Source: Bacillus sp. RO3 (GTDB lineage: Bacteria > Bacillota > Bacilli > Bacillales > Bacillaceae_B). From it: 64,000 nucleotides of DNA. The notes below the pieces were generated by a model, which saw nothing but the letters and a program-made list of their open reading frames with translations, had not been told where the DNA came from and did not search any database. Below are positions 1 to 64,000 of the stretch, in pieces. The stretch lies in contig NZ_JAAXCV010000010.1 of the NCBI RefSeq assembly GCF_012911895.1, positions 1 to 64,000 of the forward strand. The letters are read 5' to 3'. Within the stretch, counting starts at the first letter, position 1. Each line of letters begins with the position of its first letter. The position numbers and the translations under genes were made by a program.

Positions 1-97
1 GTTTAAGAGGGGTTGTTTAAAAGTGATAGCAACGTAAAATCATCCTCCATCAAAAAACAATGGTAAGCATTTCTTATCAGTCATTTTTATGGAATAG

Positions 98-174
<77 letters not shown>

Positions 175-187
175 TATTCTTCTCTTT

Positions 188-263
188 GGGGCCTTAGCTC
201 AGCTGGGAGGGCGCCTGCTTTGCACGCAGGAGGTCAGCGGTTCGATCCCGCTAGGCTCCACCA
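188..263 (+). tRNA. tRNA-Ala (TGC)
   Basis: Acceptor arms GGGGCCT and AGGCTCC pair with one G-U. The anticodon stem CCTGC/GCAGG holds loop TTTGCAC with anticodon TGC at 221-223, and CCA is encoded at 261-263. It follows tRNA-Ile by 13 nt in the same spacer. Confidence 0.97.
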
Positions 264-326
264 AAGTTTTTTTACAAAGCGTAAGCGGAGTGAAATAACC
301 ATCATACTGTCTCTTCCGAGACACAT

Positions 327-385
327 GTTTGTTCTTTGAAAACTAGATAAAGATAAATTGATAGTCAAGAAATTACCGAGTATCG
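327..385 (+). other. 5' arm of the 23S rRNA processing stem
   Basis: The stretch 327-349 (GTTTGTTCTTTGAAAACTAG...) is nearly complementary to 3421-3441, and 364-385 to 3389-3408. Together they would form the long duplex that brackets 23S rRNA, the usual substrate for RNase III/Mini-III maturation in Firmicutes. Pairing was checked by eye. Confidence 0.7.
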
Positions 386-422
386 CCATTTTAGGTTTTA
401 AACCTGATGTAACAACCAATTC

Positions 423-3355
<2,933 letters not shown>

Positions 3356-3388
3356 ACAAAGAGTCATTGATTTAAATGAACAACTGGT

Positions 3389-3441
3389 CGATATTCGGCT
3401 TTCTTGACATCAATGCTTTATCTAGTTTTGAAGGAACAAAC
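3389..3441 (+). other. 3' arm of the 23S rRNA processing stem
   Basis: CGATATTCGGCTTTCTTGAC at 3389-3408 and TCTAGTTTTGAAGGAACAAA from 3421 are imperfect reverse complements of 364-385 and 327-349, on the other side of 23S. They close the maturation duplex. Confidence 0.7.
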
Positions 3442-3458
3442 CTTCAACTGAATATTCG

Positions 3459-3574
<116 letters not shown>

Positions 3575-3583
3575 CAATATGTG

Positions 3584-3617
3584 AAAAGAGTAGCTCAATG
3601 GAGTTACTCTTTTTTTG
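3584..3617 (+). terminator. rRNA operon terminator
   Basis: AAAAGAGTA-G-CTC, a short loop, then GAG-T-TACTCTTTTTTT forms a strong hairpin ending in a seven-T run immediately after 5S. Confidence 0.9.
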
Positions 3618-3726
3618 TAGTATGATTCATTCAACTGTTCATGGATATGTTCGGAGAAGTTGACTTCTTTATGTATTAGCTCTAGGATAATAGTAAATAG
3701 AGGTTTGATTCGAAAGGGTGGTACTC

Positions 3727-4566
3727 TTGCAAGGTTCTTCTAGTACTACGATTGATTCGTTTTTATCTTGGCTTGAACAGGAAGGAAAATCATCCAATAC
3801 CATCTCGACTTACCAACAAGAGCTGAAGAAATATGAGAAATGGCTTCAACAGCACGATAGAGAGTTAAAGGACATTACCCATGGGGATGTTCAGGAATAC
3901 ATCCTTTGTTTAGAGGAAATGGGTAAAAGTCCGGTCACAACGGATAAAATCCTGGGAGTGATCCGTACTTTTGCAAAATATTTAAAGAGACCAGACATTA
4001 CGTTTGATATAAAGATCAAGCAAGGCAGCAAAAAGGATGAGATCGAAACGCTTTCTAAAGAAGAGTGTGAAGCCTTTTTGACTGAAGTAAGAGAAAATGA
4101 AAATGAACGAAATACGGCCATTGTCTATATGCTTCTCCATACAGGGATACGGGTTTCAGAGCTTTGTGCCCTGAATGTTTCTGACATTGATCTTTCAACG
4201 AAGCAGGTCAAGGTTTCCGATAGTCATGGCGATCGTCGGATCATTCCGTTGTCAGATGAATTGATTGTTCATCTCACAGCTTATATGGATCGTATTCAAC
4301 CAAAGGAAGCGTTGTTTGTTTCTAAATTGAATGAGCGATTAACGGAAAGGTCTGTCCAGTATATGCTTAAGAAGTATCGTATCAATGCGCAGAAACTTCG
4401 TCATACGTTCTGCCAGCATCTCATTGATCAGGGTGTCAGTTTAGAGATCGTATCAAAGCTCGCGGGGCACAGGGATATCAATGTAACGAAACGGTATGCG
4501 AAGTCGCGTGTCCCTGAGACGGAGTTCGAACAGGCGATTCGACGAACTTTTTCCAATGACTGCTGA
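3727..4566 (+). CDS. Tyrosine recombinase/integrase family protein, altered HxxR motif
   Basis: A site-specific recombinase of the phage-integrase/Xer superfamily. The N-terminal SAM-like DNA-binding domain (about residues 5-85) is followed by the catalytic domain with Arg142 (TGIRVSEL), Arg225, His248 (LAGHRD) and the nucleophile Tyr257 (KRYAK). The His of the usual HxxR box is Gln222 (QKLR), and the beta-hairpin that normally carries the catalytic Lys reads HGDRR without an obvious Lys. Activity may therefore be reduced or the chemistry altered. I prefer the TTG start at 3727 (280 residues) because AAAGGGTGG lies just upstream; a GTG at 3718 is the alternative. It sits alone directly after the rRNA operon, with no phage genes or visible attachment site, so whether it belongs to a mobile element is unclear. 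Confidence 0.85.
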   Translation: MQGSSSTTIDSFLSWLEQEGKSSNTISTYQQELKKYEKWLQQHDRELKDITHGDVQEYILCLEEMGKSPVTTDKILGVIRTFAKYLKRPDITFDIKIKQGSKKDEIETLSKEECEAFLTEVRENENERNTAIVYMLLHTGIRVSELCALNVSDIDLSTKQVKVSDSHGDRRIIPLSDELIVHLTAYMDRIQPKEALFVSKLNERLTERSVQYMLKKYRINAQKLRHTFCQHLIDQGVSLEIVSKLAGHRDINVTKRYAKSRVPETEFEQAIRRTFSNDC

Positions 4567-4734
4567 AAATGATTAGGGGGTGCAGGAAAGGGCCCCTGTC
4601 AGCCTTTTGGATTGATCGTGGGGTCAGAGGGCTTACTTGTTCATGGAAGGAAGAGGAGTTCTTATTTATGTGATGTTTTTCACAAGTTCATATGGTAAAA
4701 TAAGCATCAACCAAACAATGTCAGGTGATGACCG

Positions 4735-5178
4735 ATGAAAGATTTATTCAACAAAGCATTGGCAGCGGTGATATCCCCCCTGTTTTTTTCCTTCTTTATG
4801 GGGTGGGTGATGTACACTCCAATGGAAGAAAGGGAATATGAATGTTGTTACATGGATTGGAGCGAAGGATTTATTATGATGCTGATGCCTTCTCTTCCGA
4901 TTTATCTTGTATTTGGGCTCCTGGGTGCATTCCTGGTTGATAAAGTGACGGACATGCTGCAGATCAAACGCTTCGTATATGTGGTCCAATTGTTCATGTA
5001 CATCCTGGTCGCTATTCTTCCTGGAATGTTTCTGGCAGTCGTGTCAGAAGGGATTGAATGGACATTGGTTTTTGCCATGTACAGTGTACCGGCTGCGCTT
5101 ATCTATTATCATGTCTTTCTCTTCCTCCACTATTGCGAGAAAGGTAGAATGAAACGACTAAATCGGCATGGAGCATGA
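4735..5178 (+). CDS. Hypothetical four-helix membrane protein
   Basis: A 147-residue protein with about four hydrophobic segments (near residues 7-26, 43-68, 82-104 and 110-132) and a basic C-terminal tail (KGRMKRLNRHG). A short hydrophilic loop rich in Glu and Cys (EEREYECCYMDW) follows the first helix. I recognise no family. The start is the ATG at 4735 with a weak AGGTGAT upstream. It stands alone between the recombinase and a larger membrane protein on the same strand, and its function cannot be inferred. Confidence 0.7.
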   Translation: MKDLFNKALAAVISPLFFSFFMGWVMYTPMEEREYECCYMDWSEGFIMMLMPSLPIYLVFGLLGAFLVDKVTDMLQIKRFVYVVQLFMYILVAILPGMFLAVVSEGIEWTLVFAMYSVPAALIYYHVFLFLHYCEKGRMKRLNRHGA

Positions 5179-5287
5179 GGGATTTCCGATATGGGGGATT
5201 CCTTTTTTTCGTTGTAGGGGGATATGGAGGCGTCGAAGAATGGTATAATGGTCTTCTACTAATGGTTCATTGAATTCAGGAGGGCAC

Positions 5288-7096
5288 ATGTTTTCTTCTA
5301 TGTTAATACTTATCTTACTGTTTCTGTCCCTTGCCGGATGGGGATTGTTTTTCTTCTATAAAGTGAAGGTTCATCTTCCCTTTATCCCGTTGTTTCTTTT
5401 TGCGGGTGTGACGGTTGTGCTTTTTGTGGCAGGGTTGGTGGATCGTATGCCAGTGGCAGCCAATCTGATCTACTATTCAGGGTTATGTTTATGCTTGATT
5501 TATCTTATTCTATTCTTTTTTAAAAACATTTCGATTTACTCTTTGCTCCATCCTTCCATGGTGTTCTTTTCTTTCGCTGTCCTGTTTGTTGTGCTTTATA
5601 TGAGGGGGACGCTCTTCTTAAATTATGACGATTTCAGTCACTGGGGGTTGGTGCTGAAGGAGATTGTCAGGCTTGATGGCCTTCCGGATGCCTCGACGAT
5701 GGTGACGTTTCAGAATTATCCCCCGGGTAGTGCCGTGTTTATTTACTACTTTCTCCATCACACTGGATTCCATGAAAGCTTGGCATTGATGGCTCAGGGA
5801 TTCCTGCTGATGGCTGGATTCACCGTGCTTTTCATCTTCAGTTCCTGGAAGAAGCCGTGGACGGTGGTCCTGCCATTTGTTATCTCGTTTACTCTTCTCT
5901 TAGTGAATGCAAAAATCTTTTACAGTTTACTGGTGGATATTATTCTTGGGATTGTGGCATTGGGGATTCCGTTGATAGGCTATTACTACCGTAAGGACTG
6001 GAAACGGCTGCTCCTGGTGAACATACCGATCGTGATCGTATTGATTTTGTTAAAAGATAGCGGAAAGATTTTTCTGCTGTTCAATGGGATCGCTTTACTC
6101 GGTATTCTGATTGCTTCTCATCGGGAGGGAATTCAGAAGCGGGTGGATAAAGTGATGCCTTACGCTTCATTAGCACTTCTGATGGTTCTCCCTTTAGTAG
6201 TCAATATCCTGTGGCACCATTACACGTTACAGGCTTATAGTGAAAGCTATGGAGATAATAAGTTTGCCATAACGGAGGAAAGGCTGAAGGCTATTCAGAA
6301 ATCAAAAGAATTTTTAGCCGGTTTTGACGGGATGATGCTGGATGCTGCGCTGAATCCGTTGTCGTCGCCACATGTCCTGACCTTTCTGGTTATCAATATC
6401 ATGGCCCTTCTTTTCATCTTCAGCATGAAGGGGAAACCTGTGAAGGAACTTATCTTTTCGTTTGTTCTGTTTAATCTTTATTACATCCTTTACATGTTTT
6501 CCCTTTATTATATGTATGTGTATCTCATGCCGGAGAATGAAGCGTCGAGGCTTGCTGGATTCAACCGCTACCAGTCCACTATAACGGTCTATGCAGGCGG
6601 CATGATCATGACGGTGATTTCATATATATGGGCTGATCGTGTGAAGTCTTATAAAAGAGTCACAGGTCTTCTGTTGGCTGTCTGTTTCTTATTCCCCTAT
6701 ATCGGCCATGTGGAAGTACTGGTAAACCGTCCTGAGGCACATGTCGATCTGCGGAAGGACGTGAAGGAGTACTCTTCCATCATTAAAACATCGGGAGTTT
6801 ACGAGCCGATGATCACGTATTATAGTCCGGCCAGTGTCGATGATGGAGGGTATTTCACTTATTTGATCAGGTATGAACATCTGTCCATGAACTATTCTTT
6901 CATCAAGGGGGTTGAAAAGGAAGATCAACTTGCTTATTTAAAGGAAGTATTGAAGAAATCGGATTTTCTGATGGTGATGGAAAGTGATCCTTATTTACAA
7001 GAGGGGTTATCACACTATAGAGACCAGCCGATTTCAGAAGGGGTGTACCGGGTAAAACAGGAAGGAAATCTAGTTGAGCTGGTGCCCGTTCAATAG
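5288..7096 (+). CDS. Polytopic membrane protein, probable GT-C-type glycosyltransferase
   Basis: About 602 residues with a dozen or so predicted transmembrane segments over the first 470, then a soluble extracytoplasmic-type tail of about 130 residues. The first large loop carries an acidic NYDDFSHWG motif, and later NYPPGSAVFIYYF. This pairing of Asp-Asp in the first loop with a YPPG segment is typical of GT-C glycosyltransferases (PMT/ArnT-like), which move sugars from lipid-phosphate donors on the outer face of the membrane. The ATG at 5288 is preceded by AGGAGGG and is preferred to the in-frame TTG at 5270. No other polysaccharide genes lie beside it, so acceptor and donor are unknown. 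The family call is inference from motif and topology. Confidence 0.7.
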   Translation: MFSSMLILILLFLSLAGWGLFFFYKVKVHLPFIPLFLFAGVTVVLFVAGLVDRMPVAANLIYYSGLCLCLIYLILFFFKNISIYSLLHPSMVFFSFAVLFVVLYMRGTLFLNYDDFSHWGLVLKEIVRLDGLPDASTMVTFQNYPPGSAVFIYYFLHHTGFHESLALMAQGFLLMAGFTVLFIFSSWKKPWTVVLPFVISFTLLLVNAKIFYSLLVDIILGIVALGIPLIGYYYRKDWKRLLLVNIPIVIVLILLKDSGKIFLLFNGIALLGILIASHREGIQKRVDKVMPYASLALLMVLPLVVNILWHHYTLQAYSESYGDNKFAITEERLKAIQKSKEFLAGFDGMMLDAALNPLSSPHVLTFLVINIMALLFIFSMKGKPVKELIFSFVLFNLYYILYMFSLYYMYVYLMPENEASRLAGFNRYQSTITVYAGGMIMTVISYIWADRVKSYKRVTGLLLAVCFLFPYIGHVEVLVNRPEAHVDLRKDVKEYSSIIKTSGVYEPMITYYSPASVDDGGYFTYLIRYEHLSMNYSFIKGVEKEDQLAYLKEVLKKSDFLMVMESDPYLQEGLSHYRDQPISEGVYRVKQEGNLVELVPVQ

Positions 7097-7100
7097 ACTA

Positions 7101-7129
7101 AGAAGCCAATCCGCTATGGATTGGCTTCT
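7101..7129. terminator. Hairpin between convergent genes
   Basis: A perfect 12-bp stem (AGAAGCCAATCC/GGATTGGCTTCT) with a 5-nt loop lies between two convergent genes. It overlaps the stop codon of the minus-strand gene by two bases. There is no long T run on either side, so it may act as a bidirectional or weak terminator. Confidence 0.65.
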
Positions 7130-8258
7130 ATTCATCTAACCTCATGAGGAAAGCAGCCAATGATTCTGCTTCATCTGGAGAAACAAGGCCACCAGGCATG
7201 ATGCCTTTTCCATTTTCCAGGATGGCGATGATCTCTTCTTCTGACATTCTACCGCTTAAGCCTACAAGCCCCGGTCCTACTCCGCCTTCCAGAGAACCCC
7301 CGTGGCAGCTGATACATGAACCTTTGATAATCTCAGCAGACAGTCTCCCGCTCTGTACCTGGACCTCCTCGGCAAACACTTCGTCAACAGTGATGGTTTC
7401 ATTCATGACCAGGGAATGATTGACCAAGGCTTTGACCCGATAAGTACTGTTAAACCCTTTCAGCATGTCTGTCCCGTCCGGATATGTGATCTTAAACTCT
7501 TCATATGTATCCACAATGAATTCGGTCGGGGAGTTTTCCGATATATGTTGGACTTGGACCATAAGCACTTCTTCTGTCAGACCCTTGCGATGAATGGATC
7601 TGATGGATTCCTGACTCTCCTCGTAGATTTTCCCCTGGGGGTCCAGTAAAGGTTCGATGTATGAGAAGTCTTTCAGTCGAATGGCCTCCATCCCCATTTT
7701 TACATACTTTTCGACTAATTCCTTAATGTCCTCATCTCTGACGGGAGAGGCATCCGCTTTTTGCTCTTTGGGCTCTGCTTCAAGGGTGTTCTGTTTTTCT
7801 TGTATAGAGACCTTTTCTGGTTGGATGGGTGCCGCTGTCACCGGGGAAGCCTTGGTTGAAGTGTCTCTCTGACTATCAAATCTTGCGAATATTGATTTAG
7901 CAGGCGTATCTCCGTCGTTTACCCCCGTTGTTTGAACATAAGCTGTCGATGAATGAATGCTATCCCAGTTTGCCCTTACATTCACTTTTACCACAAACCT
8001 CTTATCATCTGGATGCTGATTAAAGAAAACCCTGATGTGCATATCTCTATTCCGGTAATTCCCCAAGTATTGATTTAGGGTGCCTTCGGTAAAGAAACGG
8101 TCGTTCGCTTCCACATAGGTTGACACGTCATAGGCCACTTCCTCAGCAGCAGGTTTCGCCACAAAGAAATAGAGGGACCATTCCAATGCTTTAAGCATGA
8201 CGAATCCGAGGAAGATGAAGGCGATCGTCCCTTTGATCATATTCTTGATGATGGTCAT
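7128..8258 (-). CDS. Membrane-anchored cytochrome c with TcaA/NTF2-like middle domain
   Basis: 376 residues. Residues about 7-32 form one transmembrane anchor, so most of the protein lies outside. An N-terminal extracellular stretch and a Lys/Glu/Pro-rich linker (about 125-175) precede a domain near 180-300 containing EKYVKMGMEAIRLKDFSYIEPLLDP-type sequence and IHRKG. It resembles the NTF2-like C-terminal domain of TcaA-family proteins. The last 75 residues are a class I cytochrome c: the haem motif CISCH is at 315-319, GGVGPGLVGL follows, and Met354 in GIMPGG is the likely axial ligand. The role is probably electron transfer or redox sensing at the outer membrane face. The cytochrome domain is certain by motif; the middle-domain assignment is pattern recognition. 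It is a single gene, facing away from the SGNH-like gene. Confidence 0.85.
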   Translation of the reverse strand: MTIIKNMIKGTIAFIFLGFVMLKALEWSLYFFVAKPAAEEVAYDVSTYVEANDRFFTEGTLNQYLGNYRNRDMHIRVFFNQHPDDKRFVVKVNVRANWDSIHSSTAYVQTTGVNDGDTPAKSIFARFDSQRDTSTKASPVTAAPIQPEKVSIQEKQNTLEAEPKEQKADASPVRDEDIKELVEKYVKMGMEAIRLKDFSYIEPLLDPQGKIYEESQESIRSIHRKGLTEEVLMVQVQHISENSPTEFIVDTYEEFKITYPDGTDMLKGFNSTYRVKALVNHSLVMNETITVDEVFAEEVQVQSGRLSAEIIKGSCISCHGGSLEGGVGPGLVGLSGRMSEEEIIAILENGKGIMPGGLVSPDEAESLAAFLMRLDE

Positions 8259-8452
8259 GTTACTAGCTCCTACTATTCGTAATGTATTCCCTATGTAGTA
8301 TCGGCTGCTAGGCTGAAATATTTATAAAAAACCCAAATAAAACCAATTATTTTGTCGTAACTTTACGAACCACCATCTACACGTATATACAAATTCTGAA
8401 GTCTCTCTCCTCTATCATATGATTCATAGACTTTATGATATGGGGGATGAGA

Positions 8453-9268
8453 ATGAGAAGGTTTTTGTTAGGGATTCTGGCCATTGTCACCTTATCGACA
8501 GTGACAGGAGGGAAATTTCATTGGGATCAAAAGGTTGAAGCCGTCCAGGGCGATGCACAGAAAGAAAAGGCAGCCGCCGTCCAGAAACAGAACGAAGAAA
8601 TTGAAAAAGAGAAGGCAGCAGTAGAGGAGGATCACAATCGTCTGGTTAAATTGGATAAACTGAATTATCTCCCTCCTGAGTTAAAAGAAACGTTTAAGAA
8701 AAAGATCGAAGGCGTTGAACCCGTTCACCTGATGATTCTTGGATCTTCTTCTACCTCAGAGGATGAAGGGACCTGGCCGAAAGAATTAAAAAAAGCGTTA
8801 ATGGAAAAGTACAGTCAAGATCTCATCAACGTCACGGTCAAAGAAATTGCTGAAAAAACATCCAAACAGGTTGTGAAGAATGAATTACATAAACCTCTGG
8901 TTGAAATGAATCCCGACATCCTCTTATTCGAGCCATTTTTACTGTATGATAACGGTGAAATCATCATGTCGGAACGCCTTGAAAATCTGGAGTCGATTAC
9001 AGGGGATTTCAAAAAGCAGAATCCTGATATCACGATCATCCTCCAACCGGCCAACCCCATCTCAGGTGCCACTTACTATCCACAGGAAGAAGCCGATTTA
9101 GAAAAGTATGCAAGGGACAGGCAATATGTGTATCTGAATCATTGGGATGCTTGGCCGGACTACAACAAAAATGATATAAAGGAGTATTTAACAAAGGAAA
9201 ATTTACCTAATGACAAAGGAAACAGGGTCTGGCTTGATTATTTGCTGAAGTATTTTATAAGAGGGTAA
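8453..9268 (+). CDS. Secreted SGNH/GDSL hydrolase-like protein
   Basis: About 271 residues: an N-terminal signal or anchor helix (FLLGILAIVTLSTVTG), a charged coiled stretch rich in Gln, Glu and Lys (about residues 25-65), then an SGNH-like fold starting at HLMILGSSSTSEDEG, whose first Ser is the candidate nucleophile. The middle holds PDILLFEPFLLYDNG and ITIILQPANPISG, typical of the Bacillus exported SGNH proteins thought to act on cell-surface polysaccharide esters. Near the C-terminus, where relatives usually have a KGH segment carrying the catalytic His, this protein reads DKGNRVW. It may lack a catalytic residue or use another. The ATG at 8453 follows GGGGGATGA; ATGs at 8435 and 8447 are alternatives. 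Confidence 0.7.
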   Translation: MRRFLLGILAIVTLSTVTGGKFHWDQKVEAVQGDAQKEKAAAVQKQNEEIEKEKAAVEEDHNRLVKLDKLNYLPPELKETFKKKIEGVEPVHLMILGSSSTSEDEGTWPKELKKALMEKYSQDLINVTVKEIAEKTSKQVVKNELHKPLVEMNPDILLFEPFLLYDNGEIIMSERLENLESITGDFKKQNPDITIILQPANPISGATYYPQEEADLEKYARDRQYVYLNHWDAWPDYNKNDIKEYLTKENLPNDKGNRVWLDYLLKYFIRG

Positions 9269-9270
9269 CG

Positions 9271-9306
9271 AAAAGTCTTCAATCCATTGTGATTGAAGAC
9301 TTTTTT
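9271..9306 (+). terminator. Rho-independent terminator
   Basis: AAAAGTCTTCAATC, a short loop and GATTGAAGACTTTTTT form a strong stem with a T run just after the stop of the SGNH-like gene. Confidence 0.9.
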
Positions 9307-9343
9307 GAATGAGAATAGTTAGTCTGAATAACGATTACGGGCC

Positions 9344-9460
9344 TCATTTATTTTTATGATCGTGCCATTTTTTAAGCCATTGCTGGTTCATTTTTTCATC
9401 AAGACAGTCTTTTGTGAGGGTGTAGTAAGAGGTGGCGAGAACCTTATGAATCAGTTTCAT
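9344..9460 (-). CDS. Small hypothetical protein (38 aa)
   Basis: A 38-codon ORF: MKLIHKVLATSYYTLTKD..., ending in a basic, His/Lys-rich tail (WLKKWHDHKNK). A GGGGAGG ribosome-binding sequence lies 10 nt before the ATG (9471-9477 on the plus strand). Length and composition suggest a small cytosolic or membrane-peripheral protein. I recognise no family. It is supported mainly by the good Shine-Dalgarno sequence and the absence of any competing gene in this 700-base gap. Confidence 0.5.
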   Translation of the reverse strand: MKLIHKVLATSYYTLTKDCLDEKMNQQWLKKWHDHKNK

Positions 9461-9993
9461 TATGAACGTTCCTCCCCTTGGACTTTATTCTTTTATTTTC
9501 CCCTATAATGGATCCTCGATATATAGGGATTGTTATTTATTTTAATTACCATTCTATCCCGTAAGAAATGAAAGGAGGGAGAATGGCCCATCACACGGCA
9601 GGAATGGTGGAAAAGGGAATAGGAGAATGATCCTGGTTGGATTGAAAAATCATCAATTTATTCTTTGAAAATAGTAAGCGGTTCAGGTAGCATGATTTTT
9701 TTTCACCCCAGTTCATCACGCCGTTTCTGTCTGCCAAGATAGATTCGTATCCCCACTGGTTGAACCATTCAGGGATTCATTAAACAATTGTTTAGTAGTA
9801 AAATCGCCCAAATCTCCACAGTCATGAGAGTGAATCAAACGTTTGTTTAAAATCAAAGATCGATAGGTAATCCGTATCAGAATATGAGCCATTGGTTACA
9901 ATATTCTTCCTTAAAATATAAAATATTTCCAATCCAACCATTCTATGGTTTAATAGATTCTGTAGTGCATTTTATCATTAGTGGAGGTTCTAG
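9461..9993. promoter_or_regulatory. Intergenic region with two palindromes ahead of the subtilase gene
   Basis: No gene seen. Two AT-rich palindromes stand out: TAAACAATTGTTTA at 9781-9794 (perfect) and CAAACGTTTG at 9836-9845 (perfect, followed by TTTAA). They are 55 bp apart, between 150 and 215 bp upstream of the subtilase start, and could be regulator operators. The ribosome binding site GTGGAGG at about 9980 precedes the ATG at 9994. Confidence 0.4.
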
Positions 9994-12900
9994 ATGAAAA
10001 AGAAGATTCGTAGTTTAATTGCTTTTGTTTTCGTTTTTTCGTTGATCTTCAGCGGAGTTCCAAGGATGGAAGCCAACGGGGAAGAGTCAGGTGTACCAAT
10101 TGAGGAAGGAACGTTGACAATCGGGGCTCCGGTGGACGGGGAGTTTGAAAGTTCTGAGAATGTTCACTGGTATAAGGTCGATCCTTCTGACAGTGAAATT
10201 GCCGACTATACCCATTTACGAATGAAGCTCCAATCTGAACAGGAACTGAATATAACCGTGTATTCAAGCGTAGAAAACGCCATCGACAATCGTGCGTTTG
10301 AGCGTTACATGAGTTATTCCTTTCAGAATGAACCAGCAATCATTGATTTCCCCCTGTCATGGACCGGTCCTTATTATCTTAAGATCGAGTCTTATGGAAT
10401 GGGAGAAGAATATATAGAGTTCGAAGAAGAGTTTGAAGAAATGGTGATTCCGTACACCATCGGCTATGATGGCATCACCCTGCCGCCTTCCAGCGAGCCC
10501 ATTGGGGAAGAGTGCCCGGCAGAACTAAGTACAAAAGAGAGAGAGAATGGAAAAAGTATTCTAAGAGATTTACGTACAGTCCGGGAGACAGTCCTTGCCA
10601 AAACGGATAAAGGCCAGGAATTATCTGCTCTTTATTACAAGGCTGCTCCGTTTATCAGTTCCAAGATGCTGTTCAGTAAAACTCTTCGTGACAGCGTCTA
10701 CCGTGATCTTGTCCAATTGAAAGATTTGTTTGCCGACGTGGCAGCGAAGGGAAGTGGCAGTTCATACAAAGTCACAGCGGAAGATCAAAAAGCGATCAAT
10801 CATCTATACCAGAATGCCCTTGAATCGACTCCTGCGTTCATTCAAGAGAAGATCGAGGATGCAGGCAAAAGTGTGGGGATTTCGAAACTCGCCGGTTCAA
10901 CGGTTTCGACGATCCTTGCCAAAGCCGATCTTTTCCCTACTAAAGCGGTCAGCAACCGTTTGATCGTGAAAGTGAAAGATAAAAAAGATGCAAAGAGTTT
11001 CCAGGGGAAAACGAAGACAATGGGTGTCGAATCCATTTCCCCATTAAAGACGAAGGATTCTTTCTTCTCCAATATGTATGTTCTGGAACTGGATGAAGAA
11101 GAAAAGAAGGTATCAGCAGCCTCTTTAAAAGCTGCCACGAAAGAAATTTCGGATCTGCCTGAGGTTGAATTTGTAGAACCTGTCCAACAATATAAGGTTC
11201 TGTCTGCTGATGCTCAGTACCCTTATCAGTGGTCACTTAAGAATAATGGAGATAACGGCGGAATCAAGGATTCCGATATCCAATATGAACAGCTTCAGGA
11301 GCTTCTTGAAGGAAAGGACCTTGAAGATACGATCATTGCTGTCGTGGATACAGGGGTCGATCATACGCTGGCAGATTTAAGCGGACGGGTTCTTAGTAAT
11401 GAAGGCTATAACTTTGTCAGCCGCAATTCAGACAGCATGGATGACCACGGTCACGGCACCCATGTATCAGGCATCATTGCAGCAGAGGCGAATAATCACT
11501 ACTCCATGGCGGGAATCAACCCTCATGGGAAGATCCTTCCTGTTAAAGTGCTTGATGCGTCGGGGAGCGGTGATACAGAGCAGATCGCTTACGGTATTAA
11601 ATACGCAGTCGATCATGGCGCACAGGTCATTAACTTAAGTCTCGGCGGTTCCTACAGCCGCGTCATCGAGTACGCCCTCAAATATGCCCATGACCACGGG
11701 GTGACGGTGGTAGCGGCAACGGGGAATGACGGGATGGAGGAAATTTCTTATCCCGGATCTTCCAAGTTTGTGATTTCCGTCGGGGCAACCAATAATCTGG
11801 ACCTTGTTTCCGACTACTCGAATTTTGGAAATGGAATTGACCTTGTGGCGCCTGGAACGGAAATTCCAAGCTTGGTTCCCGACGGCCAGGTGACGTATAT
11901 GAGCGGGACGTCCATGGCGACTCCACACGTGGCAGCGGTGGCGGGTTTACTGCTATCCCATGATGCCAGTCTGACCCCTGCCCAGGTGGAAAGAGTATTA
12001 ACAAGAACAGCGGTAGATATTACGTTCGTTGAAGAAGATAACCCGGGAACTGGTTATTATTATGAGGAAGAATATCCATATCCTGCAGAACTCGTTCTTC
12101 CAGGTTATGATACGGTATCAGGATGGGGCAGACTGGATGCCCTGGAAGCGGTCACTGGTATCGGACAGGCGAATATTGGAGCCGATAGAATATCCGGAGC
12201 CGATCGTTATGAAACAGCTGTGGAGATTTCAAAAGAGGGCTGGGAGCAGTCGGATGTAGCCGTTATTGCAACGGGCCGTAACTATCCTGATGCGTTGAGT
12301 GCTACACCTCTTGCTTATCATCACGATGCACCGTTATTATTGACCAACACAACCACCCTTCCCCAATCGGTGAAGGATGAACTGGTACGCCTGAACGTGA
12401 AGAAGGTCATTCTTGTCGGAGGGAAGTCAGTCATTTCTCCAGATGTAGAGAAAGAGGTAAAGAATCTCGGTATCAAGACCGTTTCAAGAATCAGCGGAGC
12501 GGACCGATATGAAACGTCTGTGAAAATAGCCGAACAATTGGGCTTTACGGACCGGGCGGTAGTGGCAACGGGTCAAAGCTTTGCAGACGCCCTATCCATT
12601 GCCCCGATCGCGGCAGCACTGGAAATGCCGATCCTGTTAACGAAGAAGAGCGGTACACCGGAAGCTGTCCGCAGCTATATGGAAGAGAGCATGTTTGAAC
12701 AATTTTATGTGATCGGCGGAGAATCGGCGATTCCTGAAGAATCAGCAGAAGAGTTCATGAATTATGAGCGTTTAAGCGGAAATGACCGCTACGAAACAAA
12801 CAGCAGCATCATTCACTACTTCTCAGGTGAACTGAACATGTCCACACCGTTCATCGCAACCGGGAAGAACTATCCTGATGCCCTGGCTGGTTCTGCCCTG

Positions 12901-13065
12901 GCCGCATTGAACGGCAATCCTGTCGTACTGACCCATCCTAAAGAGGTGCAGTTTACAACAATGGATACTCTGGCAACGTTCGCTCCTGTTACAGATAGAT
13001 ATTATATTCTCGGAGGAGAGGGAGCCGTTTCATCTTCAGTAGTGGATTCACTTATCCATCAGTAA
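9994..13065 (+). CDS. Secreted subtilisin-like serine protease with CWB2 cell-wall anchor
   Basis: A 1023-residue exported protease. Domains in order: signal peptide (about 1-28, ending near MEANG); a PPC-like beta domain (about 35-165); a helical segment (about 170-310); an inhibitor-I9-like propeptide (NRLIVKVKDKK through FVEPVQQY, about 320-400); the S8 catalytic domain with Asp452 (VVDTGVD), His487 (HGHGTHVSG), Asn578 (ATGND) and Ser640 (SGTSMATPH); and three CWB2 repeats from residue 730 to the end (RISGADRYETAVEIS and variants). CWB2 repeats bind secondary cell-wall polymers non-covalently, so the enzyme probably stays on the cell surface. All catalytic residues are intact. The gene is monocistronic, between two palindromes and a terminator. 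The substrate is unknown. Confidence 0.93.
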   Translation: MKKKIRSLIAFVFVFSLIFSGVPRMEANGEESGVPIEEGTLTIGAPVDGEFESSENVHWYKVDPSDSEIADYTHLRMKLQSEQELNITVYSSVENAIDNRAFERYMSYSFQNEPAIIDFPLSWTGPYYLKIESYGMGEEYIEFEEEFEEMVIPYTIGYDGITLPPSSEPIGEECPAELSTKERENGKSILRDLRTVRETVLAKTDKGQELSALYYKAAPFISSKMLFSKTLRDSVYRDLVQLKDLFADVAAKGSGSSYKVTAEDQKAINHLYQNALESTPAFIQEKIEDAGKSVGISKLAGSTVSTILAKADLFPTKAVSNRLIVKVKDKKDAKSFQGKTKTMGVESISPLKTKDSFFSNMYVLELDEEEKKVSAASLKAATKEISDLPEVEFVEPVQQYKVLSADAQYPYQWSLKNNGDNGGIKDSDIQYEQLQELLEGKDLEDTIIAVVDTGVDHTLADLSGRVLSNEGYNFVSRNSDSMDDHGHGTHVSGIIAAEANNHYSMAGINPHGKILPVKVLDASGSGDTEQIAYGIKYAVDHGAQVINLSLGGSYSRVIEYALKYAHDHGVTVVAATGNDGMEEISYPGSSKFVISVGATNNLDLVSDYSNFGNGIDLVAPGTEIPSLVPDGQVTYMSGTSMATPHVAAVAGLLLSHDASLTPAQVERVLTRTAVDITFVEEDNPGTGYYYEEEYPYPAELVLPGYDTVSGWGRLDALEAVTGIGQANIGADRISGADRYETAVEISKEGWEQSDVAVIATGRNYPDALSATPLAYHHDAPLLLTNTTTLPQSVKDELVRLNVKKVILVGGKSVISPDVEKEVKNLGIKTVSRISGADRYETSVKIAEQLGFTDRAVVATGQSFADALSIAPIAAALEMPILLTKKSGTPEAVRSYMEESMFEQFYVIGGESAIPEESAEEFMNYERLSGNDRYETNSSIIHYFSGELNMSTPFIATGKNYPDALAGSALAALNGNPVVLTHPKEVQFTTMDTLATFAPVTDRYYILGGEGAVSSSVVDSLIHQ

Positions 13066-13104
13066 TCAAAAAGCGGGAATGAAAAGAGTTTTTTCTTCCA
13101 ACGA

Positions 13105-13157
13105 AAATCCGAACATTCGATATTCTTTATTGAAATCGAACCCGTTCGGATTTTTTT
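13105..13157 (+). terminator. Rho-independent terminator
   Basis: AAATCCGAAC at 13105-13114 pairs with GTTCGGATTT at 13144-13153. A nested ATTCGAT/ATCGAA stem lies inside and a T run follows. It ends the subtilase transcript. Confidence 0.85.
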
Positions 13158-13459
13158 CTTGTAGTAGTATAGAAGGTTAAAAGGTTTAACGGTGTTACAA
13201 CGACCATAACGATATCCTTTTTCATTAGATTTGATAGAATGAGTTATCTGCCAGCCTCTTTTTAAAACGTTCATCGCAAGTCTTCGACACTATCTCCCAG
13301 GAAATAATCCATTTCCTCAAATTATGAGATTTTTCTATAAAAAACCACAAATATAAATGGAAGTATTTTGTAATTAGTATATAATGGTAATAAAGTCTCA
13401 TATTTGGGAAGATTCAGATAATATAGGCTTATAAAAAAAGAAAAAGGAAGGTGTTTGGC
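13158..13459 (+). promoter_or_regulatory. Upstream region of the ComK-like gene
   Basis: No gene seen in about 300 AT-rich bases. A TATAAT box lies at 13380-13385 without a clear -35 partner, and AAGGAAGGTG at 13444-13453 is the ribosome binding site. I did not find the AAAA-N5-TTTT dyad expected if ComK activated its own gene as in B. subtilis. Confidence 0.35.
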
Positions 13460-14020
13460 ATGCAAGGGTTAGAAATTCCGGTCACTGGAAGGACGGTGGC
13501 GATCGGTCCCGCTTATGACGGGATTCATCGAACGGTCATGTATCATTATTCAGGGGATAAGACATTCAGTAAGAAATCCGCCATGGAGATTTTAGATGAG
13601 TCCTGTATGATGTACAGGTCTACGTATGACGGCAGAATTAAAGCTGTTCGACATGCAACCAAGTATTTACGGAAAACACCGCTCATGATCTGCCCCCAGG
13701 AATTCATCTATGCCATACCCACCATTGCCCCGACGGATTATGACTGTATATGGCTATTCTGCAGGCATATCGAGTCGTCGTCCACTTCTGAAGGGAAAAC
13801 ATACATCCGGTTTAAGAACGGGAGACAACTGCAAATCAACTGTTCGGAAAAAGTGATCACGAAACAGCGGGAACGGGCAGCTGCCACTATGAACCATTTC
13901 GCCATCTTCCCATCCCTGTTATCCAAAAGCGGCAAAGAAAACGAAATGTTCCTTCCGGGATTTCATTCTGCCATGACCGATCCAACCAGTTTCCCAGACG
14001 AATCCAACTTCGATTATTGA
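13460..14020 (+). CDS. ComK-family competence transcription factor
   Basis: 186 residues, close to the 192 of B. subtilis ComK. The middle reads ILDESCMMYRSTYDGR...KAVRHATKYLRKTPLMICPQEFIYAIPT, matching the conserved ComK block (DRSC...YGS-Y-GR...HKPPI-I-P...FPT), followed by a Cys-Ile-Trp-Leu segment and GKTYIRFKNGRQL. ComK binds AT-boxes and switches on late competence genes for DNA uptake. The ATG at 13460 has a good ribosome binding site; a GTG at 13451 is an unlikely alternative. The C-terminal 40 residues are divergent. Whether this is the main comK or a paralogue cannot be told from the window, since no other competence gene is here. Confidence 0.8.
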   Translation: MQGLEIPVTGRTVAIGPAYDGIHRTVMYHYSGDKTFSKKSAMEILDESCMMYRSTYDGRIKAVRHATKYLRKTPLMICPQEFIYAIPTIAPTDYDCIWLFCRHIESSSTSEGKTYIRFKNGRQLQINCSEKVITKQRERAAATMNHFAIFPSLLSKSGKENEMFLPGFHSAMTDPTSFPDESNFDY

Positions 14021-14183
14021 GGGACGGACCTCTCGGGGGGATTAATCTCAAAACGCTCATACGTAAAAACAGGAGTAGGAAGCAGGTTCCAACTCCTATT
14101 TGTCGTTATAGTAGAACCATCATTTGTCGAAATACAGTATTTCCATGGGCAAGAGAATAGTTTTAATAGGAGGTCCGTCCCCC
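14019..14183. repeat. 165-bp segment bounded by inverted GGGACGGACCT repeats
   Basis: GAGGGACGGACCTCT starts inside the stop codon of the ComK-like gene, and its inverse AGGAGGTCCGTCCCCC ends at 14183. Between them lie two more hairpins: AGGAGTAGGAA...TTCCAACTCCT (14071-14098), which could terminate the upstream gene, and the perfect GAAATAC-A-GTATTTC (14129-14143). The layout resembles a small non-coding mobile or REP-type unit. See the other copies at 20850, 38751, 45395, 46560, 49404, 50793 and 56719. Confidence 0.7.
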
Positions 14184-14308
14184 TATGAGAAAGTTGTCGA
14201 TAAGTATTTCCTACTAAATATGGATTATTCTGATATTTCTATTATAATGTAAATATAAGTAATTTCTGTTAATAAATAAAAATAACATTAAAGGAGGTGG
14301 GATTACGA

Positions 14309-14434
14309 ATGCCTGCATATTATATGAAAGAGATATGGACACCGTTAAAGATAGTAGGGATTAAATTCTTCAAATCTGAAGAAAATACGATCTTTATGAA
14401 ATTCCATCAAAAGCCTAGAAAGCGCATTTTCTAA
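14309..14434 (+). CDS. Small hypothetical basic protein (41 aa)
   Basis: A 41-codon ORF, MPAYYMKEIWTPLKIVG..., with a basic C-terminus (FHQKPRKRIF). A textbook AAGGAGGTGG ribosome binding site lies at 14291-14300, nine bases before the ATG. It ends 26 nt before the c-di-GMP riboswitch and so is probably a separate transcript or part of a longer leader. No family is recognised; support is the exceptional Shine-Dalgarno match. Confidence 0.55.
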   Translation: MPAYYMKEIWTPLKIVGIKFFKSEENTIFMKFHQKPRKRIF

Positions 14435-14460
14435 ACCAATATATAAAATACTTCTAAAAC

Positions 14461-14552
14461 GCGTACGATAAAGGCAAACCCATTGAAAAATGGAGACGCA
14501 AAACTATAGGGGCTTTCGTCAGGAGACGGTGCCAGCCAGTTACCGTGTACGC
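14461..14552 (+). promoter_or_regulatory. Cyclic di-GMP-I riboswitch (GEMM)
   Basis: The RNA contains the hallmark order of the GEMM-I aptamer: AAGGCAAACC, a GAAA-type loop closed by CCATT/AATGG, GACGCAAAACTATAGGGG, then a second hairpin ending GGTGCCAGCCAGTTACC. The ends GCGTAC (14461-14466) and GTACGC (14547-14552) close stem P1. It lies 220 nt upstream of the CWB2 protein gene on the same strand. I saw no clear intrinsic terminator between aptamer and gene, so control could be by alternative folding near the start, processing, or a weaker terminator. Confidence 0.88.
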
Positions 14553-14772
14553 ACTTCTCGATCCTTTCACTCTTTCCATACTCACAGATCCAATGACCTT
14601 ACTTGTAATTAACCATTCTACCATTCACCTCACTATTTAACGCATCATTTCCACTTTCTTAAAGTCACTTTTACTAGATATAGAACGGCATGTTCACTTC
14701 CTGATACATTTCCAACGTATGATCAATGGCAAACCATGCTACATATATTATCAATTTAAGGGGGCCCGCTTC

Positions 14773-16239
14773 ATGGGGAAAATCAGTACCGGTCTAGTTG
14801 TCTTTCTATTGATCTTCTGTTGCAGTATGTCACCGTCACTTGCTGCAGGTCCATTTGACCACCGATCTATTAAGAAGGACATTCAATCCCTCTCAACGAA
14901 ACAATCCGCGACGACACTTGATAACACACCCTTCACTGTACTAAAAGAAAAAATGAAAAGCATAAAGAAGGATAATGGCATGAGATTAATGGGTGAGGTA
15001 TATGAACAGGAACCGAATGACTACCCTCATCAGGCGGATTATATCCGTCTCGACGATATTGTCCTTGGTACCTTCTGGTGGGAAGAGGACCTGGATATGT
15101 ATCATTTATATATGGATGAAACCCAGGATACGTATATTTACGGAACCACTTTGACGACCCTCAATAATCTTGGGTATTTGCTTTTCACCCCCGAAGGAGA
15201 GCCGATATATCCGGATGAGTTCCTGGAAGACGGAAGTGATAAGCTGTTGATTTATTATTCTCTGCCTCCAGGCTCGTATTATCTTGCAGCCACAGATCTG
15301 AATGAGTTTGGCGGAGACGGAGTATATGGGCTGACAGCATTCACCGGGGAAGAACCTACAGATAATGTGTACCGGATCTACGGAAAGGACCGGCATGAAA
15401 CCGCAATCGAGATCTCGAAGGTAGGATGGCCAGACGGGGCTGAAACGGTTGTGCTGGCAAGGGATACCACCTTCCCGGACGCCTTGGCAGGGGCCCCCCT
15501 CGCTTATCAGAAAGATGCGCCCATCCTATTGAATCCAAAGGATCACTTACACGATAAGGTAAAAGAACGAATCGCCGAATTGGGAGCGGAGAACGTGATT
15601 ATTCTAGGAGGGAAGGGAGCCATTTCACCCAATGTTGAAAAGCAATTAAAAACGAATGGCATAAACGTATTGCGTATCGGAGGGGTGACACGATATGAAA
15701 CGGCGGCCAACATAGCAAGAGAGTTAGGGGACTACGAACAGGCTGTCATTGCATACGGTGGCAACTTTCCAGATGCCTTATCCATCGCGCCTTACGCTGC
15801 CTCCAATGGAATTCCGATCCTGTTAAGCCCTAAGGATGCATTGGCAGACGAAACGAAGGAAGCACTGAAGACGGTCACGGATACCATTATCGTAGGAGGA
15901 AAGTCAGTCATCTCCGATCAAGTTGAAAAGCAGCTCTCTCAAACAAATCCTGTAAGGATATCAGGAACCGACCGCTATGAAACATCGGTCCACATTGCTG
16001 AGCATCTCGAGATGCCAGGTGATATCATTACAGTAGCCACAGGTCAGAACTTTGCCGATGCACTGACGGGTTCTGTGCTTGCCGCTAAATACTATGAACC
16101 TATTATCCTTGTGGAAAAAAAATCAGTTCCAAAACCTGTAAGAAACTTTATTTCAGAGCATGGAACGTGGTATTTCACTATTCTCGGAGGAGAAGGAGCC
16201 GTTTCTGAAAAAGTGGCAGGAGAGCTCAACGGTTTATAA
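14773..16239 (+). CDS. Secreted CWB2-repeat surface protein under c-di-GMP riboswitch
   Basis: 488 residues. A signal peptide (GKISTGLVVFLLIFCCSMSPSLAA) is followed by a linker, a PPC-like beta domain (about 78-190: EQEPNDYPHQADYIRLDD... YYLAATD) and three CWB2 repeats from about residue 201 to the end (RIYGKDRHETAIEIS, RIGGVTRYETAANIA, RISGTDRYETSVHIA). No enzyme domain is visible, so it is probably a structural or adhesive wall protein, possibly an accessory to the CWB2 enzymes in this window. The ATG at 14773 follows AAGGGGG and begins the signal peptide; the in-frame ATG at 14719 would bury it. The riboswitch at 14461 makes control by cyclic di-GMP likely, tying it to the motile-sessile switch. 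Confidence 0.88.
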   Translation: MGKISTGLVVFLLIFCCSMSPSLAAGPFDHRSIKKDIQSLSTKQSATTLDNTPFTVLKEKMKSIKKDNGMRLMGEVYEQEPNDYPHQADYIRLDDIVLGTFWWEEDLDMYHLYMDETQDTYIYGTTLTTLNNLGYLLFTPEGEPIYPDEFLEDGSDKLLIYYSLPPGSYYLAATDLNEFGGDGVYGLTAFTGEEPTDNVYRIYGKDRHETAIEISKVGWPDGAETVVLARDTTFPDALAGAPLAYQKDAPILLNPKDHLHDKVKERIAELGAENVIILGGKGAISPNVEKQLKTNGINVLRIGGVTRYETAANIARELGDYEQAVIAYGGNFPDALSIAPYAASNGIPILLSPKDALADETKEALKTVTDTIIVGGKSVISDQVEKQLSQTNPVRISGTDRYETSVHIAEHLEMPGDIITVATGQNFADALTGSVLAAKYYEPIILVEKKSVPKPVRNFISEHGTWYFTILGGEGAVSEKVAGELNGL

Positions 16240-16264
16240 ATGCAACGGTTCCCAAAATGGAATA

Positions 16265-16307
16265 GAGGCTGAAGATCACACCAATCGTGATTTTCAGCCT
16301 CTATTTA
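16265..16307 (+). terminator. Rho-independent terminator
   Basis: GAGGCTGAAGATCAC pairs with GTGATTTTCAGCCTC with small internal mismatches, then CTATTT. It closes the CWB2 transcript. Confidence 0.8.
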
Positions 16308-16423
16308 TCTTTCTCCACAACCATAACATGATACGAAATGACTATCACCCTGTACCTACTTTTCTGTTATGATGATAGTAACGAATATTTGGAATATAAC
16401 CGGAATGAAGGGACTGCCATTCG

Positions 16424-17545
16424 ATGACAAGTGCTTCTACCATACTAATAAAATATCTGGAAGATCATTCAGAAGAATTTTTACATAATTGGCTCAAAAA
16501 TATTGTTATTTCAGAAGATGATGTCTATAAAGAAGAGGTCCTTGAAAATGGATTGAAGATGTTTCAATTAGTGAAACGGGCCATAAGGGAGCCCCTCAGT
16601 GATGAGGAAATCACCTATCTTGCTCACAAGACCGCTCTGGAACGGGTGAATGCCAATGTTAACATCAGCGAATTTGTCTATAACGTCAATATTGGGAAGA
16701 GCATCATTATTAAGTGGGTGAGCGGCTCCGGAATTGAACTCCGTGAATTGCAGCCGATCTTTGAGGACATCAATGCATTGTTCGATCGTTTCTCCTACCT
16801 GGCAGTCAGAAAATATACGGAGATCAAAGAGCAGCTGCTTCAGGAAAAAGAGTTGTATATCGACCAAACCCATAAAGAACGGCTGACGATCCTTGGTCAG
16901 ATGAGTTCCAGCTTTGTTCATGAATTCAGGAATCCACTTACGTCGATCATCGGATTTACCAAGCTTCTGCAAAGCGATCACCCCGACCTGCCGTATCTGG
17001 ATATCATACAGCATGAGCTTGAACAGTTGAATTACCGCATCTCTCAATTCCTCCATGTATCGAGAAAGGAACTAGTCGATAGTACAAGAGAAGAAATCAT
17101 CCTGATCGATCATCTTGAAGAGACCATTGAATTTCTTTATCCGAGCCTTCTGGACGGTGACGTTTCCCTTGATTTCAAGTGTGAAGCTGCCATCAAGGTG
17201 CTGGGAAACAAGGATGAGCTGAGGCAGGTCTTCCTTAACCTCATCATGAACTCCATTGACGCCCTTCAGGAGGAGGAAGGACATCGTCAAATCACGATTT
17301 CATGCAAAGAAGAAAAAGGCAGGGCGGAGTTGGAAATCTCCAATAATGGGCCGCGGATTAAAGAGGAGACCATTGAAGCCATTTTTGAGCCTTTTTACAC
17401 GACTAAGGACCTTGGAACGGGAATCGGTCTTTACATTTGTAAAAAGCTGATTGAAAAACATGGCGGGGAAATCCATTGTCAGTCGAATGACGAGTGGACG
17501 ACCTTTACGATCGGTATTCCTGTGGAGTCCAATAAGGTTATGTAG
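16424..17545 (+). CDS. Soluble sensor histidine kinase (sporulation-kinase type)
   Basis: 373 residues without transmembrane segments. The N-terminal 130 residues form an all-helical sensor resembling the RsbRD/histidine-kinase N-terminal domain (LIKYLEDHSEEFLHNWLKNI...). Then come a HisKA domain with phospho-acceptor His166 (SSFVHEFRNPLTSIIGF) and a HATPase_c domain with the N box (NLIMNSIDAL), G1 (ISNNGPRI), the F box (IFEPFYTTK) and G2 (GTGIGLYI). All catalytic boxes are present. The H-box sequence is like that of the Kin phosphorelay kinases feeding Spo0F/Spo0A, but no response regulator is adjacent. It is an orphan kinase whose target is inferred at best. It lies beside a convergent c-di-GMP enzyme gene. 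Confidence 0.88.
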   Translation: MTSASTILIKYLEDHSEEFLHNWLKNIVISEDDVYKEEVLENGLKMFQLVKRAIREPLSDEEITYLAHKTALERVNANVNISEFVYNVNIGKSIIIKWVSGSGIELRELQPIFEDINALFDRFSYLAVRKYTEIKEQLLQEKELYIDQTHKERLTILGQMSSSFVHEFRNPLTSIIGFTKLLQSDHPDLPYLDIIQHELEQLNYRISQFLHVSRKELVDSTREEIILIDHLEETIEFLYPSLLDGDVSLDFKCEAAIKVLGNKDELRQVFLNLIMNSIDALQEEEGHRQITISCKEEKGRAELEISNNGPRIKEETIEAIFEPFYTTKDLGTGIGLYICKKLIEKHGGEIHCQSNDEWTTFTIGIPVESNKVM

Positions 17546-17634
17546 TGCATAACTGAACGGAGATCAATTGCCTTTGTTGGGTAAACGGAATAACGAGGCT
17601 GTGACCCTTTTTACAGAGGATCAGTGATAAAGGG

Positions 17635-17667
17635 AGAACCCTGGATGTTATTCCAGGGTTCTTTCCT
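17635..17667. terminator. Terminator between convergent genes
   Basis: AGAACCCTGGA, loop TGTTAT, TCCAGGGTTCT, then TTTCCTT. The stem is perfect and lies between the kinase gene and the convergent GGDEF-EAL gene, so it may serve both. Confidence 0.85.
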
Positions 17668-17672
17668 TGGCA

Positions 17673-20087
17673 TCACATTATGATCATATCGGCAGGCTTC
17701 AAACCTTTTGCATACTCAATCAGCTTTTCAGGTGGAAGGGGCTTACTGAAGTAATAGCCCTGTCCATATTCACACTCCAGTTCCTTGAGCCAGTTCAGTT
17801 GGGATTCTGTTTCGATCCCTTCGGCCACAATGGCCAGCTTTAAATGCTTGGCCATGGCAAGGATGGCAGAAACAATCGCTTTATTGGACTCATTTTCGTC
17901 CAGACCCATAATGAAACTGCGGTCAATCTTTAAGGTTTGAATGGAGAACTTCTGCAGATAGCTTAACGAACTGTACTCAATGCCGAAATCATCGATTGCG
18001 ATGGAAACCCCCATCTCCCGGAGGGCATTTAATTTGGTCAATGCTTCCTCGACATGGTGCATGGTGGTGCTTTCTGTTACTTCCAGTTCGATAAGGGAAG
18101 GAGGGACACTGTACGTTTGAAGGACCTCCCTTACGATGTCTACAAAGAATTCATCATGGAACTGCCTTGACGAAACATTGATGGAGATCTTGAAGACATG
18201 TCCATCCGCCATCCACGTCTTCAACTGCTTGCAGGCTTCAATCAGGACCTGCTGCCCCAATGGTATGATCAAGCCGGTTTCTTCCGCAAGGGGAATAAAG
18301 TCTCCTGGTGAAATCACTCCTTTTACCGAGTGGTTCCATCTTAGCAGTGCCTCTACACCGACGATTTCCTTTTTATCTAACGATAATTGAGGTTGATAGT
18401 AGAGCTCGAATTCATCATTCACCAGGGCTTTACGCAGGTTTTCTTCCAACTCGATTGGATTGATTCCTTTTTCCTCCAGTTGATCGGAAAACAGGAGCTG
18501 ATAGGCACCCCTGCTTTTTTTAGACGTATACATGGCGATGTCCGCTTTTTTAAGAAGGGTGGAAAGATCCACTCCGTCGCCCGGGTAAAGGGAAATACCG
18601 ATGGAAGTGGACGTGATGATGTCATGTCCCCCGATGTCAAAGGGGGTTTCAAGGCTCTTTTGTATGCGTGCAGCGATTTTTTGAACGTCACATCTACTCT
18701 TGATGGAAGGGAGTAAGATCAGAAATTCATCCCCGCTCATCCTGGCGATGAAGCCTTTTTTATCAAGGACATTCGTACAGCGCTCCCCAACCCGGGAGAT
18801 GAGTTCATCCCCATATCCGTGTCCCAGTGTGTCATTGACAATTTTAAATCGGTTGAGATCCAGGAGAAGGATCGCCATTTGCCGATGTCCCTCATTCACT
18901 TTTCTCTTGAATACCTCATTGAAATAGCGTCTGTTCGGCAAGCCCGTCAGCTCATCATGGTAAGCGAGATATCTGATTTTCTCTTTGTCCCTGATCGCTT
19001 CGGTTATATCTGTGACCAGCACGTGGGCACCGGTCACCTCCCCATTGAGGTATACCGGGACAACGATGGCTTGAGTGGTCATAAGATGCCCTTGACGGTG
19101 GGCCACATCTATTTCCATCTTCAATGCCTCTCCTGAAAGAGATCGCTGGAAGGCAGATTGGATCCGGTTCAAGTCAGTAGCCTTGACATAAGAACGGAAG
19201 CCCTTGCCGATGATCTTGACCAGGGGGTAACCCGTCAGCTCCGAGGCGCGCTCGTTTGCTTCCACGATGATGCCGTTTTGATTGTAAGTGAAGATGGCAG
19301 AAAGATTATTCTCATAGAGAGATTTGTACTGCTGTTCTTTTTCCTGGATCTCCTTCATCTGTCTCTGATGCATTTCATCGGCCAAATGATCGGGGATGAA
19401 CCAGAGGACCAAGAGGACCCCCATCTCAATAATGAAGGGGAGAAGCTGCTTATCCTCGATCAATGCCAGATGCTCACTGTATTTCTCCGGTGAAAGGAGG
19501 GAATAGGCGGTCAAATACGTGATGCCTGAAAAACCCAACCCCATGACGATGCTCCAAAGCACCTGTCGTATTCTTCTTTGTGACAGATTTTCCTGATTAT
19601 TCAACTGCAGCAGCATGCGGAAGAAGGGAAATGTCACCCCGAGTGTCATGAGAATCGTCAAGGAGATATACGTAGGCTTTATATCCACATGGGGATAAAT
19701 CAGACCGAAATAGGTAGAGAAATTTCCAATCATCATAATAAGGGAGAACGTGAAGCCCCCTTTGATAAAATTCACTTTATCCGTATTCACGCCTTGAAAA
19801 AGAAGCAGTGAAAAATAAATACTCACGAAGCAGACGACAAAGAAGATCGGGGCAAAAGAGAAAAACTTCATGATAAAGAGTGTGTTCGAAACCATCACAA
19901 TGACGGATCCGTGAAGCAGACAATAAAAAATACTATATGTAAAGGAAAGAAACAAAAGTTCTTTTTTCCTTATACCAGGCTTCTCGCCATTTCTAGTAAA
20001 GGATTCCCTTAGTGCCAGATAACTGCATGCGGAAGATAATAATATACTTACTGAAATCGTTATAAAAATCATCAAGTAATTAGTCAT
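17673..20087 (-). CDS. Membrane PAS-GGDEF-EAL cyclic di-GMP enzyme
   Basis: 804 residues. About seven transmembrane helices (1-235) recall a MHYT-type sensor, although I do not see the MHYT motifs. A PAS domain follows (about 255-370), then GGDEF (about 375-540) with SGDEF at 451-455 in place of GGDEF, then EAL (about 555-795) with Glu579 in GVEALLRW, SINVSSRQF, ELEVTEST, AIDDFGIEYSSL, LKIDRSFI and AEGIETESQ. Every EAL metal-binding motif is present, so phosphodiesterase activity is likely. The SGDEF site could be active or could bind GTP as a regulator. This is the only c-di-GMP turnover gene in the window and lies 3 kb from the c-di-GMP riboswitch. It is monocistronic. Confidence 0.93.
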   Translation of the reverse strand: MTNYLMIFITISVSILLSSACSYLALRESFTRNGEKPGIRKKELLFLSFTYSIFYCLLHGSVIVMVSNTLFIMKFFSFAPIFFVVCFVSIYFSLLLFQGVNTDKVNFIKGGFTFSLIMMIGNFSTYFGLIYPHVDIKPTYISLTILMTLGVTFPFFRMLLQLNNQENLSQRRIRQVLWSIVMGLGFSGITYLTAYSLLSPEKYSEHLALIEDKQLLPFIIEMGVLLVLWFIPDHLADEMHQRQMKEIQEKEQQYKSLYENNLSAIFTYNQNGIIVEANERASELTGYPLVKIIGKGFRSYVKATDLNRIQSAFQRSLSGEALKMEIDVAHRQGHLMTTQAIVVPVYLNGEVTGAHVLVTDITEAIRDKEKIRYLAYHDELTGLPNRRYFNEVFKRKVNEGHRQMAILLLDLNRFKIVNDTLGHGYGDELISRVGERCTNVLDKKGFIARMSGDEFLILLPSIKSRCDVQKIAARIQKSLETPFDIGGHDIITSTSIGISLYPGDGVDLSTLLKKADIAMYTSKKSRGAYQLLFSDQLEEKGINPIELEENLRKALVNDEFELYYQPQLSLDKKEIVGVEALLRWNHSVKGVISPGDFIPLAEETGLIIPLGQQVLIEACKQLKTWMADGHVFKISINVSSRQFHDEFFVDIVREVLQTYSVPPSLIELEVTESTTMHHVEEALTKLNALREMGVSIAIDDFGIEYSSLSYLQKFSIQTLKIDRSFIMGLDENESNKAIVSAILAMAKHLKLAIVAEGIETESQLNWLKELECEYGQGYYFSKPLPPEKLIEYAKGLKPADMIIM

Positions 20088-20206
20088 TTATACCTCCGTC
20101 TTTTTACTTATATCTACAATTATATCATCTATTTCGACAGGAATTTCTAATTATTAGTATTTTTTTTGACAGGATGACCGTTCGCCCCCTATCCTCATGA
20201 TCCGCA

Positions 20207-20236
20207 AAAAAACCCCTTCACATCTTTCGCGAAAAG
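20207..20236 (-). terminator. Terminator of the SCO-like gene
   Basis: On the minus strand CCTTTTC, an 11-nt loop and GAAGGGG form a stem with G-U pairs, followed by a run of seven T. It lies directly after the stop codon. Confidence 0.65.
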
Positions 20237-20237
20237 G

Positions 20238-20828
20238 TCAGTTTAACTTCTTTATATCTTCTATCATCTCTTCATATGGAGGGCTTGAAACCCCTTCATA
20301 CTTCTTCAGGAGAACTCCATTTTCGCTCACTAAGTAAAAGGAGGTTCCATGAACAAACTGGTTCGAGCCTTCCACCGGGGCAGCGGGGGTTTTAAATGAA
20401 AGATTGGCAAATGATTCGATGTCATCACGGGGATATCCCGTCAAAAAGCTCCAATTGTCATCGTCCATTTCATATCTCTCACTATATTCCTTCAACACAG
20501 GGGGAGTATCATGCTCCGGATCGATGCTGATGGAAACGAGTTGAACGTCATCCCCGAGTCCCGCTTCTTTGATCTTCTGTTGAAGCTTCGCCATATTCGC
20601 CGTCATGGGAAGGCAAACCGTATCACAATTCGTGAAGATGAAGTCGGCCACTACACTCTTTCCCTTATTGAGCTCGGCAAAGGACGTGGTCGTTCCATTC
20701 TGATCCACAGCGGTCAATTCACCCACCTCCACTTTCATAGGGAAAGAATCCTCCACCTTTTCACCCTGGCAGCCAGCCAATAAGAAAAGGGATATGGCGA
20801 TCGCCGGAATAATAGATGTCACATTCAT
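20238..20828 (-). CDS. SCO1/SenC-family copper lipoprotein
   Basis: 196 residues. A lipoprotein signal with lipobox LAGC puts it on the outer membrane face. The thioredoxin-like fold carries the copper site Cys68-x3-Cys72 (NCDTVC) and His160 (FVHGTSFYL), the three ligands of SCO proteins. It would deliver copper to or reduce the CuA centre of cytochrome c oxidase, as its homologue ScoA (YpmQ) does in B. subtilis. The ribosome binding site AGGAGG lies four bases before the ATG. The gene follows the ABC operon after 47 nt that contain the 20-bp palindrome at 20850, so it may be co-transcribed or have its own promoter. No oxidase gene is nearby. Confidence 0.9.
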   Translation of the reverse strand: MNVTSIIPAIAISLFLLAGCQGEKVEDSFPMKVEVGELTAVDQNGTTTSFAELNKGKSVVADFIFTNCDTVCLPMTANMAKLQQKIKEAGLGDDVQLVSISIDPEHDTPPVLKEYSERYEMDDDNWSFLTGYPRDDIESFANLSFKTPAAPVEGSNQFVHGTSFYLVSENGVLLKKYEGVSSPPYEEMIEDIKKLN

Positions 20829-20849
20829 ATTTACCTCCTCCTACTAATG

Positions 20850-20869
20850 AGGTCCGTCGGGACGGACCT
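20850..20869. repeat. Perfect 20-bp palindrome of the GGGACGGACCT family
   Basis: AGGTCCGTCGGGACGGACCT pairs nine bases on each side of GG. It lies between the ABC-transporter solute-binding gene and the SCO gene on the minus strand, about ten bases from the SCO ribosome binding site. As RNA it would be a tight hairpin able to terminate, protect the upstream mRNA end or lower SCO translation. Confidence 0.8.
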
Positions 20870-20875
20870 TGAAAG

Positions 20876-21865
20876 TTAGTCGATGAATTGTTTATCGATC
20901 AGGTCGGTGAATACCGGTTTTTCTTTTAGGAATTTCAGTTCATAGGATGAGTCAGCGAAGGCTTGAACGGCTTCCGAGTCTACTTTGAACGTGAAGCCGA
21001 TGCGTTCCCACGCCTGGTCCACGACTTCTTTGCTCAGCTCCTGGCCGGTTACTTCTTTCACGTCTTTAATCGTGATTTCTTTCGCTTCTTCCGGATTTTC
21101 AGCGATGAATGAGGTAGCTTCCTTATGAGCATCGACGATTTTTTGGATGGTTTCAGGGTTCTCTTTCACAGATTGGCCTGAAGCGACAAGGACGGAAGCA
21201 GGCAAGGTTTCACCAAATGAGATTTCATTATGATCGATGATGACACTGGCCCCGGTCTCCTGCTGGATCACAGCAGCCCAAGGTTCCGGTGCGACAGCGA
21301 TATCGACTTTACCGGACTTCAGCATGTTGGCATATTGTGCCGGATTCCCCGTTACATGCTTCATGGTACCGCCGATCCGTTGTGATTCAATGCCATGTTG
21401 TTTCAGGAATGTTTCCACCTGGACATCATGTGTGCATCCGACGGCTGGAGTGATAAAGGACTTTCCTGCGAAATCTTTCACGGATTTCACTCCGCTTTGT
21501 TTACTCGCCAGTACCACGGTTCCGCCTGTAGACCCCCCGCCGATGATCTTCACGTCTGCCCCTGTCATGTAGTTGTTCATGGCTGGACCCGGTCCTACAA
21601 GGCCGGCATCGATTTCACCCGTTTTCAGGGCCGTCATGAAGGATGATCCATCCGGGAAGGTTTTGTATTCGATCTTTGTGCTGTCTCCCAGCTGCTTTTC
21701 ATAAAATCCTTTGTCTTTTGCCACCATGGCGGGAACGTGGTTAATATTTGGGAAGTAGCCGATGACGACCTTCTCACTTACGTCGCTGCTCTTTTCCGTC
21801 CCGCACCCTGCCAGGATCCCCAGGAATGTAAAGAAAATCGTCACAAGTAAAAATGCTTTTTTCAT
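20876..21865 (-). CDS. ABC transporter substrate-binding lipoprotein (sulfonate/nitrate/taurine type)
   Basis: 329 residues with a lipoprotein signal (LGILAGCG). The body is a type-2 periplasmic-binding fold of the SsuA/TauA/NrtA/ThiY group: VVIGYFPNINHVPAMVAKDKGFYEK at the start, LKTGEIDAGLVGPGPAMN, and VAPEPWAAVIQQETG. These proteins bind small organic or inorganic anions or pyrimidine precursors, and the ligand cannot be told here. It is the third gene of a minus-strand operon (ATPase, permease, binding protein) and lies 27 nt after the permease. No sulfonatase, nitrate reductase or thiamine gene is adjacent. Confidence 0.85.
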   Translation of the reverse strand: MKKAFLLVTIFFTFLGILAGCGTEKSSDVSEKVVIGYFPNINHVPAMVAKDKGFYEKQLGDSTKIEYKTFPDGSSFMTALKTGEIDAGLVGPGPAMNNYMTGADVKIIGGGSTGGTVVLASKQSGVKSVKDFAGKSFITPAVGCTHDVQVETFLKQHGIESQRIGGTMKHVTGNPAQYANMLKSGKVDIAVAPEPWAAVIQQETGASVIIDHNEISFGETLPASVLVASGQSVKENPETIQKIVDAHKEATSFIAENPEEAKEITIKDVKEVTGQELSKEVVDQAWERIGFTFKVDSEAVQAFADSSYELKFLKEKPVFTDLIDKQFID

Positions 21866-21892
21866 TTTGTAACCTCCTGTTTTTATAGTCGT

Positions 21893-22648
21893 TTAAGATT
21901 CCAATCCCCAACGCTTGATCACTGACTTCTCCATGCGCTGGAAGATCAGTTGATCCACAATCGCCCCGACGACCCCGATGATGATCATGACGGCGATGAC
22001 AAGGCTCATATCACCGAAATCCGATGCGTATCTGAGGGTGTAACCGAGACCAGGACCGGTGCTCAGCAGCTCACCCGCCATGAGCGCTCTCCAGGCAAAT
22101 GCCCATGCAAGTCTCGATCCGGTGACCACATAAGGGATCGATGCTGGGAAAATGACCCGGATGAATAAGTCCAACCCTCTCGATCCCATCGTTTGAGCGG
22201 CTTTTAAGAAGAGGGGGGAGACGTTTTTGATCCCCATCCGGATATTGAGTGCCATCACGAAGGTCCCTCCCAGGATCACGACGAAGATGACGGCTTTTTC
22301 ATTGAGGCCGAACCACATGATCGCCAGTGGCAGCCATACGATGCTCGGTACGCTTTGGAAAGCCAGGAGCAGGGACCCGATGGTCTCATCGGCAGTCTTT
22401 GACTTAGCCAGAAGAACACCTATGCTGGTCCCGACGACTAATGATATCCCCAATCCGATGAACAGGCGTTTAAAGCTTGCGATCAGGTCGATGATCAAGG
22501 TCTGATCGGCAATTCCGGTGAACAGGGCCTGGAAAACGGAAGTGGGAGAGGGGAGGACGACTTCTGTCCATAACCCGAATCGTGATCCCGATTCCCAAAG
22601 GCCTATAACGAGGGCGAAAAAGATGATGCGTTTAAGAGCTGTGTTCAT
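21893..22648 (-). CDS. ABC transporter permease (SsuC/TauC/NrtB type)
   Basis: 251 residues with about six transmembrane helices and the coupling motif of the family (ISLVVGTSIGVLLAKSKTADETIGSLLLAFQSVPSIVWLPL and the EAA-like loop near AAQTMGSRGLDLFIRVIFPASIPYVVTG). The ATG at 22648 has GTGAGGAA upstream and overlaps the ATPase gene by 17 nt. A GTG at 22663 would be the longer alternative with no clear ribosome binding site. It forms the channel of the importer with its neighbours. Confidence 0.88.
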   Translation of the reverse strand: MNTALKRIIFFALVIGLWESGSRFGLWTEVVLPSPTSVFQALFTGIADQTLIIDLIASFKRLFIGLGISLVVGTSIGVLLAKSKTADETIGSLLLAFQSVPSIVWLPLAIMWFGLNEKAVIFVVILGGTFVMALNIRMGIKNVSPLFLKAAQTMGSRGLDLFIRVIFPASIPYVVTGSRLAWAFAWRALMAGELLSTGPGLGYTLRYASDFGDMSLVIAVMIIIGVVGAIVDQLIFQRMEKSVIKRWGLES

Positions 22649-23420
22649 AGGCCAATTCCTCACTTATCACTTTGTCGATTTCCTTCTTTAGATAGCTCAT
22701 GATGTGCTCTTCGATCTTCACCATTTCTTTCTTATGGGCATCCCGCGGGCGGGGAAGCTCGACTTTGATATCAGCAAGGATCGTGCCCGGCCGGGTCCCC
22801 ATGACGATGATTCGGTCTGAGAGCTTAATAGATTCAGAGATACTGTGGGTCACAAACAAGACGGTCTTCTTCGTTTCCATCCAAATCGTTTCAAGCTGGT
22901 GATGGAGTCGGGAGCGGGTCTGTTCATCCAGTGCGCCGAAAGGTTCATCCATAAGAAGGATCTCCGGGTTCATGGAGAGGGCCCTGGCAATGGCCACCCG
23001 CTGCTGCATGCCCCCTGATAATTCATGCGGGTAATGATCCTGATAGTTTCCCAGCTGGACCATATGTAGGTACTTGGCGGCCTGCTGCTTCGCTTCTTTT
23101 TTTGACATTTCTTTCTTGAGAGGGAAAGTCACATTGTCCCGTACGTTCAGCCACGGGAATAGTGCCGCTTGCTGGAACACCATCCCCCGGTCTTTACCGG
23201 GCTTTTTGATTGGCTTTCCGCCTACAAGGATTTCTCCCGATGTCGAACCGGTCAACCCCGCCACGATGGAGAGGAGGGTGGACTTCCCGCACCCTGATGG
23301 TCCCAGGATGGAAACAAATTCACCCTTGTCGATCTCCAGGTTCATGTCTTTAAGGACATCAGTCGGCTTTCCGGTCTTATCGAGGTATTGTTTATTGAGT
23401 CGGTTGATTTGAATAAACAT
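22632..23420 (-). CDS. ABC transporter ATP-binding protein (SsuB/TauB type)
   Basis: 262 residues with Walker A GPSGCGKST, Q-loop (VFQQAALFPW), signature LSGGMQQRVAIARAL, Walker B ILLMDEPFGALD and the switch His (VTHSISE). It powers import with the following two genes. The ATG at 23420 is preceded by GGGGTGG; the track-length start at 23447 is less likely. It is the first gene of the operon. About 40 bp upstream the sequence is very AT-rich (AATAATACAATTATAGTATATTG) and probably holds the promoter. Confidence 0.9.
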   Translation of the reverse strand: MFIQINRLNKQYLDKTGKPTDVLKDMNLEIDKGEFVSILGPSGCGKSTLLSIVAGLTGSTSGEILVGGKPIKKPGKDRGMVFQQAALFPWLNVRDNVTFPLKKEMSKKEAKQQAAKYLHMVQLGNYQDHYPHELSGGMQQRVAIARALSMNPEILLMDEPFGALDEQTRSRLHHQLETIWMETKKTVLFVTHSISESIKLSDRIIVMGTRPGTILADIKVELPRPRDAHKKEMVKIEEHIMSYLKKEIDKVISEELAYEHSS

Positions 23421-23721
23421 GAATCCACCCCTATCCTTATAATTCATATTAGTTTACTCGGAATATAAATAATACAATTATAGTATATTGGATATGGTTG
23501 TCAAGGTTTCCATTTTTTGTTGAGTAAAAATAAGGTAAGTTCAAAAAGATCTGCACGCCTAAAAAAGGAAAAATAATCTAAAAAGTGAACTATTTCCGGC
23601 TTCAGTATCGTCTAATGAGTGAAAGAAAAAAGCGGGTTAAGAATACACGGAAATCTAGTTCACTTCTCACACTTTTTTCGCGCCCTCAACAAGGGCCATT
23701 CCAAAATTGGAGGACGAAAAA

Positions 23722-24639
23722 ATGAAGAAACAGAATGGAGAAAAATCACTGCGGCCATTAGACGAAACGAACTCCCCTCAAAAGAAAAACGGGAAAGATG
23801 GAAAGATTCGCACATTCGTTGCCGCAACTGTAGGAGTAGTGGGTTTTTCAATACTGGGGATGTATATGATCTTGGAAACAAATGGGGAAAAGATCACCCA
23901 AGCATCCGGTGCCGAAGGGAAAGGGATTCATTCGGATCCCCAGGAAGTGCAGGAGGATGACCTGTTAACATTCATTGAAAAATCAAAATCAGAGTCGGCC
24001 AGGATCTCTCTAAGGAAAGCAGAAAACCCATCATTAAAGGATCAGGACTCCACGCCGGCAGCAGAGAAGGACTTTCCATCCAACATTGGATCAACGGAAG
24101 GGATGAACCAAGATAATCAGAAGGCCGTGACTATATCCCAGCAGGAAGAAACCGAAAGCAAAAAGCCCGAGGAAAAGGAACGCTCAAGTGAAATCAACAC
24201 TGCTGCTGCAGTAGAAGACAATAAACCGGACACAGACAAACAAGAAGAATACCCGTTGGAATTCACCATGACCGATTCCAATGGACATACCTTTCTCCTA
24301 AGTCGTGATTATGATATTTATAAAATCGGCAAGAAGTATGATGAGATCGCTCAACGACACGGAGGGCGCTTCTACTACACCCCGAACTCTGATATGTCAC
24401 ATGTCATTATCGGCAGGAAGATCATTGCCACTGTATCTCTCGTTTCAGCAGCTGACGTGGAGTATAAAGAACTCTTTATCGATTTGATGTCTCTCCAGTC
24501 AAAGAAGTATACAAGGGAAGAATTTGCTTCCATTGTAGATGAAGTCATCCAAAGCGGCGAGCCCTACAAAGTGGAGGAAGGCGACGGAGGGGAGATCCTT
24601 TCCTTGAAAGACGGAAATCTCGTTTATCATAATTGGTAG
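23722..24639 (+). CDS. Hypothetical single-pass membrane protein
   Basis: 305 residues. A short basic cytoplasmic tail (KKQNGEK...KKNGKDGKIR) is followed by one transmembrane helix (about 33-52: TFVAATVGVVGFSILGMYMI). A long low-complexity extracellular linker rich in Glu, Lys, Ser and Asp (about 60-185) leads to a folded C-terminal domain of about 115 residues (YPLEFTMTDSNGHTF... to the end). The ATG at 23722 follows TTGGAGGACG with good spacing. I do not recognise the C-terminal domain. It is monocistronic, with a terminator at 24678. An outside-facing sensor or wall-associated role is possible but not shown. Confidence 0.75.
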   Translation: MKKQNGEKSLRPLDETNSPQKKNGKDGKIRTFVAATVGVVGFSILGMYMILETNGEKITQASGAEGKGIHSDPQEVQEDDLLTFIEKSKSESARISLRKAENPSLKDQDSTPAAEKDFPSNIGSTEGMNQDNQKAVTISQQEETESKKPEEKERSSEINTAAAVEDNKPDTDKQEEYPLEFTMTDSNGHTFLLSRDYDIYKIGKKYDEIAQRHGGRFYYTPNSDMSHVIIGRKIIATVSLVSAADVEYKELFIDLMSLQSKKYTREEFASIVDEVIQSGEPYKVEEGDGGEILSLKDGNLVYHNW

Positions 24640-24677
24640 AGGAGCTTATCCGAACCATTTGTATCAAAAGGCAGGGG

Positions 24678-24716
24678 AAACACCCAGTATCATAAAAGAT
24701 GATGCTGGGTGTTTTA
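24678..24716 (+). terminator. Rho-independent terminator
   Basis: AAACACCCAGTATCAT, a short loop, then ATGATGCTGGGTGTTTT, followed by ATTATTTGC. It lies after the single-pass membrane protein gene. Confidence 0.85.
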
Positions 24717-24879
24717 TTATTTGCTTTTTGCAAAGCTCTTTTTCACAAAAATGGTTGCTTATTTACAAATAGAAGGCTCTGTCAAAACCTCATCAGCTCA
24801 ACTGAACGTTGATTCGAAGTACCTAACAAGGAGTGACATAACCACCCTGCCAATACCAATTTTTCCACGTCAAGTAAAA

Positions 24880-24975
24880 AACTCAGTAAAATTTAATTAT
24901 TTTATTTACTAAAATGTTTACTATAACAGCGCTTTCACGTTATACTGTCTTTAAAGATATAGAAAGCGCTTCATC
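24880..24975 (+). promoter_or_regulatory. Promoter, LacI-type half-sites and cre boxes for the symporter gene
   Basis: TTTACT (24917-24922), an 18-bp spacer and TATACT (24941-24946) make a plausible sigma-A promoter. Half-sites AGTAAA (24885), TTTACTAAAAT (24905-24915) and TTTACTAT (24917) flank and overlap the -35. On the minus strand TGAAAGCGCTGTTA (24924-24937) matches the cre consensus at 13 of 14 positions and lies between -35 and -10. A weaker GAAAGCGCTTCA follows at 24962. This implies repression by CcpA and by a LacI-type regulator. Confidence 0.65.
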
Positions 24976-25026
24976 CAACATTGATTAAGCAGCGAAAAGA
25001 GAGATGGATAGAGAGGAGTTTCAACT

Positions 25027-26613
25027 ATGATGTTCACAATTATTTCCTTCTTGTTCTTTACGATTCTGGTAGCATTGGTTTCGTATTGGAAGACAAAGGA
25101 CGAGGATCTCGGAACACAGGAAGGGTATTTTCTTGCAGGACGGAGTCTAACAGGTTGGGTGATCGGGGGATCACTGATGCTCACAAACTTATCGACAGAG
25201 CAACTGATCGGCCTGAATGCCCAGGGGTACACGGATAACATGTCTGTGATGGGCTGGGAAGTGGGATCGGCCATCGCCCTTGTACTGGTTGCCTTTTATT
25301 TACTTCCCCGTTATTTAAAAGGGGGAATTACGACGATACCTGATTTTCTTGAAGAGCGCTTTGATTCAAGTACAAAGCAGATTGTTACGATTCTATTCTT
25401 GTTCGGATATGTGTTTAACTTATTGCCTCCGATCCTTTATTCGGGAGCGGTCGCTTTGAGCGGTATCTTCAATGTTCCGGAAATGCTTGGGGTGGACAGG
25501 ACGACGGCCCTTTGGATCACAGTCTGGTCCATCGGGATCATTGGTTCCCTGTATGCCATTTTCGGTGGATTGAAAGCGGTTGCCGTTTCCGATACCATCA
25601 ACGGAATCGGGCTTCTCATCGGTGGTTTGATGATTCCGGTGATTGGATTATTCGTTCTTGGGGACGGTTCCCTCTTTACCGGATTCAGCACCATCATGGA
25701 GAACACGCCTGAGAAATTGAATGCAATCGGAAAGCCTGAGGATCCGGTTCCGTTCAGTACGATGTTTACAGGGATGCTACTCGTCAACCTTTTCTATTGG
25801 GGGACGGCCCAGCATATCATGCAGCGTGCCCTGGCCGCGAAGAATCTGAAAGAGGGTCAGAAAGGGGTTCTGATTGCAGCGGCTTTGAAGTTGATCGGCC
25901 CATTTTTCTTAATTCTCCCTGGGATCATCGCGTTCAACATGTTCGGGGAAAACCTTGAGCCGACGGATGCGTATCCCCGTCTCGTGAATGAGATCCTGCC
26001 GACGCCACTTGTAGGATTCTTTGCAGCCGTGTTATTCGGTGCGATCCTGTCGTCGTTTAACTCGGCGTTGAACTCATCTGTCACTCTGTTTACGTTGAAT
26101 ATCTATAAGCCTTACGTGAAGCCGGGTGCTTCGGATAAGCAGCTTGTCAAAAACGGGAAATATTTCGGTGTGCTGCTGGCCGTTTTCGCCATGGTCCTGG
26201 CACCCCTCATTGAAAAGGCGCCACAGGGCTTCTTCCAGTACCTGCAGATTGTAAACGGCTTTTATAATGTGCCGATCTTTACGATCATCATTGTGGGGTA
26301 CATGACGAAACGGGTACCTGCGATTGCAGCGAAAATTTCGCTCTTTGTGTTCATTTCCCTGTATGCGATTACACAGCTGTTCTGGGATACAGGACTTCAC
26401 TTCCTGCATATTTTAGGGATTCTTTTCGTCCTATGCTCCGCCCTGATGCTCATGATCGGGAAGTTCAAACCGAGGGACACGGAGTATACGTTAAAGGAAT
26501 CTCATAAAGTGGACATGACACCATGGAAAATCGTCTACCCGATCGGGATTGCCTGTACGATTGCCATGATCATCATCTATATGGTCTTCTCCCCTGTAGG
26601 GATTGGGGCCTAA
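25027..26613 (+). CDS. Sodium:solute symporter (SSS family), probable galactose/sugar uptake
   Basis: 528 residues with about 14 transmembrane helices and the SSS signature region (GTAQHIMQRALAAKN; SSFNSALNSSVTLFTLNIY). The N-terminal EGYFLAGRSLTGWVIGGSLMLTNLSTEQLIGLNAQGY block resembles the SglT branch that moves galactose and glucose with Na+. Its place at the head of a galactoside gene region and its shared operator pattern with galK support a galactose or galactoside substrate. That is inference from context. Ribosome binding site GAGAGGAG before the ATG at 25027. It is terminated before the alpha-galactosidase gene. Confidence 0.88.
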   Translation: MMFTIISFLFFTILVALVSYWKTKDEDLGTQEGYFLAGRSLTGWVIGGSLMLTNLSTEQLIGLNAQGYTDNMSVMGWEVGSAIALVLVAFYLLPRYLKGGITTIPDFLEERFDSSTKQIVTILFLFGYVFNLLPPILYSGAVALSGIFNVPEMLGVDRTTALWITVWSIGIIGSLYAIFGGLKAVAVSDTINGIGLLIGGLMIPVIGLFVLGDGSLFTGFSTIMENTPEKLNAIGKPEDPVPFSTMFTGMLLVNLFYWGTAQHIMQRALAAKNLKEGQKGVLIAAALKLIGPFFLILPGIIAFNMFGENLEPTDAYPRLVNEILPTPLVGFFAAVLFGAILSSFNSALNSSVTLFTLNIYKPYVKPGASDKQLVKNGKYFGVLLAVFAMVLAPLIEKAPQGFFQYLQIVNGFYNVPIFTIIIVGYMTKRVPAIAAKISLFVFISLYAITQLFWDTGLHFLHILGILFVLCSALMLMIGKFKPRDTEYTLKESHKVDMTPWKIVYPIGIACTIAMIIIYMVFSPVGIGA

Positions 26614-26623
26614 CATACAACCG

Positions 26624-26655
26624 AACAGTCAGGTGAAGGCCTGGCTGTTTTTCTT
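26624..26655 (+). terminator. Rho-independent terminator
   Basis: AACAGTCAGG, loop TGAAGG, CCTGGCTGTTTTTC. It separates the symporter gene from the alpha-galactosidase gene. Confidence 0.8.
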
Positions 26656-26926
26656 TCACTCTATTAGAAAAGAGTTGGCTGCTAATCTATGTCAAATAGT
26701 GTCTCCTCGATAGTAAAGAGAGCTGGGCACGACAGATCAGCGCCATTTCCTCACCATCAACAAGAGTTTGACGTGACAGAACTTATGAGAGAGTAAGAGA
26801 AGCGATGTAATCAGAGGGAATCTTCCTTAAAATGAAATCAACTACTACTCTCTTCTCTAAAATAGCAACAACTTTACAAATAGAGCTTTTGAATGAAGAT
26901 CAATCAACCAAATGGGGGTACCTCAA
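26656..26926 (+). other. Upstream region of the first alpha-galactosidase gene
   Basis: No gene, no TTTACTAAAAT operator and no clear cre were found here, unlike the other sugar promoters in the window. The alpha-galactosidase gene may be controlled differently or by read-through. Confidence 0.4.
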
Positions 26927-29170
26927 TTGAAAAAGAATTCATGCATTTACGTTAACGAAGACAACAAAGAGTTCCACCTGCAAGGGAAAAACATCAGCTA
27001 CATTTTCAATGTGCTTAGAAACGGGCAGCTTGGTCATCTTCATTATGGGAAGAAAGTGAGGCATCGTGATGATTTTTCCCATCTTTACAAAGAGGAGCAT
27101 CGAGTCACATCTTCCTGCGTATTTGAAGGGGACCTGTCGTTTTCCCTGGACTTCCTTCGTCAGGAATTTCCGAGCTACGGGACGACGGATTACCGGGAGC
27201 CGGCTTTTCAAGTCCTCCAGGAAAACGGGAGCCGAATCACAGATTTCCGGTATGAAGGCTATCGGATCATCCCGGGGAAGCCGAAGCTGAACGGACTTCC
27301 TGCCACTTATACAGAAAGCGACTCTGAAGCAGAGACCCTTGAAATCACACTCCGGGACGAGCTTCTGCATGCAAGGATCGTCCTTTTGTATTCCTGTTAT
27401 CAAGAGCGTGATGTCATCATTCGTTCAGCGAAATTCATGAATGATGGAAGTCAGACACTTCAGCTGGATCGGTCTTTAAGCTCCTCGGTTGATTTGCCTG
27501 ATGCCCATTTTGATCTTGTTCAATTATCCGGTGGCTGGTCACGGGAACGCCATGTGAAAACGAGGTCGTTACAGCCGGGGATTCAAAGTATTTCCAGTAC
27601 GCGTGGAACGAGCAGCAGCCAGCAAAATCCGTTCCTCGCTCTTAAACGTCCTGACGCGACAGAACATCATGGGGAGGTCTACGGCTTCAGTCTCGTCTAC
27701 AGCGGAAACTTCCTGGCCCAGGCTGAAGTCGATCAATATGATGTAACCCGGGTTTCCATGGGAATCAATCCGTTTGATTTCAGCTGGCTTCTGGAGAGTG
27801 GTGAGAGCTTCCAAACCCCGGAAGTGGTCATGGCCTATTCCGATGCCGGAATGAATGGACTCAGCAGGGAATATCACGATTTATACAGAAGCCGGCTTGC
27901 CCGCGGCGTCTGGCGGGATAAAGAGCGTCCGGTTCTGATCAACAACTGGGAAGCCACTTATTTTGATTTTGATGAAGAGAAGATTCTAACGATCGCCCGT
28001 ACGGCTAAAGACATGGGCGTCGAGCTGTTTGTCCTGGATGACGGCTGGTTCGGGAAACGGAATGATGATACCACCTCGCTCGGAGACTGGTTTGTTGATG
28101 AGGATAAGCTTCCGGAAGGCATCCCGTCCCTTGGGGAGAAAATCAACGGGCTCGGAATGGAGTTCGGTTTATGGTTCGAGCCTGAAATGGTGTCGAAGGT
28201 CAGTGATCTCTACAAGGAACATCCGGACTGGATCATTCATGTCCCGGGAAGGGCCCTTTCCCATGGACGTCATCAATATGTCCTCGACTTCTCCAGAAAA
28301 GAAGTAGTCGACCATCTTTACGACAGAATGGCGGAAGTGCTGGAAAAAGCCCCGATTTCGTATGTGAAATGGGACATGAACCGTTATATGACTGAAATCG
28401 GTTCAGTGGCGCTACCACCGGAACGTCAGCGGGAAGTCCCCCACCGATACATTCTCGGTGTGTATGATTTGTACGAAAGGCTGACTTCCGCCTTTCCTCA
28501 TATCCTGTTCGAATCCTGTGCCAGCGGCGGGGCCCGGTTTGATCCTGGAATGCTGTACTATGCCCCTCAGGCCTGGACCAGTGACGATACGGATGCAGTG
28601 GAACGATTGAACATCCAATACGGGACATCCCTCGTGTATCCACTCAGCTCGATGGGGGCCCATGTGTCGGAAGTACCGAATCACCAGGTGAGACGCGTCA
28701 CATCCCTCGCTACAAGAGGGAATACTGCTTACTTTGGTGTTTTCGGATACGAGCTTGATGTGACGAAGATGACTCTTCATGAGAAAGAACAGGTGAAAGC
28801 CCAGATCGAAATGTACAAAAAGCATCGATATACCCTTCAATTCGGGGATTTCCACCGCCTGATCAGTCCGTTTGAGGGAGACGGGAACGTGACCTCCTGG
28901 ATGACGGTGTCCGCTGATGGGAAAGAAGCGATTGCCGGGTATTATCAAGTGCTCTCTAAACCGAATCACGGATTCGACCGGCTTTTGCTGAAAGGACTTC
29001 ATGAGGATAAGGAATACCGTATAGAGGGAAGAGCGGGAACCTCTTTCGGGGATGAGCTGATGCACGTGGGGATTCAGCTGGACAGCGGCTATTCGGGCAC
29101 GCAACTTGGCGGTATCGAAGAGTCAGGTGACTTTACTTCAGAGATTTTTATCATTTCTGAGGTGGATTGA
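26927..29170 (+). CDS. Alpha-galactosidase, GH36
   Basis: About 747 residues, the usual GH36 length. It hydrolyses terminal alpha-1,6-galactose from melibiose, raffinose and stachyose. An N-terminal beta-sandwich (about 1-320) precedes the (beta/alpha)8 barrel, with the nucleophile Asp483 (YVKWDMNRYMT) and the general acid Asp553 (TSDDTDAVER). The 70-residue spacing equals that in the Geobacillus stearothermophilus enzyme (Asp478/Asp548). No signal peptide, so it is cytosolic and works on imported sugar. I prefer the TTG at 26927 after GGGGGT, which matches the start of the paralogue at 43150; ATG 26912 is the alternative. It has its own terminator and lies between the symporter and galK. Confidence 0.93.
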   Translation: MKKNSCIYVNEDNKEFHLQGKNISYIFNVLRNGQLGHLHYGKKVRHRDDFSHLYKEEHRVTSSCVFEGDLSFSLDFLRQEFPSYGTTDYREPAFQVLQENGSRITDFRYEGYRIIPGKPKLNGLPATYTESDSEAETLEITLRDELLHARIVLLYSCYQERDVIIRSAKFMNDGSQTLQLDRSLSSSVDLPDAHFDLVQLSGGWSRERHVKTRSLQPGIQSISSTRGTSSSQQNPFLALKRPDATEHHGEVYGFSLVYSGNFLAQAEVDQYDVTRVSMGINPFDFSWLLESGESFQTPEVVMAYSDAGMNGLSREYHDLYRSRLARGVWRDKERPVLINNWEATYFDFDEEKILTIARTAKDMGVELFVLDDGWFGKRNDDTTSLGDWFVDEDKLPEGIPSLGEKINGLGMEFGLWFEPEMVSKVSDLYKEHPDWIIHVPGRALSHGRHQYVLDFSRKEVVDHLYDRMAEVLEKAPISYVKWDMNRYMTEIGSVALPPERQREVPHRYILGVYDLYERLTSAFPHILFESCASGGARFDPGMLYYAPQAWTSDDTDAVERLNIQYGTSLVYPLSSMGAHVSEVPNHQVRRVTSLATRGNTAYFGVFGYELDVTKMTLHEKEQVKAQIEMYKKHRYTLQFGDFHRLISPFEGDGNVTSWMTVSADGKEAIAGYYQVLSKPNHGFDRLLLKGLHEDKEYRIEGRAGTSFGDELMHVGIQLDSGYSGTQLGGIEESGDFTSEIFIISEVD

Positions 29171-29179
29171 ATCCATTCT

Positions 29180-29226
29180 AAAAACATCAGACCTTGATAG
29201 AAACGGGGTCTGATGTTTTTTTTGCA
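29180..29226 (+). terminator. Rho-independent terminator
   Basis: AAAAACATCAGACC, a 13-nt loop, GGTCTGATGTTTTTTTT: a strong stem with a long T run after the alpha-galactosidase gene. Confidence 0.9.
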
Positions 29227-29248
29227 CAGAGAAAAACGTAATGAAAAC

Positions 29249-29322
29249 TTAGTAAAACTTTTACTAAAATTTTATTGACCTTTCCTCTGCCATGTTTTAT
29301 CATGAAGTTGAAAGCGGTTTCT
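29249..29322 (+). promoter_or_regulatory. gal operon promoter with palindromic operator and cre
   Basis: TTAGTAAAACTTTTACTAA (29249-29267) is a perfect palindrome centred on C29258. It lies just upstream of the promoter TTGACC (29275-29280), 17 bp, TATCAT (29298-29303). TGAAAGCGGTTTCT (29309-29322) follows at the transcription start and matches cre at 13 of 14 positions. The palindrome's half-site recurs before the symporter and the sugar ABC operon. Confidence 0.75.
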
Positions 29323-29400
29323 GTTTTGGTTGAAACACGGGAAACTGCGACATGAACGATAGCTACAGGAAGATCGGTATCAATAGTAGGAGGAATCGGA

Positions 29401-30582
29401 ATGGATGTTCAGCAACTTTTGACTAGCTTTAAAGAGACTTTCGGCAGTGAGGCAAACCGCGTCTTCTTTGCACCGGGACGTATTAATTTAATAGGGGAGC
29501 ACACAGATTACAACGGGGGGCATGTGTTTCCCTGCGCGATTACGTTCGGCACCTATGGGGTGGCGAGAAAGCGGGAAGATTCATTGGTACGCCTGTATTC
29601 CCTTAATTTCAAAGAGACGGGGATTATTGAATTTGACGTAGACGACCTTGAGTACGATACACATCATGAGTGGGCGAACTACCCGAAAGGAATGATCCGT
29701 TATCTAAAAGAGGCAGACCATGCCATTGATACAGGAATGGACGTCCTTTTCTACGGAAATATCCCAAACGGGGCGGGGCTATCCTCTTCGGCTTCCATTG
29801 AACTGGCGACAGGTGTCCTCCTTGAAGGGTTATTCGGACTTGATGTTGAGCGGATCGAGCTCGTCAAGACCGGACAGAGAGTGGAGAACGAGTTCATTGG
29901 GGTGAACAGCGGGATCATGGATCAATTCGCAATCGGAATGGGGAAAAAGGGAGCAGGCATTCTATTGGATACCCACACCCTGCAGTATCAATACGCGCCC
30001 ATCGACCTTGAGCATCACAATATTATCATCATGAATTCCAATAAACGGCGGGAACTTGCCGGTTCAAAATACAATGAGCGCCGCACGGAATGTGAGTCGG
30101 CACTACAGAGCCTCCAATCCGTCACGGACATCGACTCCCTTGGGGAATTGACGGAGGAAGAGTTTGAACTCCATAAGCATGTGATCAGAAGTGAAACCGA
30201 ACAAAAGCGGGCGAGGCATGCTGTCTACGAAAACCGCAGGACGTTAAAGGCTCTTCAGTGCCTTCAAGACGGAAAGCTACAGGAGTTTGGGGAGTTGATG
30301 AATGAATCCCATCTCTCGCTTAGGGATGATTATGAAGTGACAGGAAAAGAACTGGATGCCCTAGCCCAGGCAGCCTGGGATCAACCCGGGGTGGTCGGTG
30401 CCAGGATGACCGGAGCGGGCTTCGGGGGCTGTGCCATTGCCATCGTGGAAAAGGACTTTGTGGAGAGGTTCATCAACGGAGTAGGAAAACAATACAAGGA
30501 AGCGATCGGATATGAGGCGACCTTCTATGTAGCAAGTATCGGTGACGGAGCAACAGAACTAGACAAAGAGGTGATCATATGA
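29401..30582 (+). CDS. galK: Galactokinase
   Basis: 393 residues. It phosphorylates galactose with ATP to galactose 1-phosphate, the first Leloir step, in the cytosol. Motif 1 is [19 protein letters not shown], motif 2 the GHMP loop [13 protein letters not shown] and motif 3 [14 protein letters not shown]; the catalytic Asp lies in [13 protein letters not shown]. The ATG at 29401 follows TAGGAGGAATCG. It is the first gene of galK-galE-galT and overlaps galE by four bases (ATGA). Confidence 0.97.
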
Positions 30583-31574
30583 ATGTGTTAGTGCTTGGCG
30601 GTGCAGGTTATATTGGTTCACATGCGGTTTATCAGCTTGTAGAACGCGGCTACAGAACCATCGTGGTGGATAGTCTGGAGACGGGTCACAGGGGAGCGGT
30701 TCATGAGGACGCCGTTTTCTACCAAGGGGATATCAGGGATAAAGCATTCCTCCGTTCCGTGTTTGAACAAGAAAAGATTGACGGAGTGATCCATTTTGCC
30801 GCGAATTCCCTTGTGGGAGAGTCCATGGAAAATCCATTGAAATACTTTGATAACAATGTGTACGGTACCCAGGTGACCCTTGAAGTGATGAATGAATTCG
30901 GTGTGAAGCATATCGTATTCTCCTCCACTGCCGCGACCTACGGTGAACCGGACCAGGTGCCGATCACCGAGAAGATGACCACGAACCCGACCAATGCGTA
31001 CGGGGAAACGAAGCTTACCATGGAGAAGATGATGAAATGGTGCGATGAGGCATACGGGATCAAATTTGTTTCCCTTCGCTACTTCAATGTAGCAGGTGCC
31101 CGCGGGGAGATCGGGGAGGATCATACTCCTGAAACCCATCTGATTCCCATCATCCTTCAGGTCGCCTTGGAGCAGAGGGGACATATCACCGTTTTCGGAG
31201 ATGACTATGATACACCGGACGGAACATGCATCCGTGATTATATTCATGTGGAAGATCTGATCGAAGCCCATCTCCTTGCACTGGATTACCTGAAACGTAC
31301 AGGGGAAAGCAATATTTTCAACCTGGGAAGCAGTCAGGGGTTCTCGGTGAAAGAAATGATCCGTGCCGCAAGAGAAGTGACGGGACACCCGATCCCTGAG
31401 AAAATCGGCAACAGAAGGGCAGGGGATCCAAGCAAGTTGATTGCTTCATCTGATAAGGCGAAAGAGCTGCTCGGATGGAATCCTTCCCGTACCTCTGTCA
31501 CCAGGATGATCGGGGACGCATGGGAGTGGCATCAAAGCCATCCGTTCGGATACGACGACAAAAAGGGAGAGTGA
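30579..31574 (+). CDS. galE: UDP-glucose 4-epimerase
   Basis: 331 residues. It interconverts UDP-galactose and UDP-glucose with bound NAD+. The Rossmann motif [14 protein letters not shown] opens the protein, the catalytic Ser-Ser-Thr ([11 protein letters not shown]) and Tyr-x3-Lys (YGETKLTME) follow, and the sugar-binding half includes [10 protein letters not shown]. The start overlaps the galK stop. It works with galK and galT in the Leloir pathway. Confidence 0.96.
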
Positions 31575-31580
31575 CGGAAG

Positions 31581-33071
31581 ATGACCATTTTCTTGACCGT
31601 AGATGCGATTGTGGAAAAAGCGATAGAAGCAAAACTGATGGGGAAAGAGGATGAAGTCTATGCCCGGAACCGCATCCTTTCCCTTCTGCACATAGAGGAT
31701 TATCAAGGTGGGACAGGTGACTCCCCTGACTCTTCCATCCCGGACCTGCTTGAAGCGTTAACCGATTATGCCGTGGAGGAAGGAATCATTGACGATGTGC
31801 TGGATGCAAAGGAGATGTTCGCTGCAAGAGTGATGGATACCTTTGTGGCACGGCCATCGGTCATCAATCAAACGTTTGCCGGCTATTATCAACAGGGGCC
31901 GGAACAGGCAACGGATTATTTCTACAAGCTGAGTCAGGACAGCAACTACATCCAGACGAAGCGGATCCGTCAAAACATCAGTTACAAGGTGGAAACCGAA
32001 TACGGTGAACTGGACATTACCATCAATCTCTCGAAGCCCGAGAAAGATCCAAAGCAGATCGCCCTGGAGAAGTCCATGCCGAAAAAGGATCAGACGTATC
32101 CCCAGTGTTTGCTCTGTGTCGAAAATGAAGGCTACGAGGGGAGAATCGGCCACCCGGCCCGTGCCAATCACCGGATGATCCGCCTGAATCTTGCAGGGGA
32201 ACCGTGGATGCTCCAGTATTCGCCTTATGTCTATTACAATGAGCACTGCATCGTGTTGTCAGAGTCTCATCGCCCCATGGAAATCAACCGGGATGGATTC
32301 GAGAGACTCCTGCATTTCGTCCATCAGTTCCCTCATTACTTTGCGGGATCCAATGCCGATCTGCCCATAGTCGGGGGATCGATTCTGTCCCATGATCATT
32401 ATCAGGGAGGGCATTATGACTTTGCCATGGCGAAGGCGGAAACAGAATACACCTTTTCCATGATCCATCATCCTGAAGTGGAAGCCGGGATCGTCAAGTG
32501 GCCCATGTCCGTTGTGCGCTTGTCCAGTGAAAAGATGGAACCATTACTGGATGCAGGGGAGGAGATGCTGAGAGGGTGGAAAGAGTATAGTGACCCTGAG
32601 GCTGAGATCCTGGCCTTTACAGGTGAGACACCTCATAACACGATTACACCCATTGCCCGAGTGCGTGAAGGGAAATATGAATTGGACCTTGTCCTCCGCA
32701 ACAACCGGACAAGTGAAGAGCATCCGATGGGCATCTTCCATCCCCATGAAGACGTCCATCATATTAAGAAAGAAAACATCGGTCTGATCGAGGTGATGGG
32801 TCTTGCCGTTCTGCCGGCCCGCTTGAAGGAGGAGCTTCAAGACGTAGAAAAAGCCCTCTTAGGTGAAAGCTGTGGAGTGGCAGACTACCATCTGAAGTGG
32901 GTGGAGGAACTGAAGGACCGGTATGGGAAGGAAGTGAGTCCAGATCATGCAGAGAGCATCGTCAGGGAGGAGCTTGGGAAGAAATTCTCACGGGTCCTCG
33001 AGGATGCCGGCGTCTTTAAACGCGATGAAACTGGACAGCAGGCGTTCAGGAAGTTCGTGGACGGATTTTAA
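31581..33071 (+). CDS. galT: UDP-glucose--hexose-1-phosphate uridylyltransferase, class II
   Basis: 496 residues, the long Gram-positive class II form rather than the 350-residue HIT-type class I. It swaps UMP between UDP-glucose and galactose 1-phosphate. Conserved stretches include YPQCLLCVENEGYEGR, NLAGEPWMLQYSPYVYYNEHCIVLSESHRPM and GGSILSHDHYQGG, the last carrying the catalytic His-x-His. Seven bases separate it from galE, and GACGGAAG serves as a weak ribosome binding site. It is followed by a hairpin and the GH42 gene. Confidence 0.95.
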   Translation: MTIFLTVDAIVEKAIEAKLMGKEDEVYARNRILSLLHIEDYQGGTGDSPDSSIPDLLEALTDYAVEEGIIDDVLDAKEMFAARVMDTFVARPSVINQTFAGYYQQGPEQATDYFYKLSQDSNYIQTKRIRQNISYKVETEYGELDITINLSKPEKDPKQIALEKSMPKKDQTYPQCLLCVENEGYEGRIGHPARANHRMIRLNLAGEPWMLQYSPYVYYNEHCIVLSESHRPMEINRDGFERLLHFVHQFPHYFAGSNADLPIVGGSILSHDHYQGGHYDFAMAKAETEYTFSMIHHPEVEAGIVKWPMSVVRLSSEKMEPLLDAGEEMLRGWKEYSDPEAEILAFTGETPHNTITPIARVREGKYELDLVLRNNRTSEEHPMGIFHPHEDVHHIKKENIGLIEVMGLAVLPARLKEELQDVEKALLGESCGVADYHLKWVEELKDRYGKEVSPDHAESIVREELGKKFSRVLEDAGVFKRDETGQQAFRKFVDGF

Positions 33072-33078
33072 TTCGGGG

Positions 33079-33110
33079 AAGGACGGGCTTCAATGAGCCT
33101 CCGTTCTTTC
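33079..33110 (+). terminator. Intercistronic hairpin after galT
   Basis: GAAGGACGGGCTT, loop CAATG, AGCCTCCGTTCTTTC. It is an imperfect stem with no T run. It might attenuate or protect the upstream mRNA between galT and the GH42 gene. Confidence 0.45.
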
Positions 33111-33201
33111 ATAAACAGATAAATTTCCAGAGAGGAGCAAGGAACCGATGCATGTCCCGGTTTCTTCTTTTCTCTATACTAAACGAATGCAGGTGATAGA
33201 A

Positions 33202-35160
33202 ATGTATTTAGGTGTAGATTACTACCCGGAACATTGGGATATCGATTTAATGGATGACGACCTCTCACGGATGAAAGAGATGGGTGTGAATATGATCAGG
33301 ATCGGCGAGTTCGCATGGCATCTGATGGAGAAGCAAGAAGGCCGCTTTGATTTTTCCTTTTTTGATCATGTGATCAAAAAGGCGAAGCTGTACGGGATGA
33401 AGGTTATGTTCGGTACGCCGACAGCGACGTTTCCTGCATGGCTTGCTGCCAACCATCCTGATATTCTCATTGAAGATATCAATGGGGTGAAAAAGGCGTT
33501 CGGGGGAAGACGGCAGTACTGCTATAACTCTGAAACCTATCAAAGGTATTCCCTTCGCATCGCTGAAAAACTCATCACTCATTACAGGGATGAAGAGGCC
33601 ATCGTGTCTTGGCAAATCGATAATGAATTCGGACACGAAGGCAGTGATATGTGTTATTGCGCCAGCTGTGAACAGAGATTTCAAGATTTCCTGAAGGAAA
33701 AATATGATTCGATTCATGAGATGAACGAGCGCTGGGGAACGATTTTCTGGGGGCAGACCTATAATGAATTCTCGGAGGTCCCTGTACCGAAGCAAACGGT
33801 TACGGTCCATAACCCTGCCATGATGCTTGATTGGGCACGGTTTCGTTCCGCTTCATTGAGCGGCTTTGCCCTTCAGCATGTGGAGCTTGCGAAACGGTTG
33901 AAAGGGAACCATCAAACCGTGACGACGAACCTGCCAGGCGGCTTCTTTGATAAATGGTTTGATCACAATGAATTCTCCAGGGATCTCGATTTTGTTTCCT
34001 ATGATAACTATCCCGTGTGGGGAGGCTTGAAGGAGCCGATTTCCCCTGCCCATCTGTCCATGACCCTCGATTATGTGCGTGGATTGAAGAAGCAGAATTT
34101 CTGGATTGTGGAAGAACTGATGGGGGCACAGGGGCATGATGTCATCGGATACCTGCCAAGGCCGAATCAGGCAAAGGTATGGGCGTGGCACGCGTTTGCC
34201 CACGGATGCTCCAATATGCTCTTTTTCCGCTGGCGCGGGATGAACCGGGGAGCCGAGCAGTATTGCCTTGGGATCCTTGATGCCAATAACCGGACGACAC
34301 GTAAATACAAGGAAGTGAAGCAGTTTTTCAACGAAGTCAAGGAATATGAGACCCTCTTCGATTCTCCTGTTAAGGCGGATGTCGCCCTCCTGTATGACTT
34401 CGATAATATATGGTCATGGCGGATCCAGCAGCAGAATCCGAGCATTGATTTCACGGAAGAAATGTTAAGGTTGTATGAGCCTTTCCATAAGCAGAATACG
34501 ACGGTGGATGTGCTGAAATATGATCAGGATTTCTCACAGTATAAGGTTGTGCTTGTACCTGTTCCGCAGCTGATGGATGCAGGATTGACGGCAAGACTTG
34601 AGGAGTTCACCAAAAATGGGGGAACGGTCATCGTGTCCTACCGTGCAGGGGTAAAGGACAAAGACAACAATCTTGTTTTCGGGGAAATGATCCCGGGCGG
34701 ATTGTCGGGGCTCCTTGGTATCGAAGTGGAAGAATCAGAGTCCCTTCATGAAGGACAACATGTCCCTGTCGTATCAACGGATTCAGGGCACATGACGAAA
34801 GCGGAATACTGGAGGGATTTAGTGACGCCGTTAACAGCCAGGTCCCTATATCGCTATGATGATCCTTTTTACAATGAGTACGCCTGTGTGACGGAACATG
34901 ATTTCGGCAGCGGGAAGGCCTATTATATCGGCGCCGGTATTGAAAAGGAAATCATGGACGTTCTGGCATGCAGAATCGCACATGATGCCGGATTGAACAC
35001 AGTTGAAACCAATCCGGGGGTAGAGGTTGTGACGAGAACGGCGGAAGGAAAAACGGTTCAGGTGATCATCAATCATAACGGATATGAGGAAACGTTCGGT
35101 GAATGGGTCCTTCAACCTTATGACTGCGTGATCTCCACTATTGAAAAGGATCGTGAGTGA
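33202..35160 (+). CDS. Beta-galactosidase, GH42
   Basis: About 652 residues (or 670 from the ATG at 33148, which has AGAGGAG ten bases upstream). I prefer 33202 because family members begin right before YGVxYYPEHW (here MYLGVDYYPEHWD) and AGGTGATAG precedes it. It hydrolyses beta-galactosides, often plant galactan fragments rather than lactose, in the cytosol. The acid/base is Glu142 (WQIDNEFGH), the nucleophile Glu304 (FWIVEELMG). The zinc-binding cysteines of the family are present (QYCYNS, MCYCASC). Trimerisation and C-terminal beta domains complete the normal length. Its stop codon overlaps the galM start. Confidence 0.92.
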   Translation: MYLGVDYYPEHWDIDLMDDDLSRMKEMGVNMIRIGEFAWHLMEKQEGRFDFSFFDHVIKKAKLYGMKVMFGTPTATFPAWLAANHPDILIEDINGVKKAFGGRRQYCYNSETYQRYSLRIAEKLITHYRDEEAIVSWQIDNEFGHEGSDMCYCASCEQRFQDFLKEKYDSIHEMNERWGTIFWGQTYNEFSEVPVPKQTVTVHNPAMMLDWARFRSASLSGFALQHVELAKRLKGNHQTVTTNLPGGFFDKWFDHNEFSRDLDFVSYDNYPVWGGLKEPISPAHLSMTLDYVRGLKKQNFWIVEELMGAQGHDVIGYLPRPNQAKVWAWHAFAHGCSNMLFFRWRGMNRGAEQYCLGILDANNRTTRKYKEVKQFFNEVKEYETLFDSPVKADVALLYDFDNIWSWRIQQQNPSIDFTEEMLRLYEPFHKQNTTVDVLKYDQDFSQYKVVLVPVPQLMDAGLTARLEEFTKNGGTVIVSYRAGVKDKDNNLVFGEMIPGGLSGLLGIEVEESESLHEGQHVPVVSTDSGHMTKAEYWRDLVTPLTARSLYRYDDPFYNEYACVTEHDFGSGKAYYIGAGIEKEIMDVLACRIAHDAGLNTVETNPGVEVVTRTAEGKTVQVIINHNGYEETFGEWVLQPYDCVISTIEKDRE

Positions 35161-36203
35161 AGATGGATGTCATCAAAAAAACGTTCGGAGTGTTTGGTGA
35201 ACAGGAAGTCGACTCCTATACGTTACGAAATGATGCCGGTATGCAAGTGACTTTTATGACGTATGGCGGGACGATCATGGAAATGCTGACCCCGGACAAG
35301 AAGGGGAAGCTTGAGAATGTCGTTCTTGGTTTCGATACGTTAGAGGAGTATATTCAGCATGTCTACTACTACGGTGCCCTGGTCGGCAGGGTTGCGGGTC
35401 GAATCGGTCAGGCAAGCTACGTATCCAATGGAAAGAAAGTGGAGCTCTGCCCTAATGAGGATGGAAATCACCTGCATGGGGGCAAGAAAGGCTTTGACAA
35501 AGTGATCTGGACCGTAGATGACATTTCTGTTGGTGGAGATGAGGTAAGTGTGCGCCTCTCTTATCTGAGTCGAGATGGAGAAGAGGGGTATCCGGGAAAT
35601 GTGAAAGTGGACGTCACCTATACCCTGACAAATGAAAACGCATTTGCCATCACATACGGGGCAGAGCCTGATCGTGACACCCCCATCAATATGACGAGCC
35701 ACAGTTATTTCAATCTTAGCGGTGATTATAAAGAAGAGATTCTCTCCCACCGTCTGCACATTCCGGCTGATCACGTCCTCGAGCTTTCAGAGGGAAAAAT
35801 CCCGACAGGAGCATGGATTCCAACAGAGGGTACAGCCTTTGATTTCCATGGTGATCGCGCCATTTCTGACAGGATGGAGCTCGGACAGGAAGAAGGCTAC
35901 GACCATGCTTTTTGTTTAAACGAAGGACAACAACCAATGTCCCTTGTTCATGAAGACAGCGGGAGGGTAATGACAGTGGAAACGGATCAGAAGGCGGTCA
36001 TTTTGTATACGGGGAATGACCTGGGGGGCCATGAGCTTTCAGGCGGGGTTCAGGTGAGGAAGCATCTCGGACTTTGCCTTGAAACACAGGGATACCCCGA
36101 TGCCGTGAATCATCTCCATTTCCCGACGGTCATGGTGAAGAAAGGGGAAGTGTATAAAGCTTCCACCACATACAGCTTTCATGTATTGAGGGAACAGGAG
36201 TAG
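35157..36203 (+). CDS. galM: Aldose 1-epimerase (mutarotase)
   Basis: 348 residues. It interconverts beta- and alpha-galactose, supplying galactokinase with the alpha form released too slowly after beta-galactosidase cleavage. Motifs: NVVLGFDTLEEY, AGRIGQASY, the catalytic His in MTSHSYFNLSG, YDHAFCLNE, and the catalytic Glu in LCLETQGYPDAVN. The GTG at 35157 sits six bases after AAAGGA and overlaps the GH42 stop; the ATG at 35163 is an alternative. It is followed seven bases later by the LacI gene, so the last three genes appear translationally linked. Confidence 0.94.
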   Translation: MKMDVIKKTFGVFGEQEVDSYTLRNDAGMQVTFMTYGGTIMEMLTPDKKGKLENVVLGFDTLEEYIQHVYYYGALVGRVAGRIGQASYVSNGKKVELCPNEDGNHLHGGKKGFDKVIWTVDDISVGGDEVSVRLSYLSRDGEEGYPGNVKVDVTYTLTNENAFAITYGAEPDRDTPINMTSHSYFNLSGDYKEEILSHRLHIPADHVLELSEGKIPTGAWIPTEGTAFDFHGDRAISDRMELGQEEGYDHAFCLNEGQQPMSLVHEDSGRVMTVETDQKAVILYTGNDLGGHELSGGVQVRKHLGLCLETQGYPDAVNHLHFPTVMVKKGEVYKASTTYSFHVLREQE

Positions 36204-37208
<1,005 letters not shown>

Positions 37209-37225
37209 ATCGGTCATACCGCGCG

Positions 37226-37256
37226 CCACACCTTTTAATCACGGTGTGGTTTTTTC
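37226..37256 (+). terminator. Rho-independent terminator
   Basis: CCACACC, a 10-nt loop, GGTGTGG then TTTTTTCC. It ends the gal operon after the LacI gene. Confidence 0.9.
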
Positions 37257-37366
37257 CTTTTGGCCGATTGTCATGAAGACTTTGGGAAAAGCCGTTTTTA
37301 TTCAGGAATGACAGGGTAAGCTTAAACTATACCAATCTGTTCTTACTTGTATAGGAGGGAAGCGAG

Positions 37367-38746
37367 TTGATCAGCCAAACACGAAACATTGTTCAGAAAT
37401 CATTGGATGCTTTATTGGAGGACGGGTCTTTTTTGCCGGAAGTGAAAGGGGAGACAAGGAAGAAAGCGTTTACGTCCCTGACGTCGATCCTGTCGACACC
37501 GAACCATGTACATAAATCCTATTTAAGGATTCCCCTGGGGGACGAGAAGGTGGTGCGGATCCCGGCTTTCCGGGTTCAGCATAACAATGCCATGGGTCCT
37601 TATAAGGGGGGGATCCGTTTTCACGAAACGGTGAACGAGGAAGAGGTGGAGAACCTGGCGTCCTTGATGACGTTGAAAAATGCCCTCCATGATGTTCCAT
37701 TCGGCGGCGGTAAAGGCGGGATCATCCTGAATCCCCGGGAGTATTCCGAGAAGGAGCTTCACCTTATCTCAAGGAAGTATGTCCAGTATTTCAGTGATGT
37801 CCTTGGTCCCGATAAAGATATCCCGGCTCCTGATATGGGATCGGGTGAACGTGAAATGGACTGGATGATGGCAGAGTATAAGAGCATCCATCCCGGAATG
37901 CCCTATCGGGGAAGCTTTACCGGTAAGAGCGTCGTTAACGGAGGTTCCCTGGGGCGGAGGGAAGCGACGGGAAAAGGCGTCTTCTTCACCTTCCGCTACC
38001 TGATTCATGATTTCGTCCGGGATCAGAAGAGTTTATTGACGAAAACCGATAATGTCTTTGCAAAGACGGCTCTTGAACTGGAGGACCGTTCCTTGACGAT
38101 CGCCGTGCAGGGGTTCGGGAATGTGGGGTCGGTTGCTGCCCTTGAAGCCTACCAGTCGACTCATATACAGAATAAAGTTGTAGCTGTAAGCGATAGGAAC
38201 GTGACGCTATACCATTCGGACGGTCTTGATATCCCTGCCCTGGTTGAATTTACGATGAGGAATAAAGGGGATCTTCCGACTTCTGAGGAGCAGCTGAAAG
38301 AGATCGGGGTAAGAGGGGAAATACGCGATCGTGAAGACGTTCTCTATCTTGGTGTCGACGTACTGATCCTTGCGGCACTGGAGGATCAGGTGCATAAGGA
38401 AAATGTAGAGAACGTGCAGGCAAAGGTGATTGTGGAAGGAGCCAATGCCCCGATCACGACAGAAGCGGATAAAGCCCTGAGCGATAAAGGAGTCATCATC
38501 ATCCCCGATATCCTGGCAAATGCCGGAGGAGTCATCGTCTCCTACTTCGAATGGCTCCAGGGAAGGGAAACCCAATTCTACACAGAGGAACAAGTATTCA
38601 ACCTCCTCTACGACAAGATGAAAACAACCATGGACACCGTCCTGCCCCTCTTCTTCGGCGACCCATACCCCCTTCGCCAAAACTGCTACATCCACTCCGT
38701 CATGAAACTCTCGACGGTCCTGTACAGACAAGGAAAACTTTATTAA
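37367..38746 (+). CDS. Glu/Leu/Phe/Val-family dehydrogenase
   Basis: 459 residues, about 35 longer than RocG/GudB. It catalyses reversible oxidative deamination of an amino acid, most likely glutamate, with NAD(P)+. The N-terminal domain has the substrate site GPYKGGIRFH and the catalytic Lys in PFGGGKGGI, then APDMGSGEREMDW. The dinucleotide domain opens with VQGFGNVGSVAALEAY. The extra length falls mainly in an insertion before it (DQKSLLTKTDNVFAKTALELED). TTG start after AGGAGGG. It is a single gene with its own terminator; nothing links it to sugar use apart from position. Confidence 0.88.
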   Translation: MISQTRNIVQKSLDALLEDGSFLPEVKGETRKKAFTSLTSILSTPNHVHKSYLRIPLGDEKVVRIPAFRVQHNNAMGPYKGGIRFHETVNEEEVENLASLMTLKNALHDVPFGGGKGGIILNPREYSEKELHLISRKYVQYFSDVLGPDKDIPAPDMGSGEREMDWMMAEYKSIHPGMPYRGSFTGKSVVNGGSLGRREATGKGVFFTFRYLIHDFVRDQKSLLTKTDNVFAKTALELEDRSLTIAVQGFGNVGSVAALEAYQSTHIQNKVVAVSDRNVTLYHSDGLDIPALVEFTMRNKGDLPTSEEQLKEIGVRGEIRDREDVLYLGVDVLILAALEDQVHKENVENVQAKVIVEGANAPITTEADKALSDKGVIIIPDILANAGGVIVSYFEWLQGRETQFYTEEQVFNLLYDKMKTTMDTVLPLFFGDPYPLRQNCYIHSVMKLSTVLYRQGKLY

Positions 38747-38750
38747 GAAC

Positions 38751-38814
38751 AAGGGACGGACCTTTATTCCTAGGAGCTGGTACTAGGAATTTGAGGTCCG
38801 TCCCTCTTTTTTAT
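38751..38814 (+). terminator. Terminator made from a GGGACGGACCT inverted repeat
   Basis: AAGGGACGGACCT (38751-38763) pairs with AGGTCCGTCCCT (38794-38805), with a nested perfect ATTCCTAG/CTAGGAAT stem inside, followed by CTTTTTTATTTT. The repeat-family word is here part of a strong terminator for the dehydrogenase gene. Confidence 0.85.
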
Positions 38815-38878
38815 TTTCAAACAGGGTGTCCCGCTTTTTCCCTTCCCCCTATATAAAGGGTGAAAGGAGGTGAGGCAC

Positions 38879-39097
38879 ATGGCAACAGCGGATTTGAAAT
38901 CGACGAGGATCAGGCTCGCTTACAATGACGGAGTGGACGAGAAAGGGAATCCCACATTTGTGTACAAGTCTTACAGCTACATCCATTCACAGGCGACGGC
39001 TGATGAAATGAACAGCGCGGCGTTATCACTGGCAAGTCTTTCATCGAAAGGATTATCCAACATCGAGATGATCCAGAACTTTGACATCAACGAGTAA
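38879..39097 (+). CDS. DUF1659-family small protein
   Basis: 72 residues (MATADLKSTRIRLAYNDG...YKSYSYIHSQATADEMNSAALSLASL). It matches the DUF1659 pattern of small Bacillus proteins of unknown function that occur beside a DUF2922 gene. The ATG at 38879 follows AAAGGAGGTGA; an in-frame GTG at 38870 lies inside that site. It is cytosolic by composition. The pair at 39134 is 36 nt downstream in the same orientation. Confidence 0.8.
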   Translation: MATADLKSTRIRLAYNDGVDEKGNPTFVYKSYSYIHSQATADEMNSAALSLASLSSKGLSNIEMIQNFDINE

Positions 39098-39133
39098 ACA
39101 GGATGAAGATCTTAACAGAAAGGAGGAGAGATG

Positions 39134-39352
39134 ATGGCGAAAGTATTAGAACTTGAATTTCAAACCGAAACCGGGAAGCCTGCGAAACTTTCCGTCAATG
39201 ACCCGATTGAACCCATCGATACGGCGGCAGTGAAAGCAGCGATGGAAAACCTGATCGCCACCAATGTGTTCGGAAGTTCGAACGGAGCGTTGGTGGGAGT
39301 AGTAGGAGCCAGAGTGGTGGAGCGGAATGTGACGGATTATGAAGTGCTGTAA
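39134..39352 (+). CDS. DUF2922-family small protein
   Basis: 72 residues (MAKVLELEFQTETGKPAKLSVNDP...AAMENLIATNVFG...GARVVERNVTDYEVL). The pattern is that of DUF2922, the usual partner of DUF1659. GGAGG lies seven bases before this ATG; the ATG three bases earlier is also possible. The function is unknown. It forms a two-gene operon ending in a terminator. Confidence 0.8.
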   Translation: MAKVLELEFQTETGKPAKLSVNDPIEPIDTAAVKAAMENLIATNVFGSSNGALVGVVGARVVERNVTDYEVL

Positions 39353-39416
39353 ATGATGAGAAATCATCACCTGGAATAGGTCCTGCTGCAGCTCGTTAAA
39401 ATGGAACATAGAAAGA

Positions 39417-39457
39417 AAAAAGACCATCAATGAGAGTTGAAATTGATGGTCTTTTTC
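39417..39457 (+). terminator. Rho-independent terminator
   Basis: AAAAGACCATCAAT, a short loop, ATTGATGGTCTTTTTC. It ends the DUF1659/DUF2922 pair. Confidence 0.9.
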
Positions 39458-39679
39458 TTTTGCTGCCACAAAATAAGGAAAATCTCCAAAATCGAATTCA
39501 AGTCTCCCTCATTCATTGTCTTACTCAATGAACATCCCCATGATCCTTCTGATCTTTTATTTTACTCATCTGAAAAGATAGTATATGTGTACCTAAAGGG
39601 TATTGTACTATCAGCACTGATATCTTTTGCCGGTCTGCCTGTCAATTTGAGAGAGTTGATCTCGTTGCAGATGGGCTTA

Positions 39680-39785
39680 TGACCTCGATCCCCTATGCCC
39701 TGTAGCTGGACGGGTGAGATCCCAGGAGGCTCATCGCCAGCCCCGCGGAAAGAGAGTAGCCTCCAGCGGAAATCAACTTCTACAT
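39680..39785. repeat. Decayed copy of a dispersed Bacillus intergenic repeat
   Basis: The segment includes GGACGGGTGAGATCCC, AGGAGGCTCATCGCC and CCGCGGAAAGAGAGTAGC, then CAGCGGAAATCAAC. This string of words recurs, in better preserved form, between genes in many Bacillaceae genomes as I remember them. Here it is interrupted and shortened. It lies in a 590-base gap (39458-40052) otherwise without a supported gene before the sugar ABC promoter. Confidence 0.45.
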
Positions 39786-39889
39786 TCTTCTTTAGAAAAG
39801 ACAATCCATCTAGAACGAAAACCCCAATAACTTCCATTTAAATGACATAGCCCTAATCTAATGGTCTATGAAAACCCTAATTTCCCTAT

Positions 39890-39980
39890 TAAGTAAATTT
39901 AATTAAATTATTTACTAAAATTATCTTGACTGATTTCTGAAAATTTACTAAAATGAATTACAAGTTGTAAGCGCTTTCTG
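39890..39980 (+). promoter_or_regulatory. Promoter, LacI-type half-sites and cre for the sugar ABC operon
   Basis: TTGACT (39926-39931), 17 bp, TAAAAT (39949-39954) form the promoter. AGTAAATTT (39892) and TTTACTAAAAT (39911-39921) lie upstream, and a second TTTACTAAAAT (39944-39954) covers the -10. TGTAAGCGCTTTCT (39966-39979) matches cre at 13 of 14 positions just after the start site. The pattern parallels those at 24880 and 29249. Confidence 0.7.
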
Positions 39981-40052
39981 GTGCAGTTCTGTTTTTTAAG
40001 AGAAAACGATTACAAATCTTTTAATCTATGAAAATCAAGGGGGACAAAGGGT

Positions 40053-41342
40053 ATGAAGAAATTTTTCGTTTTGATGAGCATCATTGCGACGTTGATCATT
40101 GCCGGGTGCAGCGCGGGAAGCAGTGGCTCCGGTGAAGGCGGGGATGGAAAGGTCACGCTGACAGCCTGGGCCTGGAATGTCAATGTCGGGGCATTGAATG
40201 AAGCGGTCAAGGAATATCAGAAGGATAACCCAAATGTGGAATTGAAGGTAGAGGACATCGGACGTCTTGATGTCTACGACAAGCTTTCAACAGGACTGGC
40301 TGCAGGTGGTGTCGGCCTTCCGGATATCGTCCTTGTGGAGGATGACCGTATTCACGGGTATGTGGAAGCCTTTCCTGAAGGGTTCCTGAATCTTTCTGAT
40401 AAAGGTTTCACAGAGCACGAAGAGAAGTTCCCTTCCTTTAAGAATGATCTGGCACAGGTAGAGGGTAACTACTATGCCATGCCGTTTGATGCAGGTCCGG
40501 GAGGCATGTTCTACCGCCGCAGCCTGTTTGAACAAGCAGGGGTGAAGGCTGAAGAGATCAACACATGGGACGATTTTCTGGAAGCCGGAAAGAAAATAAA
40601 GGAAGCAACCGGTTCTTATGCCATGCCTCTTGATATGTTCAAAGATGATCCGACTTTCCGTATGATGTTGAATCAACAAGGTGTGTTCTACTATGACGAA
40701 GAAGGAAACATCGACTTAACGAATCCTAAAGCGGTAAAAGCAATGGAAATCCAGAAGAATTTCGCAGATGCCGATTTGATTAAGAATGTGGACGGCTGGA
40801 ACGGTGTCGTATCTTCAACAGTCGATGGATCCGTCGCGACGATTCCATTCGGTGCGTGGTACTACGGTACGATCGTCGATCAGGCGAAGGATACAAGCGG
40901 TGACTGGGGAGTGTTCCTGCTTCCTGCTGTGGAAGAAGGCGGCAACCGCGCATCCAACCTTGGAGGTTCAAGCTGGATGATTCCGGCGGCAAGTGAAAAG
41001 GCGGATACTGCCTATGATTTCCTGGAGTACTTCTCCACAGATACCGATACACAAATCATGGCGATGGAGGATTACGGACTATTCCCATCCCTGAATACAA
41101 CCTATGAATCCGATGTCTTTAATGGCGAAGTGGAGTTCTTCGGCGGACAAAACATCTGGAAATTATTCGCTGATGAAATGAAGGATGTCCCAACGGCTTA
41201 TTACACGAAGGACTACTCACTTGCACTTGATGAAGCCATCAAAGCACAGGCGGATACGTTCAACGGCACGAAAGCCGGGAAAGCACTTGAAGACGCGGCG
41301 AAGCGTTTAAGTGACCGGACGAAACGGGAAGTTGCCAACTAA
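40053..41342 (+). CDS. Sugar ABC transporter substrate-binding lipoprotein
   Basis: 429 residues. A lipobox (LIIAGCSAG) gives a membrane-tethered lipoprotein. The mature part is a family-1 extracellular solute-binding protein: VTLTAWAWNVNVGALNEAVKEYQ, LPDIVLVEDDRIHGY, AMPFDAGPGGMFYRRSLFEQAG and SSWMIPAASEKAD. With two permeases and a GH36 alpha-galactosidase downstream, the ligand is probably a galacto-oligosaccharide such as raffinose or melibiose; this is inference from context. No ATPase is in the operon, so a shared MsmX-type ATPase elsewhere is expected. The ATG follows CAAGGGGG. Confidence 0.9.
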   Translation: MKKFFVLMSIIATLIIAGCSAGSSGSGEGGDGKVTLTAWAWNVNVGALNEAVKEYQKDNPNVELKVEDIGRLDVYDKLSTGLAAGGVGLPDIVLVEDDRIHGYVEAFPEGFLNLSDKGFTEHEEKFPSFKNDLAQVEGNYYAMPFDAGPGGMFYRRSLFEQAGVKAEEINTWDDFLEAGKKIKEATGSYAMPLDMFKDDPTFRMMLNQQGVFYYDEEGNIDLTNPKAVKAMEIQKNFADADLIKNVDGWNGVVSSTVDGSVATIPFGAWYYGTIVDQAKDTSGDWGVFLLPAVEEGGNRASNLGGSSWMIPAASEKADTAYDFLEYFSTDTDTQIMAMEDYGLFPSLNTTYESDVFNGEVEFFGGQNIWKLFADEMKDVPTAYYTKDYSLALDEAIKAQADTFNGTKAGKALEDAAKRLSDRTKREVAN

Positions 41343-41356
41343 TTTGTAATCGAATG

Positions 41357-41407
41357 AAAAAGAGGGTTAGGGCCAAAGGGTTCTTGTGGTCTCCTACTCT
41401 CTTTTTC
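41357..41407 (+). terminator. Intercistronic stem-loop after the binding-protein gene
   Basis: AAAAAGAGGGTTAGGGCCA pairs with TGGTCTCCTACTCTCTTTTT apart from small bulges. Partial termination here would give more binding protein than permease, a common arrangement in sugar importers. Confidence 0.7.
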
Positions 41408-41459
41408 TATAAAGAAATAGGGCGATGCTTCAGCTGCCTACAGGAAAGAAGGATGTTGT

Positions 41460-42314
41460 ATGAAAACAAAACCATATATCCCATATTTATTTATTGCACC
41501 GGCTGTCCTCCTGTTTAGTGTATTTATGCTTTATCCGATCATTTCTTCCTTGATTCTCAGCTTTCAAACGGGTCAGGGTGCCAATTTGACCTTTGTAGGA
41601 CTTGATAATTATAAACGGTTGCTGTCTGATGAAATCTTTCATACAGCCCTCAAGAATACCTTCATTCTACTCATCATCCAGGTGCCAGTCATGGTCCTCC
41701 TGGCACTCGTGCTCGCATCCTTATTGAATGCGGCATTGCTGCGCATGAAGGGTTTCTTCCGCGTCACCTTTTTCCTGCCGGCCGTCACCTCCCTGGTGGC
41801 CTATTCCATCATTTTCTCCATCATGTTGATGAATGACGGGGTAGTGAATCAGCTGTTGACCTCTTTAGGCTTCAAAGCGATTCCGTGGCTGAATGATCCG
41901 TTCTGGGCGAAGGCTTCCCTGATCATCGCCATGACGTGGAGATGGGTCGGGTATAACATGGTCATTTATTTAGCAGGCCTTCAGAATATACCTGAAGAGC
42001 TCTATGAAGCGGCAAGCATGGACGGTGCTTCCCGGGTCCGTCAGTTCTTCGCCATCACCATCCCGCAATTAAAGCCGGTCATCCTGTTTACGGTGGTCCT
42101 GTCGACCATTGGTACACTGCAATTATTCGATGAACCTTTCGTATTGACGAAGGGCGGGCCGAGTGATGCGACATTGACCATCGGGATGTATTTATATCAA
42201 ACGGGATTCCGTTACTTTGACTTCGGTTATGCTTCTACCATTGCGTATGTAATCGTTGTTTTAATCGGTATTATGACATTTATCCAATTCAAACTAACAG
42301 GTGATCAAGAATGA
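41460..42314 (+). CDS. Sugar ABC transporter permease (MalF/LacF type)
   Basis: 284 residues, six transmembrane helices and the coupling loop EELYEAASMDGASRVRQFFAITIPQLKP. It is the first of two channel subunits. The ATG at 41460 follows GGAAAGAAGGATG. It overlaps the next permease gene by four bases (ATGA), implying a fixed 1:1 ratio. Confidence 0.92.
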   Translation: MKTKPYIPYLFIAPAVLLFSVFMLYPIISSLILSFQTGQGANLTFVGLDNYKRLLSDEIFHTALKNTFILLIIQVPVMVLLALVLASLLNAALLRMKGFFRVTFFLPAVTSLVAYSIIFSIMLMNDGVVNQLLTSLGFKAIPWLNDPFWAKASLIIAMTWRWVGYNMVIYLAGLQNIPEELYEAASMDGASRVRQFFAITIPQLKPVILFTVVLSTIGTLQLFDEPFVLTKGGPSDATLTIGMYLYQTGFRYFDFGYASTIAYVIVVLIGIMTFIQFKLTGDQE

Positions 42315-43135
42315 GACAATCAAAACTGGGTAGAAAATTCGTTCTGTATATCGTATTAGCCATTGGCGCACTTATCTCTTTATTTCCTTTCTACTGGGCA
42401 GCGATCGGGGCAACGAATGAGAGTGGCAAGATGTTCTCGAAACCGCCTGTCCTTGTACCTGGTGAAAAACTGGTGGAAAACGTCCAGAATTTAAATGAAG
42501 CGATCGGCATCGGACGCGTGATGTTCAACTCCCTGTTCATCGCCATCGTGTATACCGTCCTGAGCCTGTTGATTTGTTCCATGGCGGCGTATGCCTTTGC
42601 CAAATTCCGTTTCAAAGGGCGCAATCTCATATTCGCGGTTTTCCTGTTATCCATGATGGTCCCGTACCACGCCACCATCATCCCGTTATTTAAAATGATG
42701 GCGGGGTTCGGATGGCTGAATACGTACAAAGCTGTCATCCTGCCTAATCTGGCGTATCCATTTGCGATATTCTTAATGAGGCAGAATATGCTGGCATTCC
42801 CGAATTCACTGATTGAAGCCGCACGGATTGACGGATCGGGGGAGTGGAAGATCTTTTTCAGGATCGTCATGCCGTCCATGAAACCGGCCCTTGCCGCCAC
42901 GGCGATCTTCCTGTTCCTGTATCAGTGGAACAGCTTCCTGTGGCCGTTGATTGCCCTGTCGTCCACGGATATGTACACATTCCCCGTGGCCCTTTCAAGT
43001 TTGTTCGGACTGTCCCGAATCGATTACGGTCAAGTGATGGCGGGCGTCACCATCGCCACCATCCCGATCATCATTTTCTTCCTGGCCCTTCAACGCCAGT
43101 TTATTTCAGGCATGCTTGGAAGTGCCGTTAAATAA
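42311..43135 (+). CDS. Sugar ABC transporter permease (MalG/LacG type)
   Basis: 274 residues, six transmembrane helices, with the family's conserved loop NSLIEAARIDGSGEWKIFFRIVMPSMKPALA. It pairs with the preceding permease in one importer. It ends 14 nt before the second alpha-galactosidase gene, so uptake and hydrolysis are in one operon. Confidence 0.92.
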   Translation: MRQSKLGRKFVLYIVLAIGALISLFPFYWAAIGATNESGKMFSKPPVLVPGEKLVENVQNLNEAIGIGRVMFNSLFIAIVYTVLSLLICSMAAYAFAKFRFKGRNLIFAVFLLSMMVPYHATIIPLFKMMAGFGWLNTYKAVILPNLAYPFAIFLMRQNMLAFPNSLIEAARIDGSGEWKIFFRIVMPSMKPALAATAIFLFLYQWNSFLWPLIALSSTDMYTFPVALSSLFGLSRIDYGQVMAGVTIATIPIIIFFLALQRQFISGMLGSAVK

Positions 43136-43149
43136 GAGGAGGATTCCCA

Positions 43150-45394
43150 TTGCCGATTTACATCAATGAAGAATGGCGTCAATTTCATTTACAGGGAAAG
43201 AACACAAGCTACCTCTTGACCGTTTTGAAAAATGGTCAGCTCGGCCAGGCTTACTTCGGGAAAAAAATAAGGCACCGCGATGACTTCTCAAGCCTCATCC
43301 AACTTCCTTCCGAGCCTCTGGGGAATGCATCTTTCCCTTTTGAAGGAGACCCTTATTTTTCCCTTGAATTCCTGAAGCAGGAGTATCCTGGGTTCGGGAC
43401 GAGTGATTACCGGGAGCCTGCGTTTGTCATCAAACATGAAAATGGCAGCAGGACGTCTCATTTCACGTTTAAAGAGTATCGGTTGGAGAACGGCAAGCCT
43501 CGTTTGGACGGTCTCCCTGCGACCTACGTGGAGGACAATTCAGAGGCTGAGACCCTCATTGTCACCCTTGAAGATGAGGTTGCTGACCTTGAACTGGATG
43601 TCCTCTATACGGTTTATCACGAGAGAGATGTGATGGTGAGAAGTGTCGAGCTTAGGAACAATGGGAAAGGGCAGGTGGTGATTGAGCGCTTGCTCAGTAC
43701 ATCTGTCGACCTGCCACATGCAGACTTTGACTTTCTCCATCTACACGGTGCTTGGATCCGTGAAAGACATGTGGAATGCCAGCCCCTCCGGAAAGGACTG
43801 CAGTCCATCGATAGTAAAAAAGGCGTTTCCAGCTCGAATCATAATCCGTTTTTTGCCTTGAAATCTCCCTGCGCTACGGAAAGCCACGGGGAAGTGTACG
43901 GTTTCAGCCTCGTGTACAGCGGGAATTTCTTCGGCGGAGTGGAGGTGGATGCCTACAACACCTCCCGTGCCCTCCTTGGGATCAATCCGTTTGGCTTCGA
44001 ATGGACTCTGGAAGGGGGCGGACGCTTTCAAACGCCGGAAGCGGTCATGGTCTATTCAGATACGGGTATGAACGGGATGAGTCAGCAATTTCATGACTTA
44101 TTCAGGACCCGTCTTTCAAAAGGCGGGTGGAGGGATAAGGAACGCCCCGTCCTGATCAATAACTGGGAGGCGACGTATTTTGATTTTGATGAAGAGAAGA
44201 TCCTCGGCATCTGCGACGCAGCTTCCACACTCGGAATCGAATTATTCGCCCTTGATGACGGGTGGTTCGGAGAACGGAATGATGATACCTCCTCCCTTGG
44301 GGATTGGACGCCGGACAGGAGAAAGCTTCCACGGGGAATCAAAGGCCTGGGTGAAGAGGTGGTGGAGAAGAAAGGGCTTAAGTTCGGGCTCTGGGTGGAG
44401 CCTGAAATGGTCTCGAAGAAGAGCCGCCTTTACGAAGAGCATCCTGACTGGGTCCTAGGAGTGACTGACCGCACCCTGTCTCACGGACGGAATCAGTTCA
44501 TCCTGGATCTTGCCAGGGAGGAAGTGGTGGATCACTTAGTTGAAACCCTAAGCGGGCTGTTCTCTTCTGCCCCGATTTCATATGTAAAGTGGGATATGAA
44601 CCGGAACATGACAGAAGTCGGATCCGCCTCGGTTGGCCGAGAGCGTCAGGGTGAGGTCGTCCATCGCTACGTATTGGGACTGTACCGGCTGTTAGACAGG
44701 CTGACTTCCCGGTTCCCCCATATCTTATTCGAATCATGTGCAAGCGGGGGAAATCGGTTCGATCCAGGGATGCTCCATTACATGCCCCAAACGTGGACGA
44801 GTGACAATACCGATGCCATTGAACGACTGAAGATCCAGTGGGGCACGTCACTCATCTATCCCGTTTCTTCCATGGGGGCACATGTTTCCGGCTCCCCCAA
44901 TCATCAGACAGGGCGGGAGACACCTCTTGACACCCGTTTTCATGCGGCCATGTTCGGAGCTTTCGGTTACGAACTCGATGCCACCTCGTTTACGGAAGCG
45001 GAAAAGGAAACCGTCAAGGATCAGGTACAGTTTTACAAAGACAATCGGGCCCTTCTTCAATTTGGCAGCTTCTACCGGATCCTTGATCCCTTTAAGGGGA
45101 ACGATACGGCCTGGATGGTCGTGGACAGCGAGAAGAGTGAGTCCATCGTGGCCTTCTACCGGACACTGGCGGAGCCAAACCCCGGACTGCTCCGGGTCCG
45201 GCTGCAGGGTCTCAAGCCCCATGCCTTATACGAAATCGCTCATACGCAGGAAAGAGTATACGGAGATGAACTGATGAACGCAGGATTGCTTCTTCCTCCA
45301 TTCTTTAACGGAACCGTCGTCACAGAGCAGACAAAGCTGAAAGGCGATGCCCGGTCCTGTATATGGAAACTCCGTGAAGTGAAGGAAGACCGGT

Positions 45395-45396
<2 letters not shown>
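43150..45396 (+). CDS. Alpha-galactosidase, GH36 (second copy)
   Basis: 748 residues, TTG start after GAGGAGG. It is a close paralogue of the enzyme at 26927, with the same N-terminal block (EFHLQGKN versus QFHLQGKN). The nucleophile is Asp482 (YVKWDMNRNMT) and the acid/base Asp552 (TSDNTDAIER), again 70 residues apart. No signal peptide. It hydrolyses alpha-galactosides brought in by the importer encoded just upstream. The two enzymes may differ in preferred chain length; the motif at the acid/base reads SDN here and SDD in the other. Confidence 0.93.
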
Positions 45397-46509
<1,113 letters not shown>

Positions 46510-46537
46510 AGAGTAGCCCCAATGGGTTACTCTTTTA
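46510..46537 (+). terminator. Rho-independent terminator
   Basis: GAGTA-G-CCC, loop AAT, GGG-T-TACTCTTTTATTTG, directly after the LacI stop codon. Confidence 0.85.
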
Positions 46538-46559
46538 TTTGTTTTTATCTCCCTCATTT

Positions 46560-46574
46560 AGAGGTCCGTCCCTC
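46560..46574. repeat. Single inverted GGGACGGACCT repeat
   Basis: AGAGGTCCGTCCCTC is the reverse complement of the copy at 45395. The two face each other around the LacI gene. Nearby at 46621 a cre-like GGTAGCGCTTACA occurs (minus orientation). Confidence 0.7.
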
Positions 46575-46722
46575 TTCGGTCATTCGCCGGAAAAAAATGT
46601 TTTCCCACCCTGATAACAAAGGTAGCGCTTACATTGGTTCTTGAAGAATTTCCCCTATTGACTTCCCTGTGGATACCCAGTATTATCCTGATTAAGGTAA
46701 AAATTTAGAAAATTACATACTT

Positions 46723-46829
46723 TTCATTATCCAGAGTGACCGAGGGATCAGGCCCTATGACGTCCGGCAACCTCCAGTATAGGAACGGTGCCAATTCCTG
46801 CAGAATGATTTCATTCTGAGAGATAAGTC
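46723..46829 (+). promoter_or_regulatory. SAM-I riboswitch (S-box)
   Basis: The conserved S-box words are in order: TTATCCAGAGTGACCGAGGGA, GGCCCTATGACGTCCGGCAACC, AGGAACGGTGCCAATTCCTGCAGAA and AGAGATAAG, the last closing stem P1 with TTATC. It binds S-adenosylmethionine and then favours the terminator that follows. It controls the methionine importer genes downstream. Confidence 0.96.
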
Positions 46830-46843
46830 GAGATAGACAGGCG

Positions 46844-46876
46844 ATGCTTCTTTCAGTTGAAAGAGGCATTTTTTTA
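46844..46876 (+). terminator. Riboswitch-controlled terminator
   Basis: ATGCTTCTTTC, loop AGTT, GAAAGAGGCAT, then seven T. The stem has a single G-U pair. It lies 15 nt after the SAM aptamer and 23 nt before the metN start: the expression platform. Confidence 0.92.
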
Positions 46877-46898
46877 TTTGGGAAAAGGGGTGTACAGA

Positions 46899-47912
46899 TT
46901 GATCGAGATCCGGAATTTGGTGAAGACGTATAAAACAAAGAAGCAAACGGTGGTCGGTGTGGATAACGTTTCTGTGAAGATCGAAAAGGGTGAGATCTTT
47001 GGGATCGTAGGATACAGCGGCGCAGGAAAGAGTTCACTGCTTCGCTGTCTGAATCTGCTGGAAACCCCGACTTCAGGGGAAATCATCATTGACGGACAGG
47101 ACTTCACAAAGCTCAATTCTAAGAAACTAAGACTGGCCCGTCAGAAAACGAGCATGATCTTTCAGCATTTTCACCTGATCAAGTCGAAAACGGTTTTTGA
47201 CAACCTTGCGTTTGCCTTGAAAGCGGCACGGGTGCCAAAAGGGAAGATCAAGCCAAGAGTAGACGAGCTTCTGGATATGGTGGGGCTGTCAGACAAGGCG
47301 GACGCCTATCCGTCCCAGCTCAGCGGGGGACAAAAGCAAAGAGTCGGGATTGCAAGAGCCCTGGCGAATGATCCATCGGTCCTGTTATGTGATGAAGCCA
47401 CGTCGGCACTGGATCCAAACACGACGAAGTCTATCTTGAAGCTGTTAAAAAAGATCAACCGGGAACTAGGCTTGACCATCGTGCTCATCACCCATGAGAT
47501 GGAAGTGGTGAAAGAAATCTGCGACCGGATGGCGGTGATGCAGGACGGAAAGATCGTCGAGGAAGGACCTGTTTATGACCTGTTTGCAGAACCGAAGCAG
47601 CCGTTGACGAAGCAATTCATTGAAACGATTCTGCAGTTTGAACTTCCGCCTCACCTCGTTCAATCCAGAAAAGGGAAGCTCATCAAAATCCAATTCAAAG
47701 GGACGATCGCTGAGGAAAGCGTCGTCTCTGAAGTGTTCCAGAGGTACAAGGTCCGGGGGAACATCCTTCACGGGAAGATTGAATATATCCAGGACGTTCC
47801 ACTGGGGATTTTCATCATGGAACTGATCGGCTCTCCTGATGAATTGGAAGCCGCGATCCGATATATCACGTTGAAGACGCAAAGCCTGGAGGTGCTTCTT
47901 GATGCTGCCTGA
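46899..47912 (+). CDS. metN: Methionine ABC transporter ATP-binding protein
   Basis: 337 residues, TTG start after AAAAGGGGTG (MIEIRNLVKTYKTKKQ). Walker A GYSGAGKSS, signature LSGGQKQRVGIARAL, Walker B SVLLCDEATSAL and the switch His in LITHEME are all present. A C-terminal NIL domain (about 260-337) is the methionine sensor that inhibits transport when methionine is plentiful. It energises uptake of D- and L-methionine with metI and metQ, and overlaps metI by 11 nt. The SAM riboswitch upstream confirms the substrate class. Confidence 0.96.
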   Translation: MIEIRNLVKTYKTKKQTVVGVDNVSVKIEKGEIFGIVGYSGAGKSSLLRCLNLLETPTSGEIIIDGQDFTKLNSKKLRLARQKTSMIFQHFHLIKSKTVFDNLAFALKAARVPKGKIKPRVDELLDMVGLSDKADAYPSQLSGGQKQRVGIARALANDPSVLLCDEATSALDPNTTKSILKLLKKINRELGLTIVLITHEMEVVKEICDRMAVMQDGKIVEEGPVYDLFAEPKQPLTKQFIETILQFELPPHLVQSRKGKLIKIQFKGTIAEESVVSEVFQRYKVRGNILHGKIEYIQDVPLGIFIMELIGSPDELEAAIRYITLKTQSLEVLLDAA

Positions 47913-48567
47913 TTCATTGACTGCGATTTTACCAGAGTTGAATAAAGCTTTTTTTGAAACGGTGTATATGGTAGGCATCTCCCTTGCCGTGGCGATACTG
48001 GTGGGGTTACCCCTTGGGATTCTCCTTTTTGTGACGGATAAGGGGCTGTTCTTACAAAATAGTTTGATCAAGAAGGTGGTTGGATTCGTCGTCAATATGG
48101 TGCGCTCCATTCCGTTCATCATTTTACTGGTGGCGCTCTTACCATTGACCAAGCTATTGACCGGGACGACGATCGGACCGACAGCGGCCTCCGTATCCCT
48201 CTCTGTTGCAGGGATTCCGTTTTTTGCAAGGATGGTAGAAACGTCTTTGCGTGAGATTGATAAAGGGGTCATTGAAGCGTCGGTTTCAGTGGGGGCAAGC
48301 CCCTGGATGATCATCAAGGACGTGCTGTTACCGGAAGCCCGTCCGGCGGTGATTCAGGCGATTACGATTACCACGATCAGTCTGGTTGCCTATTCCGCCA
48401 TGGCCGGCATCGTCGGTGGAGGCGGAGTCGGGGATCTTGCGATTCGCTTCGGGTATTACCGCTATGACAATACGGTGATGATCACCACGGTCGTCATTCT
48501 GATTTGCCTGGTTCAGCTCATCCAGTATACGGGTGATGTGTTTGCACGATTAGTCGATAAACGATAA
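47902..48567 (+). CDS. metI: Methionine ABC transporter permease
   Basis: 221 residues with five or so transmembrane helices. Conserved MetI blocks are NMVRSIPFIILLVALLPLTKLLTGTTIGPTAA and ASVSVGASPWMIIKDVLLPEARP (coupling loop). The ATG at 47902 has GGAGGTG seven bases upstream inside the end of metN; a TTG at 47899 is a weaker alternative. It is called metP in B. subtilis. Confidence 0.95.
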   Translation: MLPDSLTAILPELNKAFFETVYMVGISLAVAILVGLPLGILLFVTDKGLFLQNSLIKKVVGFVVNMVRSIPFIILLVALLPLTKLLTGTTIGPTAASVSLSVAGIPFFARMVETSLREIDKGVIEASVSVGASPWMIIKDVLLPEARPAVIQAITITTISLVAYSAMAGIVGGGGVGDLAIRFGYYRYDNTVMITTVVILICLVQLIQYTGDVFARLVDKR

Positions 48568-48588
48568 CTACTTTAGGGGGAACAAGAA

Positions 48589-49404
48589 GTGAAAAAGTGG
48601 ATTTTAGTAGTGGCATTAGCCGGAATCATGAGCATTCTTGCAGCTTGCGGAGGGGACAAAGCGGGCTCTGAAGATAACAAGGAAGTAACGATCGGGGCCA
48701 CATCGGGTCCGTACAGCGATATGGTGACAAAGGCGATTAAGCCTGGCCTTGAAGAGAAGGGATACAGTGTTGTCGTGAAGGAATTCAGTGATTACATCCA
48801 GCCGAATAACGCACTGGCTCAGGGAGATCTGGATGCGAACCTGTTCCAGCATAAGATCTATATGGAAACCTTTGCTAAGCAGCATAACATGGACTTATCA
48901 GAAGTGATTGTTGTTCCGACTGCACCGATGGGGATTTATTCGGAGAAGTTTGGTTCGATTGAGGAGATCAAAGAGGGTAGCGCCATCGCCATTCCCAACG
49001 ATCCGACGAACGCAGCCCGGGCATTTCAGATCTTGGAAGATGCGAAATTGATCACGTTAAAACCGGATACAGATCCATTGACGGTATCGGAAAAAGACAT
49101 TGCCGAAAACGTGAAAAACCTGCAGTTCAAACCTATCGAAGCGGCCCAGCTTCCAAGGGCCGTTGAAAGCGTCGACCTGTCAGCCGTCCCGGGAAACTAC
49201 GCACTGGCTGCCAAAATGGACCTACTTGACGCCCTTCAGCTTGAAGACATGCCGGATCAGTACCGCAACCGGGTCGTCATGAATACAAAAGACGCAGATT
49301 CACAATTGGCCAAAGACATCAAAGCTGTCGTCGAATCCGACCAATTCGAGAAAGTCATCGACGGAGAATTCAAAGGCTTCGGCAAGCCTGAGTGGATGGA
49401 GTAG
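48589..49404 (+). CDS. metQ: Methionine-binding lipoprotein
   Basis: 271 residues, GTG start after TTAGGGGG. The lipobox ILAACGG anchors it outside the membrane. The NlpA/MetQ fold shows ATSGPYSDMV, QGDLDANLFQHKIYMETFAKQH and AIPNDPTNAARAFQILEDA. It captures methionine for the MetN-MetI importer. It is the last gene of the SAM-riboswitch operon. A cluster of inverted repeats starts at its stop codon. Confidence 0.96.
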   Translation: MKKWILVVALAGIMSILAACGGDKAGSEDNKEVTIGATSGPYSDMVTKAIKPGLEEKGYSVVVKEFSDYIQPNNALAQGDLDANLFQHKIYMETFAKQHNMDLSEVIVVPTAPMGIYSEKFGSIEEIKEGSAIAIPNDPTNAARAFQILEDAKLITLKPDTDPLTVSEKDIAENVKNLQFKPIEAAQLPRAVESVDLSAVPGNYALAAKMDLLDALQLEDMPDQYRNRVVMNTKDADSQLAKDIKAVVESDQFEKVIDGEFKGFGKPEWME

Positions 49405-49557
49405 AGGTACGGACCTTTACATCGATCATTTGCAAGTAGAATGCAAGATGGACAAGGGCAAGAAGGATTTAGAGGGACGGACCTCAAAACACATCCTATT
49501 TAAGTGAAATGAGAAAGGGACGGACTTCCGGCAGAATGCGGAGGTCCGTCCCTCTTT
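49404..49557. repeat. Composite GGGACGGACCT repeat cluster and bidirectional terminator
   Basis: GAGGTACGGACCTT (49404, a variant) and AGAGGGACGGACCTC (49471-49485) are followed after about 30 nt by the hairpin AAGGGACGGACTTCC (49515-49529)/GGAGGTCCGTCCCTC (49540-49554), with tip G-GCA-GAA-TGC. The final TTTT could end metQ transcripts, and on the other strand those of the convergent SEC-C gene. Confidence 0.8.
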
Positions 49558-49560
49558 TAT

Positions 49561-50733
49561 TTAAAGACAGCATTTCTTGTATTTTTTGCCGCTGCCGCAT
49601 GGGCATGGGTCGTTGCGTCCTATCTTCTCTCCCGTTGAGACAGGTTCTGGATCCTGAAGGGGCTCTTGACCTATTGAGGCACGTTCTATTTCTTCAAGGA
49701 GGCTTCTCCACTCAGCGAGTTTCGGGTGATCGATGCCATTCATGATGCAGTTGACATATAATGACTCTTCAAGAAAGATCAGTCCATCATCGTATCCTTG
49801 TTCAATGAGCGCATCTATTTTAGGGATTGCATCCGTTGACAGCTGATGGCATAAATAATCAGCGATCAGTGTTTTTGCGAAAAGGTCATTTGTTTGATCA
49901 AACAATCTCAGTAACGCTTTTTCAGCTTCTTTGGTTTTGATTCTTCCCAGGACGTCAAGAGTATAGAAATAAGTGTTTCCGTGGAGGGCCACTTTTTCCA
50001 CCTCATGTACGACCAGGTCCGTCCCTATCTTCACAAGGGAATTGGCGACTTCCTCCAGCAGCAGATCACTTTCGTCGTCGTTTTTAAAGAATTCAACGAG
50101 TCCAGGGACCATGGTTTCTTCGCGGAGTTCCCCGGCCATATAAATCGTGAATATTTCGTTGAAACGATGGAAGCCTTCTTCCGCTCTAGCTTCGATTAAT
50201 TCCTCGAGTACTTCCCCGCTCTCAATGCCGCCTTTCTTGATTACCTCCCTGATGATTCTTTTACCGTAATCATAGTAGCCCTGATCATATTCATTTCTAT
50301 CCAGGTACATGACAACAACGTCCAGCTCCATATAAAGTTCATCCATTGTTAAAGAGGGGAGCTTCACGATCTTTTCCAATTGCTTTTCATCCACAAAAGG
50401 CCTTACTTCGTTTTTGTATTGAATCAATAAATCTGTATCGGCATTCGTGAGCAATTGAGTATAAAACGGTCGGTCCTTATCTTCTTTGCCCAGACTGTTC
50501 AATCGATTGACTACTTCTTTCAATCCGTCTTCATTCAGAGGCATGTACATCAATTGGGGAAGGATGGGGGAAGAGATTTCTGACACAGGTCCGCGGTCGA
50601 CGGCCTTCAACCCGGTCAAAAACGTATCTCCATCTACCAAATAGGTCTCCTCCAGCATTTCAATCGCATATCTCTGAACAAACGGATCTCCGCTCAAGAA
50701 ATAAGCCTCGACTCTTTTAACAAAATGACTCAT
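49561..50733 (-). CDS. HEAT-like repeat protein with C-terminal SEC-C zinc motif
   Basis: About 390 residues. Most of the protein is helical, with HEAT/armadillo-like pairs (for example [30 protein letters not shown] and [24 protein letters not shown]). It ends in [20 protein letters not shown], the SEC-C motif with its CxCx8CC zinc ligands, as at the tail of SecA. SEC-C proteins often bind SecB, ribosomes or other partners. The role here is unknown. The ATG at 50733 follows AAAGGATGATTGG; the ATG at 50751 is the longer alternative. The gene carries an in-frame copy of the 13-base repeat word at 50015-50027, encoding part of IGTDL. Confidence 0.8.
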
Positions 50734-50792
50734 CCAATCATCCTTTATCATGCTTTTTGTATTAGTGTAATGGGCGGAAGTGAAAAAAGAAA

Positions 50793-50874
50793 GAGGGACG
50801 GACCTTCCATCCCATAGATATACATTCTAAATGTGACAGGGACGGACTTCCACAGAATGTGGAGGTCCGTCCCT
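50793..50874. repeat. Composite GGGACGGACCT element, second copy
   Basis: GAGGGACGGACCTT (50793-50806), a 31-nt spacer, then the hairpin AGGGACGGACTTCC-ACA-GAA-TGT-GGAGGTCCGTCCCT (50838-50874). Order and spacing equal those at 49471 and 56719. It lies between the divergent SEC-C gene and rbsR promoter. Confidence 0.85.
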
Positions 50875-50899
50875 AATCATAGAGGTTTCTAAAAAAGGT

Positions 50900-50990
50900 T
50901 TGACAGACTACACTATGAGTAGTAGACTTTGTGTAACCGGTTACATTGAGTGTTCCGGTTTTGTTTTAACGATACATGTAACCGGTTACA
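50900..50990 (+). promoter_or_regulatory. rbs operon promoter with two perfect operators
   Basis: TTGACA (50900-50905), 17 bp, TAGACT (50923-50928) is a good promoter. TGTAACCGGTTACA, a perfect 14-bp palindrome, occurs at 50932-50945, over the start site, and again at 50977-50990, centre to centre 45 bp. The sequence also satisfies the cre consensus TGWAANCGNTNWCA. RbsR, CcpA or both could bind, and the spacing would allow looping. Confidence 0.85.
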
Positions 50991-51031
50991 CACCAGGAGG
51001 TTACTTGAATGAAGACGGGAGTGACCCTTAT

Positions 51032-52003
51032 ATGGTTACGATTAAGGATGTAGCGAAAGAGGCTCAGGTTTCGGTGGCTACCGTTTCCAGGGTTTTAAAT
51101 AATCAGGGGTATGTTCATGAAGATACGCGGGAGAAGGTCGAAGGGGCCATTGAACGCCTGCAGTATCGCCCTAATAATGTAGCGAGAAGCTTATTCAAGA
51201 AGAAATCGCGGATGATTGGATTCATTGTTCCGGACATTACAAACCCTTACTTCCCTCAGTTGGTCCGGGCAGTGGAGGATGTGACCAATAAAGCAGAATA
51301 TACGACTTTCCTCTGCAATAGCGATGAGGATATAAAAAAAGAACTGATGTACATGGAAAAAATGCAGGAGAATCATATTGATGGTGTGATCATCGTGTCG
51401 AACACACTGGAGCTTAAGCATATTGAGGGATTGAAGATCCCCATGGTGGCACTTGACCGCTTCTTTCATCAGAGCATTCCTTCTGTGACCATCGACAATT
51501 ACAATGAAGCCAGAAAAGCGGTGCGGCATCTCCTTGACAGAGGCTGTAAGCGGATCGCTCATATCCAGGGTCCGGAGTATATTGAAAATTCCAGGCTCAG
51601 ACAAAAGGCTTATGAAGATGAAATGAAGGAACAACGGTTACCGACGATCATGTGCAACGGGGAATATCATTTAAAGGATTCGGAAAGGGCGCTCATGGAA
51701 CTGCTCCAGTCATATCCTACCATCGACGGTGTCTTTGCAGGAAATGACGTGATGGCGGTAGGGGCTTTAAAAGCAGCCAGCCGGCTGAATCTGAAGGTTC
51801 CTGATGACTTGTCCATTATAGGTTTTGACGGAATTGAGTGGACAGAAACCGTTTCACCTGAAATCTCCACCATGGCACAGCCCATTTATGAAATGGGTAA
51901 AAAGGCGGCGACCATGTTGCTGGAGCTGATTGACGGCAAGAAGCTGGATGATGTTCATGTCGTGTTCAATACAGAGCTCATGGAACGTGAAACAACAAAG
52001 TAG
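51032..52003 (+). CDS. rbsR: LacI-family ribose operon repressor
   Basis: 323 residues from the ATG at 51032, which begins the helix-turn-helix [28 protein letters not shown] and has GGGAGTG upstream. Longer starts (a TTG at 51004 next to AGGAGG, or further up) would add residues not seen in the family and overlap the second operator. The effector domain shows IGFIVPDITNPYFPQLVRAVED and VFAGNDVMAVGALKAASRLNLKVPDDLSIIGFD. It represses the rbs operon until ribose or a ribose phosphate binds; the twin palindromes upstream are the likely targets. First gene of rbsRKDACB. Confidence 0.92.
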   Translation: MVTIKDVAKEAQVSVATVSRVLNNQGYVHEDTREKVEGAIERLQYRPNNVARSLFKKKSRMIGFIVPDITNPYFPQLVRAVEDVTNKAEYTTFLCNSDEDIKKELMYMEKMQENHIDGVIIVSNTLELKHIEGLKIPMVALDRFFHQSIPSVTIDNYNEARKAVRHLLDRGCKRIAHIQGPEYIENSRLRQKAYEDEMKEQRLPTIMCNGEYHLKDSERALMELLQSYPTIDGVFAGNDVMAVGALKAASRLNLKVPDDLSIIGFDGIEWTETVSPEISTMAQPIYEMGKKAATMLLELIDGKKLDDVHVVFNTELMERETTK

Positions 52004-52016
52004 GAGGGATACGCAT

Positions 52017-52886
52017 ATGATTACTGTTTTAGGCAGCATCAATATGGATTTGGTGACCGTGACAAAGAAGGATCCCTCCCTGGGAGAAACGGTGATGGGA
52101 GAACGATTTTCAACCGTCCCAGGAGGCAAGGGGGCGAATCAGGCGATTGCTGCAGCAAAACTTGGGGCAGATGTGCAGATGATCGGCCGGGTAGGGACGG
52201 ACCTTTTCGGAGAAGAATACATCCAGCACTTTCACAAACAGGGTATTTCTACCGCGAATGTGGAACCGGTTACAGATGAAAAAACCGGGATTGCAGCCAT
52301 TACGGTTTATGAAGGAGATAACAAGATCATTGTCGTACCAGGTGCGAATCATCACCTGACTCCTGACGTAGTGATGGCCCATAAAGACGATATTTTACAA
52401 AGTGACTGGCTGTTATTACAGCTGGAAATCCCCCTTGAAAGTGTTGGGAAGGCACTGGAAATCGCTCATGAAGGCGGAGTGAAGGTGATTCTGAATCCTG
52501 CTCCCTTTACAGGGATTCCTAAAGAATGGATCGGGATGACCACCTATATCACACCGAATGAATATGAGGCATCTGAGCTGATGAAGCTCTATGAAGGGGA
52601 CGAAGAAACTTCTGTCCTTTTACGGGAGAAGCTGGTCATGACGAAAGGACCTGAAGGAGTCGTCATTTTTGAAGGGGATCAAGAGGTGAACATACCGACA
52701 ATGAAAGTAGAAGCTGTCGATACGACAGGAGCAGGGGACACCTTTAACGGAGCTCTTGCCGTCGGACTGACAGAAGGGAAGACCCTGAAAGAAGCATGTG
52801 AATTTGCAGCAAAAGCAGCCGCTGTTTCCGTAACGAAATTTGGTGCCCAGGCTGGCATGCCGGAACGAAGGGAACTGGAAGGCTGA
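52017..52886 (+). CDS. rbsK: Ribokinase
   Basis: 289 residues. It phosphorylates ribose to ribose 5-phosphate with ATP. PfkB-family signatures: GSINMDLVTVTKKDPSLGETV, the GGKGANQAIAAAKLGA box, and the C-terminal DTTGAGDTFNGALAVGL with catalytic Asp. The ATG at 52017 follows TAGGAGGG; upstream in-frame ATGs would overlap rbsR. Bases 52192-52204 (TAGGGACGGACCT) reproduce the local repeat word in frame, encoding GTDL, a conserved ribokinase stretch. Confidence 0.96.
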   Translation: MITVLGSINMDLVTVTKKDPSLGETVMGERFSTVPGGKGANQAIAAAKLGADVQMIGRVGTDLFGEEYIQHFHKQGISTANVEPVTDEKTGIAAITVYEGDNKIIVVPGANHHLTPDVVMAHKDDILQSDWLLLQLEIPLESVGKALEIAHEGGVKVILNPAPFTGIPKEWIGMTTYITPNEYEASELMKLYEGDEETSVLLREKLVMTKGPEGVVIFEGDQEVNIPTMKVEAVDTTGAGDTFNGALAVGLTEGKTLKEACEFAAKAAAVSVTKFGAQAGMPERRELEG

Positions 52887-52913
52887 CTGTAATCGATAAC
52901 GAGGTGAGAGGAA

Positions 52914-53303
52914 ATGAAAAAGAACGGCATTTTAAATAGCGAGATTTCAAAAATCCTGAGTGACCTTGGACATACGGATTTTATCGTCATTGCTGATTGC
53001 GGACTGCCGATCCCTGATCATATCAGGAAGATCGACCTTGCCCTCAAACAGGGAGTGCCTTCCTTCATGGACGTTCTCCATGAAGTGGAACAGGATATGG
53101 AGATTGAAAGAGTGACGCTTGCTTCGGAAATAAAAGACTTCAACGGAGTGTTGGAGGATGAGGTGAGGCAAAAGCATGCTGCCGTTGAATACGTGTCCCA
53201 TGAGGAGTTCAAGAGTCTGACTAAAGGGGCTAAAGCCATCATCCGCACCGGGGAGGCCACTCCTTATGCGAACATCATTCTACATTCGGGAGTGATTTTC
53301 TAA
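52914..53303 (+). CDS. rbsD: D-ribose pyranase
   Basis: 129 residues. It converts beta-ribopyranose to the furanose form used by ribokinase. Conserved: [32 protein letters not shown] with catalytic His, and [18 protein letters not shown] at the C-terminus. The ATG at 52914 follows GGTGAGAGG. Its last stop base overlaps the rbsA start codon. Confidence 0.96.
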
Positions 53304-54805
53304 TGACGGGGAACCCAATTGTTGAAATGAAAAATATTCATAAATCCTTTTTCAATGTGGAAGTGTTAAAAGGGGTTGATTTTGACCTTGCAAAGGGTGA
53401 GATCCATGCCCTGATGGGGGAAAACGGCGCAGGGAAATCGACGATGATGAAGATCCTTACAGGCATACATAAGAGCAATGAAGGCGAGATCTATTACAAA
53501 GGGAAACCAGTGGAATATCAATCTCCCAAACAAGCAGAAAAAGACGGGATTGCCGTCATCCATCAGGAACTGAACATCATCCCCTATCTGACGGTCGCTG
53601 AGAATATGTTTTTGGGAAAAGAGCTGAAGCGGAGCCCGTTTGGCATTCTAAAAACAAAGGAAATGAAAGAAAAAACCCGTGACTATTTAAATAGGCTTGG
53701 CATTCATCTCGATCCTGCCAGGCTTGCAGGAGACCTTTCTGTCGGGCAGCAGCAGATGATCGAGATTGCAAGGGCGATTGCAGCGGATACAGAAGTACTG
53801 ATTATGGATGAACCGACCGCCGCCCTGACTGACAGGGAAATCGAGGCACTGTTTACAGTGATGGATGGTCTTCGTAAAGAAGGGGTTTCCATCATCTATA
53901 TTTCCCACCGGATGGAGGAAATCTTTAAGATGTGTGACCGGATCACGGTTTTGAGGGATGGTCAATCCATCGGGACGAAGGTGACGAGAGAGACGAGCTT
54001 CGAGGAAATCGTGAAGATGATGGTGGGGCGTGAATTAGGGGAACGTTTCCCTGAGAGGACGTCTGTCATTGGAGATGATCGGTTCAAAGTGGAATCCCTG
54101 AGTCACGACGGTGTGTTTAAGGATGTATCCTTTACGGTCAGGAAAGGGGAGATCCTTGGTGTGGCCGGCTTGATGGGAGCGGGAAGAACGGAAATCATGG
54201 AAACCATTTTCGGAGTGAGAAAGAAAACAGGGGGACGCTTGATCCTCGATGGGGAGGAGCTTCATATTCGAAAACCCCATCAAGCCATCGATGCCGGCAT
54301 TGGATTCATCACCGAGGATCGAAAGGATGAAGGCCTCGTCCTTCACCTTACCGTCCGGGAAAATCTTGCCCTCACCAATCTAAAAACGCTGTCAAAATCA
54401 GGGGTGGTTCAAGAGAAGAAGGAGAAGGAGTGGACAGAGGAGATGATCCGGAAGCTTCGGATCAAGACTTCAGGTCCTGAGCAGGAGGTCAAGTCCTTGA
54501 GCGGAGGGAATCAGCAAAAGGTTGTGTTTGGAAAATGGCTCGGCACACAACCGAAGCTCCTCATTTTAGACGAACCGACAAGAGGCGTGGACGTTGGGGC
54601 GAAAAAAGAGATCTACTCCATCATGAATGAACTGACGGAAAAAGGCTTTTCCATCATTATGGTGTCTTCTGAATTACCTGAAGTCCTGGGAATGTCAGAT
54701 CGCATCATGGTCATACACGAAGGTAAGGTGACAGCGATCCTGGATAAAGGAGAAGCCGACCAGGAAAAAATCATGGAAGCAGCAACAGGGGGTGCAAGAC
54801 AATGA
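53303..54805 (+). CDS. rbsA: Ribose ABC transporter ATP-binding protein
   Basis: 500 residues, two fused nucleotide-binding domains. The first has Walker [10 protein letters not shown], signature [14 protein letters not shown] and Walker [12 protein letters not shown]. The second has the degenerate Walker [10 protein letters not shown], signature [15 protein letters not shown] and [14 protein letters not shown]. This matches the sugar CUT2 class. It drives ribose import with RbsC and RbsB and overlaps both neighbours (1 nt with rbsD, 4 nt with rbsC). Confidence 0.96.
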
Positions 54806-55746
54806 ATAAAGTAAGCAAAAGTTTAGGTTCTCTGCAGAAGTTAGGGCCCGTGTTAGGCCTCATTGTGATTACGATTATATTAACGATTATGAGCCCGAAC
54901 TTCTTCACTGTAGACAATATGTTCAATGTATTACGACAGGTGTCCGTCAATGCCTTGATTGCATTTGGTATGACGTTCATCATCCTGACGGGTGGAATCG
55001 ATTTATCGGTTGGATCCATCCTGGCCCTTGCATCGGCCATCACGGCAGGATTGCTTGCGAGCGGAATGGACCCGATCCTTGCCGTCATGATCGGATTGCT
55101 TTCCGGGGCATTGATGGGGCTTGTGAACGGTCTGATCATCACAAAAGGAAAGGTTGCTCCATTTATTGCAACCTTGGCGACCATGACGATTTTTAGGGGA
55201 CTTACCCTCGTCTATACAGATGGCCGTCCCATTACAGGGTTGTCCGAGTCGGTGAGCTTTCAGATGCTCGGAAAAGGATACTTCTTCGGAATCCCTTTCC
55301 CGGTCGTGACTATGCTCGCTGCCTACTTCATTCTATTCTTTATTCTAAGAAAAACGACGTTTGGACGCGGTGTATATGCCATCGGCGGGAATGAGGAGGC
55401 TTCCCTGTTATCGGGTCTGAAGGTAGATCGTTTAAAGATGGGTGTATACTCCCTCACCGGTTTATTATCAGCTCTTGCAGGGATCATTTTAACTTCACGC
55501 CTGAATTCGGCTCAGCCGACAGCAGGTGCCAGTTATGAATTGGATGCGATTGCGGCGGTTGTACTGGGGGGAACCAGTTTATCAGGGGGAAGAGGCTGGA
55601 TCTTCGGTACGCTGATCGGAGCATTAATCATCGGTTTCTTGAATAATGGGCTGAATCTATTAAATGTTTCTTCCTTCTATCAGCAAGTGGTAAAAGGCGG
55701 CGTCATCCTTCTAGCCGTACTATTGGATAGAAAGAAAGCTGCTTAA
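54802..55746 (+). CDS. rbsC: Ribose ABC transporter permease
   Basis: 314 residues, eight to ten transmembrane segments. CUT2 signatures: [61 protein letters not shown] and [23 protein letters not shown]. The ATG overlaps the rbsA stop (ATGA). Homodimeric channel of the ribose importer. Confidence 0.95.
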
Positions 55747-55780
55747 TAATAAATCTATTGAAAACAAGGGGTGTAGGTAG

Positions 55781-56713
55781 ATGAAACGTATTTGGAAAAG
55801 TTGTATTGTGCTAGTGGTGATTTTATTGGTGAGTGCGTGTTCTTTAGAGCAGGGTGGAAGCGAGAAATCATCAGGTGATAACGGCAGTAAGGAAGGAACG
55901 AAGAAAATCGGATTGTCCATTTCCACGTTGAATAATCCCTTCTTTGTGACACTGCGTGACGGGGCGGAAGCAAAAGCAAAGGAACTTGGATTGGAGATTA
56001 CGACCGTCGATGCTCAGAATGATCCTTCGAAACAATTGAGTGACATCGAAGACATGATTCAGCAAAATGTCGATATTTTGTTGGTGAATCCGGCAGATTC
56101 TGCGGCCATCGCTTCAGCGATCCAGTCGGCAAATGATGCAGGAATTCCGGTCATCACCGTAGACCGGAGTGCCGAAGGAGGAGAAGTCGTTTCTCACATT
56201 GCTTCTGATAACACAGCAGGCGGGAAAATGGCCGGTGAGTTTATCGTTGAAAAGCTTGGGGATGCAGGCAAGGTAGTAGAATTGGAAGGAATTCCGGGAT
56301 CTTCAGCAGCCCGTGAACGGGGGAAAGGTTTCAACGAAGCAATGGACGCAGCTGACGGGTTCGAAGTGGCAGCCAAGCAGGCAGCGAACTTTGACCGTGC
56401 CGAGGGTCTATCGGTAATGGAGAACATCATTCAAAGCTCCAGCGATTTCAGTGCAGTATTCGCCCATAACGACGAAATGGCACTTGGCGCCCTTCAAGCT
56501 CTTGAGGCAGCGGGCATGAACGATGTGCTGGTAGTTGGATTTGATGCAACGGAAGATGCGGTGGCATCAGTCAAAGCAGGTAAAATGGCCGCAACCGTCG
56601 CCCAAAAACCGGAACTAATGGGCCAACAGGCTGCAGAAGCAGCCGCCAGCGTACTCGATGGTGAAGAAATCGAAAAATCCATCGCAGTCGACCTTGAACT
56701 GGTAACAGAGTAA
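55781..56713 (+). CDS. rbsB: Ribose-binding lipoprotein
   Basis: 310 residues with lipobox LLVSACSLE. The family-1 sugar-binding fold follows: IGLSISTLNNPFFVTLRDGAEAKAKELG, VDILLVNPADSAAIASAI, EGIPGSSAARERGKGFNEAM and AVFAHNDEMALGALQAL. It delivers ribose to RbsAC. The ATG at 55781 follows AAGGGGTGT. Last gene of the operon; a composite repeat with a terminator-like hairpin follows. Confidence 0.95.
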   Translation: MKRIWKSCIVLVVILLVSACSLEQGGSEKSSGDNGSKEGTKKIGLSISTLNNPFFVTLRDGAEAKAKELGLEITTVDAQNDPSKQLSDIEDMIQQNVDILLVNPADSAAIASAIQSANDAGIPVITVDRSAEGGEVVSHIASDNTAGGKMAGEFIVEKLGDAGKVVELEGIPGSSAARERGKGFNEAMDAADGFEVAAKQAANFDRAEGLSVMENIIQSSSDFSAVFAHNDEMALGALQALEAAGMNDVLVVGFDATEDAVASVKAGKMAATVAQKPELMGQQAAEAAASVLDGEEIEKSIAVDLELVTE

Positions 56714-56718
56714 TCATA

Positions 56719-56802
56719 GAGGGACGGACCTCTAAAATGGAAAATGAGAAATGAAATGTGAAAGGGACGGACTTCCGCAAAAAGCGGAGGTCCGTCCCTT
56801 TT
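56719..56802. repeat. Composite GGGACGGACCT element, third copy
   Basis: AGAGGGACGGACCTCT (56718-56733), a 28-nt spacer, then AAAGGGACGGACTTCC-GC-AAAAA-GC-GGAGGTCCGTCCCTTTT (56761-56802). The last hairpin with its T run probably terminates rbs. Spacer and order match the copies at 49471 and 50793, while the hairpin tip differs with pairing kept. Confidence 0.85.
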
Positions 56803-56880
56803 GTTACCAGAAAAATAATGAGCACAGTTTAAGAACGTTTGATAGAGACAAGGTCATCGTTCAGATTATCCAATTATATA

Positions 56881-56894
56881 TGTAAGCGTTAACA
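56881..56894 (+). promoter_or_regulatory. Consensus cre site
   Basis: TGTAAGCGTTAACA fits the cre consensus fully. It lies 110 bp before the nuclease gene start, upstream of a TATACT box at 56945-56950. CcpA probably links the nuclease gene to carbon status. Confidence 0.75.
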
Positions 56895-57003
56895 AATTTC
56901 CGAAAATTTACCCTGTTTTTACACTTTTATGACAATTCCTGTTGTATACTGGTAGATGGTGACGAATCTACCACTTTATTAATCTACGAACAGGGGGAAG
57001 AAA

Positions 57004-60000
57004 ATGAACAGGAAAACAATGAAGCGTCAATTGTTAAGTGTGACAGTTGCCTCCAGCATGGTTTTAAGCTTGTTTGCTCCGCCTTTATCCCAGCAGGTAT
57101 CTGCTGCAGATGAGGCATTTCAGGACTTGATCATTTCTGAATATATCGAAGGATCCAGTTTCAATAAAGCCATTGAACTTTATAACGGAACGGGAGCGGC
57201 GATTGATTTATCGAATTACACCGTTGAATTACATACGAACGGTATAGAAGTTGCTGATCAGTCCTTCTCTCTCTCAGGCATGCTTAATGGGGGAGACGTT
57301 TTAGTGCTTGCTCATCCAAGTGCAGACCCTGCCATACTTGGTCAGGCTGACATACAAGACAGCACGGTCATCAATTTCAACGGCAATGATCCCATTACGT
57401 TAAAGAAGAATGGAACCATCATCGATTCCATCGGTCAAACGGGTTCAACTGCCAATTTTGCAAAGGATGTAACGATCGTCCGTAAAGATACGGTTATGAA
57501 GGGCGATACAGATGTTTCGGATGCATTCGATCCTTCTGCAGAGTGGAATACCCTGCCGATCAATACGTTTGATCATCTTGGTTCTCACTTGTCTGACGCC
57601 CCTACTCCAGCACCGGCACCAGTGGAATTATCCACCATCGCCGAAGCACGCAAGGCTGACAAGGGAACAATCGTAAAGGTACAAGGTATCGCGACGGCAG
57701 CCTTTGAAGCTGGAGGAAAGACCAATCTGTTCATCCAGGACGGAACAGCCGGAGTCATCATCCGCGGCAGCGGACTTACGGCCGAGCCTGGTGACGAGGT
57801 GATCGCCGAAGGTACACTTGGCGACTTCTATGGAATGCAGCAAATCGAAGCCTCAGCTTCAAAGGTTGAAATCACAACAGAAGACAAGGGAATTCCTTCA
57901 CCGGCCTCTCTTACTTCTACAGACCTGTCAGCTGAAAACGGTGAACAACATGAAGGAATGCTTGTTGAATTTGCCAATGTGACAGTGGACTCGAAAGACA
58001 GCAACGGAAACTTCACGGCAACGGACAGCTCAGGCTCATTCGTCATCAAGCCGGGTAACGGTGAGTGGCTTGAAGTTGGAAAAACGTACGAGCTCCTCCG
58101 TGGCGTCGTCGACTATAACTTTAATGAATATAAGCTGGTTCCGCGTCATTCAGCAGATGTCATTGAAACAGCATTTTCCGTCACAGCCGACCCTGCTTCA
58201 GGATCTGTTGTGGAAGGAACGAAGGTCACCCTTCAAACCGCAACGGAAGGCGGAGCGATCCATTTCACCATGGATGGAAGTGCTCCAACAGCTTCCAGTA
58301 CGGAATACACGTCTCCCATGGAGCTGACTGCTGATACTACGATCAAGGCAGTCGTTGTAGAAGGAGACAGAACAAGTGATGTATCCACGTTCACTTACAA
58401 GGTTCTTCCATCTCTTGATGGTGTAAGCGTCCATGATATCCAGGGAGATTCCCATTCCTCTCCTTACGAAAACATGACGGTCACCAATGTGGAAGGAATC
58501 GTGACGGCAAAGGCTGGTTCAAATGCCTTCTATATGCAGGAAGAAACGCCTGATGACAACGTGGCGACATCTGAAGGGATTTATGTCTATGCAAAAGGCA
58601 ATTCGGTAAAAGTTGGAGACAAAATCAACGTTTCCGGTCAAGTGAAAGAGTGGAAGGAACAAGGGTTTTCTGATGCCAAGGACCTCCTCACCACTCAAAT
58701 CACCGCATCTTCTGTAACGGTAAAATCGTCAGGTAATACAGTACCTGCAGCCATCGTAATGGGAGAGGACCGCGTACCTCCGACTGAAATCATTGAAGAA
58801 GATGAAATGAAAACATTCGACCCTGAAACAGACGGTCTGGATTTCTATGAAAGTCTTGAAGGGATGCTGATTGAGATCCCGGATGCTGTGATTACAGGTC
58901 CAGTGAAATATGATGAACTGCCGGTTGTGGCGAATACGAGCGAAGATCAGCTCCGCACAAGTGCCGGGGGCGTATTGATTTCCCCTGAGGATTACAATCC
59001 TGAGCGCATGCTCGTAGACGTTGATGGTATCAGTATCAATGCGAAAACGGGTGATAGGCTTGACGGCTCCGTCATCGGTAACGTCAGCTATGACTACAGC
59101 AACTTTAAAATCCGTCCTGCGGGAACGTTCCCTGCGGTAGTGGATGGAGGGACCGACCAAGAAATCACCTCCATTACTCCAGTTGAAGGAGATTTAACGA
59201 TTGCTTCCTACAACATTGAGAACTTCCATGCCGGAATAAAGGAAAGTAAGGTGGAGAAGATTGCCGACTCCATCGTGTCAAATATGAAGACACCTGATAT
59301 CATCGGCCTGGTCGAAGTTCAGGATAATAACGGACCTACTGATGATGGAACAACGGATGCCAGTGAATCATATGAAGCGATCATCAATGCGATTGAAGCG
59401 GCAGGCGGACCGACCTATGCATTCACGGATATTGCGCCAGAGGATAAAACAGACGGCGGACAACCAGGCGGGAACATCCGTGTCGGCTTCATCTACAATC
59501 CTGAGCGTGTCGAACTGACGGATAAAGAAGCGGGAGATGCGGTCACTTCTGTTGGTGTGAACGAGGATGGCCTTACTCATAATCCTGGGCGAATCGATCC
59601 GACCAACGAAGCATTTGAAGACTCACGTAAAGCACTTGCTGCTGAATTCATGTTCAACGGTGAAAAAGTCATCGTTGTAGCGAACCACTTTAACTCTAAA
59701 GGCGGGGACGGGGCACTATTCGGCGCTGAACACCCCGTTGTCCTTGGAAGTGAAGTGCAACGTTTGAAACAGGCGAAAGTACTGAATCAATTCGTGAATG
59801 AGGTTAACGAAAAAGTGGAAGATGCAAACGTTGTGGTCCTCGGTGACTTAAACGACTTCGAATTCTCTGCTCCCATCGATACACTGGAAGGGGACGTTTT
59901 AACCAATATGATGGAAAAGCTCCCTGCAGAGGAACGTTACACGTATATTTATCAAGGAAACTCCCAAGTACTGGATCATATCCTGGTTACGAATAATCTA

Positions 60001-60975
60001 GCCCATCGTACCATGATTGACTCTATCAACATCAACGCTGATTTCAGTGAAGAGGATGGACGGGCAAGTGATCACGATCCTGTTCTTGCAAAGATTCAGT
60101 TTGACAATAAGGTAGAGCGCATTTCTGGTGACGATCGCTATCAAACGGCCATAGAAATCTCTGAAAAAGGCTGGGAATCTGCAGACACGGTGGTCATCGC
60201 CAGAGGGGATCAGTTCCCTGATGCCCTTGCAGGAGCTCCCCTTGCCTACAAACACGATGCTCCGATCTTACTGACCGAGCAAGGCTATTTGAACGATGAG
60301 GTACAGGAAGAAATCAAGCGGTTGGGTGCAAAGAAAGCGATCATCCTTGGCGGTGAAGGTGCCGTATCGAAGTATGTTCAATACCAGCTGAAAGGACTAG
60401 GCCTGAAAACAGATCGAATCTCTGGTGATGATCGATTTGAAACAGCTGCGAATATTGCCGCTAAATTAGACGGCAACCCTGAAAAGGCGATCGTGGCAAA
60501 TGCCTATCAATTCGCCGATGCCCTTTCTGTTGCATCATATGCAGCGCAGAATGGATATCCGATTGTTCTGTCTGCTCAAGATACATTGTCAGATGCTTCA
60601 GAGAAGGTACTAAACGAAATTGACGAAAAGATTGTCGTTGGCGGGGAAAATGCCATCAGCAGCAAGATTTTCGAAAGCTTTGAAGAAGCGACACGCTATA
60701 GTGGGTCGGACCGTTACGAAACGTCAGCTGAAATCGCCAAACACTTAACTCCGAAAACCAACTTTGCCATCGCGGCAACGGGAGCTAATTTCGCCGATGC
60801 ACTGGCAGGTTCGGTCCTTGCAGCGAAAGAAGGAGCTGAAATCTTACTTGTGAAGAAAGATGAGGTTCCTGAAGAGATCATGGAAGCCATTGAAATGGAT
60901 GATATTCGCAATTTCCACGTAGTTGGCGGGAAGAACGCAGTAAGTGAAGACGTATTGAACCACTTGAAAAAATAA
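57004..60975 (+). CDS. Secreted multidomain nuclease with CWB2 anchor
   Basis: 1323 residues. Signal peptide to about residue 33 (QQVSAADE); lamin-tail domain (about 38-150: LIISEYIEGSSFNKAIELYNGTG); OB-fold-like YhcR-type region (about 205-390); a chitobiase-C-terminal-like Ig domain (about 395-465); a second OB-like region (about 470-700); an endonuclease/exonuclease/phosphatase domain (about 728-1035) with ASYNIENF, GLVEVQDN, ANHFNSKGGD, VVLGDLNDF, LDHILVTNN and the catalytic SDHDPV; and three CWB2 repeats from about 1039. All metal-binding motifs of the EEP fold are intact. It should degrade extracellular DNA or RNA at the cell wall, like YhcR of B. subtilis but anchored by CWB2 rather than by sortase. 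The ATG follows CAGGGGGAAG. Confidence 0.92.
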   Translation: MNRKTMKRQLLSVTVASSMVLSLFAPPLSQQVSAADEAFQDLIISEYIEGSSFNKAIELYNGTGAAIDLSNYTVELHTNGIEVADQSFSLSGMLNGGDVLVLAHPSADPAILGQADIQDSTVINFNGNDPITLKKNGTIIDSIGQTGSTANFAKDVTIVRKDTVMKGDTDVSDAFDPSAEWNTLPINTFDHLGSHLSDAPTPAPAPVELSTIAEARKADKGTIVKVQGIATAAFEAGGKTNLFIQDGTAGVIIRGSGLTAEPGDEVIAEGTLGDFYGMQQIEASASKVEITTEDKGIPSPASLTSTDLSAENGEQHEGMLVEFANVTVDSKDSNGNFTATDSSGSFVIKPGNGEWLEVGKTYELLRGVVDYNFNEYKLVPRHSADVIETAFSVTADPASGSVVEGTKVTLQTATEGGAIHFTMDGSAPTASSTEYTSPMELTADTTIKAVVVEGDRTSDVSTFTYKVLPSLDGVSVHDIQGDSHSSPYENMTVTNVEGIVTAKAGSNAFYMQEETPDDNVATSEGIYVYAKGNSVKVGDKINVSGQVKEWKEQGFSDAKDLLTTQITASSVTVKSSGNTVPAAIVMGEDRVPPTEIIEEDEMKTFDPETDGLDFYESLEGMLIEIPDAVITGPVKYDELPVVANTSEDQLRTSAGGVLISPEDYNPERMLVDVDGISINAKTGDRLDGSVIGNVSYDYSNFKIRPAGTFPAVVDGGTDQEITSITPVEGDLTIASYNIENFHAGIKESKVEKIADSIVSNMKTPDIIGLVEVQDNNGPTDDGTTDASESYEAIINAIEAAGGPTYAFTDIAPEDKTDGGQPGGNIRVGFIYNPERVELTDKEAGDAVTSVGVNEDGLTHNPGRIDPTNEAFEDSRKALAAEFMFNGEKVIVVANHFNSKGGDGALFGAEHPVVLGSEVQRLKQAKVLNQFVNEVNEKVEDANVVVLGDLNDFEFSAPIDTLEGDVLTNMMEKLPAEERYTYIYQGNSQVLDHILVTNNLAHRTMIDSININADFSEEDGRASDHDPVLAKIQFDNKVERISGDDRYQTAIEISEKGWESADTVVIARGDQFPDALAGAPLAYKHDAPILLTEQGYLNDEVQEEIKRLGAKKAIILGGEGAVSKYVQYQLKGLGLKTDRISGDDRFETAANIAAKLDGNPEKAIVANAYQFADALSVASYAAQNGYPIVLSAQDTLSDASEKVLNEIDEKIVVGGENAISSKIFESFEEATRYSGSDRYETSAEIAKHLTPKTNFAIAATGANFADALAGSVLAAKEGAEILLVKKDEVPEEIMEAIEMDDIRNFHVVGGKNAVSEDVLNHLKK

Positions 60976-60980
60976 TCGAG

Positions 60981-61016
60981 GAAGAAGGAAGGGACAATGA
61001 CTTGTCCCTCTTCTCC
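60981..61016 (+). terminator. Rho-independent terminator
   Basis: GAAGAAGGAAGGGACAA, loop TGAC, TTGTCCCTCTTCTC. The long stem lacks a pure T run but lies directly after the nuclease stop codon. It is not a member of the GGGACGGACCT family. Confidence 0.65.
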
Positions 61017-61146
61017 CCGAAATGAACGACATTTCTGCAAAATTTTTGAAAAATTCGTCACATAGCACTACTAAACTACTATATAATGGGTATTGTCGGC
61101 GGATTTACGACAAATACTTACATATGAAAAGGAAGGGATCAACCAA

Positions 61147-63591
61147 ATGAATATTAAGAAACCTCTATACGGCGTGTTATCAACTGCAGCCCTTGCCGCT
61201 GCCATTTTTGCAGGATCACCTGCTTCAGCAGAAGGAGGAGACTTTGATTTATCAATCATGCATACAAATGATACCCATGCCCATGTTGAAGGCTATCCCC
61301 GTTTAGTCACAGCAGTAAATGAGCTGCGCGCTGAGAAAGCCAACTCTTTACTATTGGACGCCGGTGATGTATTCTCAGGGACCCTGTATTTCCGTCAATA
61401 TCTTGGACAAGCAGACCTTCACTTTATGAATGAACTGAAGTACGATGCCATGACACTTGGGAATCATGAGTTCGATAAGGATTCCAAGACTCTTGCAGAC
61501 TTCATTAAAAATATGGAATTCCCGATGGTTTCATCTAATGTAACCGTTACGGGTGATAAAGACCTTGAGCCACTGTTCAAAAATGAAATCGGACAGCCGG
61601 GAGACGGTGGATATGTCTATCCTGCGATGATTAAAGAAGTAGATGGGGAAAAGGTCGGTATTTACGGCTTAACGACACCGGATACTGAGTTTATCGCTAA
61701 TCCAGGAGAACATGTCGTATTTGAAGATGCCGTTGAAAAATCCAAAGCCACTATCAAGATGCTGAAGGATAAAGGTGTCAACAAGATCATCGCTCTTTCC
61801 CACCTTGGGTATGCCAACGATTTAGAATTGGCCGAGGAAGTGGATGGACTTGATATCATCGTGGGCGGTCACTCGCATACTGTCCTTGAAGAGCCGGTTG
61901 TCATTGAGAAGGCAGAGCCTACGGTTATCGTTCAAGCAGGAGAATACCTGAACCTTCTTGGATTATTAGATGTAACATTTGACGATAAGGGTGTAGTGAC
62001 AGAGCATAACGGTGAAATCCTCAACCTTAAGAATTACGAGGCTGATGAGGATGCTCTTGCTAAAGTAAATGAGTACAAAGCTCCTCTTGAGGAATTGAAA
62101 GCTGAAGTTGTCGGAAAAACCGATGTGGCCCTGAATGGTGAGCGTGCAGACGTACGAAGAAAAGAAACCAATCTAGGAAACCTGATCGCTGACGGAATGG
62201 TGGCGAAAGCCAACGAGTACGTCGAAACGTATATCGGAATTCAAAATGGCGGAGGGATCCGTGCTTCCATCAATGAGGGTGACATCACACTCGGAGAAGT
62301 ATTGACGACCATGCCGTTCGGGAACAATCTTGTGACACTTGACTTAACGGGAGAAGAAATCGTCGCTGCCCTTGAGCACAGTGTGAAGAGAGTCGAAGGG
62401 GAAGACGCACCGGGTGAATTCCTGCAAGTATCAGGCATCAACTATAAATATGATGTGACGAAGCCTGCGGGAGAACGTGTGTGGCACGTAGAAGTCATGA
62501 CGGAGAACGGATTTGAAGAAATCGATCTTGACATGATGTATTCTGTTGCTACCAACGCCTTTACGGCAAATGGTGGAGACGGTTATACGATGCTTAAGGA
62601 AGCAAAAGACGAAGGACGCATCACGGAACTGTTTATCGTCGACTTTGAAGTGTTCACCTCTTATATTGAAAACAACGATCCTGTTTCTCCTGTTGTCGAG
62701 GATCGAATCGTTCAAGAGGAAGCACCTGAAGTGACTCGCCTGACTGGTGATACACGTTATGAGACAGCGGTTGAAATTTCGAAAAATGGTTGGGAAACGT
62801 CCGATACGGTCATTCTTGCACGCGGAGATTCATTCCCTGACGCACTTGCTGGAGCACCGCTTGCCTACAAGCATGATGCGCCGATTTTATTAACGGAAAA
62901 AGGTTCATTAAATGCAGCAACGAAAGAAGAAATCATTCGCCTTGGTGCTAAGAATGTCATCATTCTTGGAGGAAAAGGAGCTGTAAGCCAATATGTGGAA
63001 TATCAGCTTGAAGGAATGGACCTTGACGTAGACCGTATTGCAGGAGATGACCGTTGGGAAACGGCAGTCAATATCGCAGCGAGCCTTGGCGGTACACCTG
63101 AAAAAGCAGTAGTGGCAAACGGAAAGAATTTCCCTGATGCCCTTGCGATCGCTTCCTATGCGGCGAAAAACGGATATCCGATCCTGTTAACGGATTCCGA
63201 TAAGCTTCCGTCTGAAACGTCAAAAGCCCTAAAAGGAATCGACAGCACGATTGTAGTCGGTGGTGAAGCAGCAGTGAGCGAGAAAGTATTCAAGTCACTT
63301 CCTGATGCTATGCGTTACGCTGGACTAAACCGTTACGAAACGGCAGCTAACATTGCAACAGATCTTAATCCTTCGAAGGTAGCCTATGTAGCGACCGGCA
63401 AGAACTTTGCGGATGCACTGGCAGGTTCCGTACTGGCTGCGAAAGAAGATGCTACAATGCTTCTTGTTCAACCTAACGACCTTCCAGAGGTTACATCTGA
63501 AGCCATTGCAGAAATGAAAGCGAAGGATTTCCATATTCTTGGCGGTGAAAATGCTGTAAGTGATGCAGTTGCTGAAAAATTAATGAAATAA
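61147..63591 (+). CDS. Secreted 5'-nucleotidase/metallophosphatase with CWB2 anchor
   Basis: 814 residues from the ATG at 61147 (AAGGAAGGG upstream); a longer reading from 61093 would precede the signal peptide (GVLSTAALAAAIFAGSPASA). The calcineurin-like domain has MHTNDTHAH, LDAGDVFSG, LGNHEFD, SHLGY and GGHSHT. The 5'-nucleotidase C-terminal domain has ETNLGNLIADGM and IQNGGGIRAS. Three CWB2 repeats run from about residue 531 to the end. It probably removes phosphate from extracellular nucleotides (UshA/YfkN type). With the nuclease upstream it would turn nucleic acid into nucleosides. A TATAAT at 61082-61087 suggests its own promoter. Confidence 0.93.
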   Translation: MNIKKPLYGVLSTAALAAAIFAGSPASAEGGDFDLSIMHTNDTHAHVEGYPRLVTAVNELRAEKANSLLLDAGDVFSGTLYFRQYLGQADLHFMNELKYDAMTLGNHEFDKDSKTLADFIKNMEFPMVSSNVTVTGDKDLEPLFKNEIGQPGDGGYVYPAMIKEVDGEKVGIYGLTTPDTEFIANPGEHVVFEDAVEKSKATIKMLKDKGVNKIIALSHLGYANDLELAEEVDGLDIIVGGHSHTVLEEPVVIEKAEPTVIVQAGEYLNLLGLLDVTFDDKGVVTEHNGEILNLKNYEADEDALAKVNEYKAPLEELKAEVVGKTDVALNGERADVRRKETNLGNLIADGMVAKANEYVETYIGIQNGGGIRASINEGDITLGEVLTTMPFGNNLVTLDLTGEEIVAALEHSVKRVEGEDAPGEFLQVSGINYKYDVTKPAGERVWHVEVMTENGFEEIDLDMMYSVATNAFTANGGDGYTMLKEAKDEGRITELFIVDFEVFTSYIENNDPVSPVVEDRIVQEEAPEVTRLTGDTRYETAVEISKNGWETSDTVILARGDSFPDALAGAPLAYKHDAPILLTEKGSLNAATKEEIIRLGAKNVIILGGKGAVSQYVEYQLEGMDLDVDRIAGDDRWETAVNIAASLGGTPEKAVVANGKNFPDALAIASYAAKNGYPILLTDSDKLPSETSKALKGIDSTIVVGGEAAVSEKVFKSLPDAMRYAGLNRYETAANIATDLNPSKVAYVATGKNFADALAGSVLAAKEDATMLLVQPNDLPEVTSEAIAEMKAKDFHILGGENAVSDAVAEKLMK

Positions 63592-63605
63592 AGCCGGATA
63601 AAAAC

Positions 63606-63636
63606 AAAAAGCCATCGTGTATTCGATGGCTTTTCT
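63606..63636 (+). terminator. Rho-independent terminator
   Basis: AAAAAGCCATCG, loop TGTATT, CGATGGCTTTTC, 15 nt after the 5'-nucleotidase stop. Confidence 0.9.
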
Positions 63637-63697
63637 TGTGGATTCATTTTAGAAAAACGCCGATTTGTCCATCCTACTCCTAAAGGAGGGAGTTGGG

Positions 63698-64000
63698 TTG
63701 CGTTACGTATTGGCTATTTTCTACGGTATTTTTGTATGGATCCTTACGTGTACGGAGAGTATCGAGAAGCTTTTTCGTGAGGGGAGACCGTCCTTTCTGT
63801 GGAACCCTGATCCTGATTTGAAGAGCTTTTTAGATTTTGACTCTTATCCATTTGACAGTCCAGCTTATTTAACTCAAAAATCAGGTCATATCATGGCCTT
63901 TTATCTTCTTGCCTTCTTTACTCATTCCGCCCTCAGGAAAGCGTCCGTCGTCTTTATTCTGTCGGCTTCATTCGGTCTTTTTACGGAAGCGTCCCAGCTG
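63698..64000 (+). CDS. VanZ-like family membrane protein (3' end outside window)
   Basis: 101 codons are visible. The TTG start at 63698 lies seven bases after AAAGGAGGG. The reading begins MRYVLAIFYGIFVWILTCTES, a first transmembrane helix. Later KSGHIMAFYLLAFFTHSAL, a helix with the conserved Lys/His, and SASFGLFTEASQL match the VanZ-like pattern, in which the Glu and Gln of the last motif are conserved. VanZ-like proteins are small polytopic membrane proteins, a few linked to teicoplanin resistance and most of unknown role. The gene runs off the end of the window. Confidence 0.7.
   Translation, partial: MRYVLAIFYGIFVWILTCTESIEKLFREGRPSFLWNPDPDLKSFLDFDSYPFDSPAYLTQKSGHIMAFYLLAFFTHSALRKASVVFILSASFGLFTEASQL

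Follow-up and report, generated by a model that had tools for sequence, protein, structure and literature searches.

A GGGAC-footed repeat word in Rossellomorea, probable cognate tag of a Y1 HUH transposase homologue and apparently kept and rewritten in place

The 11-nt word GGGACGGACCT, which recurs along a 64,000-nt stretch of a Rossellomorea genome (the window), is probably, at odds that we would put near 0.8, the cognate tag of RAYT-A, in a REP/RAYT-type system with a GGGAC foot whose word appears to be kept and rewritten in place. RAYT-A is a homologue of Y1 HUH REP-associated transposases, and its gene lies next to hutP–hutHUIG at a locus of long standing. Judging from sequence comparison, RAYT-A would bind and nick the word in single-stranded DNA and may formerly have spread small palindromic units; its presence would maintain the words and rewrite them where they stand, and in its absence the word would drift while the hairpin stem stayed paired. 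The initial annotation had likened the repeats to REP units moved by RAYT (Y1) transposases; the REP-like character of the family, its link to a Y1/RAYT gene and a GGGAC foot are all supported.

Genome-wide, GGGACGGACCT occurs in 271 exact copies and its reversed control in none. Allowing up to two mismatches, the window holds 39 matches, compared with 15.0 ± 4.4 in shuffles, and 0 of 100 shuffles reached 39. The full arm reads about GAGGGACGGACCTC; taken singly, arms are not palindromic, the exception being GGGACTGTCCC, which nearly is. All 18 arms listed previously were found again at coordinates 0–5 nt away, with more variation than the single variant then recognised, comprising three arms ending in CTT, GGTACGGACCT at 49406 and a collapsed pair at 20850; the arms had also been described as intergenic, and two exact coding copies had been overlooked. 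Single arms lie at 14021..14031 (+), immediately 3′ of the stop codon of ORF 13451–14020, at 14171..14181 (−), at 45397..45407 (+), immediately 3′ of the stop codon of ORF 43150–45396, and at 46562..46572 (−), upstream of a SAM riboswitch (46724–46829); an Rfam search found no known RNA family overlapping the words. At 20850..20869 (strand unassigned), arms beginning at 20850 and 20859 overlap as a collapsed outward pair, AGGTCCGTCGGGACGGACCT; at this site G047 has 16 extra bases, and intact outward pairs stand in G042, G017, G003 and G049. An inward pair occupies 38753..38804 (+), 3′ of ORF 37367–38746, with arms at 38753 (+) and 38794 (−), an internal ATTCCTAG..CTAGGAAT stem and a T-tract. 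The two coding copies, both in the sense direction, are at 50015..50025 (−) in a SEC-C gene, with the reading IGTDLV, and at 52194..52204 (+) in rbsK (ribokinase), with GRVGTDLFG in the G047 reading; alignment of SEC-C orthologues with and without the word showed no change in length.

Three loci in the window join three arms. Composite L (49406..49552, +) separates a metQ-like (NlpA lipoprotein) gene, whose stop is at 49404, from the SEC-C gene convergent with it, and starts with the variant single arm GGTACGGACCT (49406–49416, +), followed by arm 1 (49474–49484, +), the CTT-type arm 2 (49517–49527, +), a tip, arm 3 (49542–49552, −) and a T-rich segment; three arms were present in 20 of the 30 genus loci examined here, with the arms kept and the spacer diverged. 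Composite R1 (50795..50873, +), located between SEC-C and the rbs operon, has arms at 50795–50805 (+), 50839–50849 (+, CTT) and 50863–50873 (−), and composite R2 (56721..56798, +), 3′ of rbsB, at 56721–56731 (+), 56764–56774 (+, CTT) and 56788–56798 (−). The shared architecture and the tips were as originally described, with two corrections: starts of arms 1 and 2 are 43, 44 and 43 nt apart rather than 44–45, and the gap is 32–33 nt rather than 28–31. What did not hold was the composite as the unit of the family. With a pattern that required a CTT arm 2 and set gaps, and which would miss variants, we found three composites in this genome, all in the window and within 7.4 kb, and 29 of the 30 found genus-wide fall in the same region, so that the composite spacing, unlike the word, is confined to this neighbourhood in its own genome. 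Despite the common three-arm form and spacing of the three loci, a mobile composite in its own right is therefore largely refuted and very improbable, and we rejected it as a dispersed unit; the three-arm form is a single, local grouping of arms about the SEC-C gene.

As anticipated for a REP-like family, the same word flanks a Y1/RAYT gene, namely RAYT-A, which is Y1 HUH transposase-like, adjoins hutP–hutHUIG and carries flanking GGGACGGACCT arms. An exact inward word pair stands upstream at 17 of 21 RAYT-A loci (L101–L121), and at the remaining four there is either a single exact arm or arms to both sides. Words at the locus begin with GGGAC, whereas described REPs have GT[AG]G. The genome encodes three Y1 proteins, each with different flanking words. 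RAYT proteins carry the HUH motif H59xH61 and Y118-x3-NP, and H59, H61, Y118, N122 and P123 are invariant across 41 RAYTs, as in a Y1 HUH core with Y-x3-NP. RAYT-A scored 52.2 bits against Pfam PF01797, in a search that returned Y1_Tnp only and no C-terminal HTH domain, and 76.5 bits, just short of the curated cut-off of 80 bits, against NCBIfam NF047646 (REP_Tyr_transpos), for which RAYT-B of the same genome scored 80.9; the sole PDB match of the RAYT family profile was TnpArep (4er8, E 1.1e-8). The 13 genomes compared share an orthologous RAYT locus, at which the gene is missing from G001, G020 and G045. A neighbouring 160-aa gene was discarded as a RAYT partner: it stays in place in G001 and G020, both without RAYT, and was not found beside the RAYT in G008 and G051. 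Possible Spo0A boxes, with TGTCGAA as their sequence, precede many of these RAYT genes and, if real, would connect the genes with sporulation or with control of the transition state.

The word and the RAYT vary in step: one orthologous locus supplies four RAYT–word pairs, and a fifth word is a relic. All 22 RAYT-A genomes of the genus hold 252–374 copies of GGGACGGACCT and the remaining 14 hold 0–22, a split that does not amount to 36 independent tests because RAYT-A is largely, though not wholly, confined to one host clade. Two words taken from the flanks of diverged same-locus RAYTs are abundant in their own genomes. GGGACGTACCTT occurs 217 times in G023 and at most twice in each of 35 other genomes; GGGACGGTTCTC occurs 116 times in G018 and 118 times in G002 (next genome, 46), a less clean pairing because GGGACGGTTCTC also flanks the RAYT-C genes, which are longer, in other species. 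Where the RAYT gene has been lost, in G001 and G020, a relic word, GGGACGGGCCTT, is present in 63 and 39 copies respectively (next genome, 13). These relics count against the cognate-tag reading, as do G005 and G012, in which RAYT-A is broken yet GGGACGGACCT is present in 293 and 314 copies. Matching of a RAYT to its word is usually inferred from flanking repeats; with several dialects at one orthologous locus in one genus, specificity residues and words become comparable pair by pair, here outside the GTAG class.

The tips of the hairpins are unrelated between sites and yet paired. Among 16 tips of at least 9 nt, 46 of 64 outer positions are Watson–Crick (shuffle mean 23.8, maximum 40 in 20,000), and the earlier remark that pairing is kept while bases differ thus holds beyond chance. 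Such covariation does not require selection on a mobile folded unit, since tips that are paired but unrelated are as expected of terminator stems. Hairpins at orthologous sites do look like intrinsic terminators, with a stem that persists and a word that differs from species to species: the hairpin at 38753..38804 is the same in the six RAYT-A relatives where the gene of ORF 37367–38746 was found, and the orthologous site has other arms in G020 and G023 and a plain hairpin in G045. The arms might then be nothing more than a favoured stem of plain transcription terminators, with nothing mobile about them, as would suit their stable folds (z about −7), the stem kept while its letters change and the T-tracts found on at least one side of 13 of 16 short hairpins and on both sides of 8 (36% and 4%, respectively, of 9184 sampled intergenic intervals). 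We regard this as quite unlikely, because 104 of 136 arms lie outside short hairpins, words also occur inside coding sequence and follow the RAYT clade, and a terminator scan of 38600–57000 in the window showed no excess (22 versus 19.4 ± 5.4 in shuffles).

Two other dialects come mainly as units of fixed length, as expected of copied REP/REPIN units. Among the places listed for G023 (100 of 217), all 28 outward pairs are spaced at 32 bp (16) or 40 bp (12), and among those listed for G018 (52 of 116), 14 of 16 inward pairs are spaced at 38 bp. The 28 inward spacings of the RO3 genome itself are mixed (57 three times, 68 twice, 24–28 nine times, and others). Helical phasing of inward pairs was dropped: the P of about 0.001 at 10.5 bp came with a period chosen post hoc, and other genomes gave a weak signal of different phase (P 0.107 at 10.5, 0.04 at 11). 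No word insertion was seen between the aligned parts of G000 and G047, so that current mobility in the RAYT-A clade is not demonstrated. In that clade the word has stayed exact at old sites, which include many hairpins resembling terminators, and at a set of coding positions close to the RAYT.

Orthologous sites in different species bear words, each in the dialect of its species, even within coding sequence, where the dialect changes by substitution and with amino-acid changes. Such in-place change, including inside other genes, is not usual among bacterial repeats; plain transposition does not account for coding words free of indels, and their change asks for another mechanism. Words in the hut genes are exact in 34 of 35 RAYT-A site–species combinations as against 1 of 24 others, and outside the words 76 of 5355 11-nt windows of these genes are invariant. 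Within 10 kb of the RAYT, coding words are 21 times denser (7 in 20 kb versus 6 in 366 kb, with 386 kb covered by a simple ORF caller). Words of all kinds number 15 within 10 kb, against an average of 1.3 (11–18 in eight genomes examined), but counts of up to 12 occur in other 20-kb windows of the same sample, and the density of non-coding words near the RAYT is just 2.5-fold higher (P 0.016); we therefore claim only the coding words as special there and dropped a clustering of all words. Word positions and orientation are conserved around the RAYT/hut locus, and coding words are conserved at synonymous positions, which could also reflect a regulator that binds the words with a specificity varying by clade, the RAYT being a mere neighbour or itself the regulator of hut and nearby genes. 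That seems unlikely to us, given that G046, without hut genes in the 40 kb around its RAYT, still has 11 words within 10 kb, that the hut genes of G023 lack words, and that many RAYTs elsewhere have flanking words of their own; hut regulation as the sole cause is likewise unsupported.

If the word is the tag of RAYT-A, its entry into genes might, we suggest tentatively, reflect a drive guided by the RAYT: the Y1 HUH protein, domesticated or selfish, would favour word-bearing DNA, and point mutations completing the word would be fixed in terminators and even, with amino-acid changes, in coding sequence, most densely beside the RAYT, a shift in specificity then leading to replacement at the same sites throughout the genome. 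The boldest option for this entry is a molecular drive like that of uptake sequences, in which the word, arising by point mutation and spreading, would bias the retention of incoming or recombining DNA, the specificity factor would be the RAYT or something linked with it, and word-rich surroundings would help to transmit the RAYT. Words made by substitution with amino-acid changes, their exactness and clade dialects, the inverted pairs within hairpins that resemble terminators and have unrelated tips (DUS and USS also form inverted pairs at terminators) and the coding density near the RAYT are all consistent with it. Still, we find it doubtful, as copied elements would give fixed-length units such as those of G023 and G018, and no RAYT has to our knowledge been described as acting in uptake. 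Whether the cause is drive or strong selection for the word, either would be new for the RAYT family as far as we know. Copies are, moreover, few beside the 2742 DUS given, with one mismatch allowed, for N. meningitidis MC58 (PMC3630211).

With DUS/USS as described there (PMC3630211), the word shares exact 10–12-mers, per-clade dialects, coding copies and an origin of copies by substitution; it differs in its link to a RAYT and not to ComP, in its several-fold lower copy number and in coming as fixed-length units in some clades. TIRtrons/TIRYT (PMC3733652) and TnpA-Y1 subclass 2.1 (PMC6006769) resemble the present case as RAYT-like genes without GTAG REPs, with flanking inverted repeats capable of forming moderately abundant families, in dimers or clusters. 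However, GGGACGGACC does not fit GGGGWSAS, the motif given for some TIRs (PMC3733652), RAYT-A differs from TIRYT in having no C-terminal HTH domain by Pfam, and subclass 2.1 is reported to be without REP-like sequences (PMC6006769), whereas RAYT-A has a word family. As with REP/REPIN and their RAYTs (TnpA-REP class 2 in PMC6006769), short repeats flank a low-copy Y1 HUH gene, with one word per RAYT, several mostly intergenic families per genome and both inward and outward pairs. Unlike REPs as described there, the arms have a GGGAC foot, not GT[AG]G, and are singly no palindromes; the E. coli residues reported to contact GTAG (W94, E100, H101 and R104; PMC6006769) align here to F, S, T and D; and words at matching coding positions switch dialect by substitution.

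The genome of Bacillus sp. RO3 (G000; a Rossellomorea, 4.22 Mb in 34 contigs) contains 271 exact copies of the 11-bp word GGGACGGACCT, 137 on one strand and 134 on the other, against none of the reversed word, so that the repeat first noticed in the window is indeed abundant genome-wide. Among 79 exact copies in three whole contigs (386 kb, ~16% non-coding according to a simple ORF caller), 65 were intergenic, one was at a gene edge and 13 were coding. A resemblance to units moved by RAYT (Y1) transposases had been proposed in the initial annotation, and a word-flanked gene of this kind was found: RAYT-A (C4:15500-16102), with GAGGGACGGACCTC ... GAGGTCCGTCCCTC just upstream, is one of three Y1_Tnp genes, the others being RAYT-B, flanked by words like AACAGGTAAA, and a broken gene flanked by GGGACAGGCAC. 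HUH and Y-x3-NP motifs are present in RAYT-A; TnpArep 4er8 was the sole PDB match of the RAYT family profile, and the RAYT-A sequence alone had none. A RAYT-A match in CP128835.1 (Rossellomorea sp. AcN35-11) is 98% identical.

Across the 36-genome genus set, RAYT-A orthologues (65-100% identity; split in two pieces in G005, with an internal stop codon in G012) occur in 22 genomes, and exactly these hold 252-374 copies of the word, the other 14 having 0-22. A two-gene host tree places G024 and G046 apart from the main RAYT-A clade (low support near G046, 0.386), yet both have RAYT-A, with 252 and 309 copies respectively. Dialect words GGGACGTACCTT and GGGACGGTTCTC, read from the flanks of other RAYTs at the same locus and then counted, occur 217 times in G023 (at most twice in each of the other 35 genomes), and 116 and 118 times in G018 and G002 (next highest 46 in G049, whose longer RAYT-C has the same word at its flanks). 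A word guessed from relic sites, GGGACGGGCCTT, has 63 and 39 copies in G001 and G020 (next 13), and the RAYTs of G008 and G051 have a fifth word, GGGACTGTCCC, at their flanks, which also occurs around that locus. The RAYT loci of the 13 genomes compared are at orthologous positions, as shown by a largely common gene order (SNF2 helicase, phoA-like, RAYT, 160-aa gene, hutP, hutHUIG). In G023, G018, G002, G008 and G051 the RAYT is 46-59% identical to RAYT-A, and hutU identity is 87-94%. No RAYT was found at this locus in G001, G020 or G045, where a search of the region for four words gave a single copy, in G001 hutH. The assignment of the word to the RAYT-A lineage as its cognate tag is in our view well supported, with a probability of about 0.9; by analogy with the RAYT family, RAYT-A probably recognises the word and formerly spread it.

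Second clusters of GGGACGGTTCTC lie far from the RAYT-C gene in G042 (C1:757-880 kb) and G004 (C1:279-479 kb), with no RAYT listed there. RAYTs L130, L213 and L221 (of G050, G008 and G051) have arrays of GAGCCTGGCTC words, with up to 18 10-mer matches within 700 nt either side, and words of the GTGCCAGGCAC or TTCACCAGCTGAA type accompany other RAYTs. The Spo0A-box core TGTCGAA (PMC3485338) mostly lies 39-60 nt upstream of called RAYT starts: in a survey of L101-L121, L062, L122-L130 and L201-L240 (many of them orthologues and hence non-independent; broken genes L063 and L126 left out), it was present in the same orientation at 20 of 21 RAYT-A loci (L101-L121), no more than 300 nt ahead of 25 of the 37 remaining short RAYTs (39-60 nt in 22 cases) and in front of 2 of 12 long ones (at least 229 aa). 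A literature search for Spo0A linked to RAYT returned nothing. The 160-aa protein beside RAYT-A (L061 11194-11676) has no Pfam match; its gene also has TGTCGAA ahead in most RAYT-A species and is retained where the RAYT was lost.

The same sites carry different words in different species. In place of the word of the RAYT-A species, G023 bears its own at the metQ site (both arms) and at 20850 (one arm, the other being degenerate); it lacks its own word at the 38753 hairpin. After hutG, G000, G003 and G017 carry AAGGTCCGTCCC...GGGACGGACCTT, G023 carries AAGGTACGTCCC...GGGACGTACCTT and G020, without a RAYT, AAGGCCCGTC...GACGGGCCTT, both arms altered together; RAYT-A species G024 and G012 show different hairpins. 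The switch extends to coding sequence. (Own-genome names were determined for hut, phoA-like [alkaline phosphatase], SNF2, hutP, metQ-like, SEC-C, nuclease-like and rbs genes; those in relatives are by similarity, and M20-peptidase-like and transporter genes were named by eye.) At one phoA-like site, without indels among the species compared, five RAYT-A species have the word's CTT variant (AGG GAC GGA CTT), G023 has AGG GAC GTA CCT T, its exact word (RDGL to RDVP), and G001 and G020 have AGG GAG GGC CTT and AGA GAC GGC CTT. On the opposite strand in SNF2, the five RAYT-A species, with one extra codon, carry the exact word and G023 its own, G001 and G020 carrying neither. Two more phoA-like sites have the word in RAYT-A species only, with amino-acid changes relative to the others, one being missing in G024 and one a one-mismatch word in G000. 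Five hut sites (one each in hutH, hutI and hutG, two in hutU) hold the exact word in 34 of 35 site-species among seven RAYT-A species, and in 1 of 24 among five others (G001 hutH; G023 hutH, not aligned there, had no word on separate inspection). G024 also carries all five, and a sixth site, the CTT variant in hutI, is kept in four of the seven. In the rest of the hut genes, 76 of 5355 11-nt windows (1.4%) are invariant across the seven species, and where an amino acid does not vary, its codon is identical in 279 of 1066 cases versus 13 of 18 in word codons (CTT site included). Not every coding word is conserved, since that in SEC-C, present in G047 (of the same species as G000), G017 and G012, is missing in G042, G003 and G049. 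Coding words arising by substitution, in a dialect per species, fit selection for a bound site; they also fit an uptake- or recombination-biased drive.

As for the structures formed by the RAYT-A-associated word, tips of the 24 short inward hairpins genome-wide are unrelated between sites yet paired, in line with the pairing despite changed bases described initially. Among 16 hairpins in a 547-kb sample, T-tracts flanked both sides in eight, one side in five and neither in three, compared with 4% (both) and 32% (one) of 9184 sampled intergenic intervals; window positions 38600-57000, scanned for terminators, gave no excess over shuffles (22 vs 19.4 +/- 5.4). The three-arm composite (arm1, 20-45 nt, arm2 ending in CTT, 6-30 nt, reverse-strand arm3) had been taken for a repeat family. 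Its three copies in G000 stand, all inside the window: L, on the metQ side (49406..49552), R1 (50795..50873) and R2 (56721..56798). All fold with an arm2:arm3 stem on the + strand (z -7 to -8); arm1:arm3 pairing prevails on the - strand of L but not on that of R2. Dispersal does not stand: 29 of 30 composites genus-wide are in the metQ/SEC-C region, the other being on a different contig in G014. They occur in 20 of 36 genomes, all with RAYT-A; the pattern has no match in the RAYT-A genomes G024 and G046. On the metQ side, three arms were present in 20 of 30 loci examined, with diverged spacers, and the regions compared in G020, G023 and G045, which lack RAYT-A, and in G046 showed no SEC-C gene. 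Between R1 and R2 lies the rbs operon in G000 and G047, and M20-peptidase-like and transporter genes take its position in G017, G003 and G049; in G012, composite R immediately precedes the 57004 nuclease-like gene. This stretch is thus a variable gene site, and the composite, given its confinement and the differing genes between R copies, a local arrangement there. The operon spans window positions 50900-56713, a point at which G012 has no gene. The window also has a c-di-GMP-I riboswitch (14463-14547) and, ahead of the met transport genes, a SAM riboswitch (46724-46829).

Pair spacings in G000 are mixed, and its aligned parts with G047 showed no word-bearing insertion, differences at words being point changes and one 16-bp deletion. 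Our literature search revealed no described RAYT system with substitution-made coding words in species dialects. Among the places listed for G023 (100 of 217), the starts of all 28 outward pairs lie 32 bp (16 pairs) or 40 bp (12 pairs) apart and five inward pairs are at 18-22; the 44-bp palindrome that follows hutG has numerous other matches in that genome. Among those listed for G018 (52 of 116), 14 of 16 inward pairs are at 38. These fixed-spacing pairs look like copied REP/REPIN units.
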